From: Actinomycetes bacterium
GTDB lineage: Bacteria > Actinomycetota > Acidimicrobiia > Acidimicrobiales > Palsa-688
Direction of reading: 5' to 3'
NCBI GenBank assembly: GCA_021788115.1
Contig: JAJYLA010000003.1
Span: 1 to 64,000 of the forward strand
DNA length: 64,000 bases
Shown here: piece by piece, positions 1 through 64,000 of the stretch
Layout: each line of letters starts with the position of its first letter
Numbering within the stretch: the stretch's first letter is position 1
Notes under the pieces: generated by a model
The model's input: the letters and a program-made list of their open reading frames with translations, nothing else
Told to the model about the DNA's origin: nothing
Databases searched by the model: none
Program-made: the position numbers and the translations under genes

Positions 1-39
1 AGAGGAGGTCCCCTTCTGCACGACGTTCGCGGCCACCAC
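1..39 (-). other. possible 5' end of a minus-strand gene leaving the window
   Basis: Tandem GTG codons (39-37 and 36-34) follow an AGGAG box by 4 nt on the minus strand and open a frame that stays open to the window edge for only 13 codons. This could be the next gene downstream of the pilus operon, but too little is visible to identify it. The rest of 40-227 shows no convincing gene; a short GC hairpin lies near 204-220 downstream of the TadG stop, without a T-run. Confidence 0.2.
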
Positions 40-227
40 GCTTCTCCTTGCTCGGCGCCCAGCCCCGGTCGCACCAACCGAGTCCGTCACGCAGGAGCAG
101 CGCTGCGCTCCTTCATCACATCAAGTGGGCGTTTCAGGGTGTGGCTGAGAAGGTGATGGCGATAGACATACCAGCCGCCAATTTCTTGGATCCCCGCCTC
201 CGGGCGGAAGCTTCGCTGTTCTGGGCG

Positions 228-2012
228 TCATCGAATCAGGCTGACGCCGGCTCCGAGCGTTATCGCATCCGTGGGATCGGGTCTCAGCAGGATCCCGGCA
301 CCGCTCGACGAGGACTGGATGGCATCGACCCAGAATTGCACCTCGAACGCATTTATCGGGCTGCCCCCGGTCAGCCGGAATATGGCGTTGGGGGAAAACA
401 GAATTCCGTGCATGTTGAGGATTGCGCCGCCATCGAAGGTGCTGTCACCGGCGCAGCTCCCTTCGCTCCAGAAGATGAGGTGTGTGTAGGGTGCGAGCGA
501 CGGGGTGTTACCGGTGATGGCAGACCAGGTGACGGAGCTGCCAGATAGGAAGTTGAGACAGCCGCCCGTACCCTGACCGGAGTAGACCAGCGTCTGGGGC
601 AGGTCAACGGTCGCATTACTCGAGACCGTCAGAGACCCGCTGTTCTGCAGGTAGAGCACCGTGTCCTGGGGTGACGACCCCGGGACGACGGTCAGACTAC
701 CGCCGGAGCCTTGAAACGATATGGAACCCTCGAACACGACGGCACCGCCGGACTTGGACGAGTCGATGGTAAGGGAGCCGGGCTTCTGGATGGTCAGGCC
801 GCTCGGGCAGTCCACGTAGGTGTTGTCCTGTATGGTCACGGTGGTCTTGATCGTGCACGAGGGGTGAACGAGGGTGAACCGAGTCCAGCCGGTCGGGAGT
901 GTCGTAGGCCTTAAGCCTGGGGAACCGCTGGTCGTCGTGTAGCCGTACAGGTTCTTCAAGTCGTTGATGTAGTCGTTGCAGTTGAGCGGCACGGGATTTA
1001 GGTTGCTGCAGTGGTAGCGCGCATCGACCGGGGCACGAGTTATGGGCGCTGAAAGCGGCACGGGCACGGGAAAGTAGTTGTACCCGTTCTCGTAGGCGCT
1101 GGCTGGCTGGGTGGTGAGGGCGTACGTGGCGATCACACCGGGTTCCGTGCTGCCGTCGCAGCCAGCCCATATGGAGCCACCGACAGCCTGGGTGGGGGGG
1201 TTTGAGCAGTTCGCGCCGCTGTAGGAGTAACCCCCGCTGTTCTGGCTGCTCGTGTCGAGCACGTAGTGACCGCCGTTGCAGTTGGCGGTGCCGTCCGAAT
1301 CGGCATAGATCTCTGCCTGAGAGACGGGCTTGCCATTACTGTCGACGGCAGGATATGCCCAGATGTCCCCGGAGCCGGAACTGACCGCGTCGCAGATGTG
1401 TTTGTCGAGCGCGGCTAGGTCGGGGACCTTCGGACCGATCTTGGTGGAGTAGAGGGCGACGGCGTGGACGGCGACATTTCCGCTGCTCGTTCCAGCCGCG
1501 GGCCCGAACACGAACGGCTGGTGCTGCCGGATTTGCACACCGAACCGCTGGCAGGGGTTGCCGTCGCTCGGTTGGATTCCCTCGAAGTTGCTCATCATGG
1601 GATCTCCGTCGGGGACCGGGGTCTCCATGGTGATGGTGTAGGAACCGATGGACTGGGGGGCCTCGTCGGTGGACGTGGGGCACGGGCTGGTGCTGGATCC
1701 GTCCCAGCGCTGGGTGGTGAAGCCCGAGCACGAAAAGGCTTCGCCGGTGGGGAGGTCGGGGAGGTTCTGCTGCAGGTACGCCCACGCCTCGGTGCAGGCG
1801 AGCTGGGATGATCCGCCGCTCGCGTAGTCGAGGTTGTTCGCGCCGCTCAGGGCGGCAAAGTCCGCCGCGGTCTGGATCGTGCGCTGGTCCGAGCGGACGG
1901 ACGCGAGATCAACGACGAGCGCGGCGATGGCAACCAGGACCAGTATGAAGACAGCCGCGATGACGAGGACGGAGCCTTTGTCGGGATCGTCCGGGCGGCG
2001 GGAGTGTGTCAT
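228..2012 (-). CDS. tadG: TadG-like pilus assembly protein with large extracellular domain
   Basis: Last gene of the Tad (tight adherence) operon; TadG-type proteins are membrane-anchored, pseudopilin-like components of Flp pilus machinery. Residues about 15-37 form one hydrophobic segment after a short basic start, followed by the TadG-type stretch DQRTIQTAADFAALSGAN. The remaining ~550 residues are Ser/Gly/Thr/Asn-rich with many Cys and look extracellular; the last ~200 have short alternating beta-strand-like motifs (for example SLTIDSSKSGGAVVFEG) suggestive of a beta-solenoid. The ATG overlaps the tadE stop by 4 bp, so translation is probably coupled. GC is lower than in the housekeeping genes. 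The N-terminus and position make the Tad assignment sound; the role of the large C-terminal domain is unknown. Confidence 0.8.
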   Translation of the reverse strand: MTHSRRPDDPDKGSVLVIAAVFILVLVAIAALVVDLASVRSDQRTIQTAADFAALSGANNLDYASGGSSQLACTEAWAYLQQNLPDLPTGEAFSCSGFTTQRWDGSSTSPCPTSTDEAPQSIGSYTITMETPVPDGDPMMSNFEGIQPSDGNPCQRFGVQIRQHQPFVFGPAAGTSSGNVAVHAVALYSTKIGPKVPDLAALDKHICDAVSSGSGDIWAYPAVDSNGKPVSQAEIYADSDGTANCNGGHYVLDTSSQNSGGYSYSGANCSNPPTQAVGGSIWAGCDGSTEPGVIATYALTTQPASAYENGYNYFPVPVPLSAPITRAPVDARYHCSNLNPVPLNCNDYINDLKNLYGYTTTSGSPGLRPTTLPTGWTRFTLVHPSCTIKTTVTIQDNTYVDCPSGLTIQKPGSLTIDSSKSGGAVVFEGSISFQGSGGSLTVVPGSSPQDTVLYLQNSGSLTVSSNATVDLPQTLVYSGQGTGGCLNFLSGSSVTWSAITGNTPSLAPYTHLIFWSEGSCAGDSTFDGGAILNMHGILFSPNAIFRLTGGSPINAFEVQFWVDAIQSSSSGAGILLRPDPTDAITLGAGVSLIR

Positions 2013-2581
2013 ACCGAGCAGTTCTCACAGCGGCCGAACGCGGCCGAGGTGAGAGTGAGGGTGTGGTTCCACACGACGGCATCGAGGTTGGCCGTCCGCT
2101 CGACGACGACTTCGACGATCGTGTCCGAGATCGAGGCGGGGGGGGTCGCGCCCGGGCAGCTGTGTCCGGTCGTGATGCTGCCTGTATTAGAGGTTCCCCA
2201 TTCGAGCATCGAAGACAGTCCGGACGGGGGGATGTATGCCACGCAAATCATCCGCCCCGACGTGCCCTCGTCCAGTTCGCCTTGCGCGTTGGGTATGGCG
2301 TAGCACGCCACATCGACGAGCCACTCGCCAAGCGGGCTGGAGGCGGGGGTTGTCGTGCAGGGCGGCGTTTCTAGTGGGGACCATCCTCCGGGGATCGCAT
2401 GCGTCGTGGCGTAGCGGGCGGCGACGCGTGCGGCGTCGGTCAGGGTGATCTTTCGGTTGTACGCCAGTCCCCCTGTTACCGCTCCGAGGATCAGCATGAG
2501 CAGCGGGATGATGACGAGCGCAAATTCGACCAGAGCGGCCCCCCTCTGATCATGCGCTCGACTTCGAAATGTCCTTCGCAT
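2009..2581 (-). CDS. tadE: TadE-family pseudopilin
   Basis: 190-residue minor pilin-like protein of the Tad apparatus. The N-terminus carries the TadE signature RGAALVEFALVIIPLL (Glu at residue 19) in a single membrane segment at about 16-38, after a short basic leader resembling the prepilin-peptidase site. The rest is predicted extracellular, with paired Cys near the C-terminus. It lies 13 bp downstream of tadC and overlaps tadG by 4 bp, the usual C-E-G order. A prepilin peptidase would be needed to process it, and none is encoded in this window. Confidence 0.87.
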   Translation of the reverse strand: MRRTFRSRAHDQRGAALVEFALVIIPLLMLILGAVTGGLAYNRKITLTDAARVAARYATTHAIPGGWSPLETPPCTTTPASSPLGEWLVDVACYAIPNAQGELDEGTSGRMICVAYIPPSGLSSMLEWGTSNTGSITTGHSCPGATPPASISDTIVEVVVERTANLDAVVWNHTLTLTSAAFGRCENCSV

Positions 2582-2594
2582 GCCCCCGATACCT

Positions 2595-3527
2595 CTAGAT
2601 GATGTGCGGTTTGATCACTTGGTTGTAGATCTCGATCACGGCCGGCCCGACTATCACCACAAACAGCGCCGGCAGGATGCAGAAGACGAGCGGGAAGAGC
2701 ATCTTGGTGGGCGCCTTCTGCGCGCGCTCTTCCGCGTGCTGGCGCGCGGCGGTGCGGATCTCGGCGGACTGGGAGCGGAGGATCTGGAGGATGGAGATGC
2801 CAAAACCCTCCGCCTGTATGAGGGCGAGGATGAACGTCCGCAGTTCGGGGACGTCGCAGCGCTCGTTGACGCCCTGGAGAGCGTCTCGGCGGGAAACACC
2901 CAGGCGGTTCTCGGCGAGCATCCGTGAGAACTCATCGCTGAGCGGACCCGGGAGGGCGGCCACGGTCCGGCTCAGCGCTTGCTCGAGGCCCAGTCCCGCT
3001 TCGACGGAGATCGTCAGCAGGTCGAGAAGGTTGGGGAGCTGGCGGCGGATCCTGTTCTGGCGGTCTTGAACGCGGCGGTTGAGCATCGCGTCGGGTCCGA
3101 GCACCAGGAACAGCCCGACGACAATGAAGAAGAAGATCGACGCGGTCGTGCTCACCGGGAGGAGCATCGCAGCGGCGAGCGTCACCGGAAGCAGGCCGAG
3201 TGTCAGCAGACGGGTTCCGAGGAAGCGGTCGGCGTCTGCAGGGTGGGCGTGGCCTGCGAGGATCATCCGTCGCCGGACGCTGGCGGCGTAGCCGGGCGGT
3301 GTGATGAGAAGCGCGGTCCGGGCCAATCCGCGAAGCGCGGGGAGGATCACGCGTTCGCCGAAGGAACGGGCGTCCACCTCGCCTGTCGGTCTCGTGTCGG
3401 GAGCGAGGGTCCCGGCGGCGGCGCCAAGGGTGGCGCGCACAGCGGCGCGGCTGCTGAGGCGGGTGAAGGCCACGAGGAGCAGGAGCCCGACGGCCAGCGC
3501 CGTTGCGACGACTGCGACGATCAACAC
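2595..3527 (-). CDS. tadC: TadC, inner-membrane platform protein (T2SS-F family)
   Basis: 310-residue integral membrane protein of the GspF/TadC family, which with TadB forms the platform on which the TadA ATPase drives Flp pilus assembly. Membrane helices are visible at about 3-23, 105-145 and 280-305. The T2SSF domain in between includes the stretch [19 protein letters not shown]. The GTG start follows an AGGAGGTGAT Shine-Dalgarno box with rather long spacing. It sits 27 bp after tadB and before tadE on the same strand. Confidence 0.9.
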
Positions 3528-3554
3528 GGTGTCAGATCACCTCCTCGTGGGTCC

Positions 3555-4610
3555 TCATAGGTCGATCTGTACTGTGCGGTACAGCCACCAGCCGCCGACG
3601 ATCTCCAGCGCGAGTGCACCGACGAGCGCGAGCTGGCCGGCCAGGGTTTGGAACAGCACGTCTATGTAGCTTCTGTTGACGACGTACACCAGCATCCCGA
3701 TTGCGACGGGCAGGGCCAGGAGGATGACGGCGCTGAGCCGTCCTTCGGCCGTGAGGGTGCGGACCTCGCGGCGAAGCTTCTCGCGTTCGGTCATGGTGCG
3801 CGCGACGGTGTCGAGGATCTCGGAGAGGTTGCCACCGGCCTCGCGCTGGATCCGGATCGCCATCACCGACCAGGAGAAGTCCTGACTTCCCACCCTGTCG
3901 GCGGCCGCCTGGAGGGCGTCCTCCACCGAAGCACCCACCCGCGTGGCGGCGAAGGCCTGACGCAGTTCGGAGGCTATGGGATCCGTGACCTGCTCCAAGA
4001 TGGCGTCGAGCCCCTGCAGGAGGGAGAAACCGGCTCGCAGGGAAGCGGCGAGCAGCTTGAGCACGTCGGAGAGCTGGCTGTCGAAGCGGCGCCTGCGGCG
4101 GTCACCGAGGTACTGGAGCGTGGCCGGCGGGGAGATCACCGTGATCACGCACGCGAAGATGAATCCCACGACCCCGCCGGCGACGGCGCCGAGCAGGAGG
4201 AGCACGGCACCGCCGAGCAGCCACACGACGAGCAGCTCCCCGACTCCGATCGGCAGTCCGGCTTTTGCGAGCCGGACCTCGAGGGTCTGGCGAAGCTCGC
4301 GCTTCTCCGCGAGTCGGGTGAGGGCGTCGGCCAGGCGGCGCAGGAAGGAGAGCGTCACGACAGCCGAGCCCTGCGCCTGTGGCGGCGGCTCCTCGCGACG
4401 GATCCGGTAGCGCTCGAGGGTCTCGGCCAGGTCCCGGTTCGGGCGGCGCAGGATGAGGAACACGGCGTAGAAGGCGAGGATCACCGTGGCGATCACCAAC
4501 GCCGCCACGTCGAGGGGGCCGACGTGAACCCCGATCGAACGGAACCAGTCGCTCACCCCGCGGGTAACCTGGTGCAACCCCGACGACACGGTGGCGAGGA
4601 GCACGGTCAT
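3555..4610 (-). CDS. tadB: TadB, inner-membrane platform protein (T2SS-F family)
   Basis: 351-residue partner of TadC in the pilus platform. It has an N-terminal helix, a basic cytosolic stretch, a helix pair around 120-165, a T2SSF domain containing LKLLAASLRAGFSLLQGL, and C-terminal helices. I start it at the ATG at 4610, 7 bp after the tadA stop; the frame extends further upstream but would run deep into tadA. Gene order tadA-tadB-tadC is the standard one. Confidence 0.9.
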   Translation of the reverse strand: MTVLLATVSSGLHQVTRGVSDWFRSIGVHVGPLDVAALVIATVILAFYAVFLILRRPNRDLAETLERYRIRREEPPPQAQGSAVVTLSFLRRLADALTRLAEKRELRQTLEVRLAKAGLPIGVGELLVVWLLGGAVLLLLGAVAGGVVGFIFACVITVISPPATLQYLGDRRRRRFDSQLSDVLKLLAASLRAGFSLLQGLDAILEQVTDPIASELRQAFAATRVGASVEDALQAAADRVGSQDFSWSVMAIRIQREAGGNLSEILDTVARTMTEREKLRREVRTLTAEGRLSAVILLALPVAIGMLVYVVNRSYIDVLFQTLAGQLALVGALALEIVGGWWLYRTVQIDL

Positions 4611-4617
4611 CGCCTCG

Positions 4618-5964
4618 TCAACGACGCCCGACCGGGGCCCTCGCGAAGCCCTCGGTCTGGAACAAGGCTGCGTCCAGCGCGAACCCCTGGTCCGCGAGGC
4701 GCTCCGCAAACTTGGGGCGCAGGCCCGTTGGTTTGAGTGTGCCGAGCGACCGCCCCTCGGCGTCGACTCCCATGCCGTAGTCGAACAGGAAGAGATCCTG
4801 GAGCACCACGACCTCGCCTTCCATACGCTCGACTTCGGTCACGTGAGTCACCCGCCGGCTCCCGTCCCGGAGGCGGGCGAGGTGCACGATGAGGTCCAGC
4901 GCAGAGGCCATCTGATCGCGAATGGCCCGCACCGGCAGGTCGAAGCCGGCCATGAGCGTCATCGTCTCGATGCGCGACAGGGCGTCGCGCGGGCTGTTGG
5001 CGTGCACGGTGGTGATCGATCCGTCGTGGCCTGTGTTCATGGCCTGCAGCATGTCGAGCGCCTCCCCCGAGCGGACCTCGCCCACGATGATCCGGTCGGG
5101 TCGCATCCGCAGAGAGTTGCGCACGAGGTCACGGATCGTCACCTCGCCTCGCCCCTCGGTGTTGGGCGGCCGGGCTTCGAGCGTCAGCACGTGCTCCTGG
5201 CGCAGCTGCAGTTCCTTTGCGTCCTCGATCGTGACGATGCGCTCATCGGCAGGGAGGAAAGACGACAGGACGTTGAGCAGGGTCGTCTTGCCGGTGCTGG
5301 TGCCGCCGGACACGAGGACGTTGAGCCGGCCGGCGACACACCGTTCGAGGAATGTGCGCAGAGCCGGAGTCAGGGTCCCCATCGTCACCAGGTCCTCCGC
5401 GGTAAAGGGGTCCTGAGGGAACTTGCGGACGGTCAGGTAGGGTCCCGTGATGCTGAGAGGAGGATAGACGGCGTTGACCCGGGAGCCGTCGGGAAGCCGG
5501 GCGTCGACCATCGGGGAGCTCTCGTCGATGCGCCGGCCCACGCCGGCGACGATCCGCTCGACCACCCGGCGCAGGTGTGCCTCGTCGATGAAGCGGCTCT
5601 CGGTCAGGACGAGCCGGCCTTCGTGCTCGACGTATATGTGCTCCGGGCCGTTGACCATGATCTCGCTGACGGTCGGGTCCCGGAGGAACGGTTCGATGGG
5701 GCCGTGCCCGAGGATGTCGTCCATCAGCTCCTGGACGAGCTGGATCTTTTCGGCGGCGGAGAGGGGCGTCGTGTCCTCGCGGAGGCCGGCCTGGAGGAGC
5801 TGCTGCACGCGGCGGCGCAGCTCGTCCTCGGCCACCTGGCCGTCGAAGTAGACGGAGCCGAGATCCGCGACGACGTTCTGGTGGATCCGCTGCCTGACGG
5901 CGGAGAGGGTGGCAGCGGCACCGTTCGGCGATTGGGCCTCTCGAATCCGGTCGTAGAGGCTCAT
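4618..5964 (-). CDS. tadA: TadA/CpaF secretion ATPase
   Basis: 448-residue cytosolic hexameric ATPase that powers Flp pilin polymerisation. An intact Walker A, SGGTSTGKTT, lies near residues 217-226. The Walker B region RIIVGEVRSGEA is near 286-297 and is followed by the His-box segment NTGHDGSITTVHANSPRD. The N-terminal region before residue 100 is the usual CpaF helical domain. Length is normal for the family. The ATG overlaps the tadZ stop by 4 bp. All catalytic motifs are intact, unlike the GspE-like ATPase at 16373-18301. Confidence 0.95.
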   Translation of the reverse strand: MSLYDRIREAQSPNGAAATLSAVRQRIHQNVVADLGSVYFDGQVAEDELRRRVQQLLQAGLREDTTPLSAAEKIQLVQELMDDILGHGPIEPFLRDPTVSEIMVNGPEHIYVEHEGRLVLTESRFIDEAHLRRVVERIVAGVGRRIDESSPMVDARLPDGSRVNAVYPPLSITGPYLTVRKFPQDPFTAEDLVTMGTLTPALRTFLERCVAGRLNVLVSGGTSTGKTTLLNVLSSFLPADERIVTIEDAKELQLRQEHVLTLEARPPNTEGRGEVTIRDLVRNSLRMRPDRIIVGEVRSGEALDMLQAMNTGHDGSITTVHANSPRDALSRIETMTLMAGFDLPVRAIRDQMASALDLIVHLARLRDGSRRVTHVTEVERMEGEVVVLQDLFLFDYGMGVDAEGRSLGTLKPTGLRPKFAERLADQGFALDAALFQTEGFARAPVGRR

Positions 5965-7175
5965 GGCTCTCCCTCGGAGGATGCACGGTTGAGGATGAGG
6001 GACGCGATCTCTCGCATCCTCCCCGCGAAGCGGGATCGGTCGAACTCCAGGACGGCGGGAGCTCCCTTGTTGACCGACTGGGGGACCAGGGCGTCCGAGG
6101 GCAGGCTGGCGTCGACCTTCATCTGCAGCGCACGTTCGACGTCGCGCGTCGCGAGGTGAACCCGGGAGTCGGCGCGGTTGAGCACGACGAGGATCCGGTC
6201 GAGGGGTATCTGGACGAGCTCGAGCGCTTGCAGGCCGAGCCGGGCGTTCTTCACGGACGGGACGTCCATTCCGACCACGTACACGATGTCGTCGCTCTCC
6301 GACAGCACCTGCAGCACCGTGTCATCGAGGACCGGAGCGGTGTCCACGATGATGTGATCGGCCGTGCGTCGCATGACCGCCAGGACCTCGGAGATCGACT
6401 GGGAGGTCACCTTGGCCCCCTCCGAGGTGTCGGTCGGCGCGGCGAGGACGTACACCCCGCTCCGCTCGTGGCGGACCAGGAGACTTTCGAGAAGGTCGGC
6501 ATCGAGGCGGCTGCCGGCGGCGGCCGCCTCGCCGACATGGTGCGCCGGCTTGAGCCGGAGCATCACGGCGACGTCGCCGAACTGGAGATCGAGATCGAGC
6601 AAGGCGACCGCGCGGTCGCTGCGGTGCGCCAAAGCGGTCGCCAGGTTCACGGAGATGACCGACTTACCTACTCCCCCCTTGGGGGAGAACACCGTCGTGA
6701 CGCGGCCGCGGTGCTCGGCGGGCGTGGTCGGTCGCGCCGTCGTCTTCGACGATGAGCTCGACTGAAGCCTGTAGCGGAGGTCTCGGACGGCTCCGGGGAG
6801 ATCCTCCTCTGTGCGGTCGAGCGCGACGGCGTCGTCGAGCCCCGCCCTGAGTGCCATCCGGAGAGTCGCCGCGTCGGGCTCGGCAACCACGAGCACTGCG
6901 CCGAAGGAGCCCTCGGTGCGCAGCAGCGCGCTCACCCGGTCCAGGGTGCTCTCCTCGTACACCTGGGAAGGGCCGAGGACGAGGACCAGCCCCTCCGCGG
7001 TGTCGATGTCGCTGTCGAGAAGCTCGTCGAGGTGGAGAAACGGCTGCAGGGTGGGCACGGAGGCCAGGACCCCGACGAGCCGGGCCAGGACGACGGCGTC
7101 TTCCTCGACGACGGCAACGGCCGCTCCCGGCAGAGCTGAGGCGGCTTCGACGCTGTCCACGCCCCCGGTGGTCAC
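5961..7175 (-). CDS. cpaE: TadZ/CpaE, MinD-like ATPase of the Tad pilus
   Basis: 404 residues. An N-terminal domain of ~130 residues resembles a response-regulator receiver but without a clear phospho-acceptor signature. It is followed by a ParA/MinD ATPase domain with the deviant Walker A SPKGGVGKS near 163-171 and the motif LLDLDLQFGDV. In characterised Tad systems this protein localises the apparatus to the pole. It is coupled to tadA by a 4-bp overlap and lies 8 bp after cpaB. Confidence 0.9.
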   Translation of the reverse strand: MTTGGVDSVEAASALPGAAVAVVEEDAVVLARLVGVLASVPTLQPFLHLDELLDSDIDTAEGLVLVLGPSQVYEESTLDRVSALLRTEGSFGAVLVVAEPDAATLRMALRAGLDDAVALDRTEEDLPGAVRDLRYRLQSSSSSKTTARPTTPAEHRGRVTTVFSPKGGVGKSVISVNLATALAHRSDRAVALLDLDLQFGDVAVMLRLKPAHHVGEAAAAGSRLDADLLESLLVRHERSGVYVLAAPTDTSEGAKVTSQSISEVLAVMRRTADHIIVDTAPVLDDTVLQVLSESDDIVYVVGMDVPSVKNARLGLQALELVQIPLDRILVVLNRADSRVHLATRDVERALQMKVDASLPSDALVPQSVNKGAPAVLEFDRSRFAGRMREIASLILNRASSEGEP

Positions 7176-7183
7176 GCTACCCG

Positions 7184-7945
7184 CTAGCCCTTCGGGGTCA
7201 GGGTGGCCGGGATGAGGCTCGTTCCGTTGACCGGGGGGGTCGACACCGGCTTGTTGCCGGGAGGAACGAGCGCCAGGTACAGGGAGCCGCTGACTCCGCC
7301 TCCACCGCTTTGCGCGAGGGCGATCCGCTGCGCCGCGGCGGGCGGCACCGCGAAGGTGATCAGCCCGCTCCCCGAGGTCGCCGCGGTGGAGGGGGGAGTG
7401 CTCGCGGCTGCGACCGCCCCCGAGGCGAACGACGAGCCGATCGCCAGGATCGGAACGTTCTGGTACAGAAAGCGTTCGGCGCCGGACATCTCGACCAGGA
7501 TGTCCACCTCGTCCCCGGGCTGCAGCATCCCGGCGACGGCATGCATGGCGTCGATGGACACCGTGATCGCCACGTCGCCTTTGGGAATGGCCTGCGAAGC
7601 GGTCGATGCGGCGACCGCCGGGCTGGCGAACTCATCGCTGACCAGCACCTGACCGGACGAGAGGTTGGCAACGGCGATCTCGTTGCGGATCGTTGCGAGA
7701 TCCGTGACAGCGTCCGCCGGAAGGAACTGCTGGGGTATCTCGCCGCGCTTGACGAGACCCTTCGAGACGACGATCTGGCCGGAGGTCCCCTTCGCGATCG
7801 GACCCGCGACCGTGTAGACAGGCACGAGAGCGGCGTTGTTGTAGGCACGCTTCTGCACGTCGTGGAGGTACAGATAGGAGGCTCCCCCCGCCACCACCGC
7901 GAGGAGAAGAGCTACCGCCGCAACCAGGGTTCGCCGCCCCGTCAC
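7184..7945 (-). CDS. cpaB: CpaB/RcpC, Flp pilus assembly protein with SAF domain
   Basis: 253 residues with one N-terminal membrane helix (about 6-25) and an exported region containing the SAF-like fold (PIAKGTSGQIV, GEIPQQFLPADAV) and the CpaB segment LQPGDEVDILVEM. CpaB proteins act in the envelope during pilus assembly. The Gram-negative secretin partner (CpaC) is absent, as expected for a single-membrane actinobacterium. The GTG start overlaps the stop of the preceding glycosyltransferase gene by 4 bp (GTGA). Confidence 0.88.
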   Translation of the reverse strand: MTGRRTLVAAVALLLAVVAGGASYLYLHDVQKRAYNNAALVPVYTVAGPIAKGTSGQIVVSKGLVKRGEIPQQFLPADAVTDLATIRNEIAVANLSSGQVLVSDEFASPAVAASTASQAIPKGDVAITVSIDAMHAVAGMLQPGDEVDILVEMSGAERFLYQNVPILAIGSSFASGAVAAASTPPSTAATSGSGLITFAVPPAAAQRIALAQSGGGGVSGSLYLALVPPGNKPVSTPPVNGTSLIPATLTPKG

Positions 7946-9279
7946 GGGAGCACCTCCAAAGAAGCGGGAAGCACGCCCTGGTCACCATTTCCGCTCTGGT
8001 CGCCGGCCGGAGTCGGCGTGGCGCTGTCCATCATGAAGCCCCTTCTGCTGTGGTCCGCGTGCCCCGAAGCCCCGTACATGATACCAAGCGGCGGCATCGA
8101 GGTCGATGTGCGTGATTGCCGGTGTGCCGCCGCTTCGTCCTTTGCGCGGATCTGGTCGTGCGCCCACGCCACGGTCCCGGCGATCAGGACGGCGTTTCGT
8201 GCGAGCGCGAGGAGGGTGGCGGCCAGGAAGGATCCGAAGTACGGCTCCAGAGAGTAGGCGATAGGGAAGGTCAGGGCGGTCAGGACTGCGGCAACCACCC
8301 AGCTGCGCCGAAGCGGCCACAAGGCCCACAGGGGTGCAAGCCAGATCAGGTACTGCGGCGCGAGCGCGCTGTCGCAGAGCACGGCGACGCTCAGCACCGC
8401 CAGGCTCGTCGCCTCGACGCCGAACCGTCCCCGCCACGCAGCGAGCCACACGGCAGCCAGCGCGCACAACTCGACAATCGTGATGGCGACCTGGATTTCC
8501 GAGTGTCCGGTTCCCAAGATCTCCCGGTTCCCGTACGCGAACGCCCACCGGAGGTGCGCCGGGTCGATCACGGCCGTGATGCTTCCGGGCACGCTGGCGA
8601 GCTCGAAGCCCCGCCGAAGCTCGTACCTGATCGGGTCCAGGAAGCTCCCGGGGGCTATGAGGGTTTGCAGAGCCGCCGTGGCGGCGGTGACGACACACGC
8701 CAGCACAGGCTTGCGCCACGGGGCGCGACCGGTGCGACGCCATTCCAGGAGGAAGAACCCGGGCAGGAGCAGAGCAGGGAAGAGCTGGAGGGCGGCGCCG
8801 GCCCCGGCGGCCACCCACGCCCGGCCCCAGCGACCGTCGCGCGCCCACATGACTGCGAGGAACGCGGCGAGGGCCGGGAGAAGGTCGTAGCGCGCGAACA
8901 GAAGAGAGACGGTGGCGAGACCCAGGTACCACAGAAGCCGCCGGGTCCAGTCCACGTCAGGAGCCAGGCGGCGGCCGGCGACCACGAGCGCCACTAGGGC
9001 CGCGGCCATCAGGAGTGCGACGGCCAGCGCATAGGGGACCGGCGGCACGAGGGCCGCGACGAAGACGAAACCGGCCAGGGCCGGGTACTCCCGGGGTAGC
9101 CCGTGCACGAGGGAGCCGTGCACCATCTGGGTGGCGTAGTGCTCGTAGAGCCGCACGTCGGCGGAGGGGATGGCCAGCGCGGCTACGGCCGCGACCACGA
9201 CGACAAGGATCAGACGGGCGAGGTCGCGCGACCGACGCCGGTCTTCGGCGGCTGCGGCGCGGGCGGGGCTAGCCGGCAT
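7942..9279 (-). CDS. GT87-like membrane glycosyltransferase
   Basis: 445-residue protein with about ten hydrophobic helices, resembling the GT87/DUF2029 group of polyprenyl-phosphate-sugar-dependent mannosyltransferases. Visible features are the extracytoplasmic loop YEHYATQMVHGSLVHGLPRE after the first helix, Arg/Asp-containing short loops, and LDPIRYELRRGFELASVPGS, a stretch typical of these enzymes. Its ATG lies inside the last codons of the flp pilin gene (11-bp overlap) and its stop overlaps cpaB, so it is translated as part of the pilus operon. Inference: it glycosylates pilin or another exported Tad component. The family call is by pattern, and the sugar is unknown. Confidence 0.75.
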   Translation of the reverse strand: MPASPARAAAAEDRRRSRDLARLILVVVVAAVAALAIPSADVRLYEHYATQMVHGSLVHGLPREYPALAGFVFVAALVPPVPYALAVALLMAAALVALVVAGRRLAPDVDWTRRLLWYLGLATVSLLFARYDLLPALAAFLAVMWARDGRWGRAWVAAGAGAALQLFPALLLPGFFLLEWRRTGRAPWRKPVLACVVTAATAALQTLIAPGSFLDPIRYELRRGFELASVPGSITAVIDPAHLRWAFAYGNREILGTGHSEIQVAITIVELCALAAVWLAAWRGRFGVEATSLAVLSVAVLCDSALAPQYLIWLAPLWALWPLRRSWVVAAVLTALTFPIAYSLEPYFGSFLAATLLALARNAVLIAGTVAWAHDQIRAKDEAAAHRQSRTSTSMPPLGIMYGASGHADHSRRGFMMDSATPTPAGDQSGNGDQGVLPASLEVLP

Positions 9280-9472
9280 TGCGGACCAGGTTGGCGGTGT
9301 TGTTGAGGCTCGCCCCGAGGGTGTGGCCGAAGAAGGCGAGCGCCCCGAGGGCCACGACGGCGACGAGGACCAGGAGGAAGGCGTACTCCACCAGGCTCGC
9401 CCCGAGCTCGACCTGCGCGGAGCTCTGCAGCTGTCGAACGCCGGCGCTGATCGCCCAAACCATCCGAGTCAC
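9269..9472 (-). CDS. flp: Flp-family type IVb pilin (copy 1)
   Basis: 67-residue prepilin. The Flp motif G|ASLVEYAFLLVLVAVVAL has its cleavage Gly at residue 24, Glu at mature position 5 and Tyr at position 6. A single hydrophobic alpha-helix follows, then a short tail rich in Asn. I chose the GTG at 9472 because an AGAGGA box precedes it by 6 nt; an ATG three codons later (9463) is the alternative. The longer frame reaching 9607 would overlap the upstream gene and lacks a ribosome site. It overlaps the GT87-like gene by 11 bp. Confidence 0.88.
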   Translation of the reverse strand: MTRMVWAISAGVRQLQSSAQVELGASLVEYAFLLVLVAVVALGALAFFGHTLGASLNNTANLVRNAG

Positions 9473-9569
9473 GCCGTTTCCTCTTTCGTGCAAGCGTCTG
9501 CCCTCGTCCGTGCCGGGCTCAACCCCCAGTGTGGAGCGCCACGAGTCGAAGGTCGATGGGTCCATCGAA

Positions 9570-11210
9570 CTAATTGCCTTTGATCGGAAGGATGACTTGC
9601 CCGGCACCGAGCGGCGGATGCCAGAGGATCGCCGTCACCCCTCCTCCTGAATCAAGGACCCTTGTCCGGGGCAGACTCTCGCTGGCTTTGATGAGGGCAT
9701 CCGTGGCCGGCGGAGCGACACCCAGAATGCCCTGGTCGGGCGCAAGTACGAACACGACAGTCCGAGCGCGGACCGGCAAGCGGATGACGGGCTGCATCAC
9801 GGCGAACACCCACCGGCGATCGGCGAAGCGGCCGGCAATCCCCTGCGAGGCGATGACCTCCGCGCCGGGCGGGATCCGGCGGTCGAGCTCGTCCAGCGCC
9901 GATCGGGCCGCCGGGGATACCCTCATCCAGTAAGAGGGCAGTCCGGGGAAGACCGTCACCGTGCTCAGGGATAGCACCAGGGCCCACGCCCCGAGAAGGG
10001 ATCTTCGAGCCGTGACGGGCTGAACCCGGTTCCATGTCGGGGCCGGGGCGCGAACGTCATCCGCTGCAGCGGACGACCACCGGGCGAAGTGCTGCACCGA
10101 CGCCACGAGGACGAAGGCGATGGCCGGCCAGACCTGGTAGGCGTGGGGGAGGGCCAAGGACGGCTGCCACGAGGTGAGCATCGCCGGAAGGAACACCGCG
10201 GCCACCGGCCCGATGGCCAGGCGGCTCGCGACGCCGACGAGTCCTGCGGGGATCAGGAGGGCCAGGGCGCTACCCGCGTGCGCCGCGATCCGGTGGGCCA
10301 CGGCGGGCCAGTGGATGAACAGACCTGCGACGAGTCCGGTGACGGGCGGCTGCCCTCGCGCCGAGGGATCGAGGTAGCGGTAGGTCGTGGCGGTCATGTG
10401 CCCGCCGCCGCCCGCAGCTCGGAGCTCGACCAGCACCAAGAGCCAGATGACACCGGCCCCGACCATCGCGGCGGCGGCCGGGCGGGTGCGCCGGGAGTGC
10501 AGGAGGCCCGAGAGGCCGATGCCGACGAGCGCCAGGACGCCTACGGTGCCGGTCATGCCCAGGAGCACGCCCCATACCAGGGCGCGCCGGCGCCGGAGCC
10601 TCCACAGATCGCGGCCGGCGAGCACGGCGAACAGTGCGCCGAGAGCATGCGAATGGAAGTCGAACAGTGCCGTTTGGTAACAGGACGGGTCGAGGAGCAC
10701 CGCTGCCACGGCGATCCACCAGAGCCGGGATCGGGCCGCGGACCCGAGGCGCGGACTGCCGTCCAGCACGTCACGGATCCATCGGAGGGTGACGTAGCCG
10801 GTGGCCACCAGGGCGAGGTCCTGGACCCAGAGGAGCGCGATGGCGCCTGCACCGAGACGGGCCAGCAATGCGAGCGGCCACATGATCAACTCGCCGTTGT
10901 TGCGAAGGAACGGGTATCCGAGAACGCTGCTGTACGGATCGAGGTGGCCGTGCCCGATGAGCCACAAGGCCTGGGCGTAGGCGGCGAAGTCGAGCGTGAG
11001 CGCGTGGCGGGACCACTGCACCGTGCTCAGGGCCAGCAGCGCGATCAACTGCAATCCGAGAAGTCCGTCGGCCGTACGGGATCGAAGGACGGCGGTTACT
11101 CCCGGTGCTCCACGAAGGCCCTTCCGGCGTGGACCGAAGGGGGCTCGAGCAGGTTCCCTCGGGTCTGCGAGGGGACCGGTCACAGGGGTGGTCGTCGTGA
11201 GAGAACGCAA
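9570..11210 (-). CDS. DUF2079-type multi-pass membrane protein
   Basis: 546 residues with about ten hydrophobic helices. The first loop, TLDFAAYAQALWLIGHGHLD, followed by a phenylalanine/asparagine-rich turn, matches the DUF2079 family of GT-C-like membrane proteins, and a soluble-looking C-terminal domain of ~130 residues follows. It sits between the two flp genes on the same strand, so it is probably co-expressed with the pilus. Function is inferred only: likely sugar transfer from a lipid carrier to an exported target. The start is uncertain; the frame opens at a TTG (11210) with an in-frame GTG at 11183, neither with a strong ribosome site. Confidence 0.7.
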   Translation of the reverse strand: MRSLTTTTPVTGPLADPREPARAPFGPRRKGLRGAPGVTAVLRSRTADGLLGLQLIALLALSTVQWSRHALTLDFAAYAQALWLIGHGHLDPYSSVLGYPFLRNNGELIMWPLALLARLGAGAIALLWVQDLALVATGYVTLRWIRDVLDGSPRLGSAARSRLWWIAVAAVLLDPSCYQTALFDFHSHALGALFAVLAGRDLWRLRRRRALVWGVLLGMTGTVGVLALVGIGLSGLLHSRRTRPAAAAMVGAGVIWLLVLVELRAAGGGGHMTATTYRYLDPSARGQPPVTGLVAGLFIHWPAVAHRIAAHAGSALALLIPAGLVGVASRLAIGPVAAVFLPAMLTSWQPSLALPHAYQVWPAIAFVLVASVQHFARWSSAAADDVRAPAPTWNRVQPVTARRSLLGAWALVLSLSTVTVFPGLPSYWMRVSPAARSALDELDRRIPPGAEVIASQGIAGRFADRRWVFAVMQPVIRLPVRARTVVFVLAPDQGILGVAPPATDALIKASESLPRTRVLDSGGGVTAILWHPPLGAGQVILPIKGN

Positions 11211-11258
11211 CGTACGAGCCGTCTACGGGAAGTGTGGAACGCCGGCGATGTAACGACA

Positions 11259-11295
11259 GGCGCCGGCCGCAGGCCATGGGCGTGCGGCCGGCGCC
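11259..11295 (-). terminator. perfect 12-bp hairpin downstream of flp copy 2
   Basis: GGCGCCGGCCGC at 11259-11270 pairs exactly with GCGGCCGGCGCC at 11284-11295 around a 13-nt loop, 21 bp after the flp stop. There is no long T-run, so it may act as a partial terminator or as a 3' stabiliser that keeps pilin mRNA abundant over the downstream tad genes. Confidence 0.6.
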
Positions 11296-11316
11296 ACCTC
11301 GCAGTGATCGACGACG

Positions 11317-11523
11317 TCAGGCGTTGTTGATGGCGCCTCCGACGTTGTTGAGGGTGTTGCTCACGCTGTGGCCGAGGAAGATCAGCGCAGCGATGGCGAT
11401 GACGGCGATGAGGGCCAGGAGAAGCGCGTACTCGACGAGGCTTGCGCCCCGCTCGTCGTCGCGAGACAGATGATCCTGGAACCACCCGATGATCGCGTGC
11501 TGGAGGATTAGCAGTTGGGTCAT
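11317..11523 (-). CDS. flp: Flp-family type IVb pilin (copy 2)
   Basis: 68-residue prepilin with basic leader RDDERG and cleavage at G26|ASLVEYALLLALIAVIAI; Glu+5 and Tyr+6 are conserved. The ATG at 11523 has a GGAGA box about 7 nt upstream, and a 7-bp inverted repeat (GGTCAGG/CCTGACC, 11538-11562) lies just before it in the leader. First structural gene of the pilus locus after the regulators, and probably the major pilin given its position and the strong hairpin behind it. It resembles copy 1 in the helix but differs in leader and tail. Confidence 0.9.
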   Translation of the reverse strand: MTQLLILQHAIIGWFQDHLSRDDERGASLVEYALLLALIAVIAIAALIFLGHSVSNTLNNVGGAINNA

Positions 11524-11650
11524 GCAGAGTCTCCATTGGTCAGGCCGTGGGCCGCCCTGACCCACGTACGTCCCCGCCCCTGGCGGGTTGAGGTCATGGT
11601 CCCATCCGGGCCTGCGCCAGTCGATAGGTCGCGAGACCCAATCCCGCTCG

Positions 11651-12277
11651 TCAATGCAGGCGGACGATGCCTTGCCGCAACCCTTGCAGCACGGCCTGGG
11701 TGCGATCGCGGGTGTCCATCTTTTCGTAGATGTTGGCGAGATGGTTCTTGACCGTCTTGGCGCTGATGTACAGCTTGCGGGCGACCATGGCGGTGGAGGC
11801 GCCCTCGGCGACGAGTTGGAGCACCTCGACCTCCCGCGGGCTGAGCACGGGTACGGCGCCGTCTCCGCTGTTGGCCTTCAACAGCTGGCGGGCGAGGCCG
11901 AGGGACATGTCCGTGTCGCCGGCGGCCACGGCGCGGATGACGTCGACGATCTCGGCCGTGCTGCAGTCCTTGACGAGATAGCCGACTGCGCCGGCCCGGA
12001 TGGCCTCGCTGAGGGTTGCGCCGTCCCCGAACATCGTGAGCATGACCACGTGGGTGTCGGGGTGCGTGGTGGTGACGCGCCGGGCGACCTCGACCCCGTC
12101 CATGACGGGCAGGGAGATGTCGAGAAGCATCACGTCCGGGCGCAGTTCCTCTACAGCGCCCAGAGCCGACGGGCCGTCGCCGGCCTCGCCGACGACGTCG
12201 ACGCCGAAGGTCTCGAGCGACCGCGCCAAGCCTTCCCGCAGGACGCGGTGGTCGTCGACGAGGAGGACCCGGGTCAC
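11651..12277 (-). CDS. NarL/LuxR-family response regulator
   Basis: 208 residues. The receiver domain has acidic pocket DD at 8-9 and phospho-acceptor Asp53 (VMLLDISLPVMDG). The C-terminal LuxR-type helix-turn-helix includes LSPREVEVLQLVAEG and ISAKTVKNHLANIYEKM. The start is the GTG at 12277, which overlaps the kinase stop by 4 bp (GTGA). The two form a cognate two-component pair directly upstream of the pilus genes on the same strand. Regulation of the tad locus is an inference from this arrangement. Confidence 0.92.
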   Translation of the reverse strand: MTRVLLVDDHRVLREGLARSLETFGVDVVGEAGDGPSALGAVEELRPDVMLLDISLPVMDGVEVARRVTTTHPDTHVVMLTMFGDGATLSEAIRAGAVGYLVKDCSTAEIVDVIRAVAAGDTDMSLGLARQLLKANSGDGAVPVLSPREVEVLQLVAEGASTAMVARKLYISAKTVKNHLANIYEKMDTRDRTQAVLQGLRQGIVRLH

Positions 12278-13983
12278 TGTCTGCTGCCGCGGACGCGCAA
12301 CCGCACCGCCGTCCCCTTCCCGGGCGCGGACTTCACGAGGAGGGTCGCTCCGATGATCGCGGCGCGCTCCCGCATGCCCATGAGCCCGTAGGCGTCCCGG
12401 CGCAAAGGCGCTCCGTGGACGCCCTTTCCGTCGTCGGCCACGAGGAGAAGGTGGTCGTCGCCGTCGGCGCCCCAGGCCACGGTGATCTCCGACGCGTCCG
12501 CGTGCCGCTCGGCGTTGATGACGGCTTCTTGCGCGATGCGCCACACCTCCTGCTCGACCGCCTCGGGCAGGCGGCGGCTGCCGTAGTCCCGGAAGTGCAC
12601 GGCCAGACCGGACCGCACGGCGACCCGATCCAGGAAGGAGCGAAGGAGACCGACCAGATCCGCGTTGGCGTTGAGGCCGGTGCGCAGGTCGGTCAGCTCC
12701 TCGCGGAGCTCCCGGGTCACGGCCCGAATGTCGGCTGCGAGGTCCTCCAGCTCCGACCTCGCCGTCACGTCGACGGGCATGGTCACCGCCATGCGGTCGG
12801 CGCTGAGGGCCACGGCCGCGAGCGACTGGCCCACCCGGTCGTGCAGCTCCCGCGCGATGCGCTCCCTCTCCTCTTCGGCGCCGAGGCTGCGCAGCCTGTT
12901 GAACCAGCGGGTGTTGTCGATCGCCAGGCCGGCGTGGCGGGCCACGGCCTCGAGCACGTCGGCATCCGAGCCCGTGAAGCCGGGGGGGCGGCGCCGCTCG
13001 ACGGCGAGGAGCCCCACGAGGGTTCGCCGGGCCCACAGCGGGGCGTACAGGCCGGAAGTGGCCTCGGGATCGATGCCGTCGTGGGTCAGCGACTCGCAGC
13101 GGAGAGGCGACCTGAGCCACCGTGCCCGGAGGAGGGCCCCCGGAAGTCGGGCGTCGGGCAGCACGGCGGGCAGCTCGATGCCTTCCGTCACCGCGACGTG
13201 CCACGAATGCTCGTGTTCCTCCGCTGTCGGGTCGAGGAGCAGGAGCACCACGGAATCGGGGGCGAGCTGGTCCTGCAGGCGCGCCACGATCGTGGCGACC
13301 GTCGCCCGCAGCGTGAGCACGGCCGGCTGCTCTGCGGCGCGGGCGTGCAGCTCGAGGAGCAGATCGTTGATCTCGTGCGCGGACCGCAGCCGGTCGATCT
13401 CGCCCCGGTGCTTGGCCTGGGCGAGAAAGACGCGCCGGGCGTACAGGCCGGCGATGCCCATGGTCCCGAGCTCGGGGAGCCGCTGCAGAACCGTGGTGTA
13501 ACCGGAGGGATCCGCGCCACTGAACAGCCCCGCGCCGGTCACCGCCGTGACCACGGCGAAGGTGCTGAGGGCGGGAATGGCTCCGCCGAGGAGACCGGCC
13601 AGCAGGAGGCTGCCGCCGACGGTCAGCACGTAGGGGGAGGCCCACCCGCCGCTCCAGGCGGCAACGGCGATGCACATCGCAGCCTCGCCGGTGGTGGCCA
13701 GCGTGGCAACGAGCCCCCGGTGGTGGGCGCGGACGGGTACGAGCGTCCGCAGCAGCGCATAGGCCACCAGGACGATGCCGCCGGCGACGCGGTGATCCAG
13801 GCCGCGCTGGACTGAAGGAAGGTGCTGGCCGAAGGCGCCGACGACGGCCAGGGACGTGGCGCCCCATCGGACGGCGATGGCGACTTCCTCCACGTCCCAG
13901 GTGGCCCGCCGCAAACGCGACACGACTCGTTGCGACGTGCCGGGGGCCGGCGCGTTCCGCGCGGTGCCCACGAACTGCAGCAT
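12274..13983 (-). CDS. NarL-partner sensor histidine kinase with GAF domain
   Basis: 569 residues. The N-terminal ~180 contain five to six hydrophobic segments. A coiled linker and a GAF-like domain (about 205-355) follow. The HisKA_3 dimerisation box ERIARELHDRVGQSL has the phospho-accepting His at 381, and the HATPase domain shows QEAVINAERHADA and DGKGV with AYGLMGMRERA. The ATG is preceded by GGAAGG at 7 nt, and a TAAAGT -10-like box lies about 50 nt upstream. Operon with the response regulator at 11651-12277. The signal is unknown; the membrane region has no recognisable ligand domain. Confidence 0.92.
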   Translation of the reverse strand: MLQFVGTARNAPAPGTSQRVVSRLRRATWDVEEVAIAVRWGATSLAVVGAFGQHLPSVQRGLDHRVAGGIVLVAYALLRTLVPVRAHHRGLVATLATTGEAAMCIAVAAWSGGWASPYVLTVGGSLLLAGLLGGAIPALSTFAVVTAVTGAGLFSGADPSGYTTVLQRLPELGTMGIAGLYARRVFLAQAKHRGEIDRLRSAHEINDLLLELHARAAEQPAVLTLRATVATIVARLQDQLAPDSVVLLLLDPTAEEHEHSWHVAVTEGIELPAVLPDARLPGALLRARWLRSPLRCESLTHDGIDPEATSGLYAPLWARRTLVGLLAVERRRPPGFTGSDADVLEAVARHAGLAIDNTRWFNRLRSLGAEEERERIARELHDRVGQSLAAVALSADRMAVTMPVDVTARSELEDLAADIRAVTRELREELTDLRTGLNANADLVGLLRSFLDRVAVRSGLAVHFRDYGSRRLPEAVEQEVWRIAQEAVINAERHADASEITVAWGADGDDHLLLVADDGKGVHGAPLRRDAYGLMGMRERAAIIGATLLVKSAPGKGTAVRLRVRGSRQ

Positions 13984-14034
13984 GTTGTGCCCTTCCAGCA
14001 GCCGGTCTGCCTCAGATCGGCGCTCCCGGGCGGA

Positions 14035-14040
14035 ACTTTA
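14035..14040 (-). promoter_or_regulatory. candidate -10 box (TAAAGT) for the kinase/regulator pair
   Basis: Reads TAAAGT on the minus strand, 51 nt upstream of the kinase ATG, in a locally A-rich stretch of the divergent intergenic region 13984-14171. No clear -35 was found. Confidence 0.35.
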
Positions 14041-14171
14041 GCCGGGGAGAAGAAAAAGGCCTACGGATGCAACACAACAGACACAAAACATCCACCCAAA
14101 GCGTGGCCCGTCGTGGAGCGCGGTGGTCCGTTCGGCCCATTGATCGCGCCGGCGCCGTCCGGTACGAAGGC

Positions 14172-15737
14172 ATGGTGAGCAGCAGTCCAGCTCCCGCCGC
14201 GCAGGCTGCGCCGGTGGAGGAGGAGCTTCCGCCGGAGCAACGCGGAGGGGCGCGCCCGCGCAGGGGCCGCCCGGGGCTGCCGGCGTTGCACCCCGCGTGG
14301 ATCGTCACCATCGGGGCGTGCGCGGTCTTGTTCCGGGTCGCGATGGCGTCGGGGCTCAACAACGACGTCTACTGGCAGCTCGCCGCCGGCAACTGGATGC
14401 TCGGACACCATGCCGTCATCCGCCACGACGTCTTCTCCTACACGGTCCCCGGCCACCCGTGGTTCGCCGAGGAGTGGGGGTTCGAGGTGCTGCTGGCCTG
14501 GATGGTCCGCCACGTCGGGCCGGTGAGCTACTGGCTGGTCTCGGCGGGGGCGACGAGCGGTGCGCTCCTTCTGAGCGCAGCCCGCTGCCGGCGCCTGGGC
14601 TCCGGTCAGCTGTGGACCGCGGCCCTCGCCATCATGGTCGCCGGCGGGCTGGTCATCGGGGTGGCGCCGCGGCCCCAGGACCTGAGTTACCTGTTCTTCG
14701 CTTTCGAGCTTTTGACGCTGACGCTCGCACGGCGGGATCGGCGCTGGCTCCTCGCCCTGCCCCCCCTTCTCCTGCTGTGGGCGAATCTCCACGGCAGCTT
14801 CCTGTTCGGGCTGGCCGTCTTCGGCTTCGACGTGGCGGCGTCCGCGGTTGCGCGCGCCCGGCAGCCCGGCCCCGCGGCGCCGGGCGGCGCTCGGGAGCTC
14901 CGGGTTCGCGGCCGGGTCGGGGTGGGCGCCCCTCTCCCGGCCCGCTGGGGCGCGGCGAGCTTCGCAGCGTCCCTGATCGCCCCCGTCGTCAACCCGCACG
15001 GCCTGGGCCTGTATCGCTACGCGTTCCATGTCGGCACCACCAGCAAGCTCAACGGCATCGAAGAGTGGCAGTCCCCGAACTTCCACGACCCGGTCCTGCT
15101 GGTGTTCGTGGCCCTGCCGGCCGTCGTCGCCGCCGTGTGGCTCGCGTCCAGCCGGCAGCGCGTCGAGCTGTTCGACCTGGTGGTGTGGGCCGTGCTGCTG
15201 ATCGCCACCCTGCGCGCGGTGCGCTTCGGGCCGTACATGGTGATCGCCCTCGCCGGGGTCCTGGCGCCGTGGAAGGTCGTGCCGAAGGAGACCCTCAGAG
15301 CGTCCCGGGTGGCGCCGCTCGCCGCGCTCGCCCTGGTGGCGCTGATCGTCTCACCGCATCACCCGCCGGCCGGCGCCCCCACCACACGGGGTTCGGGGGC
15401 CGTGCCGGTCCGGGCGGCCGCCTGGCTGCGCGCACAGGGCGGCCGGGTCTTCTCGACCTACGTGTGGAACGACTACCTGATCCACGTCGGCGTCCCCGAC
15501 TTCGTCGACGGCCGCACCGACATGTACTTCGGCACCGGCGTGCTTGACACCTACACCAAGGTGTCCTCCCTGTCGCAGGCACCCGACCCCGTGTTCGACC
15601 GCTACGGCGTGCGCTGGGTGCTGTGGCCCCGGGGCGACGCCCTGTCCACCTACCTCGCCCAGGACCCCCGGTGGCACGTGGCGCGCCGCTTCGGCCCCGA
15701 CCTCGTGTTCGAGCGCGTGTCAGACCATTCGCAGTAA
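14172..15737 (+). CDS. GT-C-like multi-pass membrane protein
   Basis: 521 residues. A Pro/Arg-rich cytosolic start is followed by about ten hydrophobic helices and a C-terminal extracytoplasmic domain of ~110 residues. The first large loop, containing NNDVYWQLAAGNWMLGHH and then HDVFSYT, with the downstream WFAEEWGFEVLL, resembles the acidic catalytic loop of lipid-linked-sugar transferases. The tail carries DFVDGRTDMYFGTGVLDTY. The start at ATG 14172 was chosen because the upstream frame is not protein-like. It is divergent from the kinase gene and converges with, overlapping by 18 bp, the gene at 15720-16109. Specific function unknown; a glycosyltransferase role is inferred. Confidence 0.72.
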   Translation: MVSSSPAPAAQAAPVEEELPPEQRGGARPRRGRPGLPALHPAWIVTIGACAVLFRVAMASGLNNDVYWQLAAGNWMLGHHAVIRHDVFSYTVPGHPWFAEEWGFEVLLAWMVRHVGPVSYWLVSAGATSGALLLSAARCRRLGSGQLWTAALAIMVAGGLVIGVAPRPQDLSYLFFAFELLTLTLARRDRRWLLALPPLLLLWANLHGSFLFGLAVFGFDVAASAVARARQPGPAAPGGARELRVRGRVGVGAPLPARWGAASFAASLIAPVVNPHGLGLYRYAFHVGTTSKLNGIEEWQSPNFHDPVLLVFVALPAVVAAVWLASSRQRVELFDLVVWAVLLIATLRAVRFGPYMVIALAGVLAPWKVVPKETLRASRVAPLAALALVALIVSPHHPPAGAPTTRGSGAVPVRAAAWLRAQGGRVFSTYVWNDYLIHVGVPDFVDGRTDMYFGTGVLDTYTKVSSLSQAPDPVFDRYGVRWVLWPRGDALSTYLAQDPRWHVARRFGPDLVFERVSDHSQ

Positions 15738-16109
15738 AAGGATGTTGGAGATCACGGCCGCGAGGTAGAGACCCGACACCGTCCAGGTGCCGACCAGGAG
15801 CCCGAGCCTCGGGCGGTCCCACAGCACCGCGATTCCGAGCGCCGCGACGATCGCCATCTTGACCAGCAGGAGGCTGCCCGACGCCAGAAGCAGGCCGGCG
15901 AGCGGGTTGGCCTCGAGGCCTCCCGCCGGAGCGTGCAGCAAGAAGAGGTGCGTCGTCACCGCGTCCGCAGCATTGAGCAACGCCAGCGCCACGACCCCGA
16001 CGATCGTCAGGTGCTTGATCCGGCGCTCGAGGCCGTACGTCGCCTCGGCAGCCCGCCGGCTGGCGGCCCACCTGCCACGACGGTGGCTGACGGCGATGCT
16101 CTGGGGCAC
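15720..16109 (-). CDS. small membrane protein, DUF5658-like
   Basis: 129 residues: a basic N-terminus, then three to four hydrophobic helices. The motif LNAADAVTTHLFLLHAPAGG and then LEANPLAG is the hallmark of the DUF5658 group (D..T, E.NP). I chose the GTG at 16109 because AGGAGG precedes it by 4 nt; the frame extends upstream to 16250 with an implausible Arg/Ser-rich stretch. It converges with the preceding gene (18-bp overlap). Function unknown. Confidence 0.75.
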   Translation of the reverse strand: MPQSIAVSHRRGRWAASRRAAEATYGLERRIKHLTIVGVVALALLNAADAVTTHLFLLHAPAGGLEANPLAGLLLASGSLLLVKMAIVAALGIAVLWDRPRLGLLVGTWTVSGLYLAAVISNILLLRMV

Positions 16110-16372
16110 AGGACCTCCTCGATGTCGTCGCGCGGCGCTCGAAGACCAACGTACGACACTTCGTTCTACCCCAGGAGGCGACCCTTCAGACGCGCCATCT
16201 CGAGCCGGCGCCGCATGCGGGACCGAAACATCCGAACGGCCCGGGCCCAATGGCGCGCGACGGCCGGACCGTCACCGATGGCCGCGCCAGCCGGTCAACC
16301 CCGCCCCAGGCTGACCGGCCGGCGGTAGGCACCCCCTCGGTGATCGTGCGCCGCCTGGCGGGCTGCCCCCGG

Positions 16373-18301
16373 TCATAGCGCGTGGATGCTCCGCATGACT
16401 TCGGAGACGGTGGTGAGGTCCCGGGCGACGAGGGAGACCCCCTCGCTGCGCAGCGGGCGCATGCCCCGGCTGATGGCGGCGTCGCGCAGCTCCTCCTCGG
16501 AGGCCCAGCCGACGACGAGCCGCCGGATCTCGGGGGTGACAGGCAGGAGCTCGTACACCCCGATGCGGTCCTGGTAGCCGGTTCCGGCGCAGAAGGTGCA
16601 CCCCTCGCCGCGGCGGAACACGTCCTTCGGCGGCCCGCCGGCGTCTGCGTAGAACGCCAGCTCGGACTCCGTGGGCTGGTAGGGCGCGGCGCACGCTCTG
16701 CAGGTGCGGCGCACGAGGCGCTGGCTGAGCACGCCGACCAGCGAGGAAGCCACCAGGAAGGCGTCGGCGCCCATGTCCACCACCCGGCGCAGCGCCGCGG
16801 CAGAGTCGGCGGCGCGCAGCGACGCGAGCACGAAACGGCCGGCGACGGCGGCCTGGACTGCCGTCCGGGCGGTGTCGGCGTCGCGGATCTCGCCCACGAC
16901 GACCACGTCGGGGTCCTGGCGCAGGGCGGTCCGCAGCTGCTCGGCGACGGGCACGCCGCTCGCGCCGTTGGCCTGCACCTGGGTGATCGACGGGAGCAGG
17001 TGCTCGACGGGGTCCTCGACGGTGACGAAGCTCCGCGAGCGCTCCTCGATGTGGCTCAGCACGGCGTAAAGGGTGGCGGTCCTGCCGCTCGCGGGCGGCC
17101 CGGCGCACAGAACCATGCCGGAGGTGGAGCGAACCATGCTCTCGAAGGCGGCGCACGTGTCGGCGGCCATCCCCAGCTGGTCGAGCCGCAGCAGCGCGCG
17201 GTCGCCGGCCACCACACGCAGCGCGCACGTCTCCCCGAGGACGGTCGCCATGGTCGAGACCCGCACCTCGACGGGGCGGCCGTCGAACTCGGCGCCGAAG
17301 CGGCCGTCCTGGGGCCTGCGCCGATCGGCAACGTCGAGACCCGCGAGGAACTTGACCCGGCTCACGAGCGCCTCCGACATCGACGGGGGCAGCGTCAGCA
17401 CGTCGTGGAGCGCGCCGTCGATCCGGAAACGGACCCTCATGTCCTCGCTCCCCGGCTCCACGTGCACATCCGAGGCGCGGTCTCGCAGCGCCTGGGTCAT
17501 GAGCACGGTGAGCAGCTTGGCGACGGGGGAGTCGGCGTCGCGGGCCCGCTCGGTCGCCGGCGCCTCGCCGGCGAGGGACGTGCCGTCACCGGCCGCGTAG
17601 GCCTTGACGAGCCGGTCGACGTCGGCCAGAGCCCGGTACGCGCGGTCGATGGCGTGGCGCGCCTCGGTCGGGGTGACGGCGAAGAGCTGCACGGGGGCGC
17701 CGACGGCCTCGCTGACGAGGGTCTCGAGGCCGGGCCGCGGGTCGCCCACCACCACGTCGACGACCCCGTCGACATCCCGGAGCGGCAGAGCGGTCAGCTC
17801 CCGTGCGGCCTTCTCGCCGATCCGGCCGGCAAGGTGGGGATCGGGCGCCGTGTCGCGCAGGTCCACGAGGGCGATGCCGAACTGCTCCGCAACGACCCGG
17901 GTCAGCTGCCGCTCGTCGAGGGCCCCCACCTGGATGAGAAGCTCCCCGACCCGCAGGCCCGACCCGGGCTGCTCGGCGAGCGCCTGGGCGAGCTGGCCGG
18001 GGGTGACGAGACCCTGCTCCACGAGGAGGTCGCCGAGGAGACTGCCGGACCGGGCGGGGCCGGTCGCGGGGGCGGGGGAGGGGGAGAACAGCGGAAGGTC
18101 GAGGCCGGACACGGGCCACCCCGTCGACCGCACCCCGGTGGGGGCCGGCCGGCCCCACAGCTGCTCGCCGCGCGACGCCGCACCGGTGGCCTCCCGGAGG
18201 TCGCTCTTGTCGGGAAGGAGGTCCTCCCAGCGGCCCGCCGCGGGAAAGAGCTCCCGGCCCCGCGGGCTGTGTGCGCCGCCACGGCCGAACAGGCGCGCCA
18301 T
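16373..18301 (-). CDS. GspE/PulE-family secretion ATPase with degenerate catalytic motifs
   Basis: 642 residues. An N-terminal MshEN-like region (LGDLLVEQGLVTPGQLAQAL, then GELLIQVGALDERQL) precedes a GspE core. Preserved are the Asp box RASDVHVEP (near 272-280), Walker B DPDVVVVGEIRD, and the zinc tetracysteine CRAC...CTFC. Altered are the Walker A, which reads GPPASGRTATLY (401-412; Arg407 where Lys is invariant), and the His box, SLRAADS (Arg496 where LHTND is usual). It may be a weak or inactive ATPase, or a regulatory subunit. Start ATG overlaps the upstream gene's stop (TGATG). No PilC-, PilM- or pilin-like gene is adjacent, so its apparatus is elsewhere or it is an orphan. Confidence 0.88.
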   Translation of the reverse strand: MARLFGRGGAHSPRGRELFPAAGRWEDLLPDKSDLREATGAASRGEQLWGRPAPTGVRSTGWPVSGLDLPLFSPSPAPATGPARSGSLLGDLLVEQGLVTPGQLAQALAEQPGSGLRVGELLIQVGALDERQLTRVVAEQFGIALVDLRDTAPDPHLAGRIGEKAARELTALPLRDVDGVVDVVVGDPRPGLETLVSEAVGAPVQLFAVTPTEARHAIDRAYRALADVDRLVKAYAAGDGTSLAGEAPATERARDADSPVAKLLTVLMTQALRDRASDVHVEPGSEDMRVRFRIDGALHDVLTLPPSMSEALVSRVKFLAGLDVADRRRPQDGRFGAEFDGRPVEVRVSTMATVLGETCALRVVAGDRALLRLDQLGMAADTCAAFESMVRSTSGMVLCAGPPASGRTATLYAVLSHIEERSRSFVTVEDPVEHLLPSITQVQANGASGVPVAEQLRTALRQDPDVVVVGEIRDADTARTAVQAAVAGRFVLASLRAADSAAALRRVVDMGADAFLVASSLVGVLSQRLVRRTCRACAAPYQPTESELAFYADAGGPPKDVFRRGEGCTFCAGTGYQDRIGVYELLPVTPEIRRLVVGWASEEELRDAAISRGMRPLRSEGVSLVARDLTTVSEVMRSIHAL

Positions 18302-18750
18302 CAGTCCCTCTGCGGGAGCAGGCGGTGCTCGGTCGCGGCCTTGTCGCAGGTGGTCACGATGTCGCCGTCGGAGGGCACTCTCTCGGCGAAGGGGGCGAAG
18401 CTCGAGCTCCCCGACAGCCCGGCGAGGACGAGGGGAACACGGCCGTGCAGCCCGCAGATGGCGCCCATCTCGCTCAGAGCGGGCTGCGACTCGGGGCGGG
18501 TGCGGATGTCGAGCACCACGTCGACCGGGTGCCGGTCGAGCGGGCAGCCGACGCCGGCGACGACAGCGTTGCAGGGGAAGGGCACGTCGGTGCTCTCGCT
18601 GCAGCGGTGCACGGTGCGGCCGGCGGCGCGCAGCCGGACGGTGGCGTCCCGGATGGCCCAGTCGTCGGATCCCACCACAAGGATCTCGCTCGCGTGGGTG
18701 GAGGGGAGCCGGGAATCTCGCTCGAGGTCAGCGAGGTTGATCTCCGGCAC
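18301..18750 (-). CDS. unknown protein coupled to the GspE-like ATPase
   Basis: 149 residues, soluble, not recognised. Residues about 22-100 have alternating hydrophobic strands and acidic turns (EILVVGSDDWAIRDATVRL, VDVVLDIRTRP, RVPLVLAG), reminiscent of a receiver-like or Rossmann-like alpha/beta fold, but without the receiver Asp-Asp/Lys set. Four Cys are spread through the sequence. It shares a TGATG stop/start with the ATPase gene, so the two are probably made together. It is divergently oriented from the OmpR-type regulator. Confidence 0.7.
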   Translation of the reverse strand: MPEINLADLERDSRLPSTHASEILVVGSDDWAIRDATVRLRAAGRTVHRCSESTDVPFPCNAVVAGVGCPLDRHPVDVVLDIRTRPESQPALSEMGAICGLHGRVPLVLAGLSGSSSFAPFAERVPSDGDIVTTCDKAATEHRLLPQRD

Positions 18751-18822
18751 GGACAGGAGTGTGCAGGTGGCTGCTCACGCGGCTCCCTCCGCCTGCACAA
18801 CAGCGGCCCAACTCCCGACGGG

Positions 18823-18828
18823 TAGTCT
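18823..18828 (+). promoter_or_regulatory. candidate -10 box (TAGTCT) for the OmpR-type regulator
   Basis: TAGTCT ends 11 nt before the ATG at 18840. No Shine-Dalgarno sequence lies in between, so the mRNA would have almost no 5' leader. Confidence 0.5.
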
Positions 18829-18839
18829 TTTGCCCCGTC

Positions 18840-19541
18840 ATGGACAGTCCCTCGCGCGGCCGGATCCTGGTGGTGGACGACGACGAGCAGCTGGCATCGC
18901 TGCTCACTCTCGTGCTCGAGGGGGAGCACTACACCGTGTCGGTGGCCCACGACGCGGCGGGTGCCGTCGGACAGGTGCGCCGGGGCGACGTGGACCTGGT
19001 CGTCCTCGACATCTCCCTCGGCGCCGACGACGGCCGGCTCGTCCTCGGCGAGATCCGCGCCCTGGGCGACCTGCCGGTCATCTTCATCAGCGGCAAGGCC
19101 GACACCGCCGACCGGGTCCTCGGGCTGCGCCTCGGTGCGGACGACTACCTGGCAAAGCCGTTCTCGCCCGTCGAGCTGGTGGCCCGGGTGGAGTCGGTGC
19201 TGCGGCGTGTCGGGCGAGCCACCGGGGCGGCGGGGTCTCACGGGCAGCCCGAGGTGGGTCTGCGCATCGACGAGAGGACCCGCGAGGTGGCGGTTGACGG
19301 AAAGCCGGTCGAGCTGACAGCCAAGGAGTTCGACCTGCTGGCTTTCCTCGCCCGCTCCCCCCGCCAGGTGTTCAGCAGGGGTCAGCTGCTCGAGCAGGTG
19401 TGGGCCTCGCGCTCCGACTGGCAGGACGAGGCGACGGTCACCGAGCACGTCCGCCGGGTCCGTCACAAGGTGGAAAAAGACCCCGAGCACCCGCGCTGGA
19501 TCGTCACCGTCCGGGGCATCGGGTACCGCTTCGAGCCCTAG
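18840..19541 (+). CDS. OmpR/PhoB-family response regulator
   Basis: 233 residues. The receiver domain has the DDD acidic pocket at 13-15, phospho-acceptor Asp57 (LVVLDISLG) and conserved Lys in YLAKPFSP. The C-terminal winged helix includes VELTAKEFDLLAFLARSP and ends VTVRGIGYRFEP. The frame extends upstream to 18759, but ATG 18840 gives a normal N-terminus and lies just behind a -10 box. It converges with the hybrid kinase gene, the two sharing a CTAG stop palindrome. Its partner kinase is not certain. Confidence 0.93.
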   Translation: MDSPSRGRILVVDDDEQLASLLTLVLEGEHYTVSVAHDAAGAVGQVRRGDVDLVVLDISLGADDGRLVLGEIRALGDLPVIFISGKADTADRVLGLRLGADDYLAKPFSPVELVARVESVLRRVGRATGAAGSHGQPEVGLRIDERTREVAVDGKPVELTAKEFDLLAFLARSPRQVFSRGQLLEQVWASRSDWQDEATVTEHVRRVRHKVEKDPEHPRWIVTVRGIGYRFEP

Positions 19542-22078
19542 GAACGGGGCGCCGGGGCCGGGGCCGCCGCCCCGTCGCCGGGTGAGGGCCGGCCGAGCAG
19601 CGCCGCGACCCGCCGGCGCAGGCTGTCGGGCCGGTACGGCTTGCGCAGGATGGAGGCCGGGGAGACCGGCACCTCGCCGGAGACGGGGCTGCCCGAGTAG
19701 GCGGTCATGTACAGGACGGGCAGCGACGGGCGCGCCGCGAGCGCCGTGGCGGCGAGCTCGGGGCCGCTCAGGCCGGGCAGCATGATGTCGGTGACGAGGG
19801 CGTCGAACGCCTCGCCGGCGTCGAGGACGTCGAGGGCTGCCTCGGCCGAGGCGGCCGCGACCACCTCGAGGCCGATGCTCGTGAGCGCGTCCTGGCCGAT
19901 GCGGCGCAGCTCCTCCTCGTCTTCGACCAGGAGGACCCGCCCGGTGACCGTCCACTCGGCGGGCCAGGGCTCGTCGGCCGCCGTGTCCTGCGGGGCGGCG
20001 GGCTCGGCCTCTGCGGCGCCCGGCGCCGGGGCGGCGGTGAGGGGCAGCACCACCCGCATGGCCGTGCCCTCGCCTGGGGCGGATTCGACCAGGAGGATGC
20101 CGCCGCGCTCGTGCACGAGGCCGTAGACGGTGGGCAGCCCGAGCCCGGTGCCGTGGCCGTGCTGCTTGGTGGTGAAAAACGGCTCCAGGCAACGTGCCTG
20201 GACCTCGGCGCTCATGCCGGGCCCGTTGTCGGACACCGCCAGGACCCCGCAGGGTCCCTGGGGGGCGTCCGCGCCGACCGGTGCGCCGCCGGCCGCCGCG
20301 TCGAAGCTGTCCGCGGTCTCGAGCGACAGGACGATCTCTCCGTCCCCGTCGAGGGCGTCGCAGGCGTTGATGGTGAGGTTGACCAGGATCTGCTCCACCT
20401 CGCTCGGCTCCATGCGAACCCACACCGGCTCGGTGGAGACGACCGCGTGCAGATCGACCTTCGGGCCGACGAGCTGGGCGAGCACCGGGCGGAGCCGGGC
20501 CAGCTCGGCTCCGAGGTCGAGCACGACGCCCGTGTCCTCCCGGCGGGTCATGCCGAGCATCTGGCTGGTCAGGTCCGCCGCCCGCCGGGCGGCGTCTTCG
20601 ATGTGGTCGATGTGGGATTCCTGCTCGGCGCCGGAGGCGCTGCGCCGGAGGATGTCCGCGTAGCCGAGGATGAGAGTGAGCAGGTTGTTGAAGTCGTGGG
20701 CGATCCGCCCGGCGACCTGCCCCATCGCTTCGAGCCGCTGCGCCTGCACCAGGGCCTGCTCGGCCCGGCGGATCTCGCTCAGGTCGAGGCCCGCGATCAG
20801 CACGGTGTTGGCGTCGGCCGGGGAGATGGCGGGCATGGGGGCTCCCGACACGGACAGGTCGCGCCCGTCCACCGACACCGTGCGGTTGACGACCGCCCCG
20901 CCGCGGCGGACCGTGTCGGCGAGCTCGATCATCGCCGGGCGAAGGCCCCCGGTGAGCGACCAGGCGGCCGGCTCGGCGTTCCAGCCGAAGAGGTCCAGCG
21001 CCGCCCGGTTCGCGGAGGTGACCGTCCCGTCGGGGCGCAGGCCGATCAGCGCGACCGGTGAGGATTCGACCACCGCGCGCAGCCGGGCCTCGTGCACGAT
21101 GGCCGTCTCGGTCCCGACGGCCCGCTCGAACGCCACCGGGATCAGCGACGCCAGCGAGCTCAGGACCAGCTCCTCGTCGGCGGAGAACTCGTCGCGGACG
21201 AAGACGACCAGCGCCGCCTGCTGCCAGGGGTCGCTGCTCGGCAGCGGGTAGGCGACCCAGCCGGGGCCCCGGGCCGGGCGGCGGGTCGTGACCGACCGGA
21301 AGGCGCCTTCGGCGACGTGCCAGTCGATCTCCCCCGCATGCGCGGAGACCTCCGAGCCGTCGGCCATCCACCACCGGGCGATCGCCCCGTCGGCTTCCTG
21401 GATGACGCACGCCTCGACGCAGGCGACCTCGAGCACCGCCCGGGTGGTGGCGGCGCCGGCGAGGTTGACCGCGGCCGTGGCCAGGCGGCGCAGGCGGCGA
21501 ACGGTGCGGTTCTGCTCGCGCGCGGCCTCCTGCATCTCCTTGTGCAGCATCACCCGCTGGACGGCGCTGCCGAGGCGGCTCGCCATCTCGACGCCGACGC
21601 GCAGGGCCGACGGGCGGAACCCCCGCCGGTAGGGACCGGTGGCGGCGACGAACCACCCGAGGGTGATGCCGCCGCCCGTGATGGGGGCGACGATGAGCGA
21701 CTGGGCGCCGAGGCTCTCGCGGATCACCTTGACGGGCGCGGGCTCCTGGGCGTGGGGGTAGGCGAGCACCGCCCGGCGGTCGCGGGTGCAGGCCCGGCCA
21801 ATGGGCTCCCAGTCCTCGGGCACCACCAGGCCGCTCGTGCCGGCGGCCCCGTAGGCGGGCGTGCCGACCTCCCCGTCGGGCCCGATCACCTCCACGGCGC
21901 AGAGGTCGGCGAAGGCCGGCACGCACGTCTCCACCACCTGCAGCACCGCGTTGCCGTAGTCCTCGAGGGTCGCGTCGAGCACCCGGCTCGTCGCCGAGAG
22001 GAGCTCCAACCGCTGCAGCGCCTCTTGCTGGCCGAGAGCGGCGACGTCGGAGTCGGTCAGCCCTCCGCGGTCCGCCAC
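19538..22078 (-). CDS. hybrid sensor histidine kinase (GAF-PAS-HisKA-HATPase-receiver)
   Basis: 846 residues, soluble. Two GAF-like regions (about 20-180 and 200-345), a PAS domain (about 355-450), the HisKA box AGRIAHDFNNLL with His461, an HATPase domain with NACDAL, DNGPGMS and GHGTGLGL, and a C-terminal receiver with phospho-acceptor Asp764 (LVTDIMLPG). The arrangement resembles CckA-type hybrid kinases. The start is the GTG at 22078, preceded by an AGGGG box; further upstream the same frame stays open as an antisense shadow of the acyl-CoA dehydrogenase and is not coding. The final Ala/Pro-rich tail is low-complexity. Ligands for the GAF domains are unknown. Confidence 0.9.
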   Translation of the reverse strand: MADRGGLTDSDVAALGQQEALQRLELLSATSRVLDATLEDYGNAVLQVVETCVPAFADLCAVEVIGPDGEVGTPAYGAAGTSGLVVPEDWEPIGRACTRDRRAVLAYPHAQEPAPVKVIRESLGAQSLIVAPITGGGITLGWFVAATGPYRRGFRPSALRVGVEMASRLGSAVQRVMLHKEMQEAAREQNRTVRRLRRLATAAVNLAGAATTRAVLEVACVEACVIQEADGAIARWWMADGSEVSAHAGEIDWHVAEGAFRSVTTRRPARGPGWVAYPLPSSDPWQQAALVVFVRDEFSADEELVLSSLASLIPVAFERAVGTETAIVHEARLRAVVESSPVALIGLRPDGTVTSANRAALDLFGWNAEPAAWSLTGGLRPAMIELADTVRRGGAVVNRTVSVDGRDLSVSGAPMPAISPADANTVLIAGLDLSEIRRAEQALVQAQRLEAMGQVAGRIAHDFNNLLTLILGYADILRRSASGAEQESHIDHIEDAARRAADLTSQMLGMTRREDTGVVLDLGAELARLRPVLAQLVGPKVDLHAVVSTEPVWVRMEPSEVEQILVNLTINACDALDGDGEIVLSLETADSFDAAAGGAPVGADAPQGPCGVLAVSDNGPGMSAEVQARCLEPFFTTKQHGHGTGLGLPTVYGLVHERGGILLVESAPGEGTAMRVVLPLTAAPAPGAAEAEPAAPQDTAADEPWPAEWTVTGRVLLVEDEEELRRIGQDALTSIGLEVVAAASAEAALDVLDAGEAFDALVTDIMLPGLSGPELAATALAARPSLPVLYMTAYSGSPVSGEVPVSPASILRKPYRPDSLRRRVAALLGRPSPGDGAAAPAPAPRS

Positions 22079-22109
22079 CCGCTGCCCCTCACGGCCACCA
22101 TGTGCGCAA

Positions 22110-22115
22110 GGGTAG
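22110..22115 (-). promoter_or_regulatory. candidate -10 box (TACCCT) for the hybrid kinase
   Basis: Reads TACCCT on the minus strand, 31 nt upstream of the chosen GTG. It would give a short leader containing the AGGGG ribosome site, all within the 89-bp gap behind the acyl-CoA dehydrogenase gene. Confidence 0.35.
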
Positions 22116-22167
22116 TGCCCGGCCGCCGGCCCGGCACCGTTGCCGGCCCCGTGGGCGCCGCGAGGCG

Positions 22168-23466
22168 CTACACGTTGCGGGGGAGGTCCCTGAAGGGGGT
22201 CACCCGGTCGTTGTTCGGCTCCCTGGGCAGCCCGAGCACCCTCTCGCCGAGGATGTTGTGCTGGATCTCGTCGGTGCCCCCGTAGATGGAGGGGCCCTGG
22301 GCGAAGAGGGCCATATAGGTGGCCATCCCGGCGAGCTCGCCGCCGGGAAGCCTGTCGAGCTCGGGGGTGCTCTCGGCGTCGTAGCCGTGCAGGGTGCCGC
22401 GCGGCCCGAGGATCCGCAGGGACAGGTCGCGCGACAGCCGCAGGATGCTGCTCATCGACAGCTTGGCCATGTTGCCGATGCCGGGCAGGTCCCTGCCGTC
22501 GGCGGCCAGCGCCTTCTGGCGGAGCATCATGTAGCGGCCGATCTCGGTGAGGGTGTGGAGCCGGGCGAGGTCCTGGCGGACGAGCGGGTCGGTGTCGACC
22601 CCGAGGCGGTGGGCCAGGGCGCGCAACAGCCGGCTGGTGCCGGGGACCACGCCGCTGTCGCCGTTGGCGCGGGGGCTGGCCAGCACGGCGGCGGCGCGCC
22701 GGTCGAGGTCGCCGGCGATGCTTCCCGGCGTCGCGGCGGCGGCCGTCGACTCGCCGCCGGCGCCGAGCCCGGCCCGCTCGAAGGCGAGGGTCGTGTTGGC
22801 GACGGCCCACCCGTTGTTGAGCCCGCCGATGATGGCGTCGTGGGGGACGCGGGCCTCGGAGAGGAAGACCTCGTTGAACAGCGACCGGCCGGTCATCTCG
22901 CGAAGCGGACGGATGTCGACGCCCGGCTGGCGCATGTCGAACGCGAAGTAGGTGATCCCCTGGTGCTTGGGGACGTTCAAGTCGGTGCGGGCGAGGAGCA
23001 TCCCCATGTCCGCCACCTGGCCGCCGGAGGTCCACACCTTCTGTCCGGATATGACCCACTCGTCGCCGTCGCGCTCGGCGCGGGTCTGAAGCCCGGCCAG
23101 GTCCGAGCCGGCCGCCGGCTCGCTGAACAGCTGGCACCAGGCGTGCCGGCCGGTCACGATCGGGCGGATGAAGCGCTCCCGCTGCCCGTCGTCGCCGTGC
23201 ACGGCGATGGTCGGCGCCGCGAGCAGCAGCCCGAGGCCGCCGGGGGGACCGAGGGCGCCGAAAGCGGTGATGGCGTTGTGCACCCGGACGACCTCGGCGC
23301 GCGGAAGGCCGCGGCCGTACGCGCCGGCCGGCAGCCCCGGGGCCGACCAGCCGGCGGTGCCGAGCCGCTCCCACCACTCGCCGACGGTGAGGTCGGGATC
23401 CCAGTTCTCGGCGAGCCACTCCGTGACTTCGGCGACGGCGTCCGTCGCGGTGTCCGAGGTCTGCAT
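22168..23466 (-). CDS. acyl-CoA dehydrogenase family protein
   Basis: 432-residue FAD enzyme that would oxidise an acyl-CoA thioester. The central beta-domain shows WCQLFSEPAAGSDLAGLQT and VWTSGGQVADMGMLLARTD; the C-terminal signature GGTDEIQHNILGERVLGLP is intact. Together these match the large actinobacterial FadE-type group. The start is uncertain: ATG 23466 has a GGGAGAGG box 10 nt upstream, while in-frame ATGs at 23487 and 23519 are alternatives. Same strand as the hybrid kinase but separated by 89 bp. Substrate is unknown; no beta-oxidation partner is adjacent. Confidence 0.9.
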   Translation of the reverse strand: MQTSDTATDAVAEVTEWLAENWDPDLTVGEWWERLGTAGWSAPGLPAGAYGRGLPRAEVVRVHNAITAFGALGPPGGLGLLLAAPTIAVHGDDGQRERFIRPIVTGRHAWCQLFSEPAAGSDLAGLQTRAERDGDEWVISGQKVWTSGGQVADMGMLLARTDLNVPKHQGITYFAFDMRQPGVDIRPLREMTGRSLFNEVFLSEARVPHDAIIGGLNNGWAVANTTLAFERAGLGAGGESTAAAATPGSIAGDLDRRAAAVLASPRANGDSGVVPGTSRLLRALAHRLGVDTDPLVRQDLARLHTLTEIGRYMMLRQKALAADGRDLPGIGNMAKLSMSSILRLSRDLSLRILGPRGTLHGYDAESTPELDRLPGGELAGMATYMALFAQGPSIYGGTDEIQHNILGERVLGLPREPNNDRVTPFRDLPRNV

Positions 23467-23681
23467 CGCGGTTGCACCCTCTCCCATGCGACTCGTGTTC
23501 CGGTAACTCGCCCCCATCGTAGGCTCGCGCCCGGCCGGCCCTCTCACCAGTCGGGCGCTCCCGGTAGCGTGGATTGTTGCCCGGTGGTAGAGGCCAGGAA
23601 TACCGTCGCCCACGGCATGCGAGACGGCGGCCACCGCTCGCCCCGCCAGCGACAACGACGTCAGCGAGGTCAAGGTCAACG

Positions 23682-26600
23682 ATGTCCCATCCCGAGAAGG
23701 AGCCGGCCACCGCCGGCACGGACGCGCCCGCCGAAGAGGGCGACGAGGGTTTGATGGCCTCGGCCGAGAGGCTCGCCGCGGACCTGTGGAACGACGCTTT
23801 GGGCAAGCGGGGGCCCCTCGAGAAGGCCCAGGCCCACCGGGTGGAGCGCATGCTCGCCGACCGGGCCGGCCTGGAGCTGGTGATGGCGCTCACCGACGAG
23901 GTTCTGCGGATCCACCAGCCGGCGCGGGCGGCGGAGGTGTTCCGCGGTCTGGCCGCCGATCGCCGCGGCCAGCGCGCCCTGGGCCCGGCGGACCGGGCCT
24001 CTTTCGCGGCGGGGGCACGCCTGGCCGAGCGGATGCCGGAGGTCGTCGTGCCCCTGATCCGCCAGCGGGTGCGCTCGGAGATGGCCGGGGTGATCCTGCC
24101 CGCCGGCCGGCGCCGGCTCGCGCTGCACGCCGCGCGCCGGCACCGGCACGGGATCCGGCTCAACGTCAACGTCCTGGGCGAGGCGGTCCTCGGCGAGGAC
24201 GAGGCCGAGCGGCGCCTGCGGCGGGTGCTGCAGGCCCTGTCGTACCCGTCGGTGGACTACGTGTCGGTGAAGATCTCCTCGATCGCATCCCAGCTCGACG
24301 TGCTGCGCTTCGACCACGAGGTGGAGCGCATCGCGGCGCGCCTGAGGCGCCTCTACCGGGCGGCCGCCGCCAGCCGACCGGCGAAGTTCGTCAACCTCGA
24401 CATGGAGGAGTACCGGGACCTCGATCTGACGCTGGCGGTGTTCAAGAAGGTCCTCGACGAGGACGCCTTCGCGGGCACGGGCGCGGGGATCGTGCTGCAG
24501 GCGTACCTGCCCGACTCGCTGCCGGCGCTGGTGGAGCTGTGCGAGTGGGCGCGGGCGCGCCACGAGCGCAGCGGCGGGTGGATCAAGGTGCGCCTGGTCA
24601 AGGGCGCCAACCTGGCGATGGAGCACGTCGACGCCGAGGTTCACGGCTGGGAGCTGGCGCCGTTCGGGACAAAGGACGAGACGGACGCGAACTACAAGCG
24701 CCTCCTCGACGTCACCCTGGACCCCGCCAACGACGGGGCGGTCCGCGTCGGTGTCGCCAGCCACAACCCCTTCGAGGTGGCGTGGGCGTCGACCCTGTCC
24801 GCCGAGCGGGGCGCCGGCGGGCGCCTGGAGATCGAGATGCTCGAGGGGATGGCGCCCTCCGTGGCGGCGGCCGCGGCGAAGCGCTTCGGCGGCCTGCTCC
24901 TCTACGCGCCGATCGTGGAGAGCGCCGACATCGAGTCGGCCATCGCCTACCTGGTCCGCCGGCTGGACGAGAACACCGGGCCGGAGAACTTCCTGGCCCG
25001 CCAGTTCGGCATGACGACCGGGTCGCCCGGCTGGGACGCCGAGGCGGGCCGCTTCCGCCGGGCGGTGCGCGCCCGCCGGCGCCCCGCCGGCGGTCCCCGC
25101 CGGCGCCAGGACCGCAGCGCCGAGACCGCCGCCGTCACCACCGCCCGCCCCGCCACCGACGGCGGCTTTCCGCCGTTCGCCAACGAGCCCGACACCGACT
25201 TCACCCGCGCGGCGAACAGGAAGTGGGCCGCCGGACATCTGGAGGCGGCCCGGCGGGAGGGGCTCGGCGAGTACCGGCCGGTGGTCGCCGGCCGGGAGGT
25301 CGAGGGCGCCGCCACCGAGGCAGGGATCGATCCGAGCGACCCCGGCCGGGGTGCCGCCTACCGGTGGCTCCCGGCCGACCTCGGCGTGGTCAACGAAGCG
25401 GTCGCCGCGGCACGCGAAGCGGGCCCCCAGTGGGCTGCGGTCCCGCCGGAGGAGCGCCGCCGGGTGCTGCTCGGCGCGGCGGACGCTCTCGCGCGCGCGC
25501 GCGGCAGGCTGCTGGGGGTCATGGCGGTGGACACCGGCAAGACGGTGCGCGAGGGGGACCCCGAGGTGTCCGAGGCGATCGACTTCGCCACCTACTACGC
25601 CGCCCACATCCCCCCGGCCGGGTCGGGGTTCCGGCCCTACGGGACGGTCGTGGTCGCCTCCCCGTGGAACTTCCCGCTGTCGATCCCCGCCGGCGGGGTC
25701 CTCGCGGCGCTGGCCGCGGGCAACGCCGTGATCCTGAAGCCGGCGCGCGACGCGGTGGCCGTCGGCGGCGAGATCGCCCGGGCGCTGTGGGAGGGCGGCG
25801 TCCCCCGCGACGTGCTGCAGTTCCTCGCGTGCACCGACCGCACGGCGAGCAGGCAGCTCATCGTCGACCCTGCGGTCGACGCCGTGGTGCTCACCGGGTC
25901 CTGGGACACGTCGCGGATGTTCCTGCGCTGGCGCCCCGACCTGCGCCTGCACGCGGAGACCAGCGGTAAGAACGCCATCGTGGTGACGGCCACGGCCGAC
26001 CTCGACGAGGCGATCGCCGACATCGTCAAGGGTGCCTTCGGCCATGCCGGCCAGAAGTGCTCGGCGGCGAGCCTGGCGATCGTCGAGGCGCCGGTCTACG
26101 ACGACCCGGCCTTCCTGCGCCGCCTGGCGGACGCCGTGCGCACCCTCACGGTAGGGCCGTCGTGGGACCTGGCGACGTCGATGGGCCCGCTGATCCACCC
26201 GCCCGAGCCGCCGCTGCTCGACGCGCTCACCCGGCTCGCGCCCGGCGAGCGGTGGCTGGTGGAGCCCAGGCCCCTCGACGAGCACCGCTACTCCTGGTCG
26301 CCGGGGGTGAAGCTGGGCGTGGCGCCCGGCTCGGAGTACCACCTCACCGAGTACTTCGGCCCGGTGCTCGGGGTGCTCCGCGCCAAGGATCTCGAGGAGG
26401 CCATCGCCCTGCAGAACCAGGTGCCCTACGGGCTCACCGCCGGCCTGCATGCCCTCGACCCCGCCGAGATATCCCGCTGGAGGGAGGCGGTGGCGGCCGG
26501 CAACCTGTACGTCAACCGGGGGATCACCGGCGCGATCGTCCGCCGTCAGCCCTTCGGTGGCTGGAAGCGGTCGGTCGTCGGGCCCGGCGCCAAGGCCGGC

Positions 26601-27176
26601 GGCCCGCAGTACGTGGCGAGCCTCGGCCACTGGCCGGAGGCCGGGCCGGAAACCCCGTCGGGCGCCGAGTACGGGGCCGCCTGCCAGGCGGCCTGGCAGG
26701 CGCTGCGGGTGCCGCGCGACGAGACCGGCCTCGCGGCGGAATCGAACGTGCTGCGCTACCGGCCGCTGCACCGGGTCCTCGTGTGCACGGGCGGCAGCGT
26801 CCAGGACGAGGACATCTCCCGCGCCCTCGCAGCCGCCACGGCCGTGGGCGTGGCCGCGGACGTGGTCGGCGAGGAGGACCTGCCCGACCTGATCGCCGCC
26901 GGCGCGACCGGAGCGGTGGACAAGATCCGCTTCCTCGGAGGCGCCGGCGACGCCGCCCGCCTCGCGGCGGTCGACGCCGGCGTGTGGACCGACGACGTCC
27001 CCGTCGCCGCCGACCCGGCCCGGGAGGTGCTGCGCTGGGCGCGCGAGCAGGCCGTCAGCGAGAGCCGCCACCGGCACGGCAACGTGACCCGGCGCCGCCC
27101 CGGCCTGGCCGGCCCCGTCGCCGCAGCCGCGGAAACCGCGCCGAGAGCCGATCGTGGCGCGCACGTCAGCGACTAG
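23682..27176 (+). CDS. putA: bifunctional proline dehydrogenase / glutamate-semialdehyde dehydrogenase
   Basis: 1164 residues. It converts proline to glutamate in two steps, FAD-dependent then NAD-dependent. The PRODH half (about 80-450) shows VSVKISSIASQLD, WIKVRLVKGANLAMEHVDAE and GTKDETDANYKRLLDV. A basic, low-complexity linker (near 450-490) joins it to the ALDH half with PWNFPLSIPAGGVLAAL, Glu759 (HAETSGKN) and catalytic Cys793 (HAGQKCSAAS). About 130 residues follow the core, with a Rossmann-like stretch but no clear assignment. An AAGGT box precedes the ATG at 23682; the frame upstream to 23574 is not convincing. It is divergent from the acyl-CoA dehydrogenase and overlaps the next gene by 23 bp. 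Confidence 0.95.
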   Translation: MSHPEKEPATAGTDAPAEEGDEGLMASAERLAADLWNDALGKRGPLEKAQAHRVERMLADRAGLELVMALTDEVLRIHQPARAAEVFRGLAADRRGQRALGPADRASFAAGARLAERMPEVVVPLIRQRVRSEMAGVILPAGRRRLALHAARRHRHGIRLNVNVLGEAVLGEDEAERRLRRVLQALSYPSVDYVSVKISSIASQLDVLRFDHEVERIAARLRRLYRAAAASRPAKFVNLDMEEYRDLDLTLAVFKKVLDEDAFAGTGAGIVLQAYLPDSLPALVELCEWARARHERSGGWIKVRLVKGANLAMEHVDAEVHGWELAPFGTKDETDANYKRLLDVTLDPANDGAVRVGVASHNPFEVAWASTLSAERGAGGRLEIEMLEGMAPSVAAAAAKRFGGLLLYAPIVESADIESAIAYLVRRLDENTGPENFLARQFGMTTGSPGWDAEAGRFRRAVRARRRPAGGPRRRQDRSAETAAVTTARPATDGGFPPFANEPDTDFTRAANRKWAAGHLEAARREGLGEYRPVVAGREVEGAATEAGIDPSDPGRGAAYRWLPADLGVVNEAVAAAREAGPQWAAVPPEERRRVLLGAADALARARGRLLGVMAVDTGKTVREGDPEVSEAIDFATYYAAHIPPAGSGFRPYGTVVVASPWNFPLSIPAGGVLAALAAGNAVILKPARDAVAVGGEIARALWEGGVPRDVLQFLACTDRTASRQLIVDPAVDAVVLTGSWDTSRMFLRWRPDLRLHAETSGKNAIVVTATADLDEAIADIVKGAFGHAGQKCSAASLAIVEAPVYDDPAFLRRLADAVRTLTVGPSWDLATSMGPLIHPPEPPLLDALTRLAPGERWLVEPRPLDEHRYSWSPGVKLGVAPGSEYHLTEYFGPVLGVLRAKDLEEAIALQNQVPYGLTAGLHALDPAEISRWREAVAAGNLYVNRGITGAIVRRQPFGGWKRSVVGPGAKAGGPQYVASLGHWPEAGPETPSGAEYGAACQAAWQALRVPRDETGLAAESNVLRYRPLHRVLVCTGGSVQDEDISRALAAATAVGVAADVVGEEDLPDLIAAGATGAVDKIRFLGGAGDAARLAAVDAGVWTDDVPVAADPAREVLRWAREQAVSESRHRHGNVTRRRPGLAGPVAAAAETAPRADRGAHVSD

Positions 27177-27849
27177 GAACCTCCGGGCCGCCGGCAGGAG
27201 GCGGCGCTGGCCGCTTAGGGTTCTCGCCGTGGCGGTGCTGCTGGCCGCCCTCGTGGTGGCGGCGGACATCGCGGCGCGCATCTTCGTGCAGGACCGCCTG
27301 GCCGGGTACGTGCGGGCGTCCACCGGGGCGAGGAGCGCCTCCGCCCGGATCGAGTCGTTTCCGTTCCTCCTGCACGTTGTCGGCTCTGGCACCGTGGAGC
27401 GGGTCGACGTGACCGCCCGCGGGGTCCCCGCCGGGGCTCTGCGGATCGACAAGGTGGAGGTAATCGCCCGGCACGTCCGGATCGACCGTCACGATCTGGT
27501 CCGCGACCGGCGGGTGGTCGTCGGCTCGATCGCCAACGCGGACGTCACCGTGTGGGTCACCGCGGCGGAGCTGACCGCGGTGACCGGGCAGGCCGTGTCC
27601 TTCTCCGGTTCCAACGCCCTCCGCGTGAAGGTCGACGGCGTGTCGCTGCCGCTTGCCGTCGGCATCGACAACGGCCACGTCCTGACCCTCGAGGCGGCGG
27701 GCACCCGCCTGGCGTCCATCGACCTCGCGACCAGCGGGGTGATCCCGACGTGCCACATGCTCGTCGAGAGCTGGGCCGGCGAGCTGCGGATGTCGTGCCA
27801 CGTGGCCCCGGTGCCCGAGAAGGTGATCGCCGCCCTCTCGGCTCGCTAG
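27154..27849 (+). CDS. LmeA-like (DUF2993) exported protein
   Basis: 231 residues: a basic start, one membrane/signal helix at about 20-42, then the DUF2993 pattern with FVQDRLAGYVRASTGARSAS, ESFPFLLHVVGSGTVERVDV and a repeating beta-rich lipid-binding-type domain. Mycobacterial LmeA, a family member, acts in cell-envelope lipoglycan synthesis; the role here is inferred only. The GTG start lies within the 3' end of putA, a 23-bp overlap. It converges with the nitroreductase gene through a shared CTAG stop. Confidence 0.78.
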   Translation: MARTSATRNLRAAGRRRRWPLRVLAVAVLLAALVVAADIAARIFVQDRLAGYVRASTGARSASARIESFPFLLHVVGSGTVERVDVTARGVPAGALRIDKVEVIARHVRIDRHDLVRDRRVVVGSIANADVTVWVTAAELTAVTGQAVSFSGSNALRVKVDGVSLPLAVGIDNGHVLTLEAAGTRLASIDLATSGVIPTCHMLVESWAGELRMSCHVAPVPEKVIAALSAR

Positions 27850-28541
27850 GCGGCGAACGGTGGGCCGTCGAAGCGGTCGGTGCTGGCGAAGCGCTCGACC
27901 GGCTCGCGGCGCAGGCGGGTGGCGCGCCCGGCGCCGGCGGGGTAGCCGAGGGCGAGCGCGCCCGCCAGCACCCACCCCTCCGGGATGCCGAGCGCCGGGA
28001 GGACCTCGTCCTCGCTGCGGACGAGCATCGTGGTGAACACGCCGCCGAGGCCCTCGCCGTGCGCGGCGAGAAGGATGCTCCACGCGAAGGGGTAGATCGA
28101 GGCGCCGCCGACGAGGGTGTAGCGGGGAAGGTCCCTGTCGGCTGCGGCCAGGCCGCGCAGGTCGGCGAGGAGCACCAGGAGCACCGGCACCCTGTCGAGG
28201 TGCTCGGCGAAGTCGCCCAGGTTCACCGCCGTGCGCGGCGACCCCTGAGAGGCGCGCTGCAGGGCGGCGCCCTCGGCGTCGCGGTCGGTGACGGGCGCCC
28301 AGGGGACCAGGCCGGCGGAGCGCATGGCCAGGTACTCGGACCACCCGACGAGGTAGAGGTCCCGGAGACGGGCCCTGAGGGCGGGGTCCTTGACCACGAT
28401 CACCTTCCACGCCTGCCGGTTGCCGCCGCTCGGCGCGAACCGGGCCGCATCGAGGAGCCGGTAGACGACGTCGTCGGCCACGGGGTCCCCGGTGAACTCC
28501 CGGACGGCGCCGGTGGTGCGCAGAGCTAGGTCGAGGTCCAT
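27846..28541 (-). CDS. nitroreductase-family FMN oxidoreductase
   Basis: 231 residues. The N-terminal pattern DLALRTTGAVREFTGDPVAD, followed by LLDAARFAPSGGNRQAWKVI, is the flavin-binding signature of nitroreductases, and the C-terminus has GVFTTMLVRSEDEV and WVLAGALALGYP. These are FMN enzymes reducing nitro, quinone or other acceptors; the substrate cannot be told. ATG 28541 sits 8 nt behind a TAGCGT -10 box with no ribosome site, so it is probably leaderless. The 254 bp upstream (28542-28795) contain no gene that I can support. Confidence 0.88.
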   Translation of the reverse strand: MDLDLALRTTGAVREFTGDPVADDVVYRLLDAARFAPSGGNRQAWKVIVVKDPALRARLRDLYLVGWSEYLAMRSAGLVPWAPVTDRDAEGAALQRASQGSPRTAVNLGDFAEHLDRVPVLLVLLADLRGLAAADRDLPRYTLVGGASIYPFAWSILLAAHGEGLGGVFTTMLVRSEDEVLPALGIPEGWVLAGALALGYPAGAGRATRLRREPVERFASTDRFDGPPFAA

Positions 28542-28549
28542 GCGTGCCC

Positions 28550-28555
28550 ACGCTA
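28550..28555 (-). promoter_or_regulatory. leaderless-type -10 box (TAGCGT) for the nitroreductase
   Basis: Reads TAGCGT on the minus strand with exactly 8 nt between it and the ATG at 28541. Confidence 0.55.
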
Positions 28556-28795
28556 CGCCGCGGGGCGCAGGAGGACCTTCTCGGCGACCACGGCCCGGGT
28601 GACGTAGGTCCGGTCGTTGCGCAGGCGGTCCACGTCGAAGCGGATCGGCTCGGAGGCATCCCCACGCCCCGGGCGGCCGCCCGAACGGAGGGTTCCGGGT
28701 CGGGACCAATGGCCCTGTTGCACGGCCAGGACGCACGGCACGATGGGTGACCTCACAGGTCCTGTACCGGTCCCCTCGACAAGGGAGATCCGCCG

Positions 28796-29026
28796 ATGAT
28801 TGACCGAGACAAGAGCTCCCGCCTCGATCCGGCACCGTTCGGTGACGGGGATGACGACGAGGACACCCTGTCGAGGCTGATCGACATGCTCCAGCAGGTG
28901 GATCGCACGCTCGACCAGATGTGGCAGAAGACGGTGCCCGGCGGAAACTTCGAGGACGCCATACGCGTCGCCGAGGCCAGCCACGACATCCACCGGGCGC
29001 TGATAGCGCTGACGCCACCCCAGTGA
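28796..29026 (+). CDS. small acidic hypothetical protein
   Basis: 76 residues, not recognised. A charged start with a run of Asp/Glu (DGDDDEDTLSRLIDML) is followed by amphipathic helices. There is no membrane segment and no Cys. The ATG has a GGGAGAT ribosome site at 6-nt spacing, and codon third positions are GC-rich, both arguing for a real gene. It precedes the MMPL exporter by 73 bp on the same strand but has its own leader. Confidence 0.65.
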   Translation: MIDRDKSSRLDPAPFGDGDDDEDTLSRLIDMLQQVDRTLDQMWQKTVPGGNFEDAIRVAEASHDIHRALIALTPPQ

Positions 29027-29085
29027 TACGGCCCGCCCCGCCCGGTCGCTCAGGTGCGCCGGGCGGGGCCGGCGGGCCGCTGGTC

Positions 29086-29091
29086 TAACCT
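29086..29091 (+). promoter_or_regulatory. leaderless-type -10 box (TAACCT) for the MMPL gene
   Basis: TAACCT ends 8 nt before the GTG at 29100, and no ribosome site lies in between. Confidence 0.55.
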
Positions 29092-29099
29092 CGCGGCGC

Positions 29100-31304
29100 G
29101 TGGAGCGGGTTCGGATTCAGGGCCGGGGGGGCGGGCGCCGCCCCCCCGGCGGGGCGGAGGAGGGCCGCAGGCGCTTCTTCGCGCGGCTCGGCGCAGCGGT
29201 CGTCCACCACCCCTGGCGGGTGATAGCCCTGTGGGTCGTCGCCGCGGTGGCTCTGATCGCGACCTCCCCCGGGCTTCCCACCACCACCAACGAGAGCAGC
29301 TTCCTGCCCAAGCACTACGAGTCGATCGAGGCGAACACCCTGGACGCCAAGGCCTTCCCGCAGGCGAGCAGGACCGTCTCGTCGGCAGCGATCATCGTCT
29401 TCGCGCGTCGCGACGGCGGGGCCCTCACCCCGGCCGACACGGCGAGGATCTCCGCCATCGTGGCGACCCTTGACCGCCGGCGCATCCGCAACATCGACGC
29501 CGTCACCCTCGCCCCCGAGTCGCCCAACCGCCTGGTGGAGGCGGCGCTGGTGGCGATGCCCAAGGCCATCGTCAACGGAACAGGGAAGGCCGCCGCCGAC
29601 GCCGTCAAGGTGCTGCGGGCGGACATCAGGCCCCTCATCCCCGGCAGCGGCCTGGTCGAAGGGGTGACCGGCACCGCGGCGCAGCAGTTGGACAGCCAGC
29701 AGTCGAGCAACCGGGCCGATCAGATCGTGCTGGCGGCGACGCTCCTCCTGATCCTGGTCCTGCTGCTGGTGATCTTCCGCAGCCCCATCATCGCCCTGAT
29801 GCCGATCATCACCATCGCACTGGTCTCCCAGGCCGCTGACGGCCTGATCGCGGACGTCAACAAGGCGGCGAACCTGAACGCCGACTCGTCGATCACGACG
29901 ATCCTCATCGTCGTCCTCTTCGGCATCGGCACCGACTACATCCTCTTCTTGATGTTCCGCTACCGGGAGCGGCTGCGCATGGGGGAGGACCCGCGCCGTG
30001 CGATGGTCAGCGCCGTGACCCGGGCGGGCGAGGCGATCGCCTCCGCCGCGGGCGCCGTGATGGTCGCCTTCCTCGCCCTGGTCCTCTCGACGCTGAGCGT
30101 GCTCCGCGCGATCGGCCCCGCCCTCGCGATCGCCGTCGCGACGATGCTCGTCGCCGCCCTGACCCTGATCCCGGCGGCGGTGTCGCTGCTCGGGACGCGG
30201 GTGTTCTGGCCGTCGAGGAGTTGGCAGCGGGAACCCCGGGCGGCGAGGTTCTCGCGTATCGGCGTTTCCCTGGCGGCGCGCCCGGCGGTCTTCGCGGCGG
30301 CCTCGGGGATCCTCCTCCTGGCCCTCGCGGTCAGCGCCCTCGGCTACCACCCGACCTTCGACCTCTCCAGCGCCGGCATCCCCAGCACCGCCGAGTCCCG
30401 GACGGCGCTCCAGACGCTGGAGAAAGGCCTGCCGCCCGGCTCGACGGATCCCGCCCAGGTGTACCTCCACTCCGCCTCCGGCCGGCGGCTCTCCGCCGGC
30501 CAGATCAGCTCCTTCGCGTCCCGGGTGAGGGCGATGCGGGGGGTGGGTGCCGTGGCGCCCCCCAGGGTCAGCCCCGACGGGGCCACCGCGTACTACAGTG
30601 TCACCCTGACGCGCGACCCCGGTTCGACCGCCGCGGTGAACCTGGTGAAGCACAGCCTGCGGCCGGAGATCCACGCGGCGGCACCTCCGGGCACGTACGC
30701 CCTCGTGGGGGGGCTGACAGCCGTGTTCGCCGACATCCAGAAGGCGATCGACCACGACTACGCGGTGGTGTTCCCCGCCGCAGCCGCGGTCATCCTCGTG
30801 ATCCTCGCCCTCCTGCTGCGGAGCGTCGTCGCCCCGTGGTACCTGATGGCCTCCGTCGGCCTGGGGTTCGCGGCCACCCTCGGGGCGAGCGTGCTCGTTT
30901 TCCAGGGGCTTCGCGGCGAGGCGGGCCTCGTGTTCCTCCTGCCCGTGTACATCTACGTGTTCGTGGTGGCGCTGGGCACCGACTACAACATCTTGATGAT
31001 CGCCCGCTTGCGTGAGGAAGCCCGGCAGGGCCACACGCCGCGGGGCGCCGCCGCCCTGACGCTGCGCCACACCGGGCCCACCATCGGCTCGGCGGGGCTG
31101 ATCCTCGCCGGCACGTTCGCCTCGCTGTCCCTCGCCGGCAACACGATCCTGTCGCAACTGGGTTTCGCCGTCGCCTGCGGCATCGCCCTCGCCGCGTTCG
31201 TGATGGCCATGTTCTTCACGCCGAGCCTGACGGCGCTCGTCGGGCACCGCGCCTGGTGGCCGGGGCATGGCGACGAGCCGGGGTCCGGGCCGCCCGCCGG
31301 CTGA
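29100..31304 (+). CDS. MMPL/RND-family membrane transporter
   Basis: 734 residues with about twelve membrane helices in two repeats, each with an exported loop after its first helix (loops about 60-200 and 400-540). The two signature segments FGIGTDYILFLMFRYRERLR and ALGTDYNILMIARLREE carry the Asp-Tyr pair thought to relay protons in MMPL transporters. Family members export lipids or other envelope compounds in actinobacteria; substrate unknown. The cytosolic N-terminus is Gly/Arg-rich. It lies upstream of the helicase on the same strand, with 68 bp between them. Confidence 0.92.
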   Translation: MERVRIQGRGGGRRPPGGAEEGRRRFFARLGAAVVHHPWRVIALWVVAAVALIATSPGLPTTTNESSFLPKHYESIEANTLDAKAFPQASRTVSSAAIIVFARRDGGALTPADTARISAIVATLDRRRIRNIDAVTLAPESPNRLVEAALVAMPKAIVNGTGKAAADAVKVLRADIRPLIPGSGLVEGVTGTAAQQLDSQQSSNRADQIVLAATLLLILVLLLVIFRSPIIALMPIITIALVSQAADGLIADVNKAANLNADSSITTILIVVLFGIGTDYILFLMFRYRERLRMGEDPRRAMVSAVTRAGEAIASAAGAVMVAFLALVLSTLSVLRAIGPALAIAVATMLVAALTLIPAAVSLLGTRVFWPSRSWQREPRAARFSRIGVSLAARPAVFAAASGILLLALAVSALGYHPTFDLSSAGIPSTAESRTALQTLEKGLPPGSTDPAQVYLHSASGRRLSAGQISSFASRVRAMRGVGAVAPPRVSPDGATAYYSVTLTRDPGSTAAVNLVKHSLRPEIHAAAPPGTYALVGGLTAVFADIQKAIDHDYAVVFPAAAAVILVILALLLRSVVAPWYLMASVGLGFAATLGASVLVFQGLRGEAGLVFLLPVYIYVFVVALGTDYNILMIARLREEARQGHTPRGAAALTLRHTGPTIGSAGLILAGTFASLSLAGNTILSQLGFAVACGIALAAFVMAMFFTPSLTALVGHRAWWPGHGDEPGSGPPAG

Positions 31305-31358
31305 CCCCCCGGCACCGCCGACCACCTACCCATGCGAACACCTGTTCGGCGCGGCGGC

Positions 31359-31364
31359 TAGGCT
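31359..31364 (+). promoter_or_regulatory. leaderless-type -10 box (TAGGCT) for the helicase gene
   Basis: TAGGCT ends 8 nt before the GTG at 31373. This spacing decided the start, because the frame is open further upstream to 31256. Confidence 0.6.
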
Positions 31365-31372
31365 TCGCGGGC

Positions 31373-33427
31373 GTGAGCGACCCTGCCCCCAGCGACGCGC
31401 CCGCGTGGGCCGCGGGCCTCGACGCCGCCCAGCGCCGGGCGGTGGACCACGACGGCGGCCCGCTCCTGATCGTCGCCGGCGCCGGCACAGGCAAGACCCG
31501 GACCCTGGTGGCGCGCCTGGCGCGCCTGGTCGACTCGGGGGTGCCCCCCGACCGGGTGCTGCTCGTGACGTTCAGCCGGCGGGCGGCCGAGGACATGATC
31601 CGCCGCCTCGGGGCTCTGGTGGGGGCGGCGACCGCCCGGCGGGTCCACGCCGGCACGTTCCATGCCGTCGCGCACCGCCTGCTGCGCCGGCACGCCTCGG
31701 CGCTCGGGCTGGACGGCGGTTTCAGCGTGCTCGACCCCGGCGACGCCGCGGATCTCATGCACCTCGCCCGCCAGGAGGTCGGGGACTCCTACGGGCGCGA
31801 CGAGCGCCGCTTTCCCCGCAAAGACACCCTCCTCGCGCTGTACTCCCGGGTCGTCAACGCCGGCGAGCCGCTCGGCGCCGTCGTCCGGCGCCACTTCCCC
31901 TGGGTGCAGGAGCACGAGGAGGCCATCGGGCGGGTGTTCGGGGTCTACACCGCCCGCAAGCGGGCCCAGGGGCTGCTCGATTTCGACGACCTGCTGCTGT
32001 ACTGGCGCGCTGCCGCCGCCGACCCGGCGGTGGGGCCCGCGCTCGCCGGCGCCTACGACCACGTCCTCGTCGACGAGTACCAGGACACCAACAGGCTGCA
32101 GGCGGAGATCGTCCGGTCACTCCGCCGGGGCGGCCGGGCGCTCACGGTGGTCGGCGACGACGCCCAGGCGATCTACTCCTTCCGGGCGGCCACGGTGCGC
32201 AACATGCTCGACTTCGCCGGCCACTTCCCCGAGGCCACGGTGGTGACCCTCGAGCGGAACCACCGCTCGACGCAGCCGATCCTCGACCTCGCCAACGCCG
32301 TGCTCGCAGGCTCGGCCGAGGGCTACCCGAAGCGGCTGTGGACCTCCGCGCCGGGGGGCGGCAGGCCGGTGCTGGCCACCTGCCCCGACGAGGGTGCGGA
32401 GGCGGAGGCGGTCGCCGACCTCATCCTCGAGCACCACGAGGCGGGGGTGGCGCTGCGGGAGCAGGCCGTGCTGTTCCGGTCCGCGCACCACAGCGACCTG
32501 CTCGAGGTCGTGCTGCGCCGCCGGCGGATCCCCTACGTCAAATACGGGGGCCTGCGCTTCCTCGAAGCCGCCCACATCCGGGACCTGGTGGCGGTGCTGC
32601 GGATCCTCGACAACCCCCGCGACGAGCTGGCGTGGTACCGGGTGCTCCAGCTCCTCGACGGTGTCGGCCCCGCCGGGGCGCGGCGCGCGATGCAGGACCT
32701 GGGGGTGGGGGAGGGCGGCGACCCGCTGGGCCGCTTCGCCGGAGGGGGCGGAGCCCTGCCGGGGCGGGCGCAGGCCGACGCCGGCCGCCTCGGCGCCGCC
32801 CTGTCGGACTGCCGCACGGACCGGCTCGAGCCGGGGGCGCAGGTGGAGCGGCTGCGCGACGCGCTCGAACCGCTCCTGCGCCGCCGCTACCCCGACGCCG
32901 AGGTGCGGCTGCGCGACTTGGACGCCCTGGGCCGCCTGGCGGCGGGCTACGACAGCCGCGCCCGCCTGGTCGCCGAGCTGACCCTCGACCCGCCGTCGGG
33001 CACCGGGGACCTGGCCGGGCCGCCGCTGCTCGACGACGACTACGCCGTGCTCTCCACGGTCCACTCCGCGAAGGGCTGCGAGTGGCGGGTGGTGCACGTG
33101 ATCCACATGTCGGACGGGATGTTCCCCTCCGACATGTCGACGGGCAGCGCCGAGGAGATCGAGGAGGAGCGCCGGCTGTTCTACGTGGCCGTGACGCGCG
33201 CACGGGAGCACCTGCACCTCTACGCCCCCCTCCGCTACCACGCCGGCGGCCCCTTCGGCCACGGGGACCGCCACGGGTACGCGCAGCGCAGCCGCTTCCT
33301 CCCCCCGGCGGCCGACGCCCTGCTCGAGCACCGGGCGGTCCGGGCGCGGGGCGAGGACACGCCCCTGCCGGCGGCCGCGGTGCCGCTGGGGACCGCCGTC
33401 GACGAAGCGCTGCGCGGCCTGTGGTGA
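31373..33427 (+). CDS. UvrD/Rep-family ATP-dependent DNA helicase
   Basis: 684 residues, superfamily 1A, 3'-5' type. In order: Q-like start DAAQRRAVDHDGGPLLIVAG, Walker A AGAGTGKTRTLVARL, Walker B VDEYQDTN, motif III VGDDAQAIYSFRAA, motif IV ERNHRSTQPILDLAN, motif V STVHSAKGCEWRVVHVI and motif VI VAVTRAREHLHLY. The motif set is complete, so it should be active. It is shorter than UvrD1/PcrA (~770) and lacks their C-terminal extension. Its leaderless-type promoter suggests it is expressed separately from the MMPL gene. Role in repair or replication restart is inferred from the family. Confidence 0.93.
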   Translation: MSDPAPSDAPAWAAGLDAAQRRAVDHDGGPLLIVAGAGTGKTRTLVARLARLVDSGVPPDRVLLVTFSRRAAEDMIRRLGALVGAATARRVHAGTFHAVAHRLLRRHASALGLDGGFSVLDPGDAADLMHLARQEVGDSYGRDERRFPRKDTLLALYSRVVNAGEPLGAVVRRHFPWVQEHEEAIGRVFGVYTARKRAQGLLDFDDLLLYWRAAAADPAVGPALAGAYDHVLVDEYQDTNRLQAEIVRSLRRGGRALTVVGDDAQAIYSFRAATVRNMLDFAGHFPEATVVTLERNHRSTQPILDLANAVLAGSAEGYPKRLWTSAPGGGRPVLATCPDEGAEAEAVADLILEHHEAGVALREQAVLFRSAHHSDLLEVVLRRRRIPYVKYGGLRFLEAAHIRDLVAVLRILDNPRDELAWYRVLQLLDGVGPAGARRAMQDLGVGEGGDPLGRFAGGGGALPGRAQADAGRLGAALSDCRTDRLEPGAQVERLRDALEPLLRRRYPDAEVRLRDLDALGRLAAGYDSRARLVAELTLDPPSGTGDLAGPPLLDDDYAVLSTVHSAKGCEWRVVHVIHMSDGMFPSDMSTGSAEEIEEERRLFYVAVTRAREHLHLYAPLRYHAGGPFGHGDRHGYAQRSRFLPPAADALLEHRAVRARGEDTPLPAAAVPLGTAVDEALRGLW

Positions 33428-33449
33428 GGGCGGACGGTGCCGCGGGTGC

Positions 33450-34436
33450 TCAGGTCAGGCCGAGCGCCGCCGCGCACGCCGGCCACTGGCCCCACCCGGC
33501 CTGGGCCTGGAGCCGCATCGCCGCCTGGTCCTGCATCTCGGGCGCCTCGAGGTCCGGGCGGCCGGGGTAGCCGAGGTCGGTCCAGGTCTGCTGGCTGAAC
33601 TGGTAGGCGCCGTAGTAGCCGTTGCCGCTGTTCTCCCGGTAGTTGTCGCTCGACTCGCACTCGCGCAGCTGCAGCCACACGCCGCCGGCGTCGGTGTACC
33701 CGGCGCCGGGAGGCGCCGGCGCGGCGGCAGGCGGGGGGGCGGGGGAGGAGACGATGCTGTGGACCACCGCCACGAGGCCTCCGTTGACGGGCATGCCCTG
33801 CCCGGCCGGCGAGGGGGGGCGGGCGCCGGCGGTCGCGGCCGTCTCCGTGTACCGGCTGAGCTGCACCTGCAGCTGGTCGAGCTGGGCCTGCTCCGACGCG
33901 GCCGCGGCCAGCGCCGCGTCGCGGGCCTCGTCGACGGTCTGCGCGGCCCGGCGCAGCACCCCCTCCTCGCGCGCCATGTCCGCCTCCTCGGCGTGGAGCT
34001 GGCGCATCTCGGTGCGGTAGCCGTCGACCGCGTCGGTCAGGTTGCCGGCCGCCACCTGCAGGTACTCGGCCTTGATCGACGGGTCTCCGGAGAGAGCCTC
34101 GGGTAGGGGCGCGGGGTCGATCCCCCCGGTGTAGCTGAGGAGCGCCTGCCGCTTCAGAAGAGCCTCGCGGGCGCCGACGCGGCGCTGCAGGGCGGCGACC
34201 TCGAGCCCGTCCGCGGCGATCTGCTGGGCCAGGGTGATCGCTCCCAGGTTGGCGCGGTCGAAGGCCAGGGTGAGCTGGTGGAGCCGGGCGGCGTGGGAGT
34301 CGACCTCCGCCCGCACCACGCCGATCTGGTCGCGCGTGGAAGCGATCGGGTCGGCACCGGCGGGCGCCGACAGCGGCACAGCGGAAGCGCCGAGCGCGAG
34401 GACACCGGCGACGACGCCGGTGATCGACCGCTTCAC
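33450..34436 (-). CDS. secreted Rpf-like transglycosylase with coiled-coil N-terminus
   Basis: 328 residues. A signal peptide (about 1-28, ending PAGADP) is followed by a long coiled coil (about 30-190: Glu/Ala/Gln-rich heptads), a Pro/Ala linker and a C-terminal transglycosylase-like domain of ~75 residues. That domain has the catalytic Glu in WLQLRECESSDNYREN and the motif YGAYQFSQQTWTDLGY. Coiled-coil plus lysozyme-like fold is typical of actinobacterial peptidoglycan hydrolases acting at division. The start GTG 34436 gives a textbook signal peptide behind a GGAG box; the frame begins at GTG 34490, 13 nt behind a TAAGGT box (34504-34509), as an alternative. Confidence 0.87.
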   Translation of the reverse strand: MKRSITGVVAGVLALGASAVPLSAPAGADPIASTRDQIGVVRAEVDSHAARLHQLTLAFDRANLGAITLAQQIAADGLEVAALQRRVGAREALLKRQALLSYTGGIDPAPLPEALSGDPSIKAEYLQVAAGNLTDAVDGYRTEMRQLHAEEADMAREEGVLRRAAQTVDEARDAALAAAASEQAQLDQLQVQLSRYTETAATAGARPPSPAGQGMPVNGGLVAVVHSIVSSPAPPPAAAPAPPGAGYTDAGGVWLQLRECESSDNYRENSGNGYYGAYQFSQQTWTDLGYPGRPDLEAPEMQDQAAMRLQAQAGWGQWPACAAALGLT

Positions 34437-34579
34437 GACACCCGCTCCGCTCGGGTTGCTGGCTCTCGCCAGCCTCGCGAAGTGAGCCACAGGACGAGGG
34501 ACGACCTTAGCGGCGAGCGGCCGGGGATTTCCACCCCGGCTGTCGCCGCCGGGCCGGCGGGGCGCGCCGGGCCGGCGGA

Positions 34580-34585
34580 TAGCCT
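34580..34585 (+). promoter_or_regulatory. candidate -10 box (TAGCCT) for the crotonase gene
   Basis: TAGCCT lies 41 nt upstream of the GTG at 34627. It would give a short leader containing the strong AGGGAGGAAG ribosome site. Confidence 0.4.
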
Positions 34586-34626
34586 GGCGCCGGCCGGATG
34601 CAGCACCGAAAGTGAGGGAGGAAGGC

Positions 34627-35427
34627 GTGAGCGACGACGGGGGAGTGGCGAGGCGCTACGGGGACGTGACCGTGGAGATCGGCGCGGACTTCGTCGCGGA
34701 GGTCGAGATCCACCGGCCGCCCAACAACTTCTTCGACGCCGCCTTGATCCGCAGCCTCGCCGACGCCTACGAAGCCCTCGACGCCGCCGGGGCGTGCCGG
34801 GCGATCGTGCTGTGCGCGGAGGGCAGGCACTTCTGCGCCGGCGCCGACTTCAACGCCGAGAGCAGCGCCGAGGCCGTCCCCGAGGAGGGCGCCGCGGGCC
34901 TCTACCGTGAGGCGGTCCGGCTCTTCCGCACCGGGCTGCCCGTCGTCGCCGCCGTGCACGGCGCCGCGGTGGGGGGAGGCCTCGGCCTCGCCTGCTCAGC
35001 GGACTTCCGCGTGGCGGCCCGCGAATCCCGCTTCAGCGCCAACTTCGCCCGGCTCGGCTTCCACCACGGCTTCGGCCTGACGATCACCCTCCCGGCCATC
35101 GTCGGCAACCAGCACGCCCTCGAGATGCTCTACACCGGCCGTCGGGTGCCCGGCGAGGAGGCGGCGGTCATCGGCCTGTGCGACCGGCTCGTGCCCCTCG
35201 CCGACGTGCGCGCCGCGGCCCGCGACCTCGCCGGGGAGATCGCAGCGTCGGCGCCCCTGGCCGTGCGCTCGATCCGGCGCACCATGCGCAGCCACCTCGC
35301 GGACGAGGTCGCCGCCGCGACGGACCGGGAGGACGCCGAGCAGGTCCGGCTGCGCCCCACCGCGGACTTCGCCGAAGGCATCCGGGCGAGCTTCGAGCGG
35401 CGCGCCCCCCGCTTCGCCGGGCGCTAG
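34627..35427 (+). CDS. enoyl-CoA hydratase/isomerase-family protein lacking both usual Glu
   Basis: 266 residues of the crotonase fold. The CoA-binding/oxyanion segments are present: EGRHFCAGADFN and HGAAVGGGLGLACSADFRV. In classical hydratases the two acid/base Glu lie in GG.CELA and F..PE; here those positions read GGGLGLA (Gly) and FSANFARLG (Phe). So simple hydration is doubtful, and it may be an isomerase, a thioesterase or a non-classical member. A Glu-poor active site with His-His (LGFHHGFG) is notable. Start GTG has a strong ribosome site; an in-frame GTG/ATG upstream at 34612 is less likely. Confidence 0.85.
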   Translation: MSDDGGVARRYGDVTVEIGADFVAEVEIHRPPNNFFDAALIRSLADAYEALDAAGACRAIVLCAEGRHFCAGADFNAESSAEAVPEEGAAGLYREAVRLFRTGLPVVAAVHGAAVGGGLGLACSADFRVAARESRFSANFARLGFHHGFGLTITLPAIVGNQHALEMLYTGRRVPGEEAAVIGLCDRLVPLADVRAAARDLAGEIAASAPLAVRSIRRTMRSHLADEVAAATDREDAEQVRLRPTADFAEGIRASFERRAPRFAGR

Positions 35428-35445
35428 CGCGGCCGGCGCCGGCGG

Positions 35446-35613
35446 TCAGTGGATGCGATCGTAGGCGCCGACCCCACCCATCACCACCGCCCCGACGAGC
35501 AGCAGGGCCATCAGGGCGGAGAAGACGAGGTCCGCCTTGCGGGTCACGAGCGCGTAGATGCCGATGATCTGGGCGACGATCAGGGAGATCCCGGCGGCGT
35601 AGAGGAGCGTCAC
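35446..35613 (-). CDS. 55-residue two-helix membrane protein
   Basis: A small frame starting at GTG 35613 encodes two hydrophobic helices (about 3-22 and 30-50) separated by VTRKADLVF, with the C-terminus GAYDRIH. Codon third positions are strongly GC and the hydrophobic pattern is clean, so I think it is real. Its GTG overlaps the stop of a 17-codon Pro/Ala frame (ATG 35663) by GTGA, which sits 7 nt behind a TACCCT -10 box; that short frame could act as a translated leader. It converges with the crotonase gene and lies downstream of ahcY on the same strand. Function unknown. Confidence 0.55.
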   Translation of the reverse strand: MTLLYAAGISLIVAQIIGIYALVTRKADLVFSALMALLLVGAVVMGGVGAYDRIH

Positions 35614-35663
35614 GTGGGCGACGGCCCTGCGGCGGCGGGGGTGGGGGCGGGGGCGGCGGGCAT
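35610..35663 (-). CDS. possible 17-codon leader peptide
   Basis: ATG 35663 opens a Pro/Ala-rich peptide of 17 residues that ends by GTGA overlap with the 55-residue membrane protein. The -10-like TACCCT lies at 35671-35676, 7 nt upstream, so the transcript would be leaderless and this would be the first translated codon. It could simply deliver ribosomes to the next start. Support is positional only. Confidence 0.3.
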   Translation of the reverse strand: MPAAPAPTPAAAGPSPT

Positions 35664-35670
35664 CCGTGGC

Positions 35671-35676
35671 AGGGTA
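35671..35676 (-). promoter_or_regulatory. leaderless-type -10 box (TACCCT) before the small membrane protein
   Basis: Reads TACCCT on the minus strand, 7 nt before ATG 35663, in the 79-bp gap downstream of ahcY. Confidence 0.4.
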
Positions 35677-35692
35677 GCCCGCCGCGCGGCGG

Positions 35693-37117
<1,425 letters not shown>

Positions 37118-37184
37118 GGGGGCTCCTTGGTTGTGTGGGGATGCGGAGGGGGACGGGGACCCGCGGCGGCCGGGCGCCGCCCTC

Positions 37185-37198
37185 GGCGCTGCAGCGCC
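37185..37198. repeat. 14-bp perfect palindrome upstream of ahcY
   Basis: GGCGCTGCAGCGCC reads the same on both strands, in the 168-bp gap between the gene ending at 37286 and ahcY. It could be an operator or part of a GC hairpin that ends the upstream oxidase transcript. Confidence 0.4.
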
Positions 37199-37285
37199 GG
37201 CGGCCGGTCCCGCCAGGCCGGGGCCGTCAGGCCCTTCCCGTCTGGTCAGCCCGGGGTCGGCGTCAGCTTATCCGCCCCGCCGCCC

Positions 37286-37927
37286 TCAGCCGCCGGATGC
37301 CGGCAGCCGGGCGAGGCGCAGCGCCGGCAGACGGGCGGAGAGGAGGGTGCCCGCCGCGGCCAGCTCGGCCTCCGCTTTGGCGCGGTCGGCTCGAAGCAGA
37401 CCCTCGTAGCGGGTCAGGGACCGAAGGGCGGCGGCATCGCCGGGGCTCGTGGCGAGGGTCTGGATCGCCTCGATGGCCCCGAGGGCGTCGGAGCTGGCCC
37501 ACATCGTGACCGCGCCGATCATCCGGCTCAGGTGCCTGCCGGGCGCGGAGGCCGGCACCTCGAGCGTCGACAGCTGGTAGATGCTGTCGTCGACGAACGA
37601 GCAGGCCTGCTGGTCGTCGCGGAGGAGACCCGGGACCTGGCGCGTCTGTGCCGGGGTCAGCGAGCGGGCCTGGACGTCGGCCCAGATGGTGAGCGACTCG
37701 CCGAGGCCGTAGCTGCAGGCGGCCACGTCGGCGTTGACCCGCGACACGGTGCTCGCCTCCCCGGCGACCTCGACGGGCCGGGATGCGTGGCGGGGCAGGT
37801 CGGTCACGACGGTGACCGCGGCGATGGCGGCCACCACGGAGCCGGCGAGCAGGCCCCGCCGGCGGTACCAGGGACGCCTGCGACGGGGGGCGGCGGCGGC
37901 GACGGGGGTGCCCTCGATGACGGTCAC
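37286..37927 (-). CDS. unknown membrane-anchored protein of the oxidase operon
   Basis: 213 residues: a basic N-terminus, one membrane helix at about 23-43, then an exported helical domain with two Cys (NADVAACSYGLGE and DDQQACSFVDD) that could form a disulfide. Not recognised. The GTG start has AGGAG 7-8 nt upstream and overlaps the SCO gene stop (GTGA), so it is translated with it. Its position at the end of the oxidase assembly operon suggests an envelope-side role in respiration, but that is inference. Confidence 0.75.
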   Translation of the reverse strand: MTVIEGTPVAAAAPRRRRPWYRRRGLLAGSVVAAIAAVTVVTDLPRHASRPVEVAGEASTVSRVNADVAACSYGLGESLTIWADVQARSLTPAQTRQVPGLLRDDQQACSFVDDSIYQLSTLEVPASAPGRHLSRMIGAVTMWASSDALGAIEAIQTLATSPGDAAALRSLTRYEGLLRADRAKAEAELAAAGTLLSARLPALRLARLPASGG

Positions 37928-38733
37928 GGCTTTTCTCCTAGCAGGGTTCGGGCCTCCACCGCGATCCCCTCGGCCCACGCGGCGATCGTGGGGGCAGACA
38001 GGGTGAACCGGCCCGCGCCGTTCTCGTTGGCGTAGGGCGTCGCCCGCAGCCGCAGGCGCCCGGAGGGGTCGACGAAGTACAGCAGGTCGTTGTGGCTGAC
38101 CGCCCCGGTGGAGCGCTGCACGTCGACCGTGATCCCGTACGCGCTCCACACGGCGTCGAGGCGGGGGAGCGGGCCGGTGAGGAAGTGCCAGGCGCCCAGC
38201 GTCGCCAGCGCCCCGGCCGCGGCGCGGGCGGACGAAGGGCTGGGGGCGAGGGGGTCGGTGTTGACCGCGACGAGCGCCACCCGGGGCGCGTCCGCGCCGA
38301 GGTCGCGGTACGCCGCCGCCAGTTCCGCTTCGAGGACCGGGCAGATGTCGTCACAGGGGGCGTCGAAGAAGGTGAGGACGACGACCCTGCCGCGCAGGCC
38401 GGCGGGCGACACGGCCCGGCCGCGCTGGTCGGTGAGGGAAAACGCCGGCGCGTCGGACGCCGGCGTGCGGGTGAGCTGCATGAGGGCCGAGAGGCTGGCG
38501 GGAAGCTGCGGCGAGGCGGCGGGGCTGCCGGCAGGGCCCCCGAAAAAGTGGTCCGCCACGGCGCCCCCGCCGCCCAGCAGGACGACGGCGCCGAGAAACC
38601 AGCCGACCACCCGCCGGGGGATCCTCGAGGGCCCCGCGGCAAAGGCGGCGGCGCGGTCGATCACGACCGCGCCGGGCGTGTCGCGGGCGGGCGGCGCCAC
38701 GCGGTGCTCCGGGGTGGTCGGTGCTAGGTCCAT
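37924..38733 (-). CDS. SCO1/SenC-family copper chaperone (copy 1)
   Basis: 269 residues with one membrane helix near 42-62 and an exported thioredoxin-fold domain. The copper-binding Cys pair is CDDIC (127-131) within LTFFDAPCDDICPVLEAEL, and the third ligand His is in VSHNDLLYFVD (near 212). SCO proteins deliver copper to the CuA site of oxidase subunit II. It is one of two SCO genes in this locus, 10 bp after the degenerate CtaG-like gene. Confidence 0.92.
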   Translation of the reverse strand: MDLAPTTPEHRVAPPARDTPGAVVIDRAAAFAAGPSRIPRRVVGWFLGAVVLLGGGGAVADHFFGGPAGSPAASPQLPASLSALMQLTRTPASDAPAFSLTDQRGRAVSPAGLRGRVVVLTFFDAPCDDICPVLEAELAAAYRDLGADAPRVALVAVNTDPLAPSPSSARAAAGALATLGAWHFLTGPLPRLDAVWSAYGITVDVQRSTGAVSHNDLLYFVDPSGRLRLRATPYANENGAGRFTLSAPTIAAWAEGIAVEARTLLGEKP

Positions 38734-38743
38734 CGTCGGGCGG

Positions 38744-39544
38744 CTACAGGGAGGGGCGCGGCGGCTCGACCCGCCGGCGTTCCTCGCGCACCAGCCGGTG
38801 CAGCTCGTGGTCGGCGTCTTCCTCGCTGCGCAGCCAGGCCAGGAGGTTCGAGAAGATCAGCGGGACGAAGCACGCCCCCGCGACCAGCCACATCACGCCC
38901 GCGGTGATCTGCTGGTCGGCGGCCACTCCGAGCCCGTGGCCGGGGGTGTGGCGGTACGCGGGGTACCAGTCGCCCGGCGACATCGCGATCATGTAGGCGA
39001 GGATCCAGACCGTCCACATGCTCACCGCGGCGATCGCCATGCGCAGGGGGCGGGCGGAGCGCGGCGCGAGCGGGGCCGACGCCACCATCTCCAGCCACAG
39101 GGCCGTGCCGGCGGCAGTCAGGCTGATCGCCTCGACGGCCAGGGGCCAGCCGCCGGCGTGGAGAGCGTCGACGGCGGCGGCGGTCCGCCAGGCCACCAGG
39201 CAGGCGAGGGCCGCGCCGACGATGGCGGCGCTTCGCAGCCGCTCGGGGTGGCGGCGGCGCGCCTCGGCGAGCGTGGCGGCGACGTTGCCCAGGCCGAGCG
39301 GTCGCCACGGCTCCGAGGCGACGAGCAGCCGGGGGGCCACCAGGGCGAGCACCAGGAACTGGAGCGCCTCCGCCCAGTCGGAGCGGCGCGCGCTGGTCCC
39401 GAAGGGGGGCGCCACCACGGCCGCCACAAGAGCGACCGCGCCGGCGGCGAGCGCCGCGCGGGCGCCCGGCCGCCAGGAAACGGCGGGCCTGCCGATCAGG
39501 ACTCCCGTTTGCGTACGAAGTACCCCACCAGGATGGCGGCGCAC
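38744..39544 (-). CDS. degenerate CtaG-like membrane protein
   Basis: About 266 residues with six or seven hydrophobic helices. It aligns with the CtaG at 43987-44940: WYPAYRHTPG against [10 protein letters not shown], followed by ADQQITAGVMWLVAG against [14 protein letters not shown]. The histidine-rich copper sites of the first copy are gone: HMIEH there is DWAEA here, and LMHGSFF is replaced by hydrophobic residues. It has probably become a structural or regulatory paralog. The start is unsure; GTG 39544 lies inside the preceding small gene, without a good ribosome site. Confidence 0.72.
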   Translation of the reverse strand: MRRHPGGVLRTQTGVLIGRPAVSWRPGARAALAAGAVALVAAVVAPPFGTSARRSDWAEALQFLVLALVAPRLLVASEPWRPLGLGNVAATLAEARRRHPERLRSAAIVGAALACLVAWRTAAAVDALHAGGWPLAVEAISLTAAGTALWLEMVASAPLAPRSARPLRMAIAAVSMWTVWILAYMIAMSPGDWYPAYRHTPGHGLGVAADQQITAGVMWLVAGACFVPLIFSNLLAWLRSEEDADHELHRLVREERRRVEPPRPSL

Positions 39545-39609
39545 AACGTGCCCAGGGGGATGGCGAAGGTCAGGACCTGGGCCCCAATGAATGCGTCGGA
39601 GGCGATCAT
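39496..39609 (-). CDS. 37-residue membrane peptide next to oxidase subunit III
   Basis: ATG 39609, preceded by GAGGA at 7 nt, opens a short frame encoding MIASDAFIGAQVLTFAIPL and continuing through a second half of one long hydrophobic helix to GYFVRKRES. One membrane helix with a basic cytosolic tail is the pattern of small accessory subunits of heme-copper oxidases. It lies 18 bp after the ctaE stop and overlaps the next gene. No family is recognisable. Confidence 0.65.
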   Translation of the reverse strand: MIASDAFIGAQVLTFAIPLGTLCAAILVGYFVRKRES

Positions 39610-39627
39610 CACGTCTTCCTCAGTACC

Positions 39628-40290
39628 TCAGAAAATGTAGAACAGGAGCCAGAAGAACGCCGCGACCGCCGCCGTGAAGCCCCAGAAGAGCGTGCAGCCC
39701 TCGGCGTTGGCCCGGAAGAGCCGCTCGGCCGAAAGCGCCGCGGGGGTCGCCCCCTCCTCCACCAGGGCCCGGCGCAGGCGGAGGCCCCGGGCGAGCAGGG
39801 TCTCGATCCAGTAGGTCGCGCCGAGGACCAGGGCGATGTTCATGGCCGCCCACCCGATGAAACACGACGCGTACCCGCTCGAGCCGGGGAAGAAGCGCAG
39901 GCGGGTCAACTCCCAGATTTGCAGGGCCACGACGAGAAGCCCCGTCGCGACGACCGTCCACCCGGCGACCTGCCAGTCGGCCCGCAGGCCCCGGCGGAGC
40001 CGCACGTTGCCGAGCAGCGCAAGAGCGCCGGCGGCGATCGTCAGGGCGACGATCGACGTGCCGATGTCGGTCGGTGCGGTGACGCCGTGGGGCCGCCAGG
40101 ACTGGTCGTTGTTGGCGGACCGCAGATAGAAGTAGGCGAACGCGAGCCCTGCGAACGCGAAGGCGACGATGCCGATGGCGAGCCGTGTGCCGGTCCACAC
40201 GGAGCCCTCGGCGGCGCGCAGCTCGTATTCGGCCTCCTCGGGCGACTCGATCAGACCGGGGATGCCCGGGGCCGGGTTGATGGCGCTCAT
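39628..40290 (-). CDS. ctaE: cytochrome c oxidase subunit III
   Basis: 220 residues with five membrane helices after a ~35-residue cytosolic start. Subunit III features include AYFYLRSANNDQSW at the end of helix 1, YASCFIGWAAMNIALVLGA, and the C-terminal CTLFWGFTAAVAAFFWLLFY. Subunit III stabilises the catalytic core. ATG 40290 has GAGGTG 6 nt upstream and lies 5 bp after the ctaD stop. It is divergent relative to textbook CtaE, in line with the divergent subunit I. Confidence 0.9.
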   Translation of the reverse strand: MSAINPAPGIPGLIESPEEAEYELRAAEGSVWTGTRLAIGIVAFAFAGLAFAYFYLRSANNDQSWRPHGVTAPTDIGTSIVALTIAAGALALLGNVRLRRGLRADWQVAGWTVVATGLLVVALQIWELTRLRFFPGSSGYASCFIGWAAMNIALVLGATYWIETLLARGLRLRRALVEEGATPAALSAERLFRANAEGCTLFWGFTAAVAAFFWLLFYIF

Positions 40291-40295
40291 GTCGG

Positions 40296-42284
40296 TCACC
40301 TCGGGTCGAGCCCGGTCGAGGGGTCTGCTGTGGCTCCGGCGACGGCCATCGCCAGCCCGGCGCCGAGGTCGGCGACGGGGGCGGGCTCGGGATCGCCGTA
40401 GTGGTAGGGGTCGTTGAGGACGACGGGGATCCGCTCGAAGTTGAAATACGGCACCGGCGTGGGCGTCTGCCACTCGAGGCCGTTGGACGCCCAGGGGTTG
40501 GCCGGCGCGGTGCGGGGGTTGATGACCATCGTCCACACCACGTTGCCGACGAAGATCAGGAACGAGGCGCCGAGAAGGAACGCTCCGGTGGAGGAGATGT
40601 CGTTCCACACCTGGAGGTTGGCGGCGTACTCGAACACCCGCCGCGGCTGGCCGAGCAGCCCGACGATGAAGAGCGGGAAGAACGTCAGGTTGAAGAACAC
40701 GAACATCGTCCAGAAGTGGATCTTCCCCCACTTCTGGTCGAGCATCCTGCCCGTCATCTTCGGCGTCCAGTAGTAGATGCCGCCGAAGAGGGCGAAGATG
40801 AGCCCGCCCATGATCGTGTAGTGGAAGTGGGCCATCACAAAGAAGCTCCCGTGCACGGTGACGTTCACCGGGACGTCCGACAGGAACACGCCGGTGACGC
40901 CGCCGATCAGGAAGTTGAAGTACATCCCGAGCGCGAACAGCATCGGCACCTCCATGCGGATCCGCGCCTTGTACAGGGTGCCCAGGCCCACCAGGAAGAT
41001 GAACCCGGTGGGGATCGAGATCAGCTCGGTCGTGAGCATGAACAGCGGCCGCATGTCCGGGTTGATGCCGCTCTGGAAGAGGTGGTGCTGCCAGACGAAG
41101 AACGACAGCAGCGCCACCCCGAGCATCCCGGCGGCCGCCACGCGGTAACCGAAGAGGGGTTTGCGGGTGAAAACCGGGAGCATCTCCGCGACGATCCCGA
41201 AGCCGGGCAGCGCCATGATGTAGACCTCGGGGTGGCCGAAGAACCAGAACAGGTTCTGCCAGAGGAACTGGCTCCCCCCGTGCTCGGTCACGTAGAACGC
41301 CGTCTGCGCCGTGCGGTCGAGTACCCCGAAGAGGCCGGCGGCGACCAGGGTCGGCGTCGCCAGTGTCAGGAGGGCGGCCGTGGCGAGCATAGACCACACG
41401 AAGACGGGGACCCTGTTCCAGGTCATGCCCGGCGCCCGGAAGTGGATGATGGTGACCGCCAGGTTGAACCCGGCGAGGATCATGCCGATGCCGATCACGC
41501 CGAAGCCGACGAGGTAGGAGTCCATCCCTCCCGCCGACTGGGTCTGGAGGGGGGCGTAGCCGGTCCACCCCGTAGGGAAACCGCCGAGCGGCAGGGCCGT
41601 GAGGATCACCAGGTAGCCGGCGGCGAAGAACCAGTACGAGGCGGCCTCGACCCGGGGGAACGCCGTGCGGCGGCTGCCGATCATCAGCGGGACGAGATAG
41701 TTGCCGAGGGGCCCGACGACGGCGGAGGACGCCATCATCATCATCATCGTCCCGTGCTCGCCGACGACGGCGATGTAGATGTCCGGGCCGAAGAAGTGGT
41801 TGGCCGGCGTCAGCAGCTCCGTCCGGATCGCCATGGCCAGGAGGCCGGCGGTGAAGAAGAACACGAGGACGGTGACCAGGTACTGCATGCCGACCACCTT
41901 GTGGTCGGTGGAGTACTTGAAGTAGCGCATCCACCCCTGCTGGGGCTCGGGCGTGACCGGCTCGCGCCCCACCAGTTTGGCCAGCGGGTAGTTGAGGGCC
42001 CCGATGCCGGCCAGCCAGCCGACCACCCCGAAGGCGAGGCCGAGCACGACGGCGGTGTCGTTGAGCCCGCTCGCCCCCGCGGTGTTCGGGTACGCGCTCG
42101 CGATCTGGTTGCCGAGCCAGTGGCCGACGGCGTAGCCGGCGACCGCGCCGACGACGGCGGTGCCGAGGTGCTGGCCCAGCCACGCCGGCCTGCTGGTCGG
42201 CCGCCGTGTGGGCCCGGGTCGCGTCACGCCGACGTCCCCGACGGGCTCGCCGGCCGCCGGCCGGCGACCGCTGTCGATCGTCAT
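40296..42284 (-). CDS. ctaD: divergent heme-copper oxidase subunit I
   Basis: 662 residues. Two extra helices (about 39-58 and 77-98) precede the usual start STDHKVVGMQYL. Heme a ligands are His177 (GEHGTMM) and His488; the CuB ligands are His351 (GHPEVYI), His400 and His401 (WQHHLF); cross-link Tyr355 and heme a3 His486 (AHFHY) are all present, and the E of HPEVY is kept. Missing against Paracoccus-type CtaD: the D-channel Asp (IGSRRTAFPR, Arg206), the paired Asn after FPR (Glu213, Ala214), the K-channel Lys (IPTGFIF, Ile429) and the Mg-site Asp (HG at 478-479). So it should reduce oxygen but take up protons by an altered route. Confidence 0.95.
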   Translation of the reverse strand: MTIDSGRRPAAGEPVGDVGVTRPGPTRRPTSRPAWLGQHLGTAVVGAVAGYAVGHWLGNQIASAYPNTAGASGLNDTAVVLGLAFGVVGWLAGIGALNYPLAKLVGREPVTPEPQQGWMRYFKYSTDHKVVGMQYLVTVLVFFFTAGLLAMAIRTELLTPANHFFGPDIYIAVVGEHGTMMMMMASSAVVGPLGNYLVPLMIGSRRTAFPRVEAASYWFFAAGYLVILTALPLGGFPTGWTGYAPLQTQSAGGMDSYLVGFGVIGIGMILAGFNLAVTIIHFRAPGMTWNRVPVFVWSMLATAALLTLATPTLVAAGLFGVLDRTAQTAFYVTEHGGSQFLWQNLFWFFGHPEVYIMALPGFGIVAEMLPVFTRKPLFGYRVAAAGMLGVALLSFFVWQHHLFQSGINPDMRPLFMLTTELISIPTGFIFLVGLGTLYKARIRMEVPMLFALGMYFNFLIGGVTGVFLSDVPVNVTVHGSFFVMAHFHYTIMGGLIFALFGGIYYWTPKMTGRMLDQKWGKIHFWTMFVFFNLTFFPLFIVGLLGQPRRVFEYAANLQVWNDISSTGAFLLGASFLIFVGNVVWTMVINPRTAPANPWASNGLEWQTPTPVPYFNFERIPVVLNDPYHYGDPEPAPVADLGAGLAMAVAGATADPSTGLDPR

Positions 42285-42327
42285 GGTTGCCGTCCACCTT
42301 CCTGCATCTGTGCGCACGTGGTTGCGG

Positions 42328-43248
42328 TCATGAGGTCACCTTCTGTGCCCCGTACATCTCGACCTTGTTGTAGGGATCGCGGTTGTCCGGGTAGAAGCCG
42401 CCGTCGGCGCCGTTGGCGTCGGGCGTGTAGGTCCACGCGAACGGCGGGAGCAGCTTGGTGGTGGCCGCGAGGGTCTGTTCCTGCGTCGTCGCCCAGCTCT
42501 GGAAGGCGGCCGCCGACTCGATGTGGCCGGTGTTGTACATGGCCCCGTGCCAGATGCCGCACAGCTCGTCGCAGCGGACCATGAACCGCCCGAGCTGGCT
42601 GCCCGTCGAGGTGTAGGCCACGTCGTCCTGTCCGGGGTTGGCGTCGGCCTTGACGCCGAGCTGGTAGGCCCAGAAGTCGTGGATGACGTCGAGGGACGTG
42701 ACGTGGAAGGCGACGTTCGTGTCGGCGGGCAGGACCAGGTTGCGCGTCTCGAAGCCACCGTAGGTGGGGTAGCGGTAGGTGAACATCCACTGCTGGGCGA
42801 TCACCTGGACCGGGAGGATCTGCTTCGAAGCCGGCGACCAGATCGGGTTCGGGCCCTCCCCTCCGCCGGCACCCGCGGGCACCACGAGCTCGTAGGTTCC
42901 GAAAACGAACAGACCGAGCACGATCACGGTGCTCACCGAGATCCACCCGGTCTGCAGTCCGAGGTGGCCGCGGGAGTAGGGTCCCGCGACCGGCTCGGGG
43001 CCGCCGCGCGAGGCACGCCACGTCCAGATGGCGTAGCCGAGATACACCCACACGGCGATCACGACCGGCAGGGCGATGATGAAGAGCACGTTGAAGTCGA
43101 ACTGGGCACCGTTGGCGCTCGAGGTCATCTTCCCGGGCGGGATGTGCGGTCCGGCGAGGAAGTAGAACAGCGGGTCGGTCACCGCGGAGAGCACGAACCA
43201 CACGGCGACCATCCGCCGGAAATGGCGGGGGGCGGGGGCGTCGGGCAT
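42328..43248 (-). CDS. ctaC: cytochrome c oxidase subunit II
   Basis: 306 residues. Two membrane helices (about 53-72 and 102-121) precede an exported cupredoxin domain carrying the dinuclear CuA site: His190 (LDVIHDFWAYQLGVK), Cys226, Glu228, Cys230, His234 and Met237 in RCDELCGIWHGAM. The electron-entry Trp region reads QQWMFTYRYP. All ligands are present, so electron acceptance should be normal. There is no fused cytochrome c domain. ATG 43248 overlaps the cupredoxin gene stop (TGATG); ctaD follows after 43 bp. Confidence 0.95.
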   Translation of the reverse strand: MPDAPAPRHFRRMVAVWFVLSAVTDPLFYFLAGPHIPPGKMTSSANGAQFDFNVLFIIALPVVIAVWVYLGYAIWTWRASRGGPEPVAGPYSRGHLGLQTGWISVSTVIVLGLFVFGTYELVVPAGAGGGEGPNPIWSPASKQILPVQVIAQQWMFTYRYPTYGGFETRNLVLPADTNVAFHVTSLDVIHDFWAYQLGVKADANPGQDDVAYTSTGSQLGRFMVRCDELCGIWHGAMYNTGHIESAAAFQSWATTQEQTLAATTKLLPPFAWTYTPDANGADGGFYPDNRDPYNKVEMYGAQKVTS

Positions 43249-43925
43249 CAGGCGACCACCTTCAGGAATCCGTCCATGTAGCCGATCGTCTGCATCGGCC
43301 CCCCGGTCCCGTCGAGCCAGCCGAGCCCGCAGGGGAGGAAGCACTGCCACGGGTACTGGCCGACGCCGGGGGTGACGAAGGAGAACCGGACCGTGTTGTG
43401 GTCGTAGTTGGCGGTGCAGGGGGCGGCGCTGCAGGGGTTCTTGGCATTGTGGGAGATGCCCACCAGCGGCACGTTGATTCCGAGGGTCGGCACCGTGAAC
43501 GTGTGGCCGACCCCGTTGCCGCTGTTGGCGTCGACCAGGTCGGTGGTCTTGCCGTCGAGTGTCATGTCCCCTCCCGCCGTGCCGGTCACGCGGCCGAGCA
43601 GCTGATTGCGCAGCGGGCTTCCCGAGTCGTACTGGTAGATCGTCACATTGATCCGGGTGTGGGCGGGCAGGTCCCACAGCGTGCTGTGCACCCACTTGCC
43701 GTCCGGCGCCTGCACGAGGTACGACACCCAGCTCGGGTGCGCGCCGAACCCGATGCTGCCGACGGTCTGCACCGACAGGTCGACCGGCTGCCCGGCCTGA
43801 TGGCGCGAGGCGAAGTCGATCGTCGGCGGGGCTGAGCGCAGGAACGCCATCGCCGTGCCGACGACCAGGCCCGCAACGGCGGCGAGCAGGGCCAGCACGA
43901 CAGCAATCCTGCTGGATCGACTCAT
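43248..43925 (-). CDS. membrane-anchored cupredoxin-like protein
   Basis: 225 residues: an N-terminal membrane anchor (about 8-28) and an exported beta-rich domain. The C-terminal half has a cupredoxin pattern: His141 (GVGHTFTVPTLGINVPL), Cys195 and Cys199 (YPWQCFLPCGLG), Met211 and Met217. Cys-x3-Cys resembles CuA, but the following His is absent, so a mononuclear or otherwise modified copper site is more likely. It is the first gene of the oxidase operon and is coupled to ctaC by TGATG. It could be the electron donor to CuA or a copper carrier. A GGGGGA box precedes the ATG at 8 nt. Confidence 0.78.
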   Translation of the reverse strand: MSRSSRIAVVLALLAAVAGLVVGTAMAFLRSAPPTIDFASRHQAGQPVDLSVQTVGSIGFGAHPSWVSYLVQAPDGKWVHSTLWDLPAHTRINVTIYQYDSGSPLRNQLLGRVTGTAGGDMTLDGKTTDLVDANSGNGVGHTFTVPTLGINVPLVGISHNAKNPCSAAPCTANYDHNTVRFSFVTPGVGQYPWQCFLPCGLGWLDGTGGPMQTIGYMDGFLKVVA

Positions 43926-43957
43926 GCGAATATTCCCCCCGTGATTTATGTCTAACG

Positions 43958-43973
43958 ATCGGTCGGCACCGAT
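43958..43973. promoter_or_regulatory. inverted repeat upstream of the oxidase operon
   Basis: ATCGGT-CGGC-ACCGAT is a perfect 6-bp inverted repeat with a 4-bp centre, 33 bp upstream of the cupredoxin ATG and beside an A/T-rich stretch (43940-43956) likely to hold the promoter. A dimeric repressor or activator site is plausible. Confidence 0.4.
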
Positions 43974-43986
43974 TGGTGCGCTGAGA

Positions 43987-44940
43987 TTACGGATAAGTGG
44001 AGTGGCCGTCAAGCGCTGACGCGGCAGGCCGGGAAACGTCAGGGAACGCGGGGGGCGACCCCGCCGCCGAGGCGCCGTCCAGGACGCCGAGCCAGCGGTC
44101 GATCGCCGTGGAGAGGTTCCCGTGCTCGCTGATCGCGCGGCGGATCACCCCGCTCAGGGCCGGCACCGCCCAGAAGTCCCCGCAGATCCACAGGACCCCG
44201 GCTCCGAGCTGCTGGTCGGCGAAGGGACTGAGCGTCACGCCCGGGTGGTGGGCGTAGACGCTGTACCACGCGCTGTGGCTGAAGATGCTCATGGACATGG
44301 CCATCACGAACATGATCACGTTGGTCGCGATGAGCGAGACCCCCTGGCCGACGGCCGTCAGCCGCGGAGCGAACGGCGGCGACCCGGCGATCTGCATCCA
44401 GAAGAGGATGCCGACGGTGAAGAAGCTGCCGTGCATCAGCCACACGTGCACGGCCTGGTTCCTCTCCCCGAGGTCGAACAGCGCCGGCACGTGCCAGAGG
44501 ATCATCGCCGCGTTGAGGGCAACGAACCCCGTCCACGGCGCCAGAGCGCAGCGCACGGCCGCGCGCAGGGGACGGGCCCACCCTCCGAGGCACACGGCCC
44601 GCAGGGCGCGCCGGCGCACGGCGACGGGCGCAGCGAACACCAGCGGAATCCACGGGGCGCCGAGGACCACCAGCGCCGGGGCGAGGAACATGATGAGGAC
44701 GTGCTCGATCATGTGGACGTAGAAGTATCGGTACGCCCAGTAGTCGATCGGGGAGGCGACGGCCACGGCGAGCAGCAGCAGGCCGCCGTAGAAGGCGAAG
44801 GAGCGGCGTCGCCGGCTGCGCGACCGCTCGGCGGACGAGCGCCGGCGGAGCCGGCTGAGGCCGACCTCGTGGGCGACGACCAGGGCGACGGCGATCGCCA
44901 CGAATGGGTCGAAGGACCAATGGCCGGTCAGATAGCGCAT
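43987..44940 (-). CDS. ctaG: CtaG-family cytochrome c oxidase assembly protein
   Basis: 317 residues with about seven membrane helices. The caa3-type CtaG signature His are present: His76 and His80 ([17 protein letters not shown]), His150 (ILWHVPAL), His165 and His170 ([11 protein letters not shown]), and the HH of YAHHPG. Proteins of this family are required for oxidase maturation, probably copper insertion into subunit I. It lies 16 bp after the second SCO gene, which precedes it in transcription order. It is the intact counterpart of the degenerate copy at 38744-39544. Confidence 0.9.
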
Positions 44941-44956
44941 CGAGCGTCGCCGGAGC

Positions 44957-45727
44957 TCAGGACAGTCCCCCCGAGACCGCCGCGATCCCGCGGCCCCAAG
45001 CCGTTATCTGCGATGGCGGCAGGTACGACGCGCCGCTCTTGGTGTGATCGACCATCGGGGCGGCGACGAAGCGTTCCTGGCCCCGGGCGTCGATGAAGTA
45101 CACGATCGACGCGTGGATGATGTCGGCGTCGGGGCTCGGGGCGGATACCCCGATGCCGTAGTCGTGCCAGGCAGCCCGCAGGGCCGGGACCGGCCCGGTG
45201 AGGAAGTGCCAGTCGGGGATGATGCCGAGCCCCTGCTCGCGGGAGTACGAGGCCATGTCCGCGGTCGTGCGGAAGTACTGGTTGACGTTGATGGCGACGA
45301 ACACGGTCCCGGGGGCCTTCGGGCCGAGGTCCCTGTACGCGTCGACGAACTCCTGGGACACGATCGGGCAGATGTCGGTGCAGTGGGGGTCCATGAACTC
45401 GAGCACCACCGCGTGCCCCCGCAGGCTCGACAGCGACACCGTCGCACCGTGCTGATCGACGAGGGTGAAGCCGGGAGCGGGTTTCGTCGGCACCGGGGAG
45501 AGGCCCATCAGGTCCGCGGTGCTGGTGGGCACCGCGGCGGGGATGCCCGACGCCCGCAGGAGCGGAGCGTGCGGGTGCTTCGGCCTCGCGACGGCGTAGC
45601 CGAGCGCTCCCATCACCACCACCACCGCCGCCAGGAAGGCCATCCACCCCGGGCCCCGGCGCCGGCGGGGGGAGCCCCGGTCGGCGGGGGGGGCGGCGCC
45701 GGAAGGGCGCGTCCCAGCCTCGTCCAT
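44957..45727 (-). CDS. SCO1/SenC-family copper chaperone (copy 2)
   Basis: 256 residues: one membrane helix (about 28-46), then an exported thioredoxin fold. The copper Cys pair is CTDIC (116-120) within [19 protein letters not shown]; the distal His is in [11 protein letters not shown]. Both SCO copies keep a full ligand set, so one may serve CuA and the other thiol reduction or CuB. ATG 45727 is the chosen start; in-frame GTGs 6 to 10 codons upstream are possible, as a GAGGTG box lies there. A TATCAT -10-like box is at 45778-45783. Confidence 0.9.
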
Positions 45728-45804
45728 ACCCGCGCGGATCACCTCAACCGACACCCCCCGTGTGGTCACTGCGATGCATGATATCCGGCGCCGGCGCCGA
45801 CCGC

Positions 45805-46410
45805 CTATCCGCTCACCGCCTTGGACCCGAACGCCTCGGTCATGGCAGCCCGAAGCGTCGCGGCGTCGAGCTGGCCGATGTGCTCCCCGAGCAGGGTGCC
45901 CTGCGCGGAGACGAACACGGTGACCGGGAGCCCGGGCAGCCCGTACTCGGTGACGACCTTGCCGTGCAGGTCGGGGAGCGACAGGAGCGGGTAGGTGACG
46001 TGCTTGCGCGACGCGAACGCCAGGGCGGCCCCCCGGGTGTCCCCGGTGTCCACGCCGACGAACTGGACCGCGCCGTGTGCGGCCCGGTAGGCCGACTCGA
46101 GCACGGGGGTCTCCGACTGGCACGGGAAGCACCACGACGCCCAGAAGTTGAGGACCAGGTCGCGGCCACGGAAGTCCGAGAGGGAGACCGTGCGCGACGG
46201 CGTGCGCAGGTCCGCCAGCGAGAAAGCCGGCGCGGGACCGCCCGTGCGGTCCGCCAGGGCCCCCGAAACGTTCGAGCGCGGGCTCGAGCCCGGCGAGCTG
46301 AGGACGGCGCCCGCCACGGCCCCGGCGGCGAGCGCCGCCGCGGCGGCCGCCACTGCGATCCACACGCGGCGCCGTGTGCGCGCGGGCGGGGGCGGTCCAT
46401 CGGGCGTCAT
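45805..46410 (-). CDS. TlpA/ResA-like membrane-anchored thioredoxin
   Basis: 201 residues: one membrane helix (about 14-38) and an exported thioredoxin domain with active site WCFPC (Cys near 92 and 95) in FWASWCFPCQSETPVLE, and the cis-Pro region GLPGLPVTVFV. Such proteins reduce the Cys of SCO/CuA or of apocytochromes outside the membrane. ATG 46410 follows a GGGAGG box by 3-4 nt; the longer frame to 46530 would run over the ctaB promoter. It sits at the head of the assembly genes, divergent from ctaB. Confidence 0.88.
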   Translation of the reverse strand: MTPDGPPPPARTRRRVWIAVAAAAAALAAGAVAGAVLSSPGSSPRSNVSGALADRTGGPAPAFSLADLRTPSRTVSLSDFRGRDLVLNFWASWCFPCQSETPVLESAYRAAHGAVQFVGVDTGDTRGAALAFASRKHVTYPLLSLPDLHGKVVTEYGLPGLPVTVFVSAQGTLLGEHIGQLDAATLRAAMTEAFGSKAVSG

Positions 46411-46513
46411 GTGCCTCCCGATACAAACACACGGGACCGGCCCGGGCACGTCATGGGACCGGGAACCAAAGGGGACCGCGCGAGAACCAGTTGTCGATGC
46501 GCGGGTCGCGCCG

Positions 46514-46519
46514 TATGCT
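46514..46519 (+). promoter_or_regulatory. leaderless-type -10 box (TATGCT) for ctaB
   Basis: TATGCT ends 9 nt before ATG 46529, with no ribosome site in between. It lies in the 118-bp divergent region shared with the thioredoxin gene. Confidence 0.55.
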
Positions 46520-46528
46520 CCAGGCTCC

Positions 46529-47455
46529 ATGGTTTCCCTGCCGCCGGTTCTGGAGGCCAGCCGGGCGCGCCCGCTGCGCCCTCGCCTCGCGTCGGTCCGC
46601 GGCTACGTCGCCCTGACAAAGCCGCGCATCATCGAGCTCTTGCTGGTGACCACGCTGCCGACGATGTTCGTGGCCCGGCGCGGCGTGCCGGCCGTCGGCC
46701 TGATCCTGGCCACGCTCGGGGGCGGGGCGCTGGCGGCGGGCGGAGCCAACGCTTTCAACATGGTGGCCGACTCCGACATCGACCGGGTGATGAACCGCAC
46801 CCGCCGGCGGCCCCTGGTCACCGGCGAGATGACGCGGCCGGCGGCGGTGGTCTTCGCAGCCGCCCTCGAAGCGGTCGCATTCGTGGAGCTGTGGCTGGCG
46901 GTCAACCTGCTCTCCGCCGTGCTGGCGCTGTCGGCGACCCTGTTCTACGTGTTCGTCTACACGCTGTGGTTGAAGCGTTCGACGACGCAGAACATCGTCA
47001 TCGGGGGCGCGGCGGGCGCGGTGCCGGTGCTCGTCGGCTGGAGCGCGGTGACCGGGAGTCTCGGGTGGGCGCCGGTGATCCTCTTCGGCCTGATCTTCCT
47101 GTGGACCCCGCCGCACTTCTGGGCGCTGGCGATCCGTTACAGCGACGACTACCGCGCCGCGAAGGTACCGATGCTGCCGGCGGTGGCCAGCTTCTCGCGG
47201 ACAACCCGCCAGATCCTGCTGTACACGGTGGTGCTCGTGGCGGCCTCCCTCGTGTTCGCGCCGCTCGCGCACATGGGCGTCGTGTACGTGCTGACAGCGG
47301 CGGTGGCGGGGGCCCTCTACATAGTCCGGGCTTTCCGTTTGCGGAGAGACGATTCACCCCGGGCGGCGATGTCGCTCTTCCACTACTCGATCACCTACTT
47401 GAGCCTGCTGTTCGCGTCGATGGCGGTGGACGTCCTCGTCCGCGTGCGCTTCTGA
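46529..47455 (+). CDS. ctaB: protoheme IX farnesyltransferase (heme O synthase)
   Basis: 308 residues, UbiA family, with eight or nine membrane helices. It attaches a farnesyl group to heme B to make heme O, the precursor of heme A. The first Asp-rich active-site motif is NMVADSDIDRVMNRT with RRRPLVTGEM; the second is SDDYRAAKVPML. ATG 46529 follows the TATGCT box; the open frame further upstream is antisense to the thioredoxin gene and not coding. No heme A synthase (ctaA) is present in the window. Confidence 0.95.
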   Translation: MVSLPPVLEASRARPLRPRLASVRGYVALTKPRIIELLLVTTLPTMFVARRGVPAVGLILATLGGGALAAGGANAFNMVADSDIDRVMNRTRRRPLVTGEMTRPAAVVFAAALEAVAFVELWLAVNLLSAVLALSATLFYVFVYTLWLKRSTTQNIVIGGAAGAVPVLVGWSAVTGSLGWAPVILFGLIFLWTPPHFWALAIRYSDDYRAAKVPMLPAVASFSRTTRQILLYTVVLVAASLVFAPLAHMGVVYVLTAAVAGALYIVRAFRLRRDDSPRAAMSLFHYSITYLSLLFASMAVDVLVRVRF

Positions 47456-47462
47456 CCGGGGG

Positions 47463-48455
47463 TCATGCGGCGGGTCCGGGGCAGCAGCCCGGCGCGCAGG
47501 GAAAGGCGGCCGGGCCGCGTGCGCCCAGCGCCCGCCGGGGAGCGGCGGGGTCGGCGGCCTCCTCGACGAGGTCGCACACCATCGCGGCGAAGCGGGGGTC
47601 GTCGCCCGGCGTCGCGGACCGCACCATGGTGACCCCGCGGCGCGCCGCTGCGGTCGCGGCGAGCCGGTCGAGGTCGTAGACGACCTCCATGTGATCGACG
47701 ACGAACCCGAGGGGCACCACGATCACCGACCGGCAGCCGGGCGCCAGCGCGGCCACGGCGGACTCCACGTCCGGCCCGAGCCACGGCTGGTCGGGCGGGC
47801 CGGAGCGGCTCTGGTACACGAGCGACCACCCGCGGGGATCCTCGCCGGCGGCGGCCGAGACCAGGCCGGCGGCGTCGCGCAGCTCCACCTCGTAGTCGCA
47901 GGTGGCCGCGAGCTCGAGGGGGATGCTGTGGGCGCTCATCAGCACCGGCGCGGCCGGGCCCGCCTCGGCGCGCGCGGCGCGCAGGCCGCCGGCGAGGGGT
48001 TCCACGAAGCCGGGATGGTTGTAGAACGGGCGGAGCTTGACGATCTCGGGGGCGCCCTCGCCGGCGGCCCGGCGTGCCGCGGCGATGTCGTCGATGTACT
48101 GCCGGCAGCCGCTGTAGGAGGAGTAGGCGGAGGTCACGAACGCGGCAGCCCGGCGGACCCCCTCGGCGCGCATCCGCTCGACGGTATCGGCGAGGTAGGG
48201 GTGCCAGTTGCGGTTGCCCCAGTAGACGGGCAGCGGCCGTCCGCGCGCGGCCAGTTGCCCGCGGACGCCGGCGACGAGGCGGCGGACGCTGTCTTGGATC
48301 GGGCTGACGCCGCCGACGTCGAGGTACTGCGCCGCCACCCGCACGAGCCGCTCGGGGGGGATCCGCCGGCCGCGCGTCACGTTCTTCAGGAAGGGCATCA
48401 CGTCGTCGGGTCCCTCGGGGCCGCCGAAGGACACGACCAGCACGGCGTCGATCAT
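47463..48455 (-). CDS. cpfC: ferrochelatase, probable Fe-S cluster type
   Basis: 330 residues. It inserts iron into a porphyrin; actinobacterial members use coproporphyrin III. Motifs: VSFGGPEGPDDVMPFL at the start, the active-site region SAHSIPLE, and PLGFVVDHMEVVYDLD. Four Cys are placed as expected for a [2Fe-2S] cluster: Cys117 (YSGCRQY) plus the C-terminal CAPGCC (320, 324, 325). It converges with ctaB with only 7 bp between stops, linking heme supply to oxidase maturation. ATG 48455 sits 9 nt behind a TACTGT box. Confidence 0.93.
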   Translation of the reverse strand: MIDAVLVVSFGGPEGPDDVMPFLKNVTRGRRIPPERLVRVAAQYLDVGGVSPIQDSVRRLVAGVRGQLAARGRPLPVYWGNRNWHPYLADTVERMRAEGVRRAAAFVTSAYSSYSGCRQYIDDIAAARRAAGEGAPEIVKLRPFYNHPGFVEPLAGGLRAARAEAGPAAPVLMSAHSIPLELAATCDYEVELRDAAGLVSAAAGEDPRGWSLVYQSRSGPPDQPWLGPDVESAVAALAPGCRSVIVVPLGFVVDHMEVVYDLDRLAATAAARRGVTMVRSATPGDDPRFAAMVCDLVEEAADPAAPRRALGARGPAAFPCAPGCCPGPAA

Positions 48456-48464
48456 GGTGGCGCC

Positions 48465-48470
48465 ACAGTA
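48465..48470 (-). promoter_or_regulatory. leaderless-type -10 box (TACTGT) for the ferrochelatase
   Basis: Reads TACTGT on the minus strand, 9 nt before ATG 48455, with no ribosome site in between. Confidence 0.55.
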
Positions 48471-48488
48471 TGGCGGGGCGCCCGGGGC

Positions 48489-49904
48489 TCAGCCCTCGCG
48501 CCAGACCAGGCGGCTCTCCACGCCCCAGGCGGCGCAGGCCGAACCCGTCGACTCCCAGATGTCGAGGCGCCGGCCGACGATGGCGCCGCCGGTGTCGTCG
48601 GCCACCCGGGTGCCGACCCCCTCGACGTAAATGCGGGTGCCGAGCGGGATCACCGACGGGTCCACCGCGACGCTGTCGGGCCCGGCCGGGGCTCCCGAAG
48701 CGGTGGTGCCCCGGAGGTCGTAGCAGGTGACGACGAAAGTACCGATCGGGGTGCCGGCGGGAGCCGAGGCGGCGGCCACCTGGCCGGCCCCGGCGGCGGG
48801 GTCGGCGGCGGTCGCCAGCCAGTAGCCGCTCGCACCGCGCGGTGCCGCCACCGCGGTGACGCGCGTCGCGGACGGCTCTGGCGCCACCGAGCCGAGGAAG
48901 GGAGCGTCGCCGAAGGAGAAGACCCCGCCGTCGGAGCCGGCGAGCCAGTAGCCGCGCCCGCTGGCGGTGGGCGCGATGCCGACCACCGGCTTGCGGAGCT
49001 GGAGGCCGCCGGCGGAGCCGTGGAAGCCGGCGTCGCCGAAGGTGAACACCCCGCCGTCGGAGGCGGCGAGCCAGTAGCCGCGCCCGCTGGCGGTGGGCGC
49101 GATGCCGACCACCGGCTTGCGGAGCTGGAGGCCGCCGGCGGAGCCGTGGAAGCCGGCGTCGCCGAAGGAGAACACCCCGCCGTCGGAGCCGGCGAGCCAG
49201 TAGCCGTGCCCGGTCGGCGTCGACGCGATCCCGACGATGCTGCCGCCGAGGTGCAGGCGTGCCGCCGAGCCGTAAAAGCCGGCGTCGCCGAAGGAGAACA
49301 CCCCGCCGTCGGAGGCGGCGAGCCAGTAGCCGTGCCCGGTCGGCGTCGACGCGATCCCGACGATGCTGCCGCCGAGGTGCAGGCGTGCCGCCGAGCCGTA
49401 AAAGCCGGCGTCGCCGAAGGAGAACACCCCGCCGTCGGAGCCGGCGAGCCAGTAGCCGTGCCCGGTCGGCGACGAGGCCACCGCGACGACGGGACCGGAC
49501 GTGGCGGGGCCGGGGCCCCCCAGCGCCGGAGCGGCGCCGAACGCCGCCACGGCGCCGGGCTGGCTTGCGGGCGGCCCGAGGGTCGCTTCTGCCGGGGGTC
49601 GGTAGGCGGCGTCCAGGACGACCCGGCCGCCGGCCGCCATGGCCGGGCGGGCGGCCACGGGGGCTGCGGCGAGCCGGCCGCGCACGGGAAGCCGGCCAGG
49701 ATGCGCCGTGCGCCCGGTCTGGCCCGGCACGATCCCGAAGGCGGCCGCGGGGAGCGCGACACCGACCGCCAGCGGTAGCGCCAGCGTGGCGGGACGGTGG
49801 CGGCGCCACCGTACGCGCTGTCGTCCCCACGGCACGCGGCCGCCGGGGCGCGAAACGAGCTCCGGCACGGAATTGGGCATGGAGGTATCGGGGATTGTCG
49901 GCAC
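48489..49904 (-). CDS. secreted tandem-repeat protein with C-terminal 3D domain
   Basis: 471 residues. A basic N-terminus and signal-type helix (about 39-58) lead to five 42-residue repeats (about 139-348), each with GYWLA(G/A)SDGGVFSFGDAGF, plus a partial sixth. Repeats of this kind occur in exported proteins of Acidimicrobiia and look like beta-propeller blades. The last ~95 residues form a 3D (double-psi barrel) domain with TPIGTFVVTCYDLRGTT, DPSVIPLGTRIYVEGVG and VADDTGGAIVGRRLDIW, as in cell-wall lytic enzymes. GTG 49904 was chosen for an AAAGGG box 8 nt upstream; ATG 49880 and TTG 49940 are alternatives. Confidence 0.85.
   Translation of the reverse strand: MPTIPDTSMPNSVPELVSRPGGRVPWGRQRVRWRRHRPATLALPLAVGVALPAAAFGIVPGQTGRTAHPGRLPVRGRLAAAPVAARPAMAAGGRVVLDAAYRPPAEATLGPPASQPGAVAAFGAAPALGGPGPATSGPVVAVASSPTGHGYWLAGSDGGVFSFGDAGFYGSAARLHLGGSIVGIASTPTGHGYWLAASDGGVFSFGDAGFYGSAARLHLGGSIVGIASTPTGHGYWLAGSDGGVFSFGDAGFHGSAGGLQLRKPVVGIAPTASGRGYWLAASDGGVFTFGDAGFHGSAGGLQLRKPVVGIAPTASGRGYWLAGSDGGVFSFGDAPFLGSVAPEPSATRVTAVAAPRGASGYWLATAADPAAGAGQVAAASAPAGTPIGTFVVTCYDLRGTTASGAPAGPDSVAVDPSVIPLGTRIYVEGVGTRVADDTGGAIVGRRLDIWESTGSACAAWGVESRLVWREG
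48861..49490 (-). repeat. five in-frame 126-bp tandem repeats
   Basis: Five units of exactly 126 bp encode the 42-residue blades. They fall in two families. The units around 49201-49452 differ from each other by about one base; those around 48949-49200 differ by about two. The two families differ at many positions. This indicates recent duplication or gene conversion within pairs. Confidence 0.85.
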
Positions 49905-49982
49905 GGCACGGACCCTTTCGTCAGCGCGCCGGCGGCACAATCCGCAGTATGCAGGGGGAAGTGAGAGGCGAACCAGCGCGGG

Positions 49983-50011
49983 CCTCCGCCGGAAAGGGGG
50001 ATCGGCGGAGG
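49983..50011. other. 9-bp hairpin in the leader of the repeat-protein gene
   Basis: CCTCCGCCG and CGGCGGAGG pair perfectly around an 11-nt loop. In minus-strand transcription it lies in the 5' leader of the 3D-domain gene; read on the plus strand it is followed by TTTGCTT. It may be a terminator for the FAD-oxidase gene or a leader element. Confidence 0.4.
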
Positions 50012-50083
50012 TTTGCTTATGGCGCCCTGCCGGCGGTCTCTCGGACGGTCACCCGGGCACCTTGTCGTTTGTCTCGGGGGCTG

Positions 50084-50089
50084 AGGATA
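50084..50089 (-). promoter_or_regulatory. candidate -10 box (TATCCT) for the repeat-protein gene
   Basis: Reads TATCCT on the minus strand, 64 bp after the FAD-oxidase stop. It would give a structured leader of about 170 nt, unusual here, where most transcripts seem leaderless. Confidence 0.35.
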
Positions 50090-50152
50090 CCCGAGGGGGT
50101 TCCGCCGCCGTCAAATCGGCGCCTGTGACATCCGCCACGGCGGGTCGCCGCT

Positions 50153-51592
50153 CTACAGCAGAACCCCGGGGTTCAGCAGCCCGGAAGGGTCGAGGGCCGC
50201 CTTGAGCCGGCGCATCGCGGAGAGCTCCGCGGCGGAGCGGGCGAGGGGCAGCCAGCGCATCTTCGCCCGGCCGATCCCGTGCTCGGCGCTGATCGACCCG
50301 TCCATGGCGGTGACGAGGCGGAGCACGGCGTCGTCGACGGCGTCGTCGTCGGGGCCGGGGCCCACCACGTTGACGTGGAAGTTGCCGTCGCCGACGTGGC
50401 CGAACAGCACGAGCGTCGACCCGGGGGCGGCCTCCTCGACCGCCCGGCGCACGGCCGCCTCGAACTCGGCCAGGCGCCCCTGGGGCAGGGTGACGTCGAG
50501 CTTGTGGGGGACCCCGAGCGAGGAGATCGCCTCGGTGTGGCGCTCCCGGTACGCCCACAGGCGCGCCCGGCTCGGGGCGTCGAAAGCGACGGCGGTGGCC
50601 TCGTCGGGCAGGCCGAGACCCTCGAGGGCGTCGGCAAGGGGTCCGCTCGGGTCGTGCAGCCCCGCGCACTCCACGACCAGGTAGGCCGGCCACGCCCGCG
50701 GCAGGGGGGCGGGCAGCCCGGCGTGGGACCGCACCAGGTCGAGCCCGCCGGCGAAGAACAGCTCGGCCGCCTGCAGACCCTCGACCTTCCGGCGCAGCGT
50801 GTCGACGACGGCGAGGGCTTGCGCGGTGCCCGGCAGCCCGAGGAGCGCGACGACCGTCTCGGCCGGCGCCGGCACGAGCCGCAACCGGGCCGCGGTCACG
50901 ATCCCCAGGGTGCCCTCGCTGCCGACGAGCAGTTGCGAGAGGTCGTAGCCGGTGTTGTCCTTGACGAGGCCGGAGAGGCGCGACACGACGCTGCCGTCGG
51001 CGAGCACCGCTTCGACCCCGAGCACCTGGGCCCGCATCGCCCCGTGGCGCAGGACGTGCAGCCCGCCGGCGTTGGTCGCGACCATCCCCCCGACGGTGGC
51101 GCTGTCGCGCGCCGCCACGTCGACGCCGAACGCCAGGCTCGCAGCGGCGGCAGCCGCCTGCACGCGCGCCAGGGTCACGCCCGCGCCGGCCGTCACCTGG
51201 GCCGCCACCGTGTCGACGGGCTCGAGGCCGTCGAGGCGGACGGTGCTCACCACGATGGGCGCGCCGGTGCCCGCGCGGGAGCGGTCCGCCGGCGCGGGGA
51301 CAGCACCCCCGACGAGTCCGGTGTTGCCGCCCTGGGTGACGAGGGGCACGCCCCGCGCCGCGCAGACCCCGACGACGGCAGCCACCTCGGCGGTCGACTT
51401 CGGGCGGACCACCAGCATCGCCGGGCCGCCGAAGCGCCCGGTCCAGTCCCGCTCGAAGGGAGCCCGCACGTCGGGGTCCGCCAGGACGTGCTCGGCGCCG
51501 ACGACCTCCGCTAGTTCGCGGGCGACGGCCGCGGCGGGATCGTCGCCCTGGTGCTCTGCTCGCATCGGCGAAGACACTTGCGCACTTAGCAT
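50153..51592 (-). CDS. FAD-linked oxidase, GlcD/D-lactate dehydrogenase-like
   Basis: 479 residues of the FAD-binding PCMH group that oxidises 2-hydroxy acids. The FAD domain shows GVPLVTQGGNTGLVGGAV and the pyrophosphate loop DSATVGGMVATNAGG, plus GLVKDNTGYDLSQLLVGSEG. The C-terminal substrate domain has FGHVGDGNFHVNVV and ISAEHGIGRAKMRWL, which supply catalytic His residues. Substrate could be glycolate, D-lactate or D-2-hydroxyglutarate. ATG 51592 is taken as the start, with ATG 51565 as an alternative. It is divergent from the second crotonase. Confidence 0.92.
   Translation of the reverse strand: MLSAQVSSPMRAEHQGDDPAAAVARELAEVVGAEHVLADPDVRAPFERDWTGRFGGPAMLVVRPKSTAEVAAVVGVCAARGVPLVTQGGNTGLVGGAVPAPADRSRAGTGAPIVVSTVRLDGLEPVDTVAAQVTAGAGVTLARVQAAAAAASLAFGVDVAARDSATVGGMVATNAGGLHVLRHGAMRAQVLGVEAVLADGSVVSRLSGLVKDNTGYDLSQLLVGSEGTLGIVTAARLRLVPAPAETVVALLGLPGTAQALAVVDTLRRKVEGLQAAELFFAGGLDLVRSHAGLPAPLPRAWPAYLVVECAGLHDPSGPLADALEGLGLPDEATAVAFDAPSRARLWAYRERHTEAISSLGVPHKLDVTLPQGRLAEFEAAVRRAVEEAAPGSTLVLFGHVGDGNFHVNVVGPGPDDDAVDDAVLRLVTAMDGSISAEHGIGRAKMRWLPLARSAAELSAMRRLKAALDPSGLLNPGVLL
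51587..51592 (+). promoter_or_regulatory. candidate -10 box (TAGCAT) for the second crotonase
   Basis: TAGCAT lies 47 nt upstream of GTG 51640, and the GGGGAGG ribosome site falls inside the resulting leader. It overlaps the first codons of the divergent FAD-oxidase frame, which hints that the oxidase may start at the inner ATG (51565). Confidence 0.4.
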
Positions 51593-51639
51593 GGACCCGG
51601 CAATCCCGGAGGATCCGACCGGGGAGGGGAGGCTTCATC

Positions 51640-52467
51640 GTGGACAACCACACGGGCAGCGAGAGGGTGACGGTCCGCATCGAGGGCGGCGTCGCGGACG
51701 TCCGGCTCAACCGGCCGGAGAAGCTCAACGCCCTCGACCCCGCGATGTTCGACGCTCTCGTCGACGCAGGGGAGAGGCTGGCGCCGGACCCCGCGGTGCG
51801 GGCGGTGGTGCTCTCCGGCGAGGGTCGCGCGTTCTGCTCGGGGCTCGACTTCGCGTCGTTCGCGGCGATGGCCTCGCACGACGGCAGCCCGGGGCTGACG
51901 CCGTCCCTCGCCGAGCGCCCCCCCGGGCGGGTAGCCAACCGGGCGCAGCAGGCGTCGTTCGCGTGGACGGAGCTCGCGGTCCCGGTGGTCGCCGCGATCC
52001 ACGGGGCGGCGCTCGGCGGCGGGCTGCAGGTGGCCCTGGGCGCCGACATCCGCATCGTCGCCCCCGACGCGCAGCTGTCGGTGCTCGAGATCCGCTGGGG
52101 GCTCGTGCCCGACATGACCGGGACCCACATGCTGCGCCGCCTCCTGCCCCTCGACGTGGCCAAGGAGCTCACCTGGACCGGGCGGATGGTGACCGGCGAG
52201 GAAGCGGTCCGTCTCGGCCTCGCGACCCGCGCCGACGCCGACCCGCGCCAGGCCGCCCTAGAGCTGGCCGGCCGCCTGGCGGCGAGCAGCCCCGACGCTG
52301 TGCGTGCCGCCAAGCGCCTGCTCAACCAGGCCGGGCTCGTCAGCCAGGCGCAGCAGTTCGCAGACGAGACACGGGAGATGGAGGGGCTGATCGGCAGCCC
52401 CAACCAGGTCGAGGCCGTCCGCGCGTACTTCGAGAAGCGCCAGCCGTCCTTCGCCGATCCATCCTGA
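51640..52467 (+). CDS. enoyl-CoA hydratase/isomerase-family protein
   Basis: 275 residues of the crotonase fold. The oxyanion segments are GEGRAFCSGLDFASF and HGAALGGGLQVALGADIRI. The first classical Glu is replaced (GGGLQVA), while the second acid site is kept as VLEIRWGLVPDMTGT, with an added Asp typical of isomerases or dehalogenase-like members. Its active site therefore differs from both textbook hydratase and the crotonase at 34627. The GTG start has GGGGAGG 6-7 nt upstream. Substrate unknown. Confidence 0.88.
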   Translation: MDNHTGSERVTVRIEGGVADVRLNRPEKLNALDPAMFDALVDAGERLAPDPAVRAVVLSGEGRAFCSGLDFASFAAMASHDGSPGLTPSLAERPPGRVANRAQQASFAWTELAVPVVAAIHGAALGGGLQVALGADIRIVAPDAQLSVLEIRWGLVPDMTGTHMLRRLLPLDVAKELTWTGRMVTGEEAVRLGLATRADADPRQAALELAGRLAASSPDAVRAAKRLLNQAGLVSQAQQFADETREMEGLIGSPNQVEAVRAYFEKRQPSFADPS

Positions 52468-52487
52468 AATTGCGGCCGGCCCCGCCC

Positions 52488-52493
52488 TAGGCT
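52488..52493 (+). promoter_or_regulatory. leaderless-type -10 box (TAGGCT) for the 91-residue protein
   Basis: TAGGCT ends 6 nt before GTG 52500. The GGAAGG in between abuts the start codon, too close for a ribosome site. Confidence 0.5.
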
Positions 52494-52499
52494 GGAAGG

Positions 52500-52775
52500 G
52501 TGACCGACGCGCCCGAGAAGTCCGAAGCGCCAGCCTCCGAGATCGACATCACCGAGACCGACGCCGCCGTCGCGGCGTTCCGCCGCCAGCTCGAGGGCCA
52601 GGTGTCCGTCCCGGCGTCGGTGGTCCGCGACAGCCTGCTCGACCTGTGGGGCCTCCTGCCCGAGGGCGGGACGCGCAGCGAGGTGGAGCGCTGGCTCACC
52701 GAGACCCTGATGCGCAACCTGTACGCGACGGCGGACGTCGACGCCCGGCTCACCACCGTCCTCTCCTCCAACTGA
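52500..52775 (+). CDS. small hypothetical protein
   Basis: 91 residues, acidic N-terminus (TDAPEKSEAPASEIDITET), then helical, with a central segment VRDSLLDLWGLLPEGGTRSE and a charged helix after it. No Cys, no membrane segment; not recognised. It is 12 bp upstream of the dienelactone-hydrolase-like gene on the same strand, so the two are probably co-transcribed. Confidence 0.68.
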   Translation: MTDAPEKSEAPASEIDITETDAAVAAFRRQLEGQVSVPASVVRDSLLDLWGLLPEGGTRSEVERWLTETLMRNLYATADVDARLTTVLSSN

Positions 52776-52787
52776 CGGGCCGGCCGC

Positions 52788-53486
52788 ATGGCTGAGACCG
52801 CGAACCCACGCCAGAACGTCACTTTTCCCAGCAACGGCGGTATCGCCCACGGGTACCTGGGCCTGCCACCCTCGGGGCGGGGCGCCGGGCTGGTCGTCAT
52901 CCAGGAGTGGTGGGGGCTCACCTCCCACATCGCCTCGCTGGTCGACCGCTTCGCGGCGGAGGGGTTCGTCGCGCTGGCCCCGGACCTCTACGGCGGGCCC
53001 ACCACCCACGACGCCGCGGAGGCGGACCGGCTGATGCAGGAGCTGCCCGTCGACCGCGCCGCCCGGGACCTCGCCGGCGGCGTCGACTACCTCCTGGCCC
53101 GCGACGACGTGAGCGGGGAACGGGTGGGGGTGGTCGGCTTCTGCATGGGCGGCGCTTTCGTGCTCTCCCTCGCGGTCCAGCAGGGCGGCAAGGTCGCTGC
53201 GGCCGTGCCGTTCTACCCCGCCGGGCCGCTGCCCGAGGACTACTCCGGCCTGCAGGCTGCGGTCCTCGCCCATTTCGGGGAGCAGGACGCCTTCGTTCCG
53301 CTCGCCACCGCCGACGAGCTGGCCGCGCGGGTCACCGCCGGCAACGGGCAGACCCCGACGATCCACCGCTACCCGGCCGGCCACGCGTTTCTCAACGACG
53401 AGAACCTGCTCGGAACGTACGATGCGGAGCAGGCCGCCACTGCGTGGGACCGGACGATCGCTTTTCTCCACGAGCACCTCGGGTAG
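52788..53486 (+). CDS. dienelactone hydrolase family protein
   Basis: 232-residue alpha/beta hydrolase, normal length. The catalytic triad is visible: nucleophile Cys in VVGFCMGGAFVLSLA, Asp in HFGEQDAFVPL and His in YPAGHAFLND. The Glu that activates the Cys in dienelactone hydrolase is in VVIQEWWGLTSHI. A Cys nucleophile in place of Ser is the family's hallmark. Natural substrate unknown; members cleave lactones or esters. Operon with the small protein before it. Confidence 0.9.
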   Translation: MAETANPRQNVTFPSNGGIAHGYLGLPPSGRGAGLVVIQEWWGLTSHIASLVDRFAAEGFVALAPDLYGGPTTHDAAEADRLMQELPVDRAARDLAGGVDYLLARDDVSGERVGVVGFCMGGAFVLSLAVQQGGKVAAAVPFYPAGPLPEDYSGLQAAVLAHFGEQDAFVPLATADELAARVTAGNGQTPTIHRYPAGHAFLNDENLLGTYDAEQAATAWDRTIAFLHEHLG

Positions 53487-53586
53487 GCGGCCCCGCCGCC
53501 TGCCGGGGGGGCCCGCAGGGTTCTTCCGGCCCTTCCCGGGCGGCGGCCCGGGCCTATTCGCGCAGCACGGGAAGGAGGCAGGAGCG

Positions 53587-53901
53587 ATGGGACTGCTGGA
53601 CAAGGTGAAGGTGCAGGCGTCTCAAGCCGCGCAGCGGGCGCAGCAGGTCGGCAAGGCGGGCCAGGCGAGGATCGTCGACGTCCAGGCGAAACGGCGGATA
53701 GAGGCCCTCTTCCGCGACCTCGGCGCGGCCATCTACGCGGAGAGGACCGGCAAGCCGGGCGGCGGCGCGGGGCTGATCGACGGCCTGGTGCAGCGCATCC
53801 GGGCGCTCGAGGCCGAGCACGGCTCCGAGGCCGTCGAGACCGAGCCCACCGCCGACCGCGAGCCCCCGGAGACGGGCGGCGGGCAGGACGACGAGCCGTA
53901 G
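53587..53901 (+). CDS. small coiled-coil hypothetical protein
   Basis: 104 residues. The N-terminal half is a long Ala/Gln/Lys helix (VKVQASQAAQRAQQVGKAGQ), followed by an amphipathic helix (RIEALFRDLGAAIYAERTG) and an acidic disordered tail. ATG 53587 is preceded by two overlapping ribosome-type boxes (AGGAGG, AGGAG); the longer frame from 53422 covers a GC hairpin region and is unlikely. Function unknown. Confidence 0.7.
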   Translation: MGLLDKVKVQASQAAQRAQQVGKAGQARIVDVQAKRRIEALFRDLGAAIYAERTGKPGGGAGLIDGLVQRIRALEAEHGSEAVETEPTADREPPETGGGQDDEP

Positions 53902-53925
53902 ACCGCCCGCGCCGCCGGGCGAGGG

Positions 53926-54723
53926 TCAGGCCCGGGCGCGGCAGGCCCAGCGACCCTCGACCCGCTCGAGGGTGAGCGGCAGCCCGAAGGTGGCGGAGAG
54001 GCTGGCGGCGCTCAGGGTCTCCTCGAGGGGGCCGGCGGCGACCACCCGGCCGGCCGCCAGCAGAAGGACGTGGGTGAAGCCGACCGGGATCTCCTCGACG
54101 TGGTGGGTGATCAGAACGGTCGGCGGCGACGCCGGGTCGGCGGCGAGGCGGCCGAGGGCGGCGAGCAGCCGCTCCCGGCCGCCGACGTCGAGGCCGGCCG
54201 CAGGCTCGTCGAGGAGGAGCAGCGCCGGCTCGCCCATCAGCGCGCGGGCGAGCAGGACCTGCTGGCGCTCGCCGTCGGAGAGCACCCCGAAGGGCCGGTC
54301 GGCGATCGCCCCGAATCCGGCGCCCTCGAGAAGGCGCCGGGCCCGCCGCCGCTGCTCTTCGCCGTAGTCGTGCCACCACGGCTCCAGGGCGCCGTGCAGC
54401 GCCGAGACCACCACGTCGGCGGCGGTGATGCCGGTCACCAGCTTCTTGGCGACCGCGGTCGACACCAGCCCGATGCGCTCACGCAGCCGGCGCACGTCCG
54501 TGCGGCCGAGGCGCTCGCAGAGGATCAGCACGCTGCCGCGGGTCGGGTGCAGGTAGCCGGACGCCAGCTCGAACATCGTGGTCTTCCCCGACCCGTTCGG
54601 TCCGAGCAGCGCCCACCGCTCGCCGGCGCCGACCGCCCAGGTGACCCCCTGCAGCACCGGGGTGGCGACCCGGTCGAGGTCGACGGCGTCGAAGCGAAGG
54701 GGAGATGATCCGTTGCAGGCCAC
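53926..54723 (-). CDS. ABC transporter ATP-binding protein without a permease partner
   Basis: 265 residues. Walker A LLGPNGSGKTTMFELASGYL, signature FGVLSDGERQQVLLARALM, Walker B ALLLLDEPAAGLDVGGRE and H-loop VLITHHVEEIP are all intact. The signature reads LSDGE, as in ModF-like and MlaF-like ATPases. No permease or binding protein is adjacent, so it works with proteins coded elsewhere or is a soluble regulator. GTG 54723 lies 9 nt behind a TAGCTT box; divergent from argS by 100 bp. Confidence 0.9.
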   Translation of the reverse strand: MACNGSSPLRFDAVDLDRVATPVLQGVTWAVGAGERWALLGPNGSGKTTMFELASGYLHPTRGSVLILCERLGRTDVRRLRERIGLVSTAVAKKLVTGITAADVVVSALHGALEPWWHDYGEEQRRRARRLLEGAGFGAIADRPFGVLSDGERQQVLLARALMGEPALLLLDEPAAGLDVGGRERLLAALGRLAADPASPPTVLITHHVEEIPVGFTHVLLLAAGRVVAAGPLEETLSAASLSATFGLPLTLERVEGRWACRARA

Positions 54724-54732
54724 GCAGGCGGC

Positions 54733-54738
54733 AAGCTA
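54733..54738 (-). promoter_or_regulatory. leaderless-type -10 box (TAGCTT) for the ABC ATPase gene
   Basis: Reads TAGCTT on the minus strand with 9 nt to GTG 54723. Confidence 0.5.
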
Positions 54739-54823
54739 GTGGCGCCGCCCCCGGAGGCGCCCGTCGGGCGGTGCCGGCGCCACCGGTTTCCTTTTTTCCC
54801 CTTCGACGAGCGAGCATGGACGG

Positions 54824-56563
54824 ATGCCCGGACTGCACGACACGATCGCCCAGCGCCTCCAGCAGGCCTTCGACACGGTGGAGCCCGGCGCCGACCCGGT
54901 GCTCCGCCCGTCCACCCGTCCCGGCGTCGACTTCCAGGCCAACGGGGCGATCGCCCTGGCCAGGCGGCTCGGCACCACGCCGGCGGAGGTCGCCTCGAAG
55001 GTCGTCGCTGCAGCGCAGCTCGAGGGGATCTGCGCTGCCGTCACGGCGGCGCCCCAGGGCTTCGTCAACCTGACCCTCGACGACGCGTTCCTGGCCCGGC
55101 GGGTCGAGGAGCAGGCCGGGGACGGCCGCCTCGGCGTCCGACCGGCCGGCGGGCCCCTCCGCGTCGTCGTCGACTACGCCTCGCCGAACGTCGCCAAGGA
55201 GATGCACGCGGGGCACCTGCGCAGCGCCATCATCGGCGACTGCCTGTGCCGGACGCTCGCCTTCGCCGGCCACTCCGTGCGCCGGGAGAACCACATCGGC
55301 GACTGGGGCACCCCCTTCGGGATGCTCATCGAGCACCTGGTCGACCTCGGCGAGGAGCAAGCGGCGCACGAGCTGTCGGTCGGGGACCTCGACGCCTTCT
55401 ACCGCCAGGCGCGTGCGGGCTTCGACGCCAGCCCGGAGATGCAGGAGCGCAGCCGTCGGCGCGTCGTGCTGCTGCAGTCGGGGGACGCCGAGACCCTCCG
55501 GCTGTGGCGGGTTCTCGTCGATGCCAGCCTCGCGTACTTCGACGAGGTCAACGCCAAGCTCGGGCTGCTCCTCACCCGCGCCGACATCGTCGGCGAGAGC
55601 CACTTCAACCCGCTGCTCCCCGACGTCGTCCGCGCGCTCGACAGCGCCGGCCTGCTCGTCGACAGCGAGGGGGCCCGCTGCGTGTTCCCGCCGGGCTTCA
55701 CCAACCGGGAGGGCGAGCCGCTGCCGCTCATCGTGCAGAAGTCCGACGAGGGCTACGGGTACGCGGCCACCGACCTGGCGGCGCTGCGGGAGCGCTTCGG
55801 CACCCTCGGCCTGGACCTCGCCCTCTACGTGGTGGGCGCCCCCCAGGCGCAGCACCTCGAGATGTGCTTCGCCGTCGCGGCGGAGGCCGGGTGGATCCCG
55901 CCGGGGAAGCGGGCGGTGCACGTCCCCTTCGGGAGCGTGCTCGGCGCCGACCGCAAGATGCTGCGGTCGCGCTCGGGGGCGTCGGTGAAGCTCGTCGACC
56001 TGCTCGACGAGTCGGTCGCACGGGCGGCCGCGATCGTGGCCGAGAAGAACCCCTCCCTGGACCCCGCCGAGAGCGCCGGGGTGGCCCGCATGGTGGGCAT
56101 CGGGGCGGTCAAGTACGCCGACCTGTCCACCGACCGGGTACGCGACTACGTCTTCGACTGGGACCGCATGCTCAGCTTCGACGGCAACACCGCTCCCTAC
56201 GTGCAGTACGCCCGGGTGCGCTGCCTGTCGATCTTCCGCCGGGGGGAGATCGACCCGGCGCCCTACGCGTCCGGACGCGTGCCGGTCGTGCTGGGGGAGG
56301 GGGTCGAGCGGGCCCTCGCCGTGTCGTTGCTCGGGTTCGCTCCGGCCGTCGCCGGGGTGCTCGACACCTGGAGCCCGCACAGGCTGTGCTCCTACCTGTT
56401 CGAGCTCGCCGGGGTGTTCACGACGTTCTTCGAGACCTGCCCCGTCCTTAAGGCGGCCATCCCCGCCGTGCGGGACAGCCGGCTCGTGCTGTGCGCGCTC
56501 ACGGCGGCGGTGCTCGGGCGGGGCCTCGACCTGCTCGGCATCGAGGCCCCGGAGCGCATGTAG
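54824..56563 (+). CDS. argS: arginyl-tRNA synthetase
   Basis: 579 residues, class I. An N-terminal Arg-N domain (about 1-100) precedes the catalytic core. The HIGH-type motif is HAGH at 128-131 (VAKEMHAGHLRSAIIGD), the KMSKS-type loop is reduced to KMLRSR at 378-383, and the C-terminal anticodon-binding domain has PYVQYARVRCLSIFRR and the final LCALTAAVLGRGLDLLGI. A core Arg-tRNA enzyme, essential in most bacteria. A short non-coding stretch (54739-54823) separates it from the divergent ABC gene. Confidence 0.96.
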   Translation: MPGLHDTIAQRLQQAFDTVEPGADPVLRPSTRPGVDFQANGAIALARRLGTTPAEVASKVVAAAQLEGICAAVTAAPQGFVNLTLDDAFLARRVEEQAGDGRLGVRPAGGPLRVVVDYASPNVAKEMHAGHLRSAIIGDCLCRTLAFAGHSVRRENHIGDWGTPFGMLIEHLVDLGEEQAAHELSVGDLDAFYRQARAGFDASPEMQERSRRRVVLLQSGDAETLRLWRVLVDASLAYFDEVNAKLGLLLTRADIVGESHFNPLLPDVVRALDSAGLLVDSEGARCVFPPGFTNREGEPLPLIVQKSDEGYGYAATDLAALRERFGTLGLDLALYVVGAPQAQHLEMCFAVAAEAGWIPPGKRAVHVPFGSVLGADRKMLRSRSGASVKLVDLLDESVARAAAIVAEKNPSLDPAESAGVARMVGIGAVKYADLSTDRVRDYVFDWDRMLSFDGNTAPYVQYARVRCLSIFRRGEIDPAPYASGRVPVVLGEGVERALAVSLLGFAPAVAGVLDTWSPHRLCSYLFELAGVFTTFFETCPVLKAAIPAVRDSRLVLCALTAAVLGRGLDLLGIEAPERM

Positions 56564-56574
56564 GCGCGGCCCCG

Positions 56575-56580
56575 TAGGAT
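56575..56580 (+). promoter_or_regulatory. leaderless-type -10 box (TAGGAT) for the 2-hydroxyacid dehydrogenase
   Basis: TAGGAT ends 8 nt before ATG 56589, only 11 bp after the argS stop codon. Confidence 0.55.
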
Positions 56581-56588
56581 CTGCGGCG

Positions 56589-57524
56589 ATGACCACTCCG
56601 AGGGCCGCCGCCCCGACGATCGCCGTCGGGCCCCACAGCGCCGCTTTCGCCGAGGACGCCGTGCGGGCCGGCGGGGGACGGCCGGTGAAGCTCGGCGAGC
56701 CGGCGGACGCCCTCGTGTGGCTCTCGGCGCACGATCTGGGCCCGCTGCGCGCCGTGCTGGAGGACCAGCCGCGCATCCGGTGGGTGCAGCTGCCGTTCGC
56801 CGGCGTCGAGAAGGCCTTCGAGGACGGTGTCATCGACGCCGGCCGGCTGTGGACCTGTGCCAAGGGGAGCTACGCCGAGCCGGTGGCCGAGCACGCCCTG
56901 GCGCTGGCCCTGGCCGGGCTGCGCCGGCTTCCCGACCGGGTTCGCGCCCGCACCTGGGGGAGGCCGGAGGGCACCACGCTCTACGGCGCCCGGGTCACCG
57001 TTCTCGGCGCCGGCGGCATCACCCGGGAGCTGATGCGGCTCCTCGCCCCCTTCGGCGTGGAGACGACCGTGGTGCGCCGGGCCGACGAGCCGCTGCCGGG
57101 CGCCGCCCGCACGGTGACCACCGGGCGGCTCGCCGACGCACTGCCGGGGGCGCTGGTCGTCGTCGTGGCGCTCGCCCTGACCCCCGAGACGACCGGCATC
57201 GTCGGAGCCTCTGCGCTCGAGGCGATGGACGAGCGGGCGTGGCTGGTCAACGTCGCACGCGGGCGCCACGTCCGCACCGACGCCCTCGTGGAGGCGCTGC
57301 GGCAGGGCAGCATCTCCGGTGCGGCGCTCGACGTCACCGACCCTGAGCCCCTCCCCGACGGCCATCCCCTCTGGACGGCGCCCAACTGCATCATCACCCC
57401 CCACAGCGCCGACACGTGGGAGATGATCCTGCCCCACCTCGCCGCGCGCATCCGCGACAACGTCGCCCGCTTCGCCGCCGGCAGGGCCCTCGAGGGCCTC
57501 GTCGACCCGGCGGCAGGGTATTGA
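56589..57524 (+). CDS. D-2-hydroxyacid dehydrogenase
   Basis: 311 residues, NAD(P)-dependent. The nucleotide loop is VTVLGAGGITREL; the catalytic Arg, Glu and His are in LVNVARGRHVR, DVTDPEPLPDG and CIITPHSADTWEM. Substrate is unknown; glyoxylate/hydroxypyruvate reductase-like is possible. It has its own leaderless-type promoter. Its stop overlaps the TTG start of the next gene (TTGA), suggesting coupled translation with a PLP enzyme. Confidence 0.93.
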   Translation: MTTPRAAAPTIAVGPHSAAFAEDAVRAGGGRPVKLGEPADALVWLSAHDLGPLRAVLEDQPRIRWVQLPFAGVEKAFEDGVIDAGRLWTCAKGSYAEPVAEHALALALAGLRRLPDRVRARTWGRPEGTTLYGARVTVLGAGGITRELMRLLAPFGVETTVVRRADEPLPGAARTVTTGRLADALPGALVVVVALALTPETTGIVGASALEAMDERAWLVNVARGRHVRTDALVEALRQGSISGAALDVTDPEPLPDGHPLWTAPNCIITPHSADTWEMILPHLAARIRDNVARFAAGRALEGLVDPAAGY

Positions 57525-58615
57525 CCGCCGCCGCCCGCCGCCCCGCCCCCGGCGGCTGGGCCGAGCGCTGCCGGCGCTGCGGGCGCACCTGGGAGCCCGC
57601 CGACCGGCGCTGGCTGTGCACCTGCGGCGGGCTGCTGGACCTCGAAGGGCCGCCCCTCGACCCGCTGCCGGCCGGGGAGGGCCCGCGGTCGGTCTGGCGC
57701 TACCGGCACGTGCTGCCCGTCGCCGGAGACGGCACCGCCTGGGAAAGGACCACGATGGGGGAGGGCGACACCCCCCTTCTCGAGATCCGGCCGGGGCTGT
57801 GGCTCAAGCTGGACCACGTCATGCCGACGGGCTCGTTCAAGGACCGGGGGGCCGCCGTGACCGTGGCCCTCGCGGCCGGACTGGGGGTGCGGCGGGTTGT
57901 CGCCGACAGCAGCGGCAACGCCGGCCTCGCCGTCGCCGCCTACTCGGCGCGCGCCGGCCTCCACGCGGAGGTCTACGTGCCCGAGGGCACCGCGCCGTTC
58001 AAGGTCGAGGCCATGGAGGCCCACGGTGCGGCCGTCGTCAGGGTGCCGGGGTCACGCGAGGCGGCCGCCGCGGCGGCCCGCGAGCGCGCCGGCTCCCCGG
58101 CCGGCGGCGCCTGGTACGCCAGCCACGTCTACCAGCCGGCGTTCGTGCACGGCGTCAAGACGCTGGCGTTCGAGCTGTGGGAGCAGCTCGGGCGGCGGGC
58201 GCCGGGGACCGTGATCGTGCCGGCGGGCAACGGCACCCTGGTCCTCGGGCTCGGGACCGGCTTCGGCGAGCTGCAGGCCGCCGGCCGGGTGCCGGCGCCC
58301 CCGGCGATCGTGGCGGTACAGGCGGAGCGCTGCGCCCCCCTCGCCGGAAGGGAGCCCGGCGGGCCGACCGTCGCGGCCGGCATCGCCATCGCCGAGCCGC
58401 CCCGAGCCGAGCAGGTCCGGGCAGCCGTCGCTGCCAGCGGGGGGCAGGTGGTCACGGTCGGCGAGGACGCCATCGTCGCGGCGCGCGCCGGCCTGGGCCG
58501 CCTCGGCGTGCGGGTGGAGCCGACCGCCGCGGTGGGGTGGGCGGCCTGGGCGGGGGGTGCCGGCGCCTGGCGTCCGCCGGTCGTCGTCGTCCTCACCGGC
58601 CGCAACGCGGCCTAG
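57521..58615 (+). CDS. threonine-synthase-like PLP enzyme with Cys4 N-terminus
   Basis: 364 residues, fold-type II PLP enzyme. An N-terminal zinc-ribbon-like motif (CRRCG ... CTCGG) precedes the core. The PLP Lys is in PTGSFKDRGA, the phosphate/substrate segment in DSSGNAGLAVAAYSA, and the glycine-rich loop in VPAGNGTLVLGLG. Threonine synthase itself is usually longer (about 400-460), so it may be a threonine-synthase-like lyase or dehydratase. The start is a TTG overlapping the preceding stop by 4 bp; no better start is in frame. It converges with the mannosidase through a shared CTAG stop. Confidence 0.85.
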   Translation: MTAAARRPAPGGWAERCRRCGRTWEPADRRWLCTCGGLLDLEGPPLDPLPAGEGPRSVWRYRHVLPVAGDGTAWERTTMGEGDTPLLEIRPGLWLKLDHVMPTGSFKDRGAAVTVALAAGLGVRRVVADSSGNAGLAVAAYSARAGLHAEVYVPEGTAPFKVEAMEAHGAAVVRVPGSREAAAAAARERAGSPAGGAWYASHVYQPAFVHGVKTLAFELWEQLGRRAPGTVIVPAGNGTLVLGLGTGFGELQAAGRVPAPPAIVAVQAERCAPLAGREPGGPTVAAGIAIAEPPRAEQVRAAVAASGGQVVTVGEDAIVAARAGLGRLGVRVEPTAAVGWAAWAGGAGAWRPPVVVVLTGRNAA

Positions 58616-61278
58616 CCGCCGGGGGCCTCGACGCGGTCCAGGTCGACCACGTCGAGGCGCGCGGTGGCGATCCCCCAGGGCCGCAGCTCGAACCCGCCGT
58701 CCCAGCGCTCCCCGCGGCCGCCGCGCAGGTCCACGAGCCACCCGCTGTGGCCCGCGACGCGCACCGCCGCCGGCCGGGGGGTCGGGTTGAACACCCGCAG
58801 TTCCAGCGCCGATCCCTCGACGCGGTGCAGCGCCGCCACCTCGGCGCCGTCCACGCGGAGGCGGCTTCCCGTCTCGGGGAGCCGGCCCGTGCCGGTGCCG
58901 CGCACGACCGGGAGCAGCAACCAGGCCTGGTCGGCGAGCGCCCAGGGGTCCTCGACGCCGACGGCCACCGCGTAGCGGACCCGGTGCGACCCGAGCAGCT
59001 GGGGCCCCTCGACGGGGACGGCCGGGCCCGCCGCGTTCGGCCGGTAGGCCGGTGTCGGCCGGGACAGCATGCCGGTCGCCCGCAGGAGGGTGAGCGCCAG
59101 GGCCCTGCCGTCGTCGACGAGCTCGTACTCGAGGAGACCCTCGTGGGTGACGGTCAGCCCGCCGGCGCTCACGAAACGGCGGGACGGGTACGTCGGCACC
59201 CCCCGCTCGTGAGGTCCGCCCTCCGCCGGCCCCGCCGAACGGCGCACCGTCGCGTAGGCGCACTCGGCTTCCGACCAGGCCGCCGCGGCGGGGAGGGGCA
59301 TCACGGACCGCACCCGGTGATCCCGGCACCTGTTGTCGAAGCTGGTCTGGACCCGGACGAGAGGCTCACCGGCGCGCAGCTCGAGGTCGGTGACCACCTC
59401 CACCGGCTCCTCTCCCACCCGGGCCCCCCCGCTGACCCGCGCCGGCCACACGTAGCGCCGCCGCACCCGGAGCCGGCCCCGCAGCGGCCCCTGCTCGGCC
59501 ACCTCGACGTGGACGGACCGGGGCCGGTCGACGACGACGTCGGACGCCGGCGGCGAGTAGGTGTAGGTGTCCCCCTCGTCGCCGCTGTCGACGAGCCGGT
59601 CGAGGCCGGCGACGCCGCCCAGGGAGAACGTCCCGTCCGCTGGGTCCACCTCGACGCGGGCCACGCCGTTGTCCAGCCAGCCGTCGCCGGCGCGGAGCGC
59701 CCCTACCCCTGTCGGCCCGGGCTGCCAGGCCGCCCAGCCGTATCCCGGCACCTCCGCCCAAGCCACCACGCGCTGCGACGCCCTCCGGGTGACCGTGACC
59801 CGAAGCGCTGCCGAGGGGCGCGCCCCCGCCTGGGTGTAGGCCTCCGCCATGACCGAGGCGACATCCGGCGACGCCACCCGGGTCGGGTCCACCTCGATCT
59901 CCACCTCCAGGGCCGCCGGCGTGACCCGCAGCGCCGCGGTGGTGCCCGAAGCGGAGCCGCCCGGAAGCCACCCGTCCGCTGTGAGCCCGGCCAGGATCGC
60001 CCCCAGCTCGTCGCCGATCCCGGGGCGCTCCTCGACGCCCTCCGGGGTCGCGGACAGCGCCTGGGTGCCGGGCGGCGGGTCGGTGCCGGCGAGCACCGTC
60101 TCGAACACGGTGGCGGCGCGCCGGGGGCCCGGGTTCACCAGGACGGGGCCCGCCGCCCGGGTCGCGAGCGAGGCGATGTCCAGCGTCCGGCGGATGGCCT
60201 CGCCGGCGAGGGCGACTGCGGCGTCGTAGCGGTGCACCACGGCGCGCACGACCGGGTCGGCCGAGCAGGCGCAGATCGAGTCGTGCGCCGCGTTGCGGAT
60301 CACCTGCAGCCAGGCCCGCTCCAGGACGTCGCCGGGCCAGTCCCCCGGGGGCAGCCACAGCGCCGCGAGCGGCTCGGCGACCTTCTCGAGCAGCCGCTCG
60401 GCGGTGGCGGCGGCGACCTTCACGTCCACCCGGTTGGACGCCACGCCCATGAGCAGGTTGGTACGCGCCCCGCTTCGCATCTCCCCGCTCCACTCCGGCA
60501 GGCCGCCGGCGGGCGCCGCGGCGAGGTACTCGAGAAGGGACACGTGGCGAAAGTCGAAGCGGTCCTGGCGGTCGTTGGCCTCGGCGAGGAGGCCGGCCAG
60601 CCAGGGCTGCGGCGCCTGGTGGTCGGTGCCGTTCATGAGCAGCAGGGGCGTCTCGGGGCCGAGGAACCCGGCGAGCTGCGCCTCGTGCGCCTCGATGCGG
60701 CGCACGAGGGCCCCGGCGTCGCGCGGCAGGTACGCCCCGTTGCTGTACCCCGCGGGCAGGTACTCGGCCTGCACGCTGCTGCCGTCGGGGGCCCGCCAGC
60801 GGAATGCGGTCCGGTCGACGGCGGAGGGGACGCCGCGCCACACGACGGCGCGGCCGATGCCGGCGAGGCGGAGCAGCTGGGGCATCTGGGCGACGTGGCC
60901 GAACATGTCGGGCAGGTAGCCGACCTCCATGGGGGGGGCGAACACGGCGGCGCGGCGGAGGCCGAGCTGGAGGTTGCGGACGATCGTCTCGCCGGACACC
61001 CCGAACTCGTCCATGAGGACGTACCAGGGGCCGACGGCGAGCCGCCCGGCGCCGGCGAGGCTGCGCAGGCGCCCCCGGGCTTCGGGACGCACGGCGAGGT
61101 AGTCCTCGACCATCGCCATCTGCCCGTCGAGGAGGAAGTGCCGGTAGGAGGGGTCCGACTCGAGAAGCTCGAGGAGGCCGTCGACCACCTCGACGAGGCG
61201 CGCCTGGAAGGCCTCCTGGGGGGCGTACCACTCCCGGTCCCAGTGCGTGTGGGAGACGACGGCGACGGTGCGGGCCAC
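58612..61278 (-). CDS. GH38 alpha-mannosidase
   Basis: 888 residues, cytosolic (no signal). The Zn ligands are in VVSHTHWDREWYAP, the catalytic Asp nucleophile is in VGYLPDMFGHVAQM, and a third Zn-binding segment is HDSICACSADPVVRAV. The C-terminal beta-sandwich domains (about 350-888) are complete. It would trim alpha-mannosides, possibly recycling mannosylated polymers. The GTG start is 8 nt behind a TAGCCT box with no ribosome site. It is a single gene with no sugar transporter nearby. Confidence 0.93.
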   Translation of the reverse strand: MARTVAVVSHTHWDREWYAPQEAFQARLVEVVDGLLELLESDPSYRHFLLDGQMAMVEDYLAVRPEARGRLRSLAGAGRLAVGPWYVLMDEFGVSGETIVRNLQLGLRRAAVFAPPMEVGYLPDMFGHVAQMPQLLRLAGIGRAVVWRGVPSAVDRTAFRWRAPDGSSVQAEYLPAGYSNGAYLPRDAGALVRRIEAHEAQLAGFLGPETPLLLMNGTDHQAPQPWLAGLLAEANDRQDRFDFRHVSLLEYLAAAPAGGLPEWSGEMRSGARTNLLMGVASNRVDVKVAAATAERLLEKVAEPLAALWLPPGDWPGDVLERAWLQVIRNAAHDSICACSADPVVRAVVHRYDAAVALAGEAIRRTLDIASLATRAAGPVLVNPGPRRAATVFETVLAGTDPPPGTQALSATPEGVEERPGIGDELGAILAGLTADGWLPGGSASGTTAALRVTPAALEVEIEVDPTRVASPDVASVMAEAYTQAGARPSAALRVTVTRRASQRVVAWAEVPGYGWAAWQPGPTGVGALRAGDGWLDNGVARVEVDPADGTFSLGGVAGLDRLVDSGDEGDTYTYSPPASDVVVDRPRSVHVEVAEQGPLRGRLRVRRRYVWPARVSGGARVGEEPVEVVTDLELRAGEPLVRVQTSFDNRCRDHRVRSVMPLPAAAAWSEAECAYATVRRSAGPAEGGPHERGVPTYPSRRFVSAGGLTVTHEGLLEYELVDDGRALALTLLRATGMLSRPTPAYRPNAAGPAVPVEGPQLLGSHRVRYAVAVGVEDPWALADQAWLLLPVVRGTGTGRLPETGSRLRVDGAEVAALHRVEGSALELRVFNPTPRPAAVRVAGHSGWLVDLRGGRGERWDGGFELRPWGIATARLDVVDLDRVEAPGG

Positions 61279-61286
61279 GGCTGCCC

Positions 61287-61292
61287 AGGCTA
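61287..61292 (-). promoter_or_regulatory. leaderless-type -10 box (TAGCCT) for the mannosidase
   Basis: Reads TAGCCT on the minus strand, 8 nt before GTG 61278. Confidence 0.55.
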
Positions 61293-61351
61293 CGCAGCGC
61301 GAAGGTGCAGGGCACGGGGGGGGTTCCGCACACGCCGCCCTGCCGGCGTGC

Positions 61352-61357
61352 TAACTT
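61352..61357 (+). promoter_or_regulatory. candidate -10 box (TAACTT) for the cold-shock gene
   Basis: TAACTT lies 114 nt upstream of GTG 61472. It would produce a leader of about 108 nt, in line with the long, temperature-sensitive 5' UTRs of csp mRNAs. Confidence 0.5.
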
Positions 61358-61471
61358 TTGGCCCACGAGGGTGGAGCATCGATTCACGAGCAGAATCCCT
61401 CCCGGCTCCGGCCGGAGGCCGTCGGTCCCGCAGGTCAAGGATCGCTCCGGCCAGGAAAGGAGGGATTGCTT

Positions 61472-61675
61472 GTGGCGACAGGAACCGTGAAATGGTTCAA
61501 CTCGGAGAAGGGTTACGGCTTTATCTCGCAGGAAAGCGGCCCCGATGTCTTCGTGCACTACAGCGCGATCGAGGGCAACGGGTACCGCAACCTGGAGGAG
61601 AACGAGAAGGTCGAGTTCGAGATCAACCAGGGCCCGAAGGGCTTGCAGGCCGCGAACGTCAAGCGCCTCGGGTAG
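61472..61675 (+). CDS. cold-shock protein (CspA family)
   Basis: 67 residues, full length. A single OB-fold nucleic-acid-binding domain with RNP1 KGYGFI and RNP2 DVFVHYSAI, starting [14 protein letters not shown]. It binds single-stranded RNA/DNA and acts as an RNA chaperone. GTG 61472 has a perfect GGAGGG ribosome site 7 nt upstream. The frame extends upstream to 61358 but the extra residues are non-conserved and fall in the leader. A GC hairpin follows at 61691-61723. Confidence 0.95.
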
Positions 61676-61690
61676 GGCGCCGGCGCAGTG

Positions 61691-61723
61691 CCGGGGGTCC
61701 CTCCCAGCCGGTGGGGACCCCGG
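61691..61723 (+). terminator. GC-rich hairpin downstream of the cold-shock gene
   Basis: CCGGGG(G)TCCC pairs with GGGACCCCGG (10 bp, one bulged G) around a loop of about 12 nt, 15 bp after the csp stop and just before the convergent fdhD stop. No T-run on either side; it may serve both genes. Confidence 0.5.
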
Positions 61724-61741
61724 CCACCCGCAGCGCAGGGG

Positions 61742-62596
61742 TCAGCGGTCGAGATCCAGGCGCTCGGGGTGTGAGTAGACGGTAAAAGAGCCGTTTCTCA
61801 CGAACGCGACGACTGAGACACCGAGGCGCTCGGCGGCGTCGACCGCCAGGCTCGACGGTGCGGATACCGCCGCGATCGTGCCGACACCCGACAGCGCAGC
61901 CTTCTGCACGATCTCGAAGCTCACTCGTCCCGACACGGCGAGCACCCACCCGGCGAGAGCCGGGGACAGCGCGCCCCGGCTCCCGAGGACCTGGTGGCCG
62001 ACCACCTTGTCGACGGCGTTGTGGCGGCCGACATCCTCGCGGATGCAGCACGGCTCGCCGTCGGCTGCGAAGAGCCCGGCGGCGTGCAGGCCGCCGGTGC
62101 GGTCGAACACGCGCTGCGCGGCCCGGAGACGGTCGGGCAGGCCTGCGATCAGGCTCCGGGGCAGCGGGGCGGCGGCCGGGACGGGGCGGCCGGCCACCTC
62201 CAGCTGGTCGATGCTGGCCTTCCCGCACGCCCCGCAACTGGAGGACACGGTGAAGGCCCGGGCCGGCGCCGGCGGCGCCCAGGGGCGCCGCAGGGTGACC
62301 GTCACCGTGTTGTAGCGGGTGACGGCGCCGGGGTCGCCACAGTACGCCACCGCCGCGATCTCCCCGGGGCCTGCGAGCCCCTCGGTGACGAGGAACCCGG
62401 CGGCCAGCTCGAAGTCGTGGCCGGGCGTCCGCATCGTGACGGCCACCGGGGCGGCGGCCGCCGGCTCCTCGCAGGCGCCGGCCACCCGGATCTCCATGGG
62501 CTCCTCGGTGGCGAGGTGGTCGGGGAGAACCGCGCTCCGGCCGGGGCGCACCTTGAGGGCGCGCACGACCGTCACCGCGCGCGGCGTGGCGGTCAC
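61742..62596 (-). CDS. fdhD: FdhD, formate dehydrogenase sulfurtransferase
   Basis: 284 residues. FdhD transfers sulfur to the molybdenum cofactor of formate dehydrogenase. The catalytic Cys pair is in TVSSSCGACGKASID. Other conserved segments are VTRYNTVTVTL, GLHAAGLFAADGE, CIREDVGRHNAVDKVVG and VSGRVSFEIVQKAALSG. The GTG start overlaps the mobA stop by 4 bp (GTGA); upstream frame to 62680 lies inside mobA. No formate dehydrogenase subunit gene is in the window. Confidence 0.94.
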   Translation of the reverse strand: MTATPRAVTVVRALKVRPGRSAVLPDHLATEEPMEIRVAGACEEPAAAAPVAVTMRTPGHDFELAAGFLVTEGLAGPGEIAAVAYCGDPGAVTRYNTVTVTLRRPWAPPAPARAFTVSSSCGACGKASIDQLEVAGRPVPAAAPLPRSLIAGLPDRLRAAQRVFDRTGGLHAAGLFAADGEPCCIREDVGRHNAVDKVVGHQVLGSRGALSPALAGWVLAVSGRVSFEIVQKAALSGVGTIAAVSAPSSLAVDAAERLGVSVVAFVRNGSFTVYSHPERLDLDR

Positions 62597-63174
62597 GGCG
62601 GGTACCCGGGCAGCCGCGCCAGGTCCTCGGGGGTGTCCACGTCGAGGAGGGCGCCGGCTTCGCCCGCCGCGGCTCGCCACGCCTCGGGCCCGGCAAGAAG
62701 CGGGTCGATGGCCTCGAGGAGGTCCCGCATGGCACGAGCCCCCCCGGCGGCGAGGGTCTCGGCGACGGCGAGGGCCGGCGCCTCGAACCGGGCACAGAGC
62801 GGCTGGAGCCGTCCACCGTCCACGGGTACCACCGAGCGGCCCACGGGATGGTCCGCGAGCCAGGAGAGCATCCCGGCCGTGAGGAACGGGAGGTCGGTCG
62901 CCACCACCACCGCGGCGCCGGTCCAGCCGAGCGCCCGCAGCGCCGCGGATCCCGCCGCCAGCGCCGCGAGCGGCCCCTCGCCGGCGTCCCGCACGGTCAG
63001 CAGGGACGTCCGGCCGGGCCCCACCTCCAGGGCGGGGCGGGTGGCGGCGCGCAGAAGCCGGGCGGTTCGCTCCGCCAGGGTCTCCGCGGCGCCGGCGCCG
63101 GCGCGGATCGACGCCTTGTCGCGCCCCATCCGCCGGCTGGTGCCGCCCGTGAGAAGGAGTCCGGCGGCAGGCAC
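62593..63174 (-). CDS. mobA: molybdenum cofactor guanylyltransferase
   Basis: 193 residues. MobA links GMP to molybdopterin to give the guanine dinucleotide cofactor. The nucleotide-binding signature is LLTGGTSRRMGRDKAS at the N-terminus; the metal/GTP site is VVVATDLPFLTAGM, and DVDTPEDLARL ends the protein. The pairing with fdhD fits a molybdenum formate dehydrogenase elsewhere in the genome. GTG 63174 has no good ribosome site, and no TANNNT box is seen (CAGAAT lies 6 nt upstream), so the start is only probable. Confidence 0.93.
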   Translation of the reverse strand: MPAAGLLLTGGTSRRMGRDKASIRAGAGAAETLAERTARLLRAATRPALEVGPGRTSLLTVRDAGEGPLAALAAGSAALRALGWTGAAVVVATDLPFLTAGMLSWLADHPVGRSVVPVDGGRLQPLCARFEAPALAVAETLAAGGARAMRDLLEAIDPLLAGPEAWRAAAGEAGALLDVDTPEDLARLPGYPP

Positions 63175-63253
63175 GGAATCATTCTGATGCTCGGGCCGGA
63201 AAAGGGGGAAAGAAATCTCAAGATGCCCCCTCGGGGTGCCGATCCCAAATTTG

Positions 63254-64000
63254 GTGGGAACTCTTCATGGCTCGGGCCAACCGGGTACGGGTCGCTCGTG
63301 GCCCAGGGCGGCACGCTGGGCTCTGGCCGCGGCGGCGGTGGGGTTCGCGGTGACTGCCTGGCTGGCGCCCGCCGCCGGCGCCTCGCCGGTGCCGGGGGCC
63401 CGCACTCCGGGGCCCACCTGTCCCGGCGGCGTCCACGGCGCGCCGCGCGGCGGCATTCGCGCGGCGCCGGTCTCGACGGCCGGCTGCCCCGGGCGGACCG
63501 TGCGCGCCCAGGCGTTGGCGCCGCGTCCGCGCGTGCACCCGAGCGCGGAGACCCGGCGCCGGGCGACCCCCCACGGGCGGGGCCCGAACAGGGATGTCCG
63601 GCTCGTCATCGCCCGCTCGACCACCGTGCCTCGCCGCACCCCTCCGACGGCGCACCGCACCACGCGCACGAAGCCGAGGACCACGACGGGGAACCCGCGC
63701 CCGCCCACCGCCAGCGTCGTCGTCCTGACCGCGGCGTACCCGACCCCGACCCTGGCGGTGTCGCCGGCGCCGGAGGCACCCCTCGCCACGACGGAGACGG
63801 GACATCCGGCACGGCATTCCGGGGCGCCGGCGGCACCTCGGCACAGCGTCGCGGGCATCAGCGGCGAGCCGGTCCAGATCGCCGCCGGCAAGTGGGGGGT
63901 ATCCCTGAGCGCAGCGACCCGGCTGTCGGTGCCGATCGCGTTCGGTGTCGCTGTAGCGATCTTCGTCCTGCTGCAGGCGCTGGTGGACCAGCGGGACCCG
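63254..64000 (+). CDS. Pro/Thr-rich exported membrane protein, cut by the right edge
   Basis: At least 249 codons, open to the window end. After a short start, a signal-type helix (about 26-46, AARWALAAAAVGFAVTAWLA) is followed by ~165 residues rich in Pro, Thr, Arg and Ala with few acidic residues. A second helix (VPIAFGVAVAIFVLLQALVD) then leads to the charged LVDQRDP at the edge. GC third positions favour this frame over the other open frame on the same strand. The start is uncertain: GTG 63254, TTG 63251 and GTG 63236 are in frame and none has a good ribosome site. Extracytoplasmic, low-complexity; function unknown. Confidence 0.55.
   Translation, partial: MGTLHGSGQPGTGRSWPRAARWALAAAAVGFAVTAWLAPAAGASPVPGARTPGPTCPGGVHGAPRGGIRAAPVSTAGCPGRTVRAQALAPRPRVHPSAETRRRATPHGRGPNRDVRLVIARSTTVPRRTPPTAHRTTRTKPRTTTGNPRPPTASVVVLTAAYPTPTLAVSPAPEAPLATTETGHPARHSGAPAAPRHSVAGISGEPVQIAAGKWGVSLSAATRLSVPIAFGVAVAIFVLLQALVDQRDP

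Follow-up and report, generated by a model that had tools for sequence, protein, structure and literature searches.

An orphaned GspE/PilB-type ATPase homologue with degenerate catalytic motifs in an actinobacterial genome

The closed nucleotide interface of a pilus assembly motor has been described for PilB of Geobacter metallireducens, where T327, T411, H413 and H420 all take part in it (PMC5424180). T327 and T411 form the packing-unit contact at this interface; H413 and H420 are His-box residues, with H420 coordinating the gamma-phosphate (PMC5424180). The same protein uses E357 for Mg binding and E395 as its catalytic Glu, and its R271 and R286 bind both the phosphates and the Asp box (PMC5424180). 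Both the His box and the Walker A Lys are required for function in the PilB/PilT-type family (PMC6762196, PMC5424180).

Here, we describe a homologue of these motors in which much of this machinery is replaced. Its gene lies at 16373..18301 (-) of the window (the whole 64,000-nucleotide stretch of DNA that was analysed), where an ORF beginning with ATG codes for a GspE/PilB-type ATPase homologue of 642 amino acids with degenerate catalytic motifs. The protein matches the T2SSE profile PF00437 at 336.8 bits (cut-off 24.9, E 1.6e-100) across profile positions 3-370 of 370, which assigns it to the T2SSE/PilT-like secretion ATPase superfamily. At the N-terminus, a c-di-GMP-type motif and an MshEN domain (residues 89-224; 17630..18037 (-)) were recognized by profiles scoring above their cut-offs (NF053729, 54.6 bits vs 38; PF05157, 38.2 vs 23.1), such that the protein is a predicted MshEN c-di-GMP-type receptor. 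The zinc tetracysteine of the PilB/GspE clade was intact in the alignment (C534, C537, C568 and C571; 16589..16702 (-)). With MshEN, T2SSE and zinc tetracysteine all present, the protein is of the full-length GspE/PilB type. Its nearest solved structures are PilF of 6f8l and PilB of 5zfr, 3jc8 and 5tsg, and its best NCBIfam models are GspE (TIGR02533, 439 vs 630 bits) and PilB (TIGR02538, 421 vs 676 bits), both under the equivalog cut-off; these scores may reflect the clade rather than decay. An AlphaFold model of the ATPase built from a 14-row alignment was of low confidence (mean pLDDT 61) and was left out of the argument.

The protein aligned to G. metallireducens PilB with a constant offset of 76. 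Alignment and DNA pattern both identified a degenerate Walker A motif (GPPASGRTATLY, residues 401-412; 17066..17101 (-)), which in the ortholog alignment carries the replacements T403P, G404A, K407R and T409A and no longer conforms to GxxxxGK[ST]. Arg407, encoded by AGG at 17081-17083 (-), would occupy the Walker A Lys position of PilB according to our alignment. The His box (VAGRFVLASLRAAD, residues 486-499; 16805..16846 (-)) is likewise degenerate relative to orthologs, with L486V, T487A, H489R and H496R, and R496 sits in SLRAADS. Neither of the His-box histidines survives, nor does the interface threonine pair (T403, T487); PilB T327, T411, H413 and H420 correspond in the alignment to P403, A487, R489 and R496. 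The same alignment showed an intact Asp box (TVEDPVE, residues 427-433; 17003..17023 (-)), where E433 is equivalent to PilB E357, and an intact Walker B with its catalytic Glu (residues 463-474; 16880..16915 (-)), where E471 is equivalent to PilB E395. The arginine fingers R347 and R362 are also kept, as are the equivalents of PilB E357, E395, R271, R286 and R455. Because the residues responsible for holding the phosphates and closing the interface have been replaced, we strongly infer from the PilB structures that the protein would not sustain useful ATP turnover.

A search of 61 genomes at the protein level turned up orthologs with 55-61% identity in eight further genomes of the same family, along with more distant ones within the order. 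A first contig scan with the window protein as query gave no matches, and the alignment of its partner (see below), used as query of the genome contigs, returned nine MAG loci (Acidimicrobiales, Acidimicrobiaceae, Actinomycetes). In every ortholog with a readable motif, the Walker A reads GPTG[SA]GKTTTL and the His box is normal, with Lys at the position of R407 and His at those of R489 and R496 in 15/15. The lost residues are in fact invariant across all 15 orthologs, and the K, H and T are found in the genome's own PilB as well. A DNA pattern for the Arg P-loop matched the 16373-18301 gene and no other (395 genomes of the class; 296 of the phylum), and a pattern for the Lys P-loop gave 25 matches in 60 genomes of the class. 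Invariance in 15 orthologs and the rarity of the Arg pattern together indicate that the motif loss is not chance. The genus is represented by one genome, the window's own (a draft of 238 contigs, 94% complete), and since the fifteen orthologs elsewhere all have normal motifs, the loss is, judging by these alignments, confined to the window's lineage. The ortholog in genome G001 is split into two pieces flanking X residues, which looks like an assembly gap. Catalytic-site loss in the GspE/PilB family appears to be rare, with one case in several hundred actinobacterial genomes pattern-scanned; no described example was found in the literature searched, most subscription journals being outside its coverage.

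The initial annotation of this gene had named R407 in the Walker A motif and R496 in SLRAADS, which is exact in residues and numbering, and the loss proved wider than it noted. It had also listed the Asp box, Walker B and zinc tetracysteine as intact, as borne out by E433, E471 and C534/C537/C568/C571. It had asked whether Arg407 and Arg496 are conserved in orthologs, holding that normal Lys and His in close orthologs would refute a pseudo-ATPase and point to a local mutation or assembly error. Its guess of Acidimicrobiia fits the relatives named above. Neither Arg is conserved (normal Lys and His in 15/15); a pseudo-ATPase is nevertheless the best-supported reading of the residues. The opposite proposal, a still-active ATPase that tolerates the Arg and the lost His box, would be compatible with the intact Asp box, catalytic Glu and both Arg fingers, but is very unlikely: no ortholog lacks the Lys or the His, T403, G404, T409 and the interface T487 have been lost here too, and the family needs its Walker A Lys and His box (PMC6762196, PMC5424180).

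The surroundings of the gene have also changed. Gene order is shared by G001, G007 and the window (PutA, acyl-CoA dehydrogenase, hybrid kinase, divergent response regulator, partner, GspE-like), showing that this is the same locus. In relatives with longer contigs GspE is followed by GspF and then by pilin-like genes with N-methyl or PilX motifs, and a PilT-like gene is often part of the locus as well. In the window, the next gene encodes a DUF5658 membrane protein (15720..16250 (-)) where orthologs have GspF and pilin-like genes. No relics of GspF or pilins were found downstream when the orthologous operon proteins were compared with the whole window by tblastn; the only matches were Tad proteins and, through PilT, the GspE-like gene itself, with a best E of 0.18 elsewhere in 11800-20500. 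Nor was a cognate GspF found in the 94%-complete genome, in which the best match was PilC of contig C24 (31%), and prepilin N-methyl motifs occur only on that contig. There is a small chance that the missing GspF and pilins simply went unassembled in the draft. The GspE-like gene is an orphan left over from a pilus operon. The OmpR-type response regulator at 18759-19541 (+), divergent from the partner and in the same place in relatives, has outlasted that operon.

It had been stated earlier that there are no adjacent pilus genes, which misread the context: a separate Tad pilus locus (TadG, TadE, TadC, TadB, TadA, CpaE, CpaB; 228..7945 (-)) lies on the same strand within the window, and what is missing is the gene's own GspF and pilin operon, present in orthologs. 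The TadA of this locus has an intact P-loop, and we regard the locus as context for the GspE-like gene and not as a proven partner. Beside it, a Flp-like ORF (9269-9607 (-); 228-9607 with the Tad locus) scored under the Pfam cut-off, and a second TadA-like gene with a T2SSF match at G000:C56:1-7361 (L104) suggests a second Tad-type locus in the genome. A PilT-like ORF (L102:9424-10995, contig C84 of the same genome) lies away from other pilus genes, beside ParA/ParB-like and thioredoxin genes. The second, intact PilB for which the initial annotation had proposed a search is present (G000:C24:36773-38446). Contig C24 also holds intact PilT, PilC and other type IV pilus genes, so that the organism possesses a further type IV pilus locus that looks complete.

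The presence of intact PilB, PilT, PilC and pilins raises the question of whether the GspE-like protein could act as a non-catalytic subunit in the hexamer of the C24 PilB or of another motor, tuning it in a PilT/PilU-like manner. PilU depends on PilT, which supports it even when inactivated (PMC6762196); the arginine fingers and MshEN of the GspE-like protein are kept. However, identity to the C24 PilB is only 40%, and each motor has its own locus in relatives with both. We consider such a role very unlikely.

To quantify the change in the protein, we used the 111 positions within residues 255-642 that are identical across the 15 orthologs. The window protein differs at 24 of these, whereas the same test applied to each ortholog gave 0-8. 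Changes fell at 4/11 positions in Walker A and 4/7 in the His box, compared with 0/7 in Walker B and 0/6 in the Asp box. Change is thus concentrated in Walker A and the His box (8/18 vs 16/93, Fisher p = 0.024), and the zinc and C-terminal part escaped it (0/17, p = 0.021), both p values being modest and the motif borders set by us. To this extent the loss is selective, as had been suggested, but the protein is otherwise well kept only in part, for the acceleration covers the whole of its N2D and ATPase core. The terminal branch of the window gene is 0.53, against 0.118 (G007) and 0.068 (G009), approximately 4-8 times longer than those of intact relatives. No such excess was observed for the partner (0.49 vs 0.37-0.49), for the response regulator (0.41 vs 0.27-0.38) or for the genome's own PilB, which indicates that the acceleration belongs to the GspE-like gene and not to the lineage.

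The spread of changes over the core makes a local mutation or assembly error unlikely despite the normal orthologs, and the 24 invariant-site changes together with the whole-core rate shift rule out a point mutation or assembly error as the explanation. An artefact of assembly or sequencing more broadly might be feared in a draft of 238 contigs that is the sole genome of its genus, but dozens of in-frame changes extend throughout the core, GC3 (0.95) bears a coding signature and the neighbours are normal, which renders it extremely improbable.

Base composition moved along with the rate. GC1/GC2 of the GspE-like core is 0.741/0.513, vs 0.616-0.674/0.415-0.451 in orthologs and 0.663/0.427 in the genome's own PilB. 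Of the 24 invariant-site changes, 15 are A/T to G/C at first or second codon positions; the partner and the regulator show no comparable shift. Movement of these positions toward the GC bias of the genome would be a sign of relaxation. Such non-synonymous G+C drift, as seen in 16373-18301 (-), could be a general marker of relaxed selection in GC-rich genomes.

The main rival explanation is that the gene is a decaying relic, functionless since the loss of its operon and drifting, with no stop or frameshift acquired yet. The compositional shift would fit this proposal, as would a several-fold longer branch in the GspE-like gene only and the disappearance of the cognate genes. The character of the changes argues against it. 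The 24 invariant-site changes have a mean BLOSUM62 score of 0.29 vs about -0.64 from unselected mutation (p about 0.002). Their mildness persists when Walker A and the His box are set aside (p = 0.009), and 72 changes located at family-invariant positions match those of intact outgroups in mildness. Moreover, the 386-codon core is gap-free and contains no stop. Simulated neutral drift to 25% amino-acid change predicted 0.7-2.1 core stops and, with indels assumed to arise at 0.05 per substitution, about 12 of them across the whole gene; the absence of stops is weak evidence alone in so GC-rich a genome (P(no stop) up to about 0.29), which leaves the relic some room, while the lack of core indels, the unchanged Asp box and Walker B, and the sparing of the zinc and C-terminal invariant sites argue against it. 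On balance a relic is possible, though rather unlikely.

Mild changes and the absence of core indels thus stand beside a raised rate, in a genus with one genome. The statistical evidence suggests that the fold was under selection during much of the change, not necessarily today. We therefore favour, with modest confidence, a catalytically dead motor that was orphaned and has been retained as a non-catalytic protein, its fold under relaxed selection. According to this model, the ancestral protein would have been the assembly motor of a second type IV pilus or T2SS-like operon. The GspF platform and downstream pilin-like genes, whose absence is observed, would have been deleted in this lineage, and the motor, having lost its phosphate-holding and interface-closing residues, would have ceased useful ATP turnover. 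Because the frame is open, the core gap-free and conserved-site changes as mild as in functional orthologs, selection would have gone on holding the fold, and the protein would most likely persist for its MshEN/c-di-GMP-type and zinc/C-terminal modules. Against retention, some of the mild changes may predate the loss. Should the cell still make and fold this protein, it would amount to a natural experiment on what a pilus motor can do when deprived of ATP turnover; were it a relic instead, it would offer a clear snapshot of pilus operon erosion in a GC-rich genome.

The retained protein might not act alone. Its partner gene (18301..18750 (-), GTG start) lies upstream, its stop overlapping the GspE-like start by one base, and encodes a small alpha/beta protein of 149 amino acids with four Cys (50, 60, 69 and 99) conserved in most homologues. 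No Pfam or PDB sequence match of weight was found; the predicted alpha/beta fold (pLDDT 86) gave weak SIS and receiver domain matches (query TM about 0.5), consistent with a Pfam-less family of four conserved cysteines and a receiver/SIS-like predicted fold. The partner adjoins the GspE ortholog in five genomes (G001, G002, G007, G009, G025) and was not found in three others with a GspE ortholog (G006, G020, G027). In other Acidimicrobiales (L096, L097, L099) such a locus has it immediately ahead of its PilT-like gene; members of the family thus precede GspE or PilT-like genes at type IV pilus loci of this order. Since the partner evolves at a normal rate here, its role is probably independent of an active GspE. 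More tentatively, then, the motor may have turned non-motor after pilus loss, as an orphan GspE pseudo-ATPase, perhaps a c-di-GMP-responsive scaffold, working with this Cys-rich receiver-like partner.

Comparison with known systems places the protein as follows. The Acidimicrobiales-type MAG orthologs (such as L054, L056, L061 and L068) resemble it at 55-61% identity, and those in G001, G002, G007, G009 and G025 have the same leader genes (response regulator, partner); they differ in having normal motifs and, where the contig extends, GspF and pilin-like genes after them. PilU, a PilT-dependent accessory motor, would resemble it as a second motor paralogue relying on another motor, and differs in that its Walker motifs are intact and needed (PMC6762196). 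With the PilB/PilF/GspE ATPases (PF00437; 6f8l, 5zfr, 5tsg, 4ksr) the window protein shares MshEN, N2D, the ATPase core, the Cys4 zinc module, the Asp box, Walker B and the Arg fingers, whereas its Walker A Lys, both His-box His and the interface Thr pair are replaced, and it stands without a cognate GspF or pilins.
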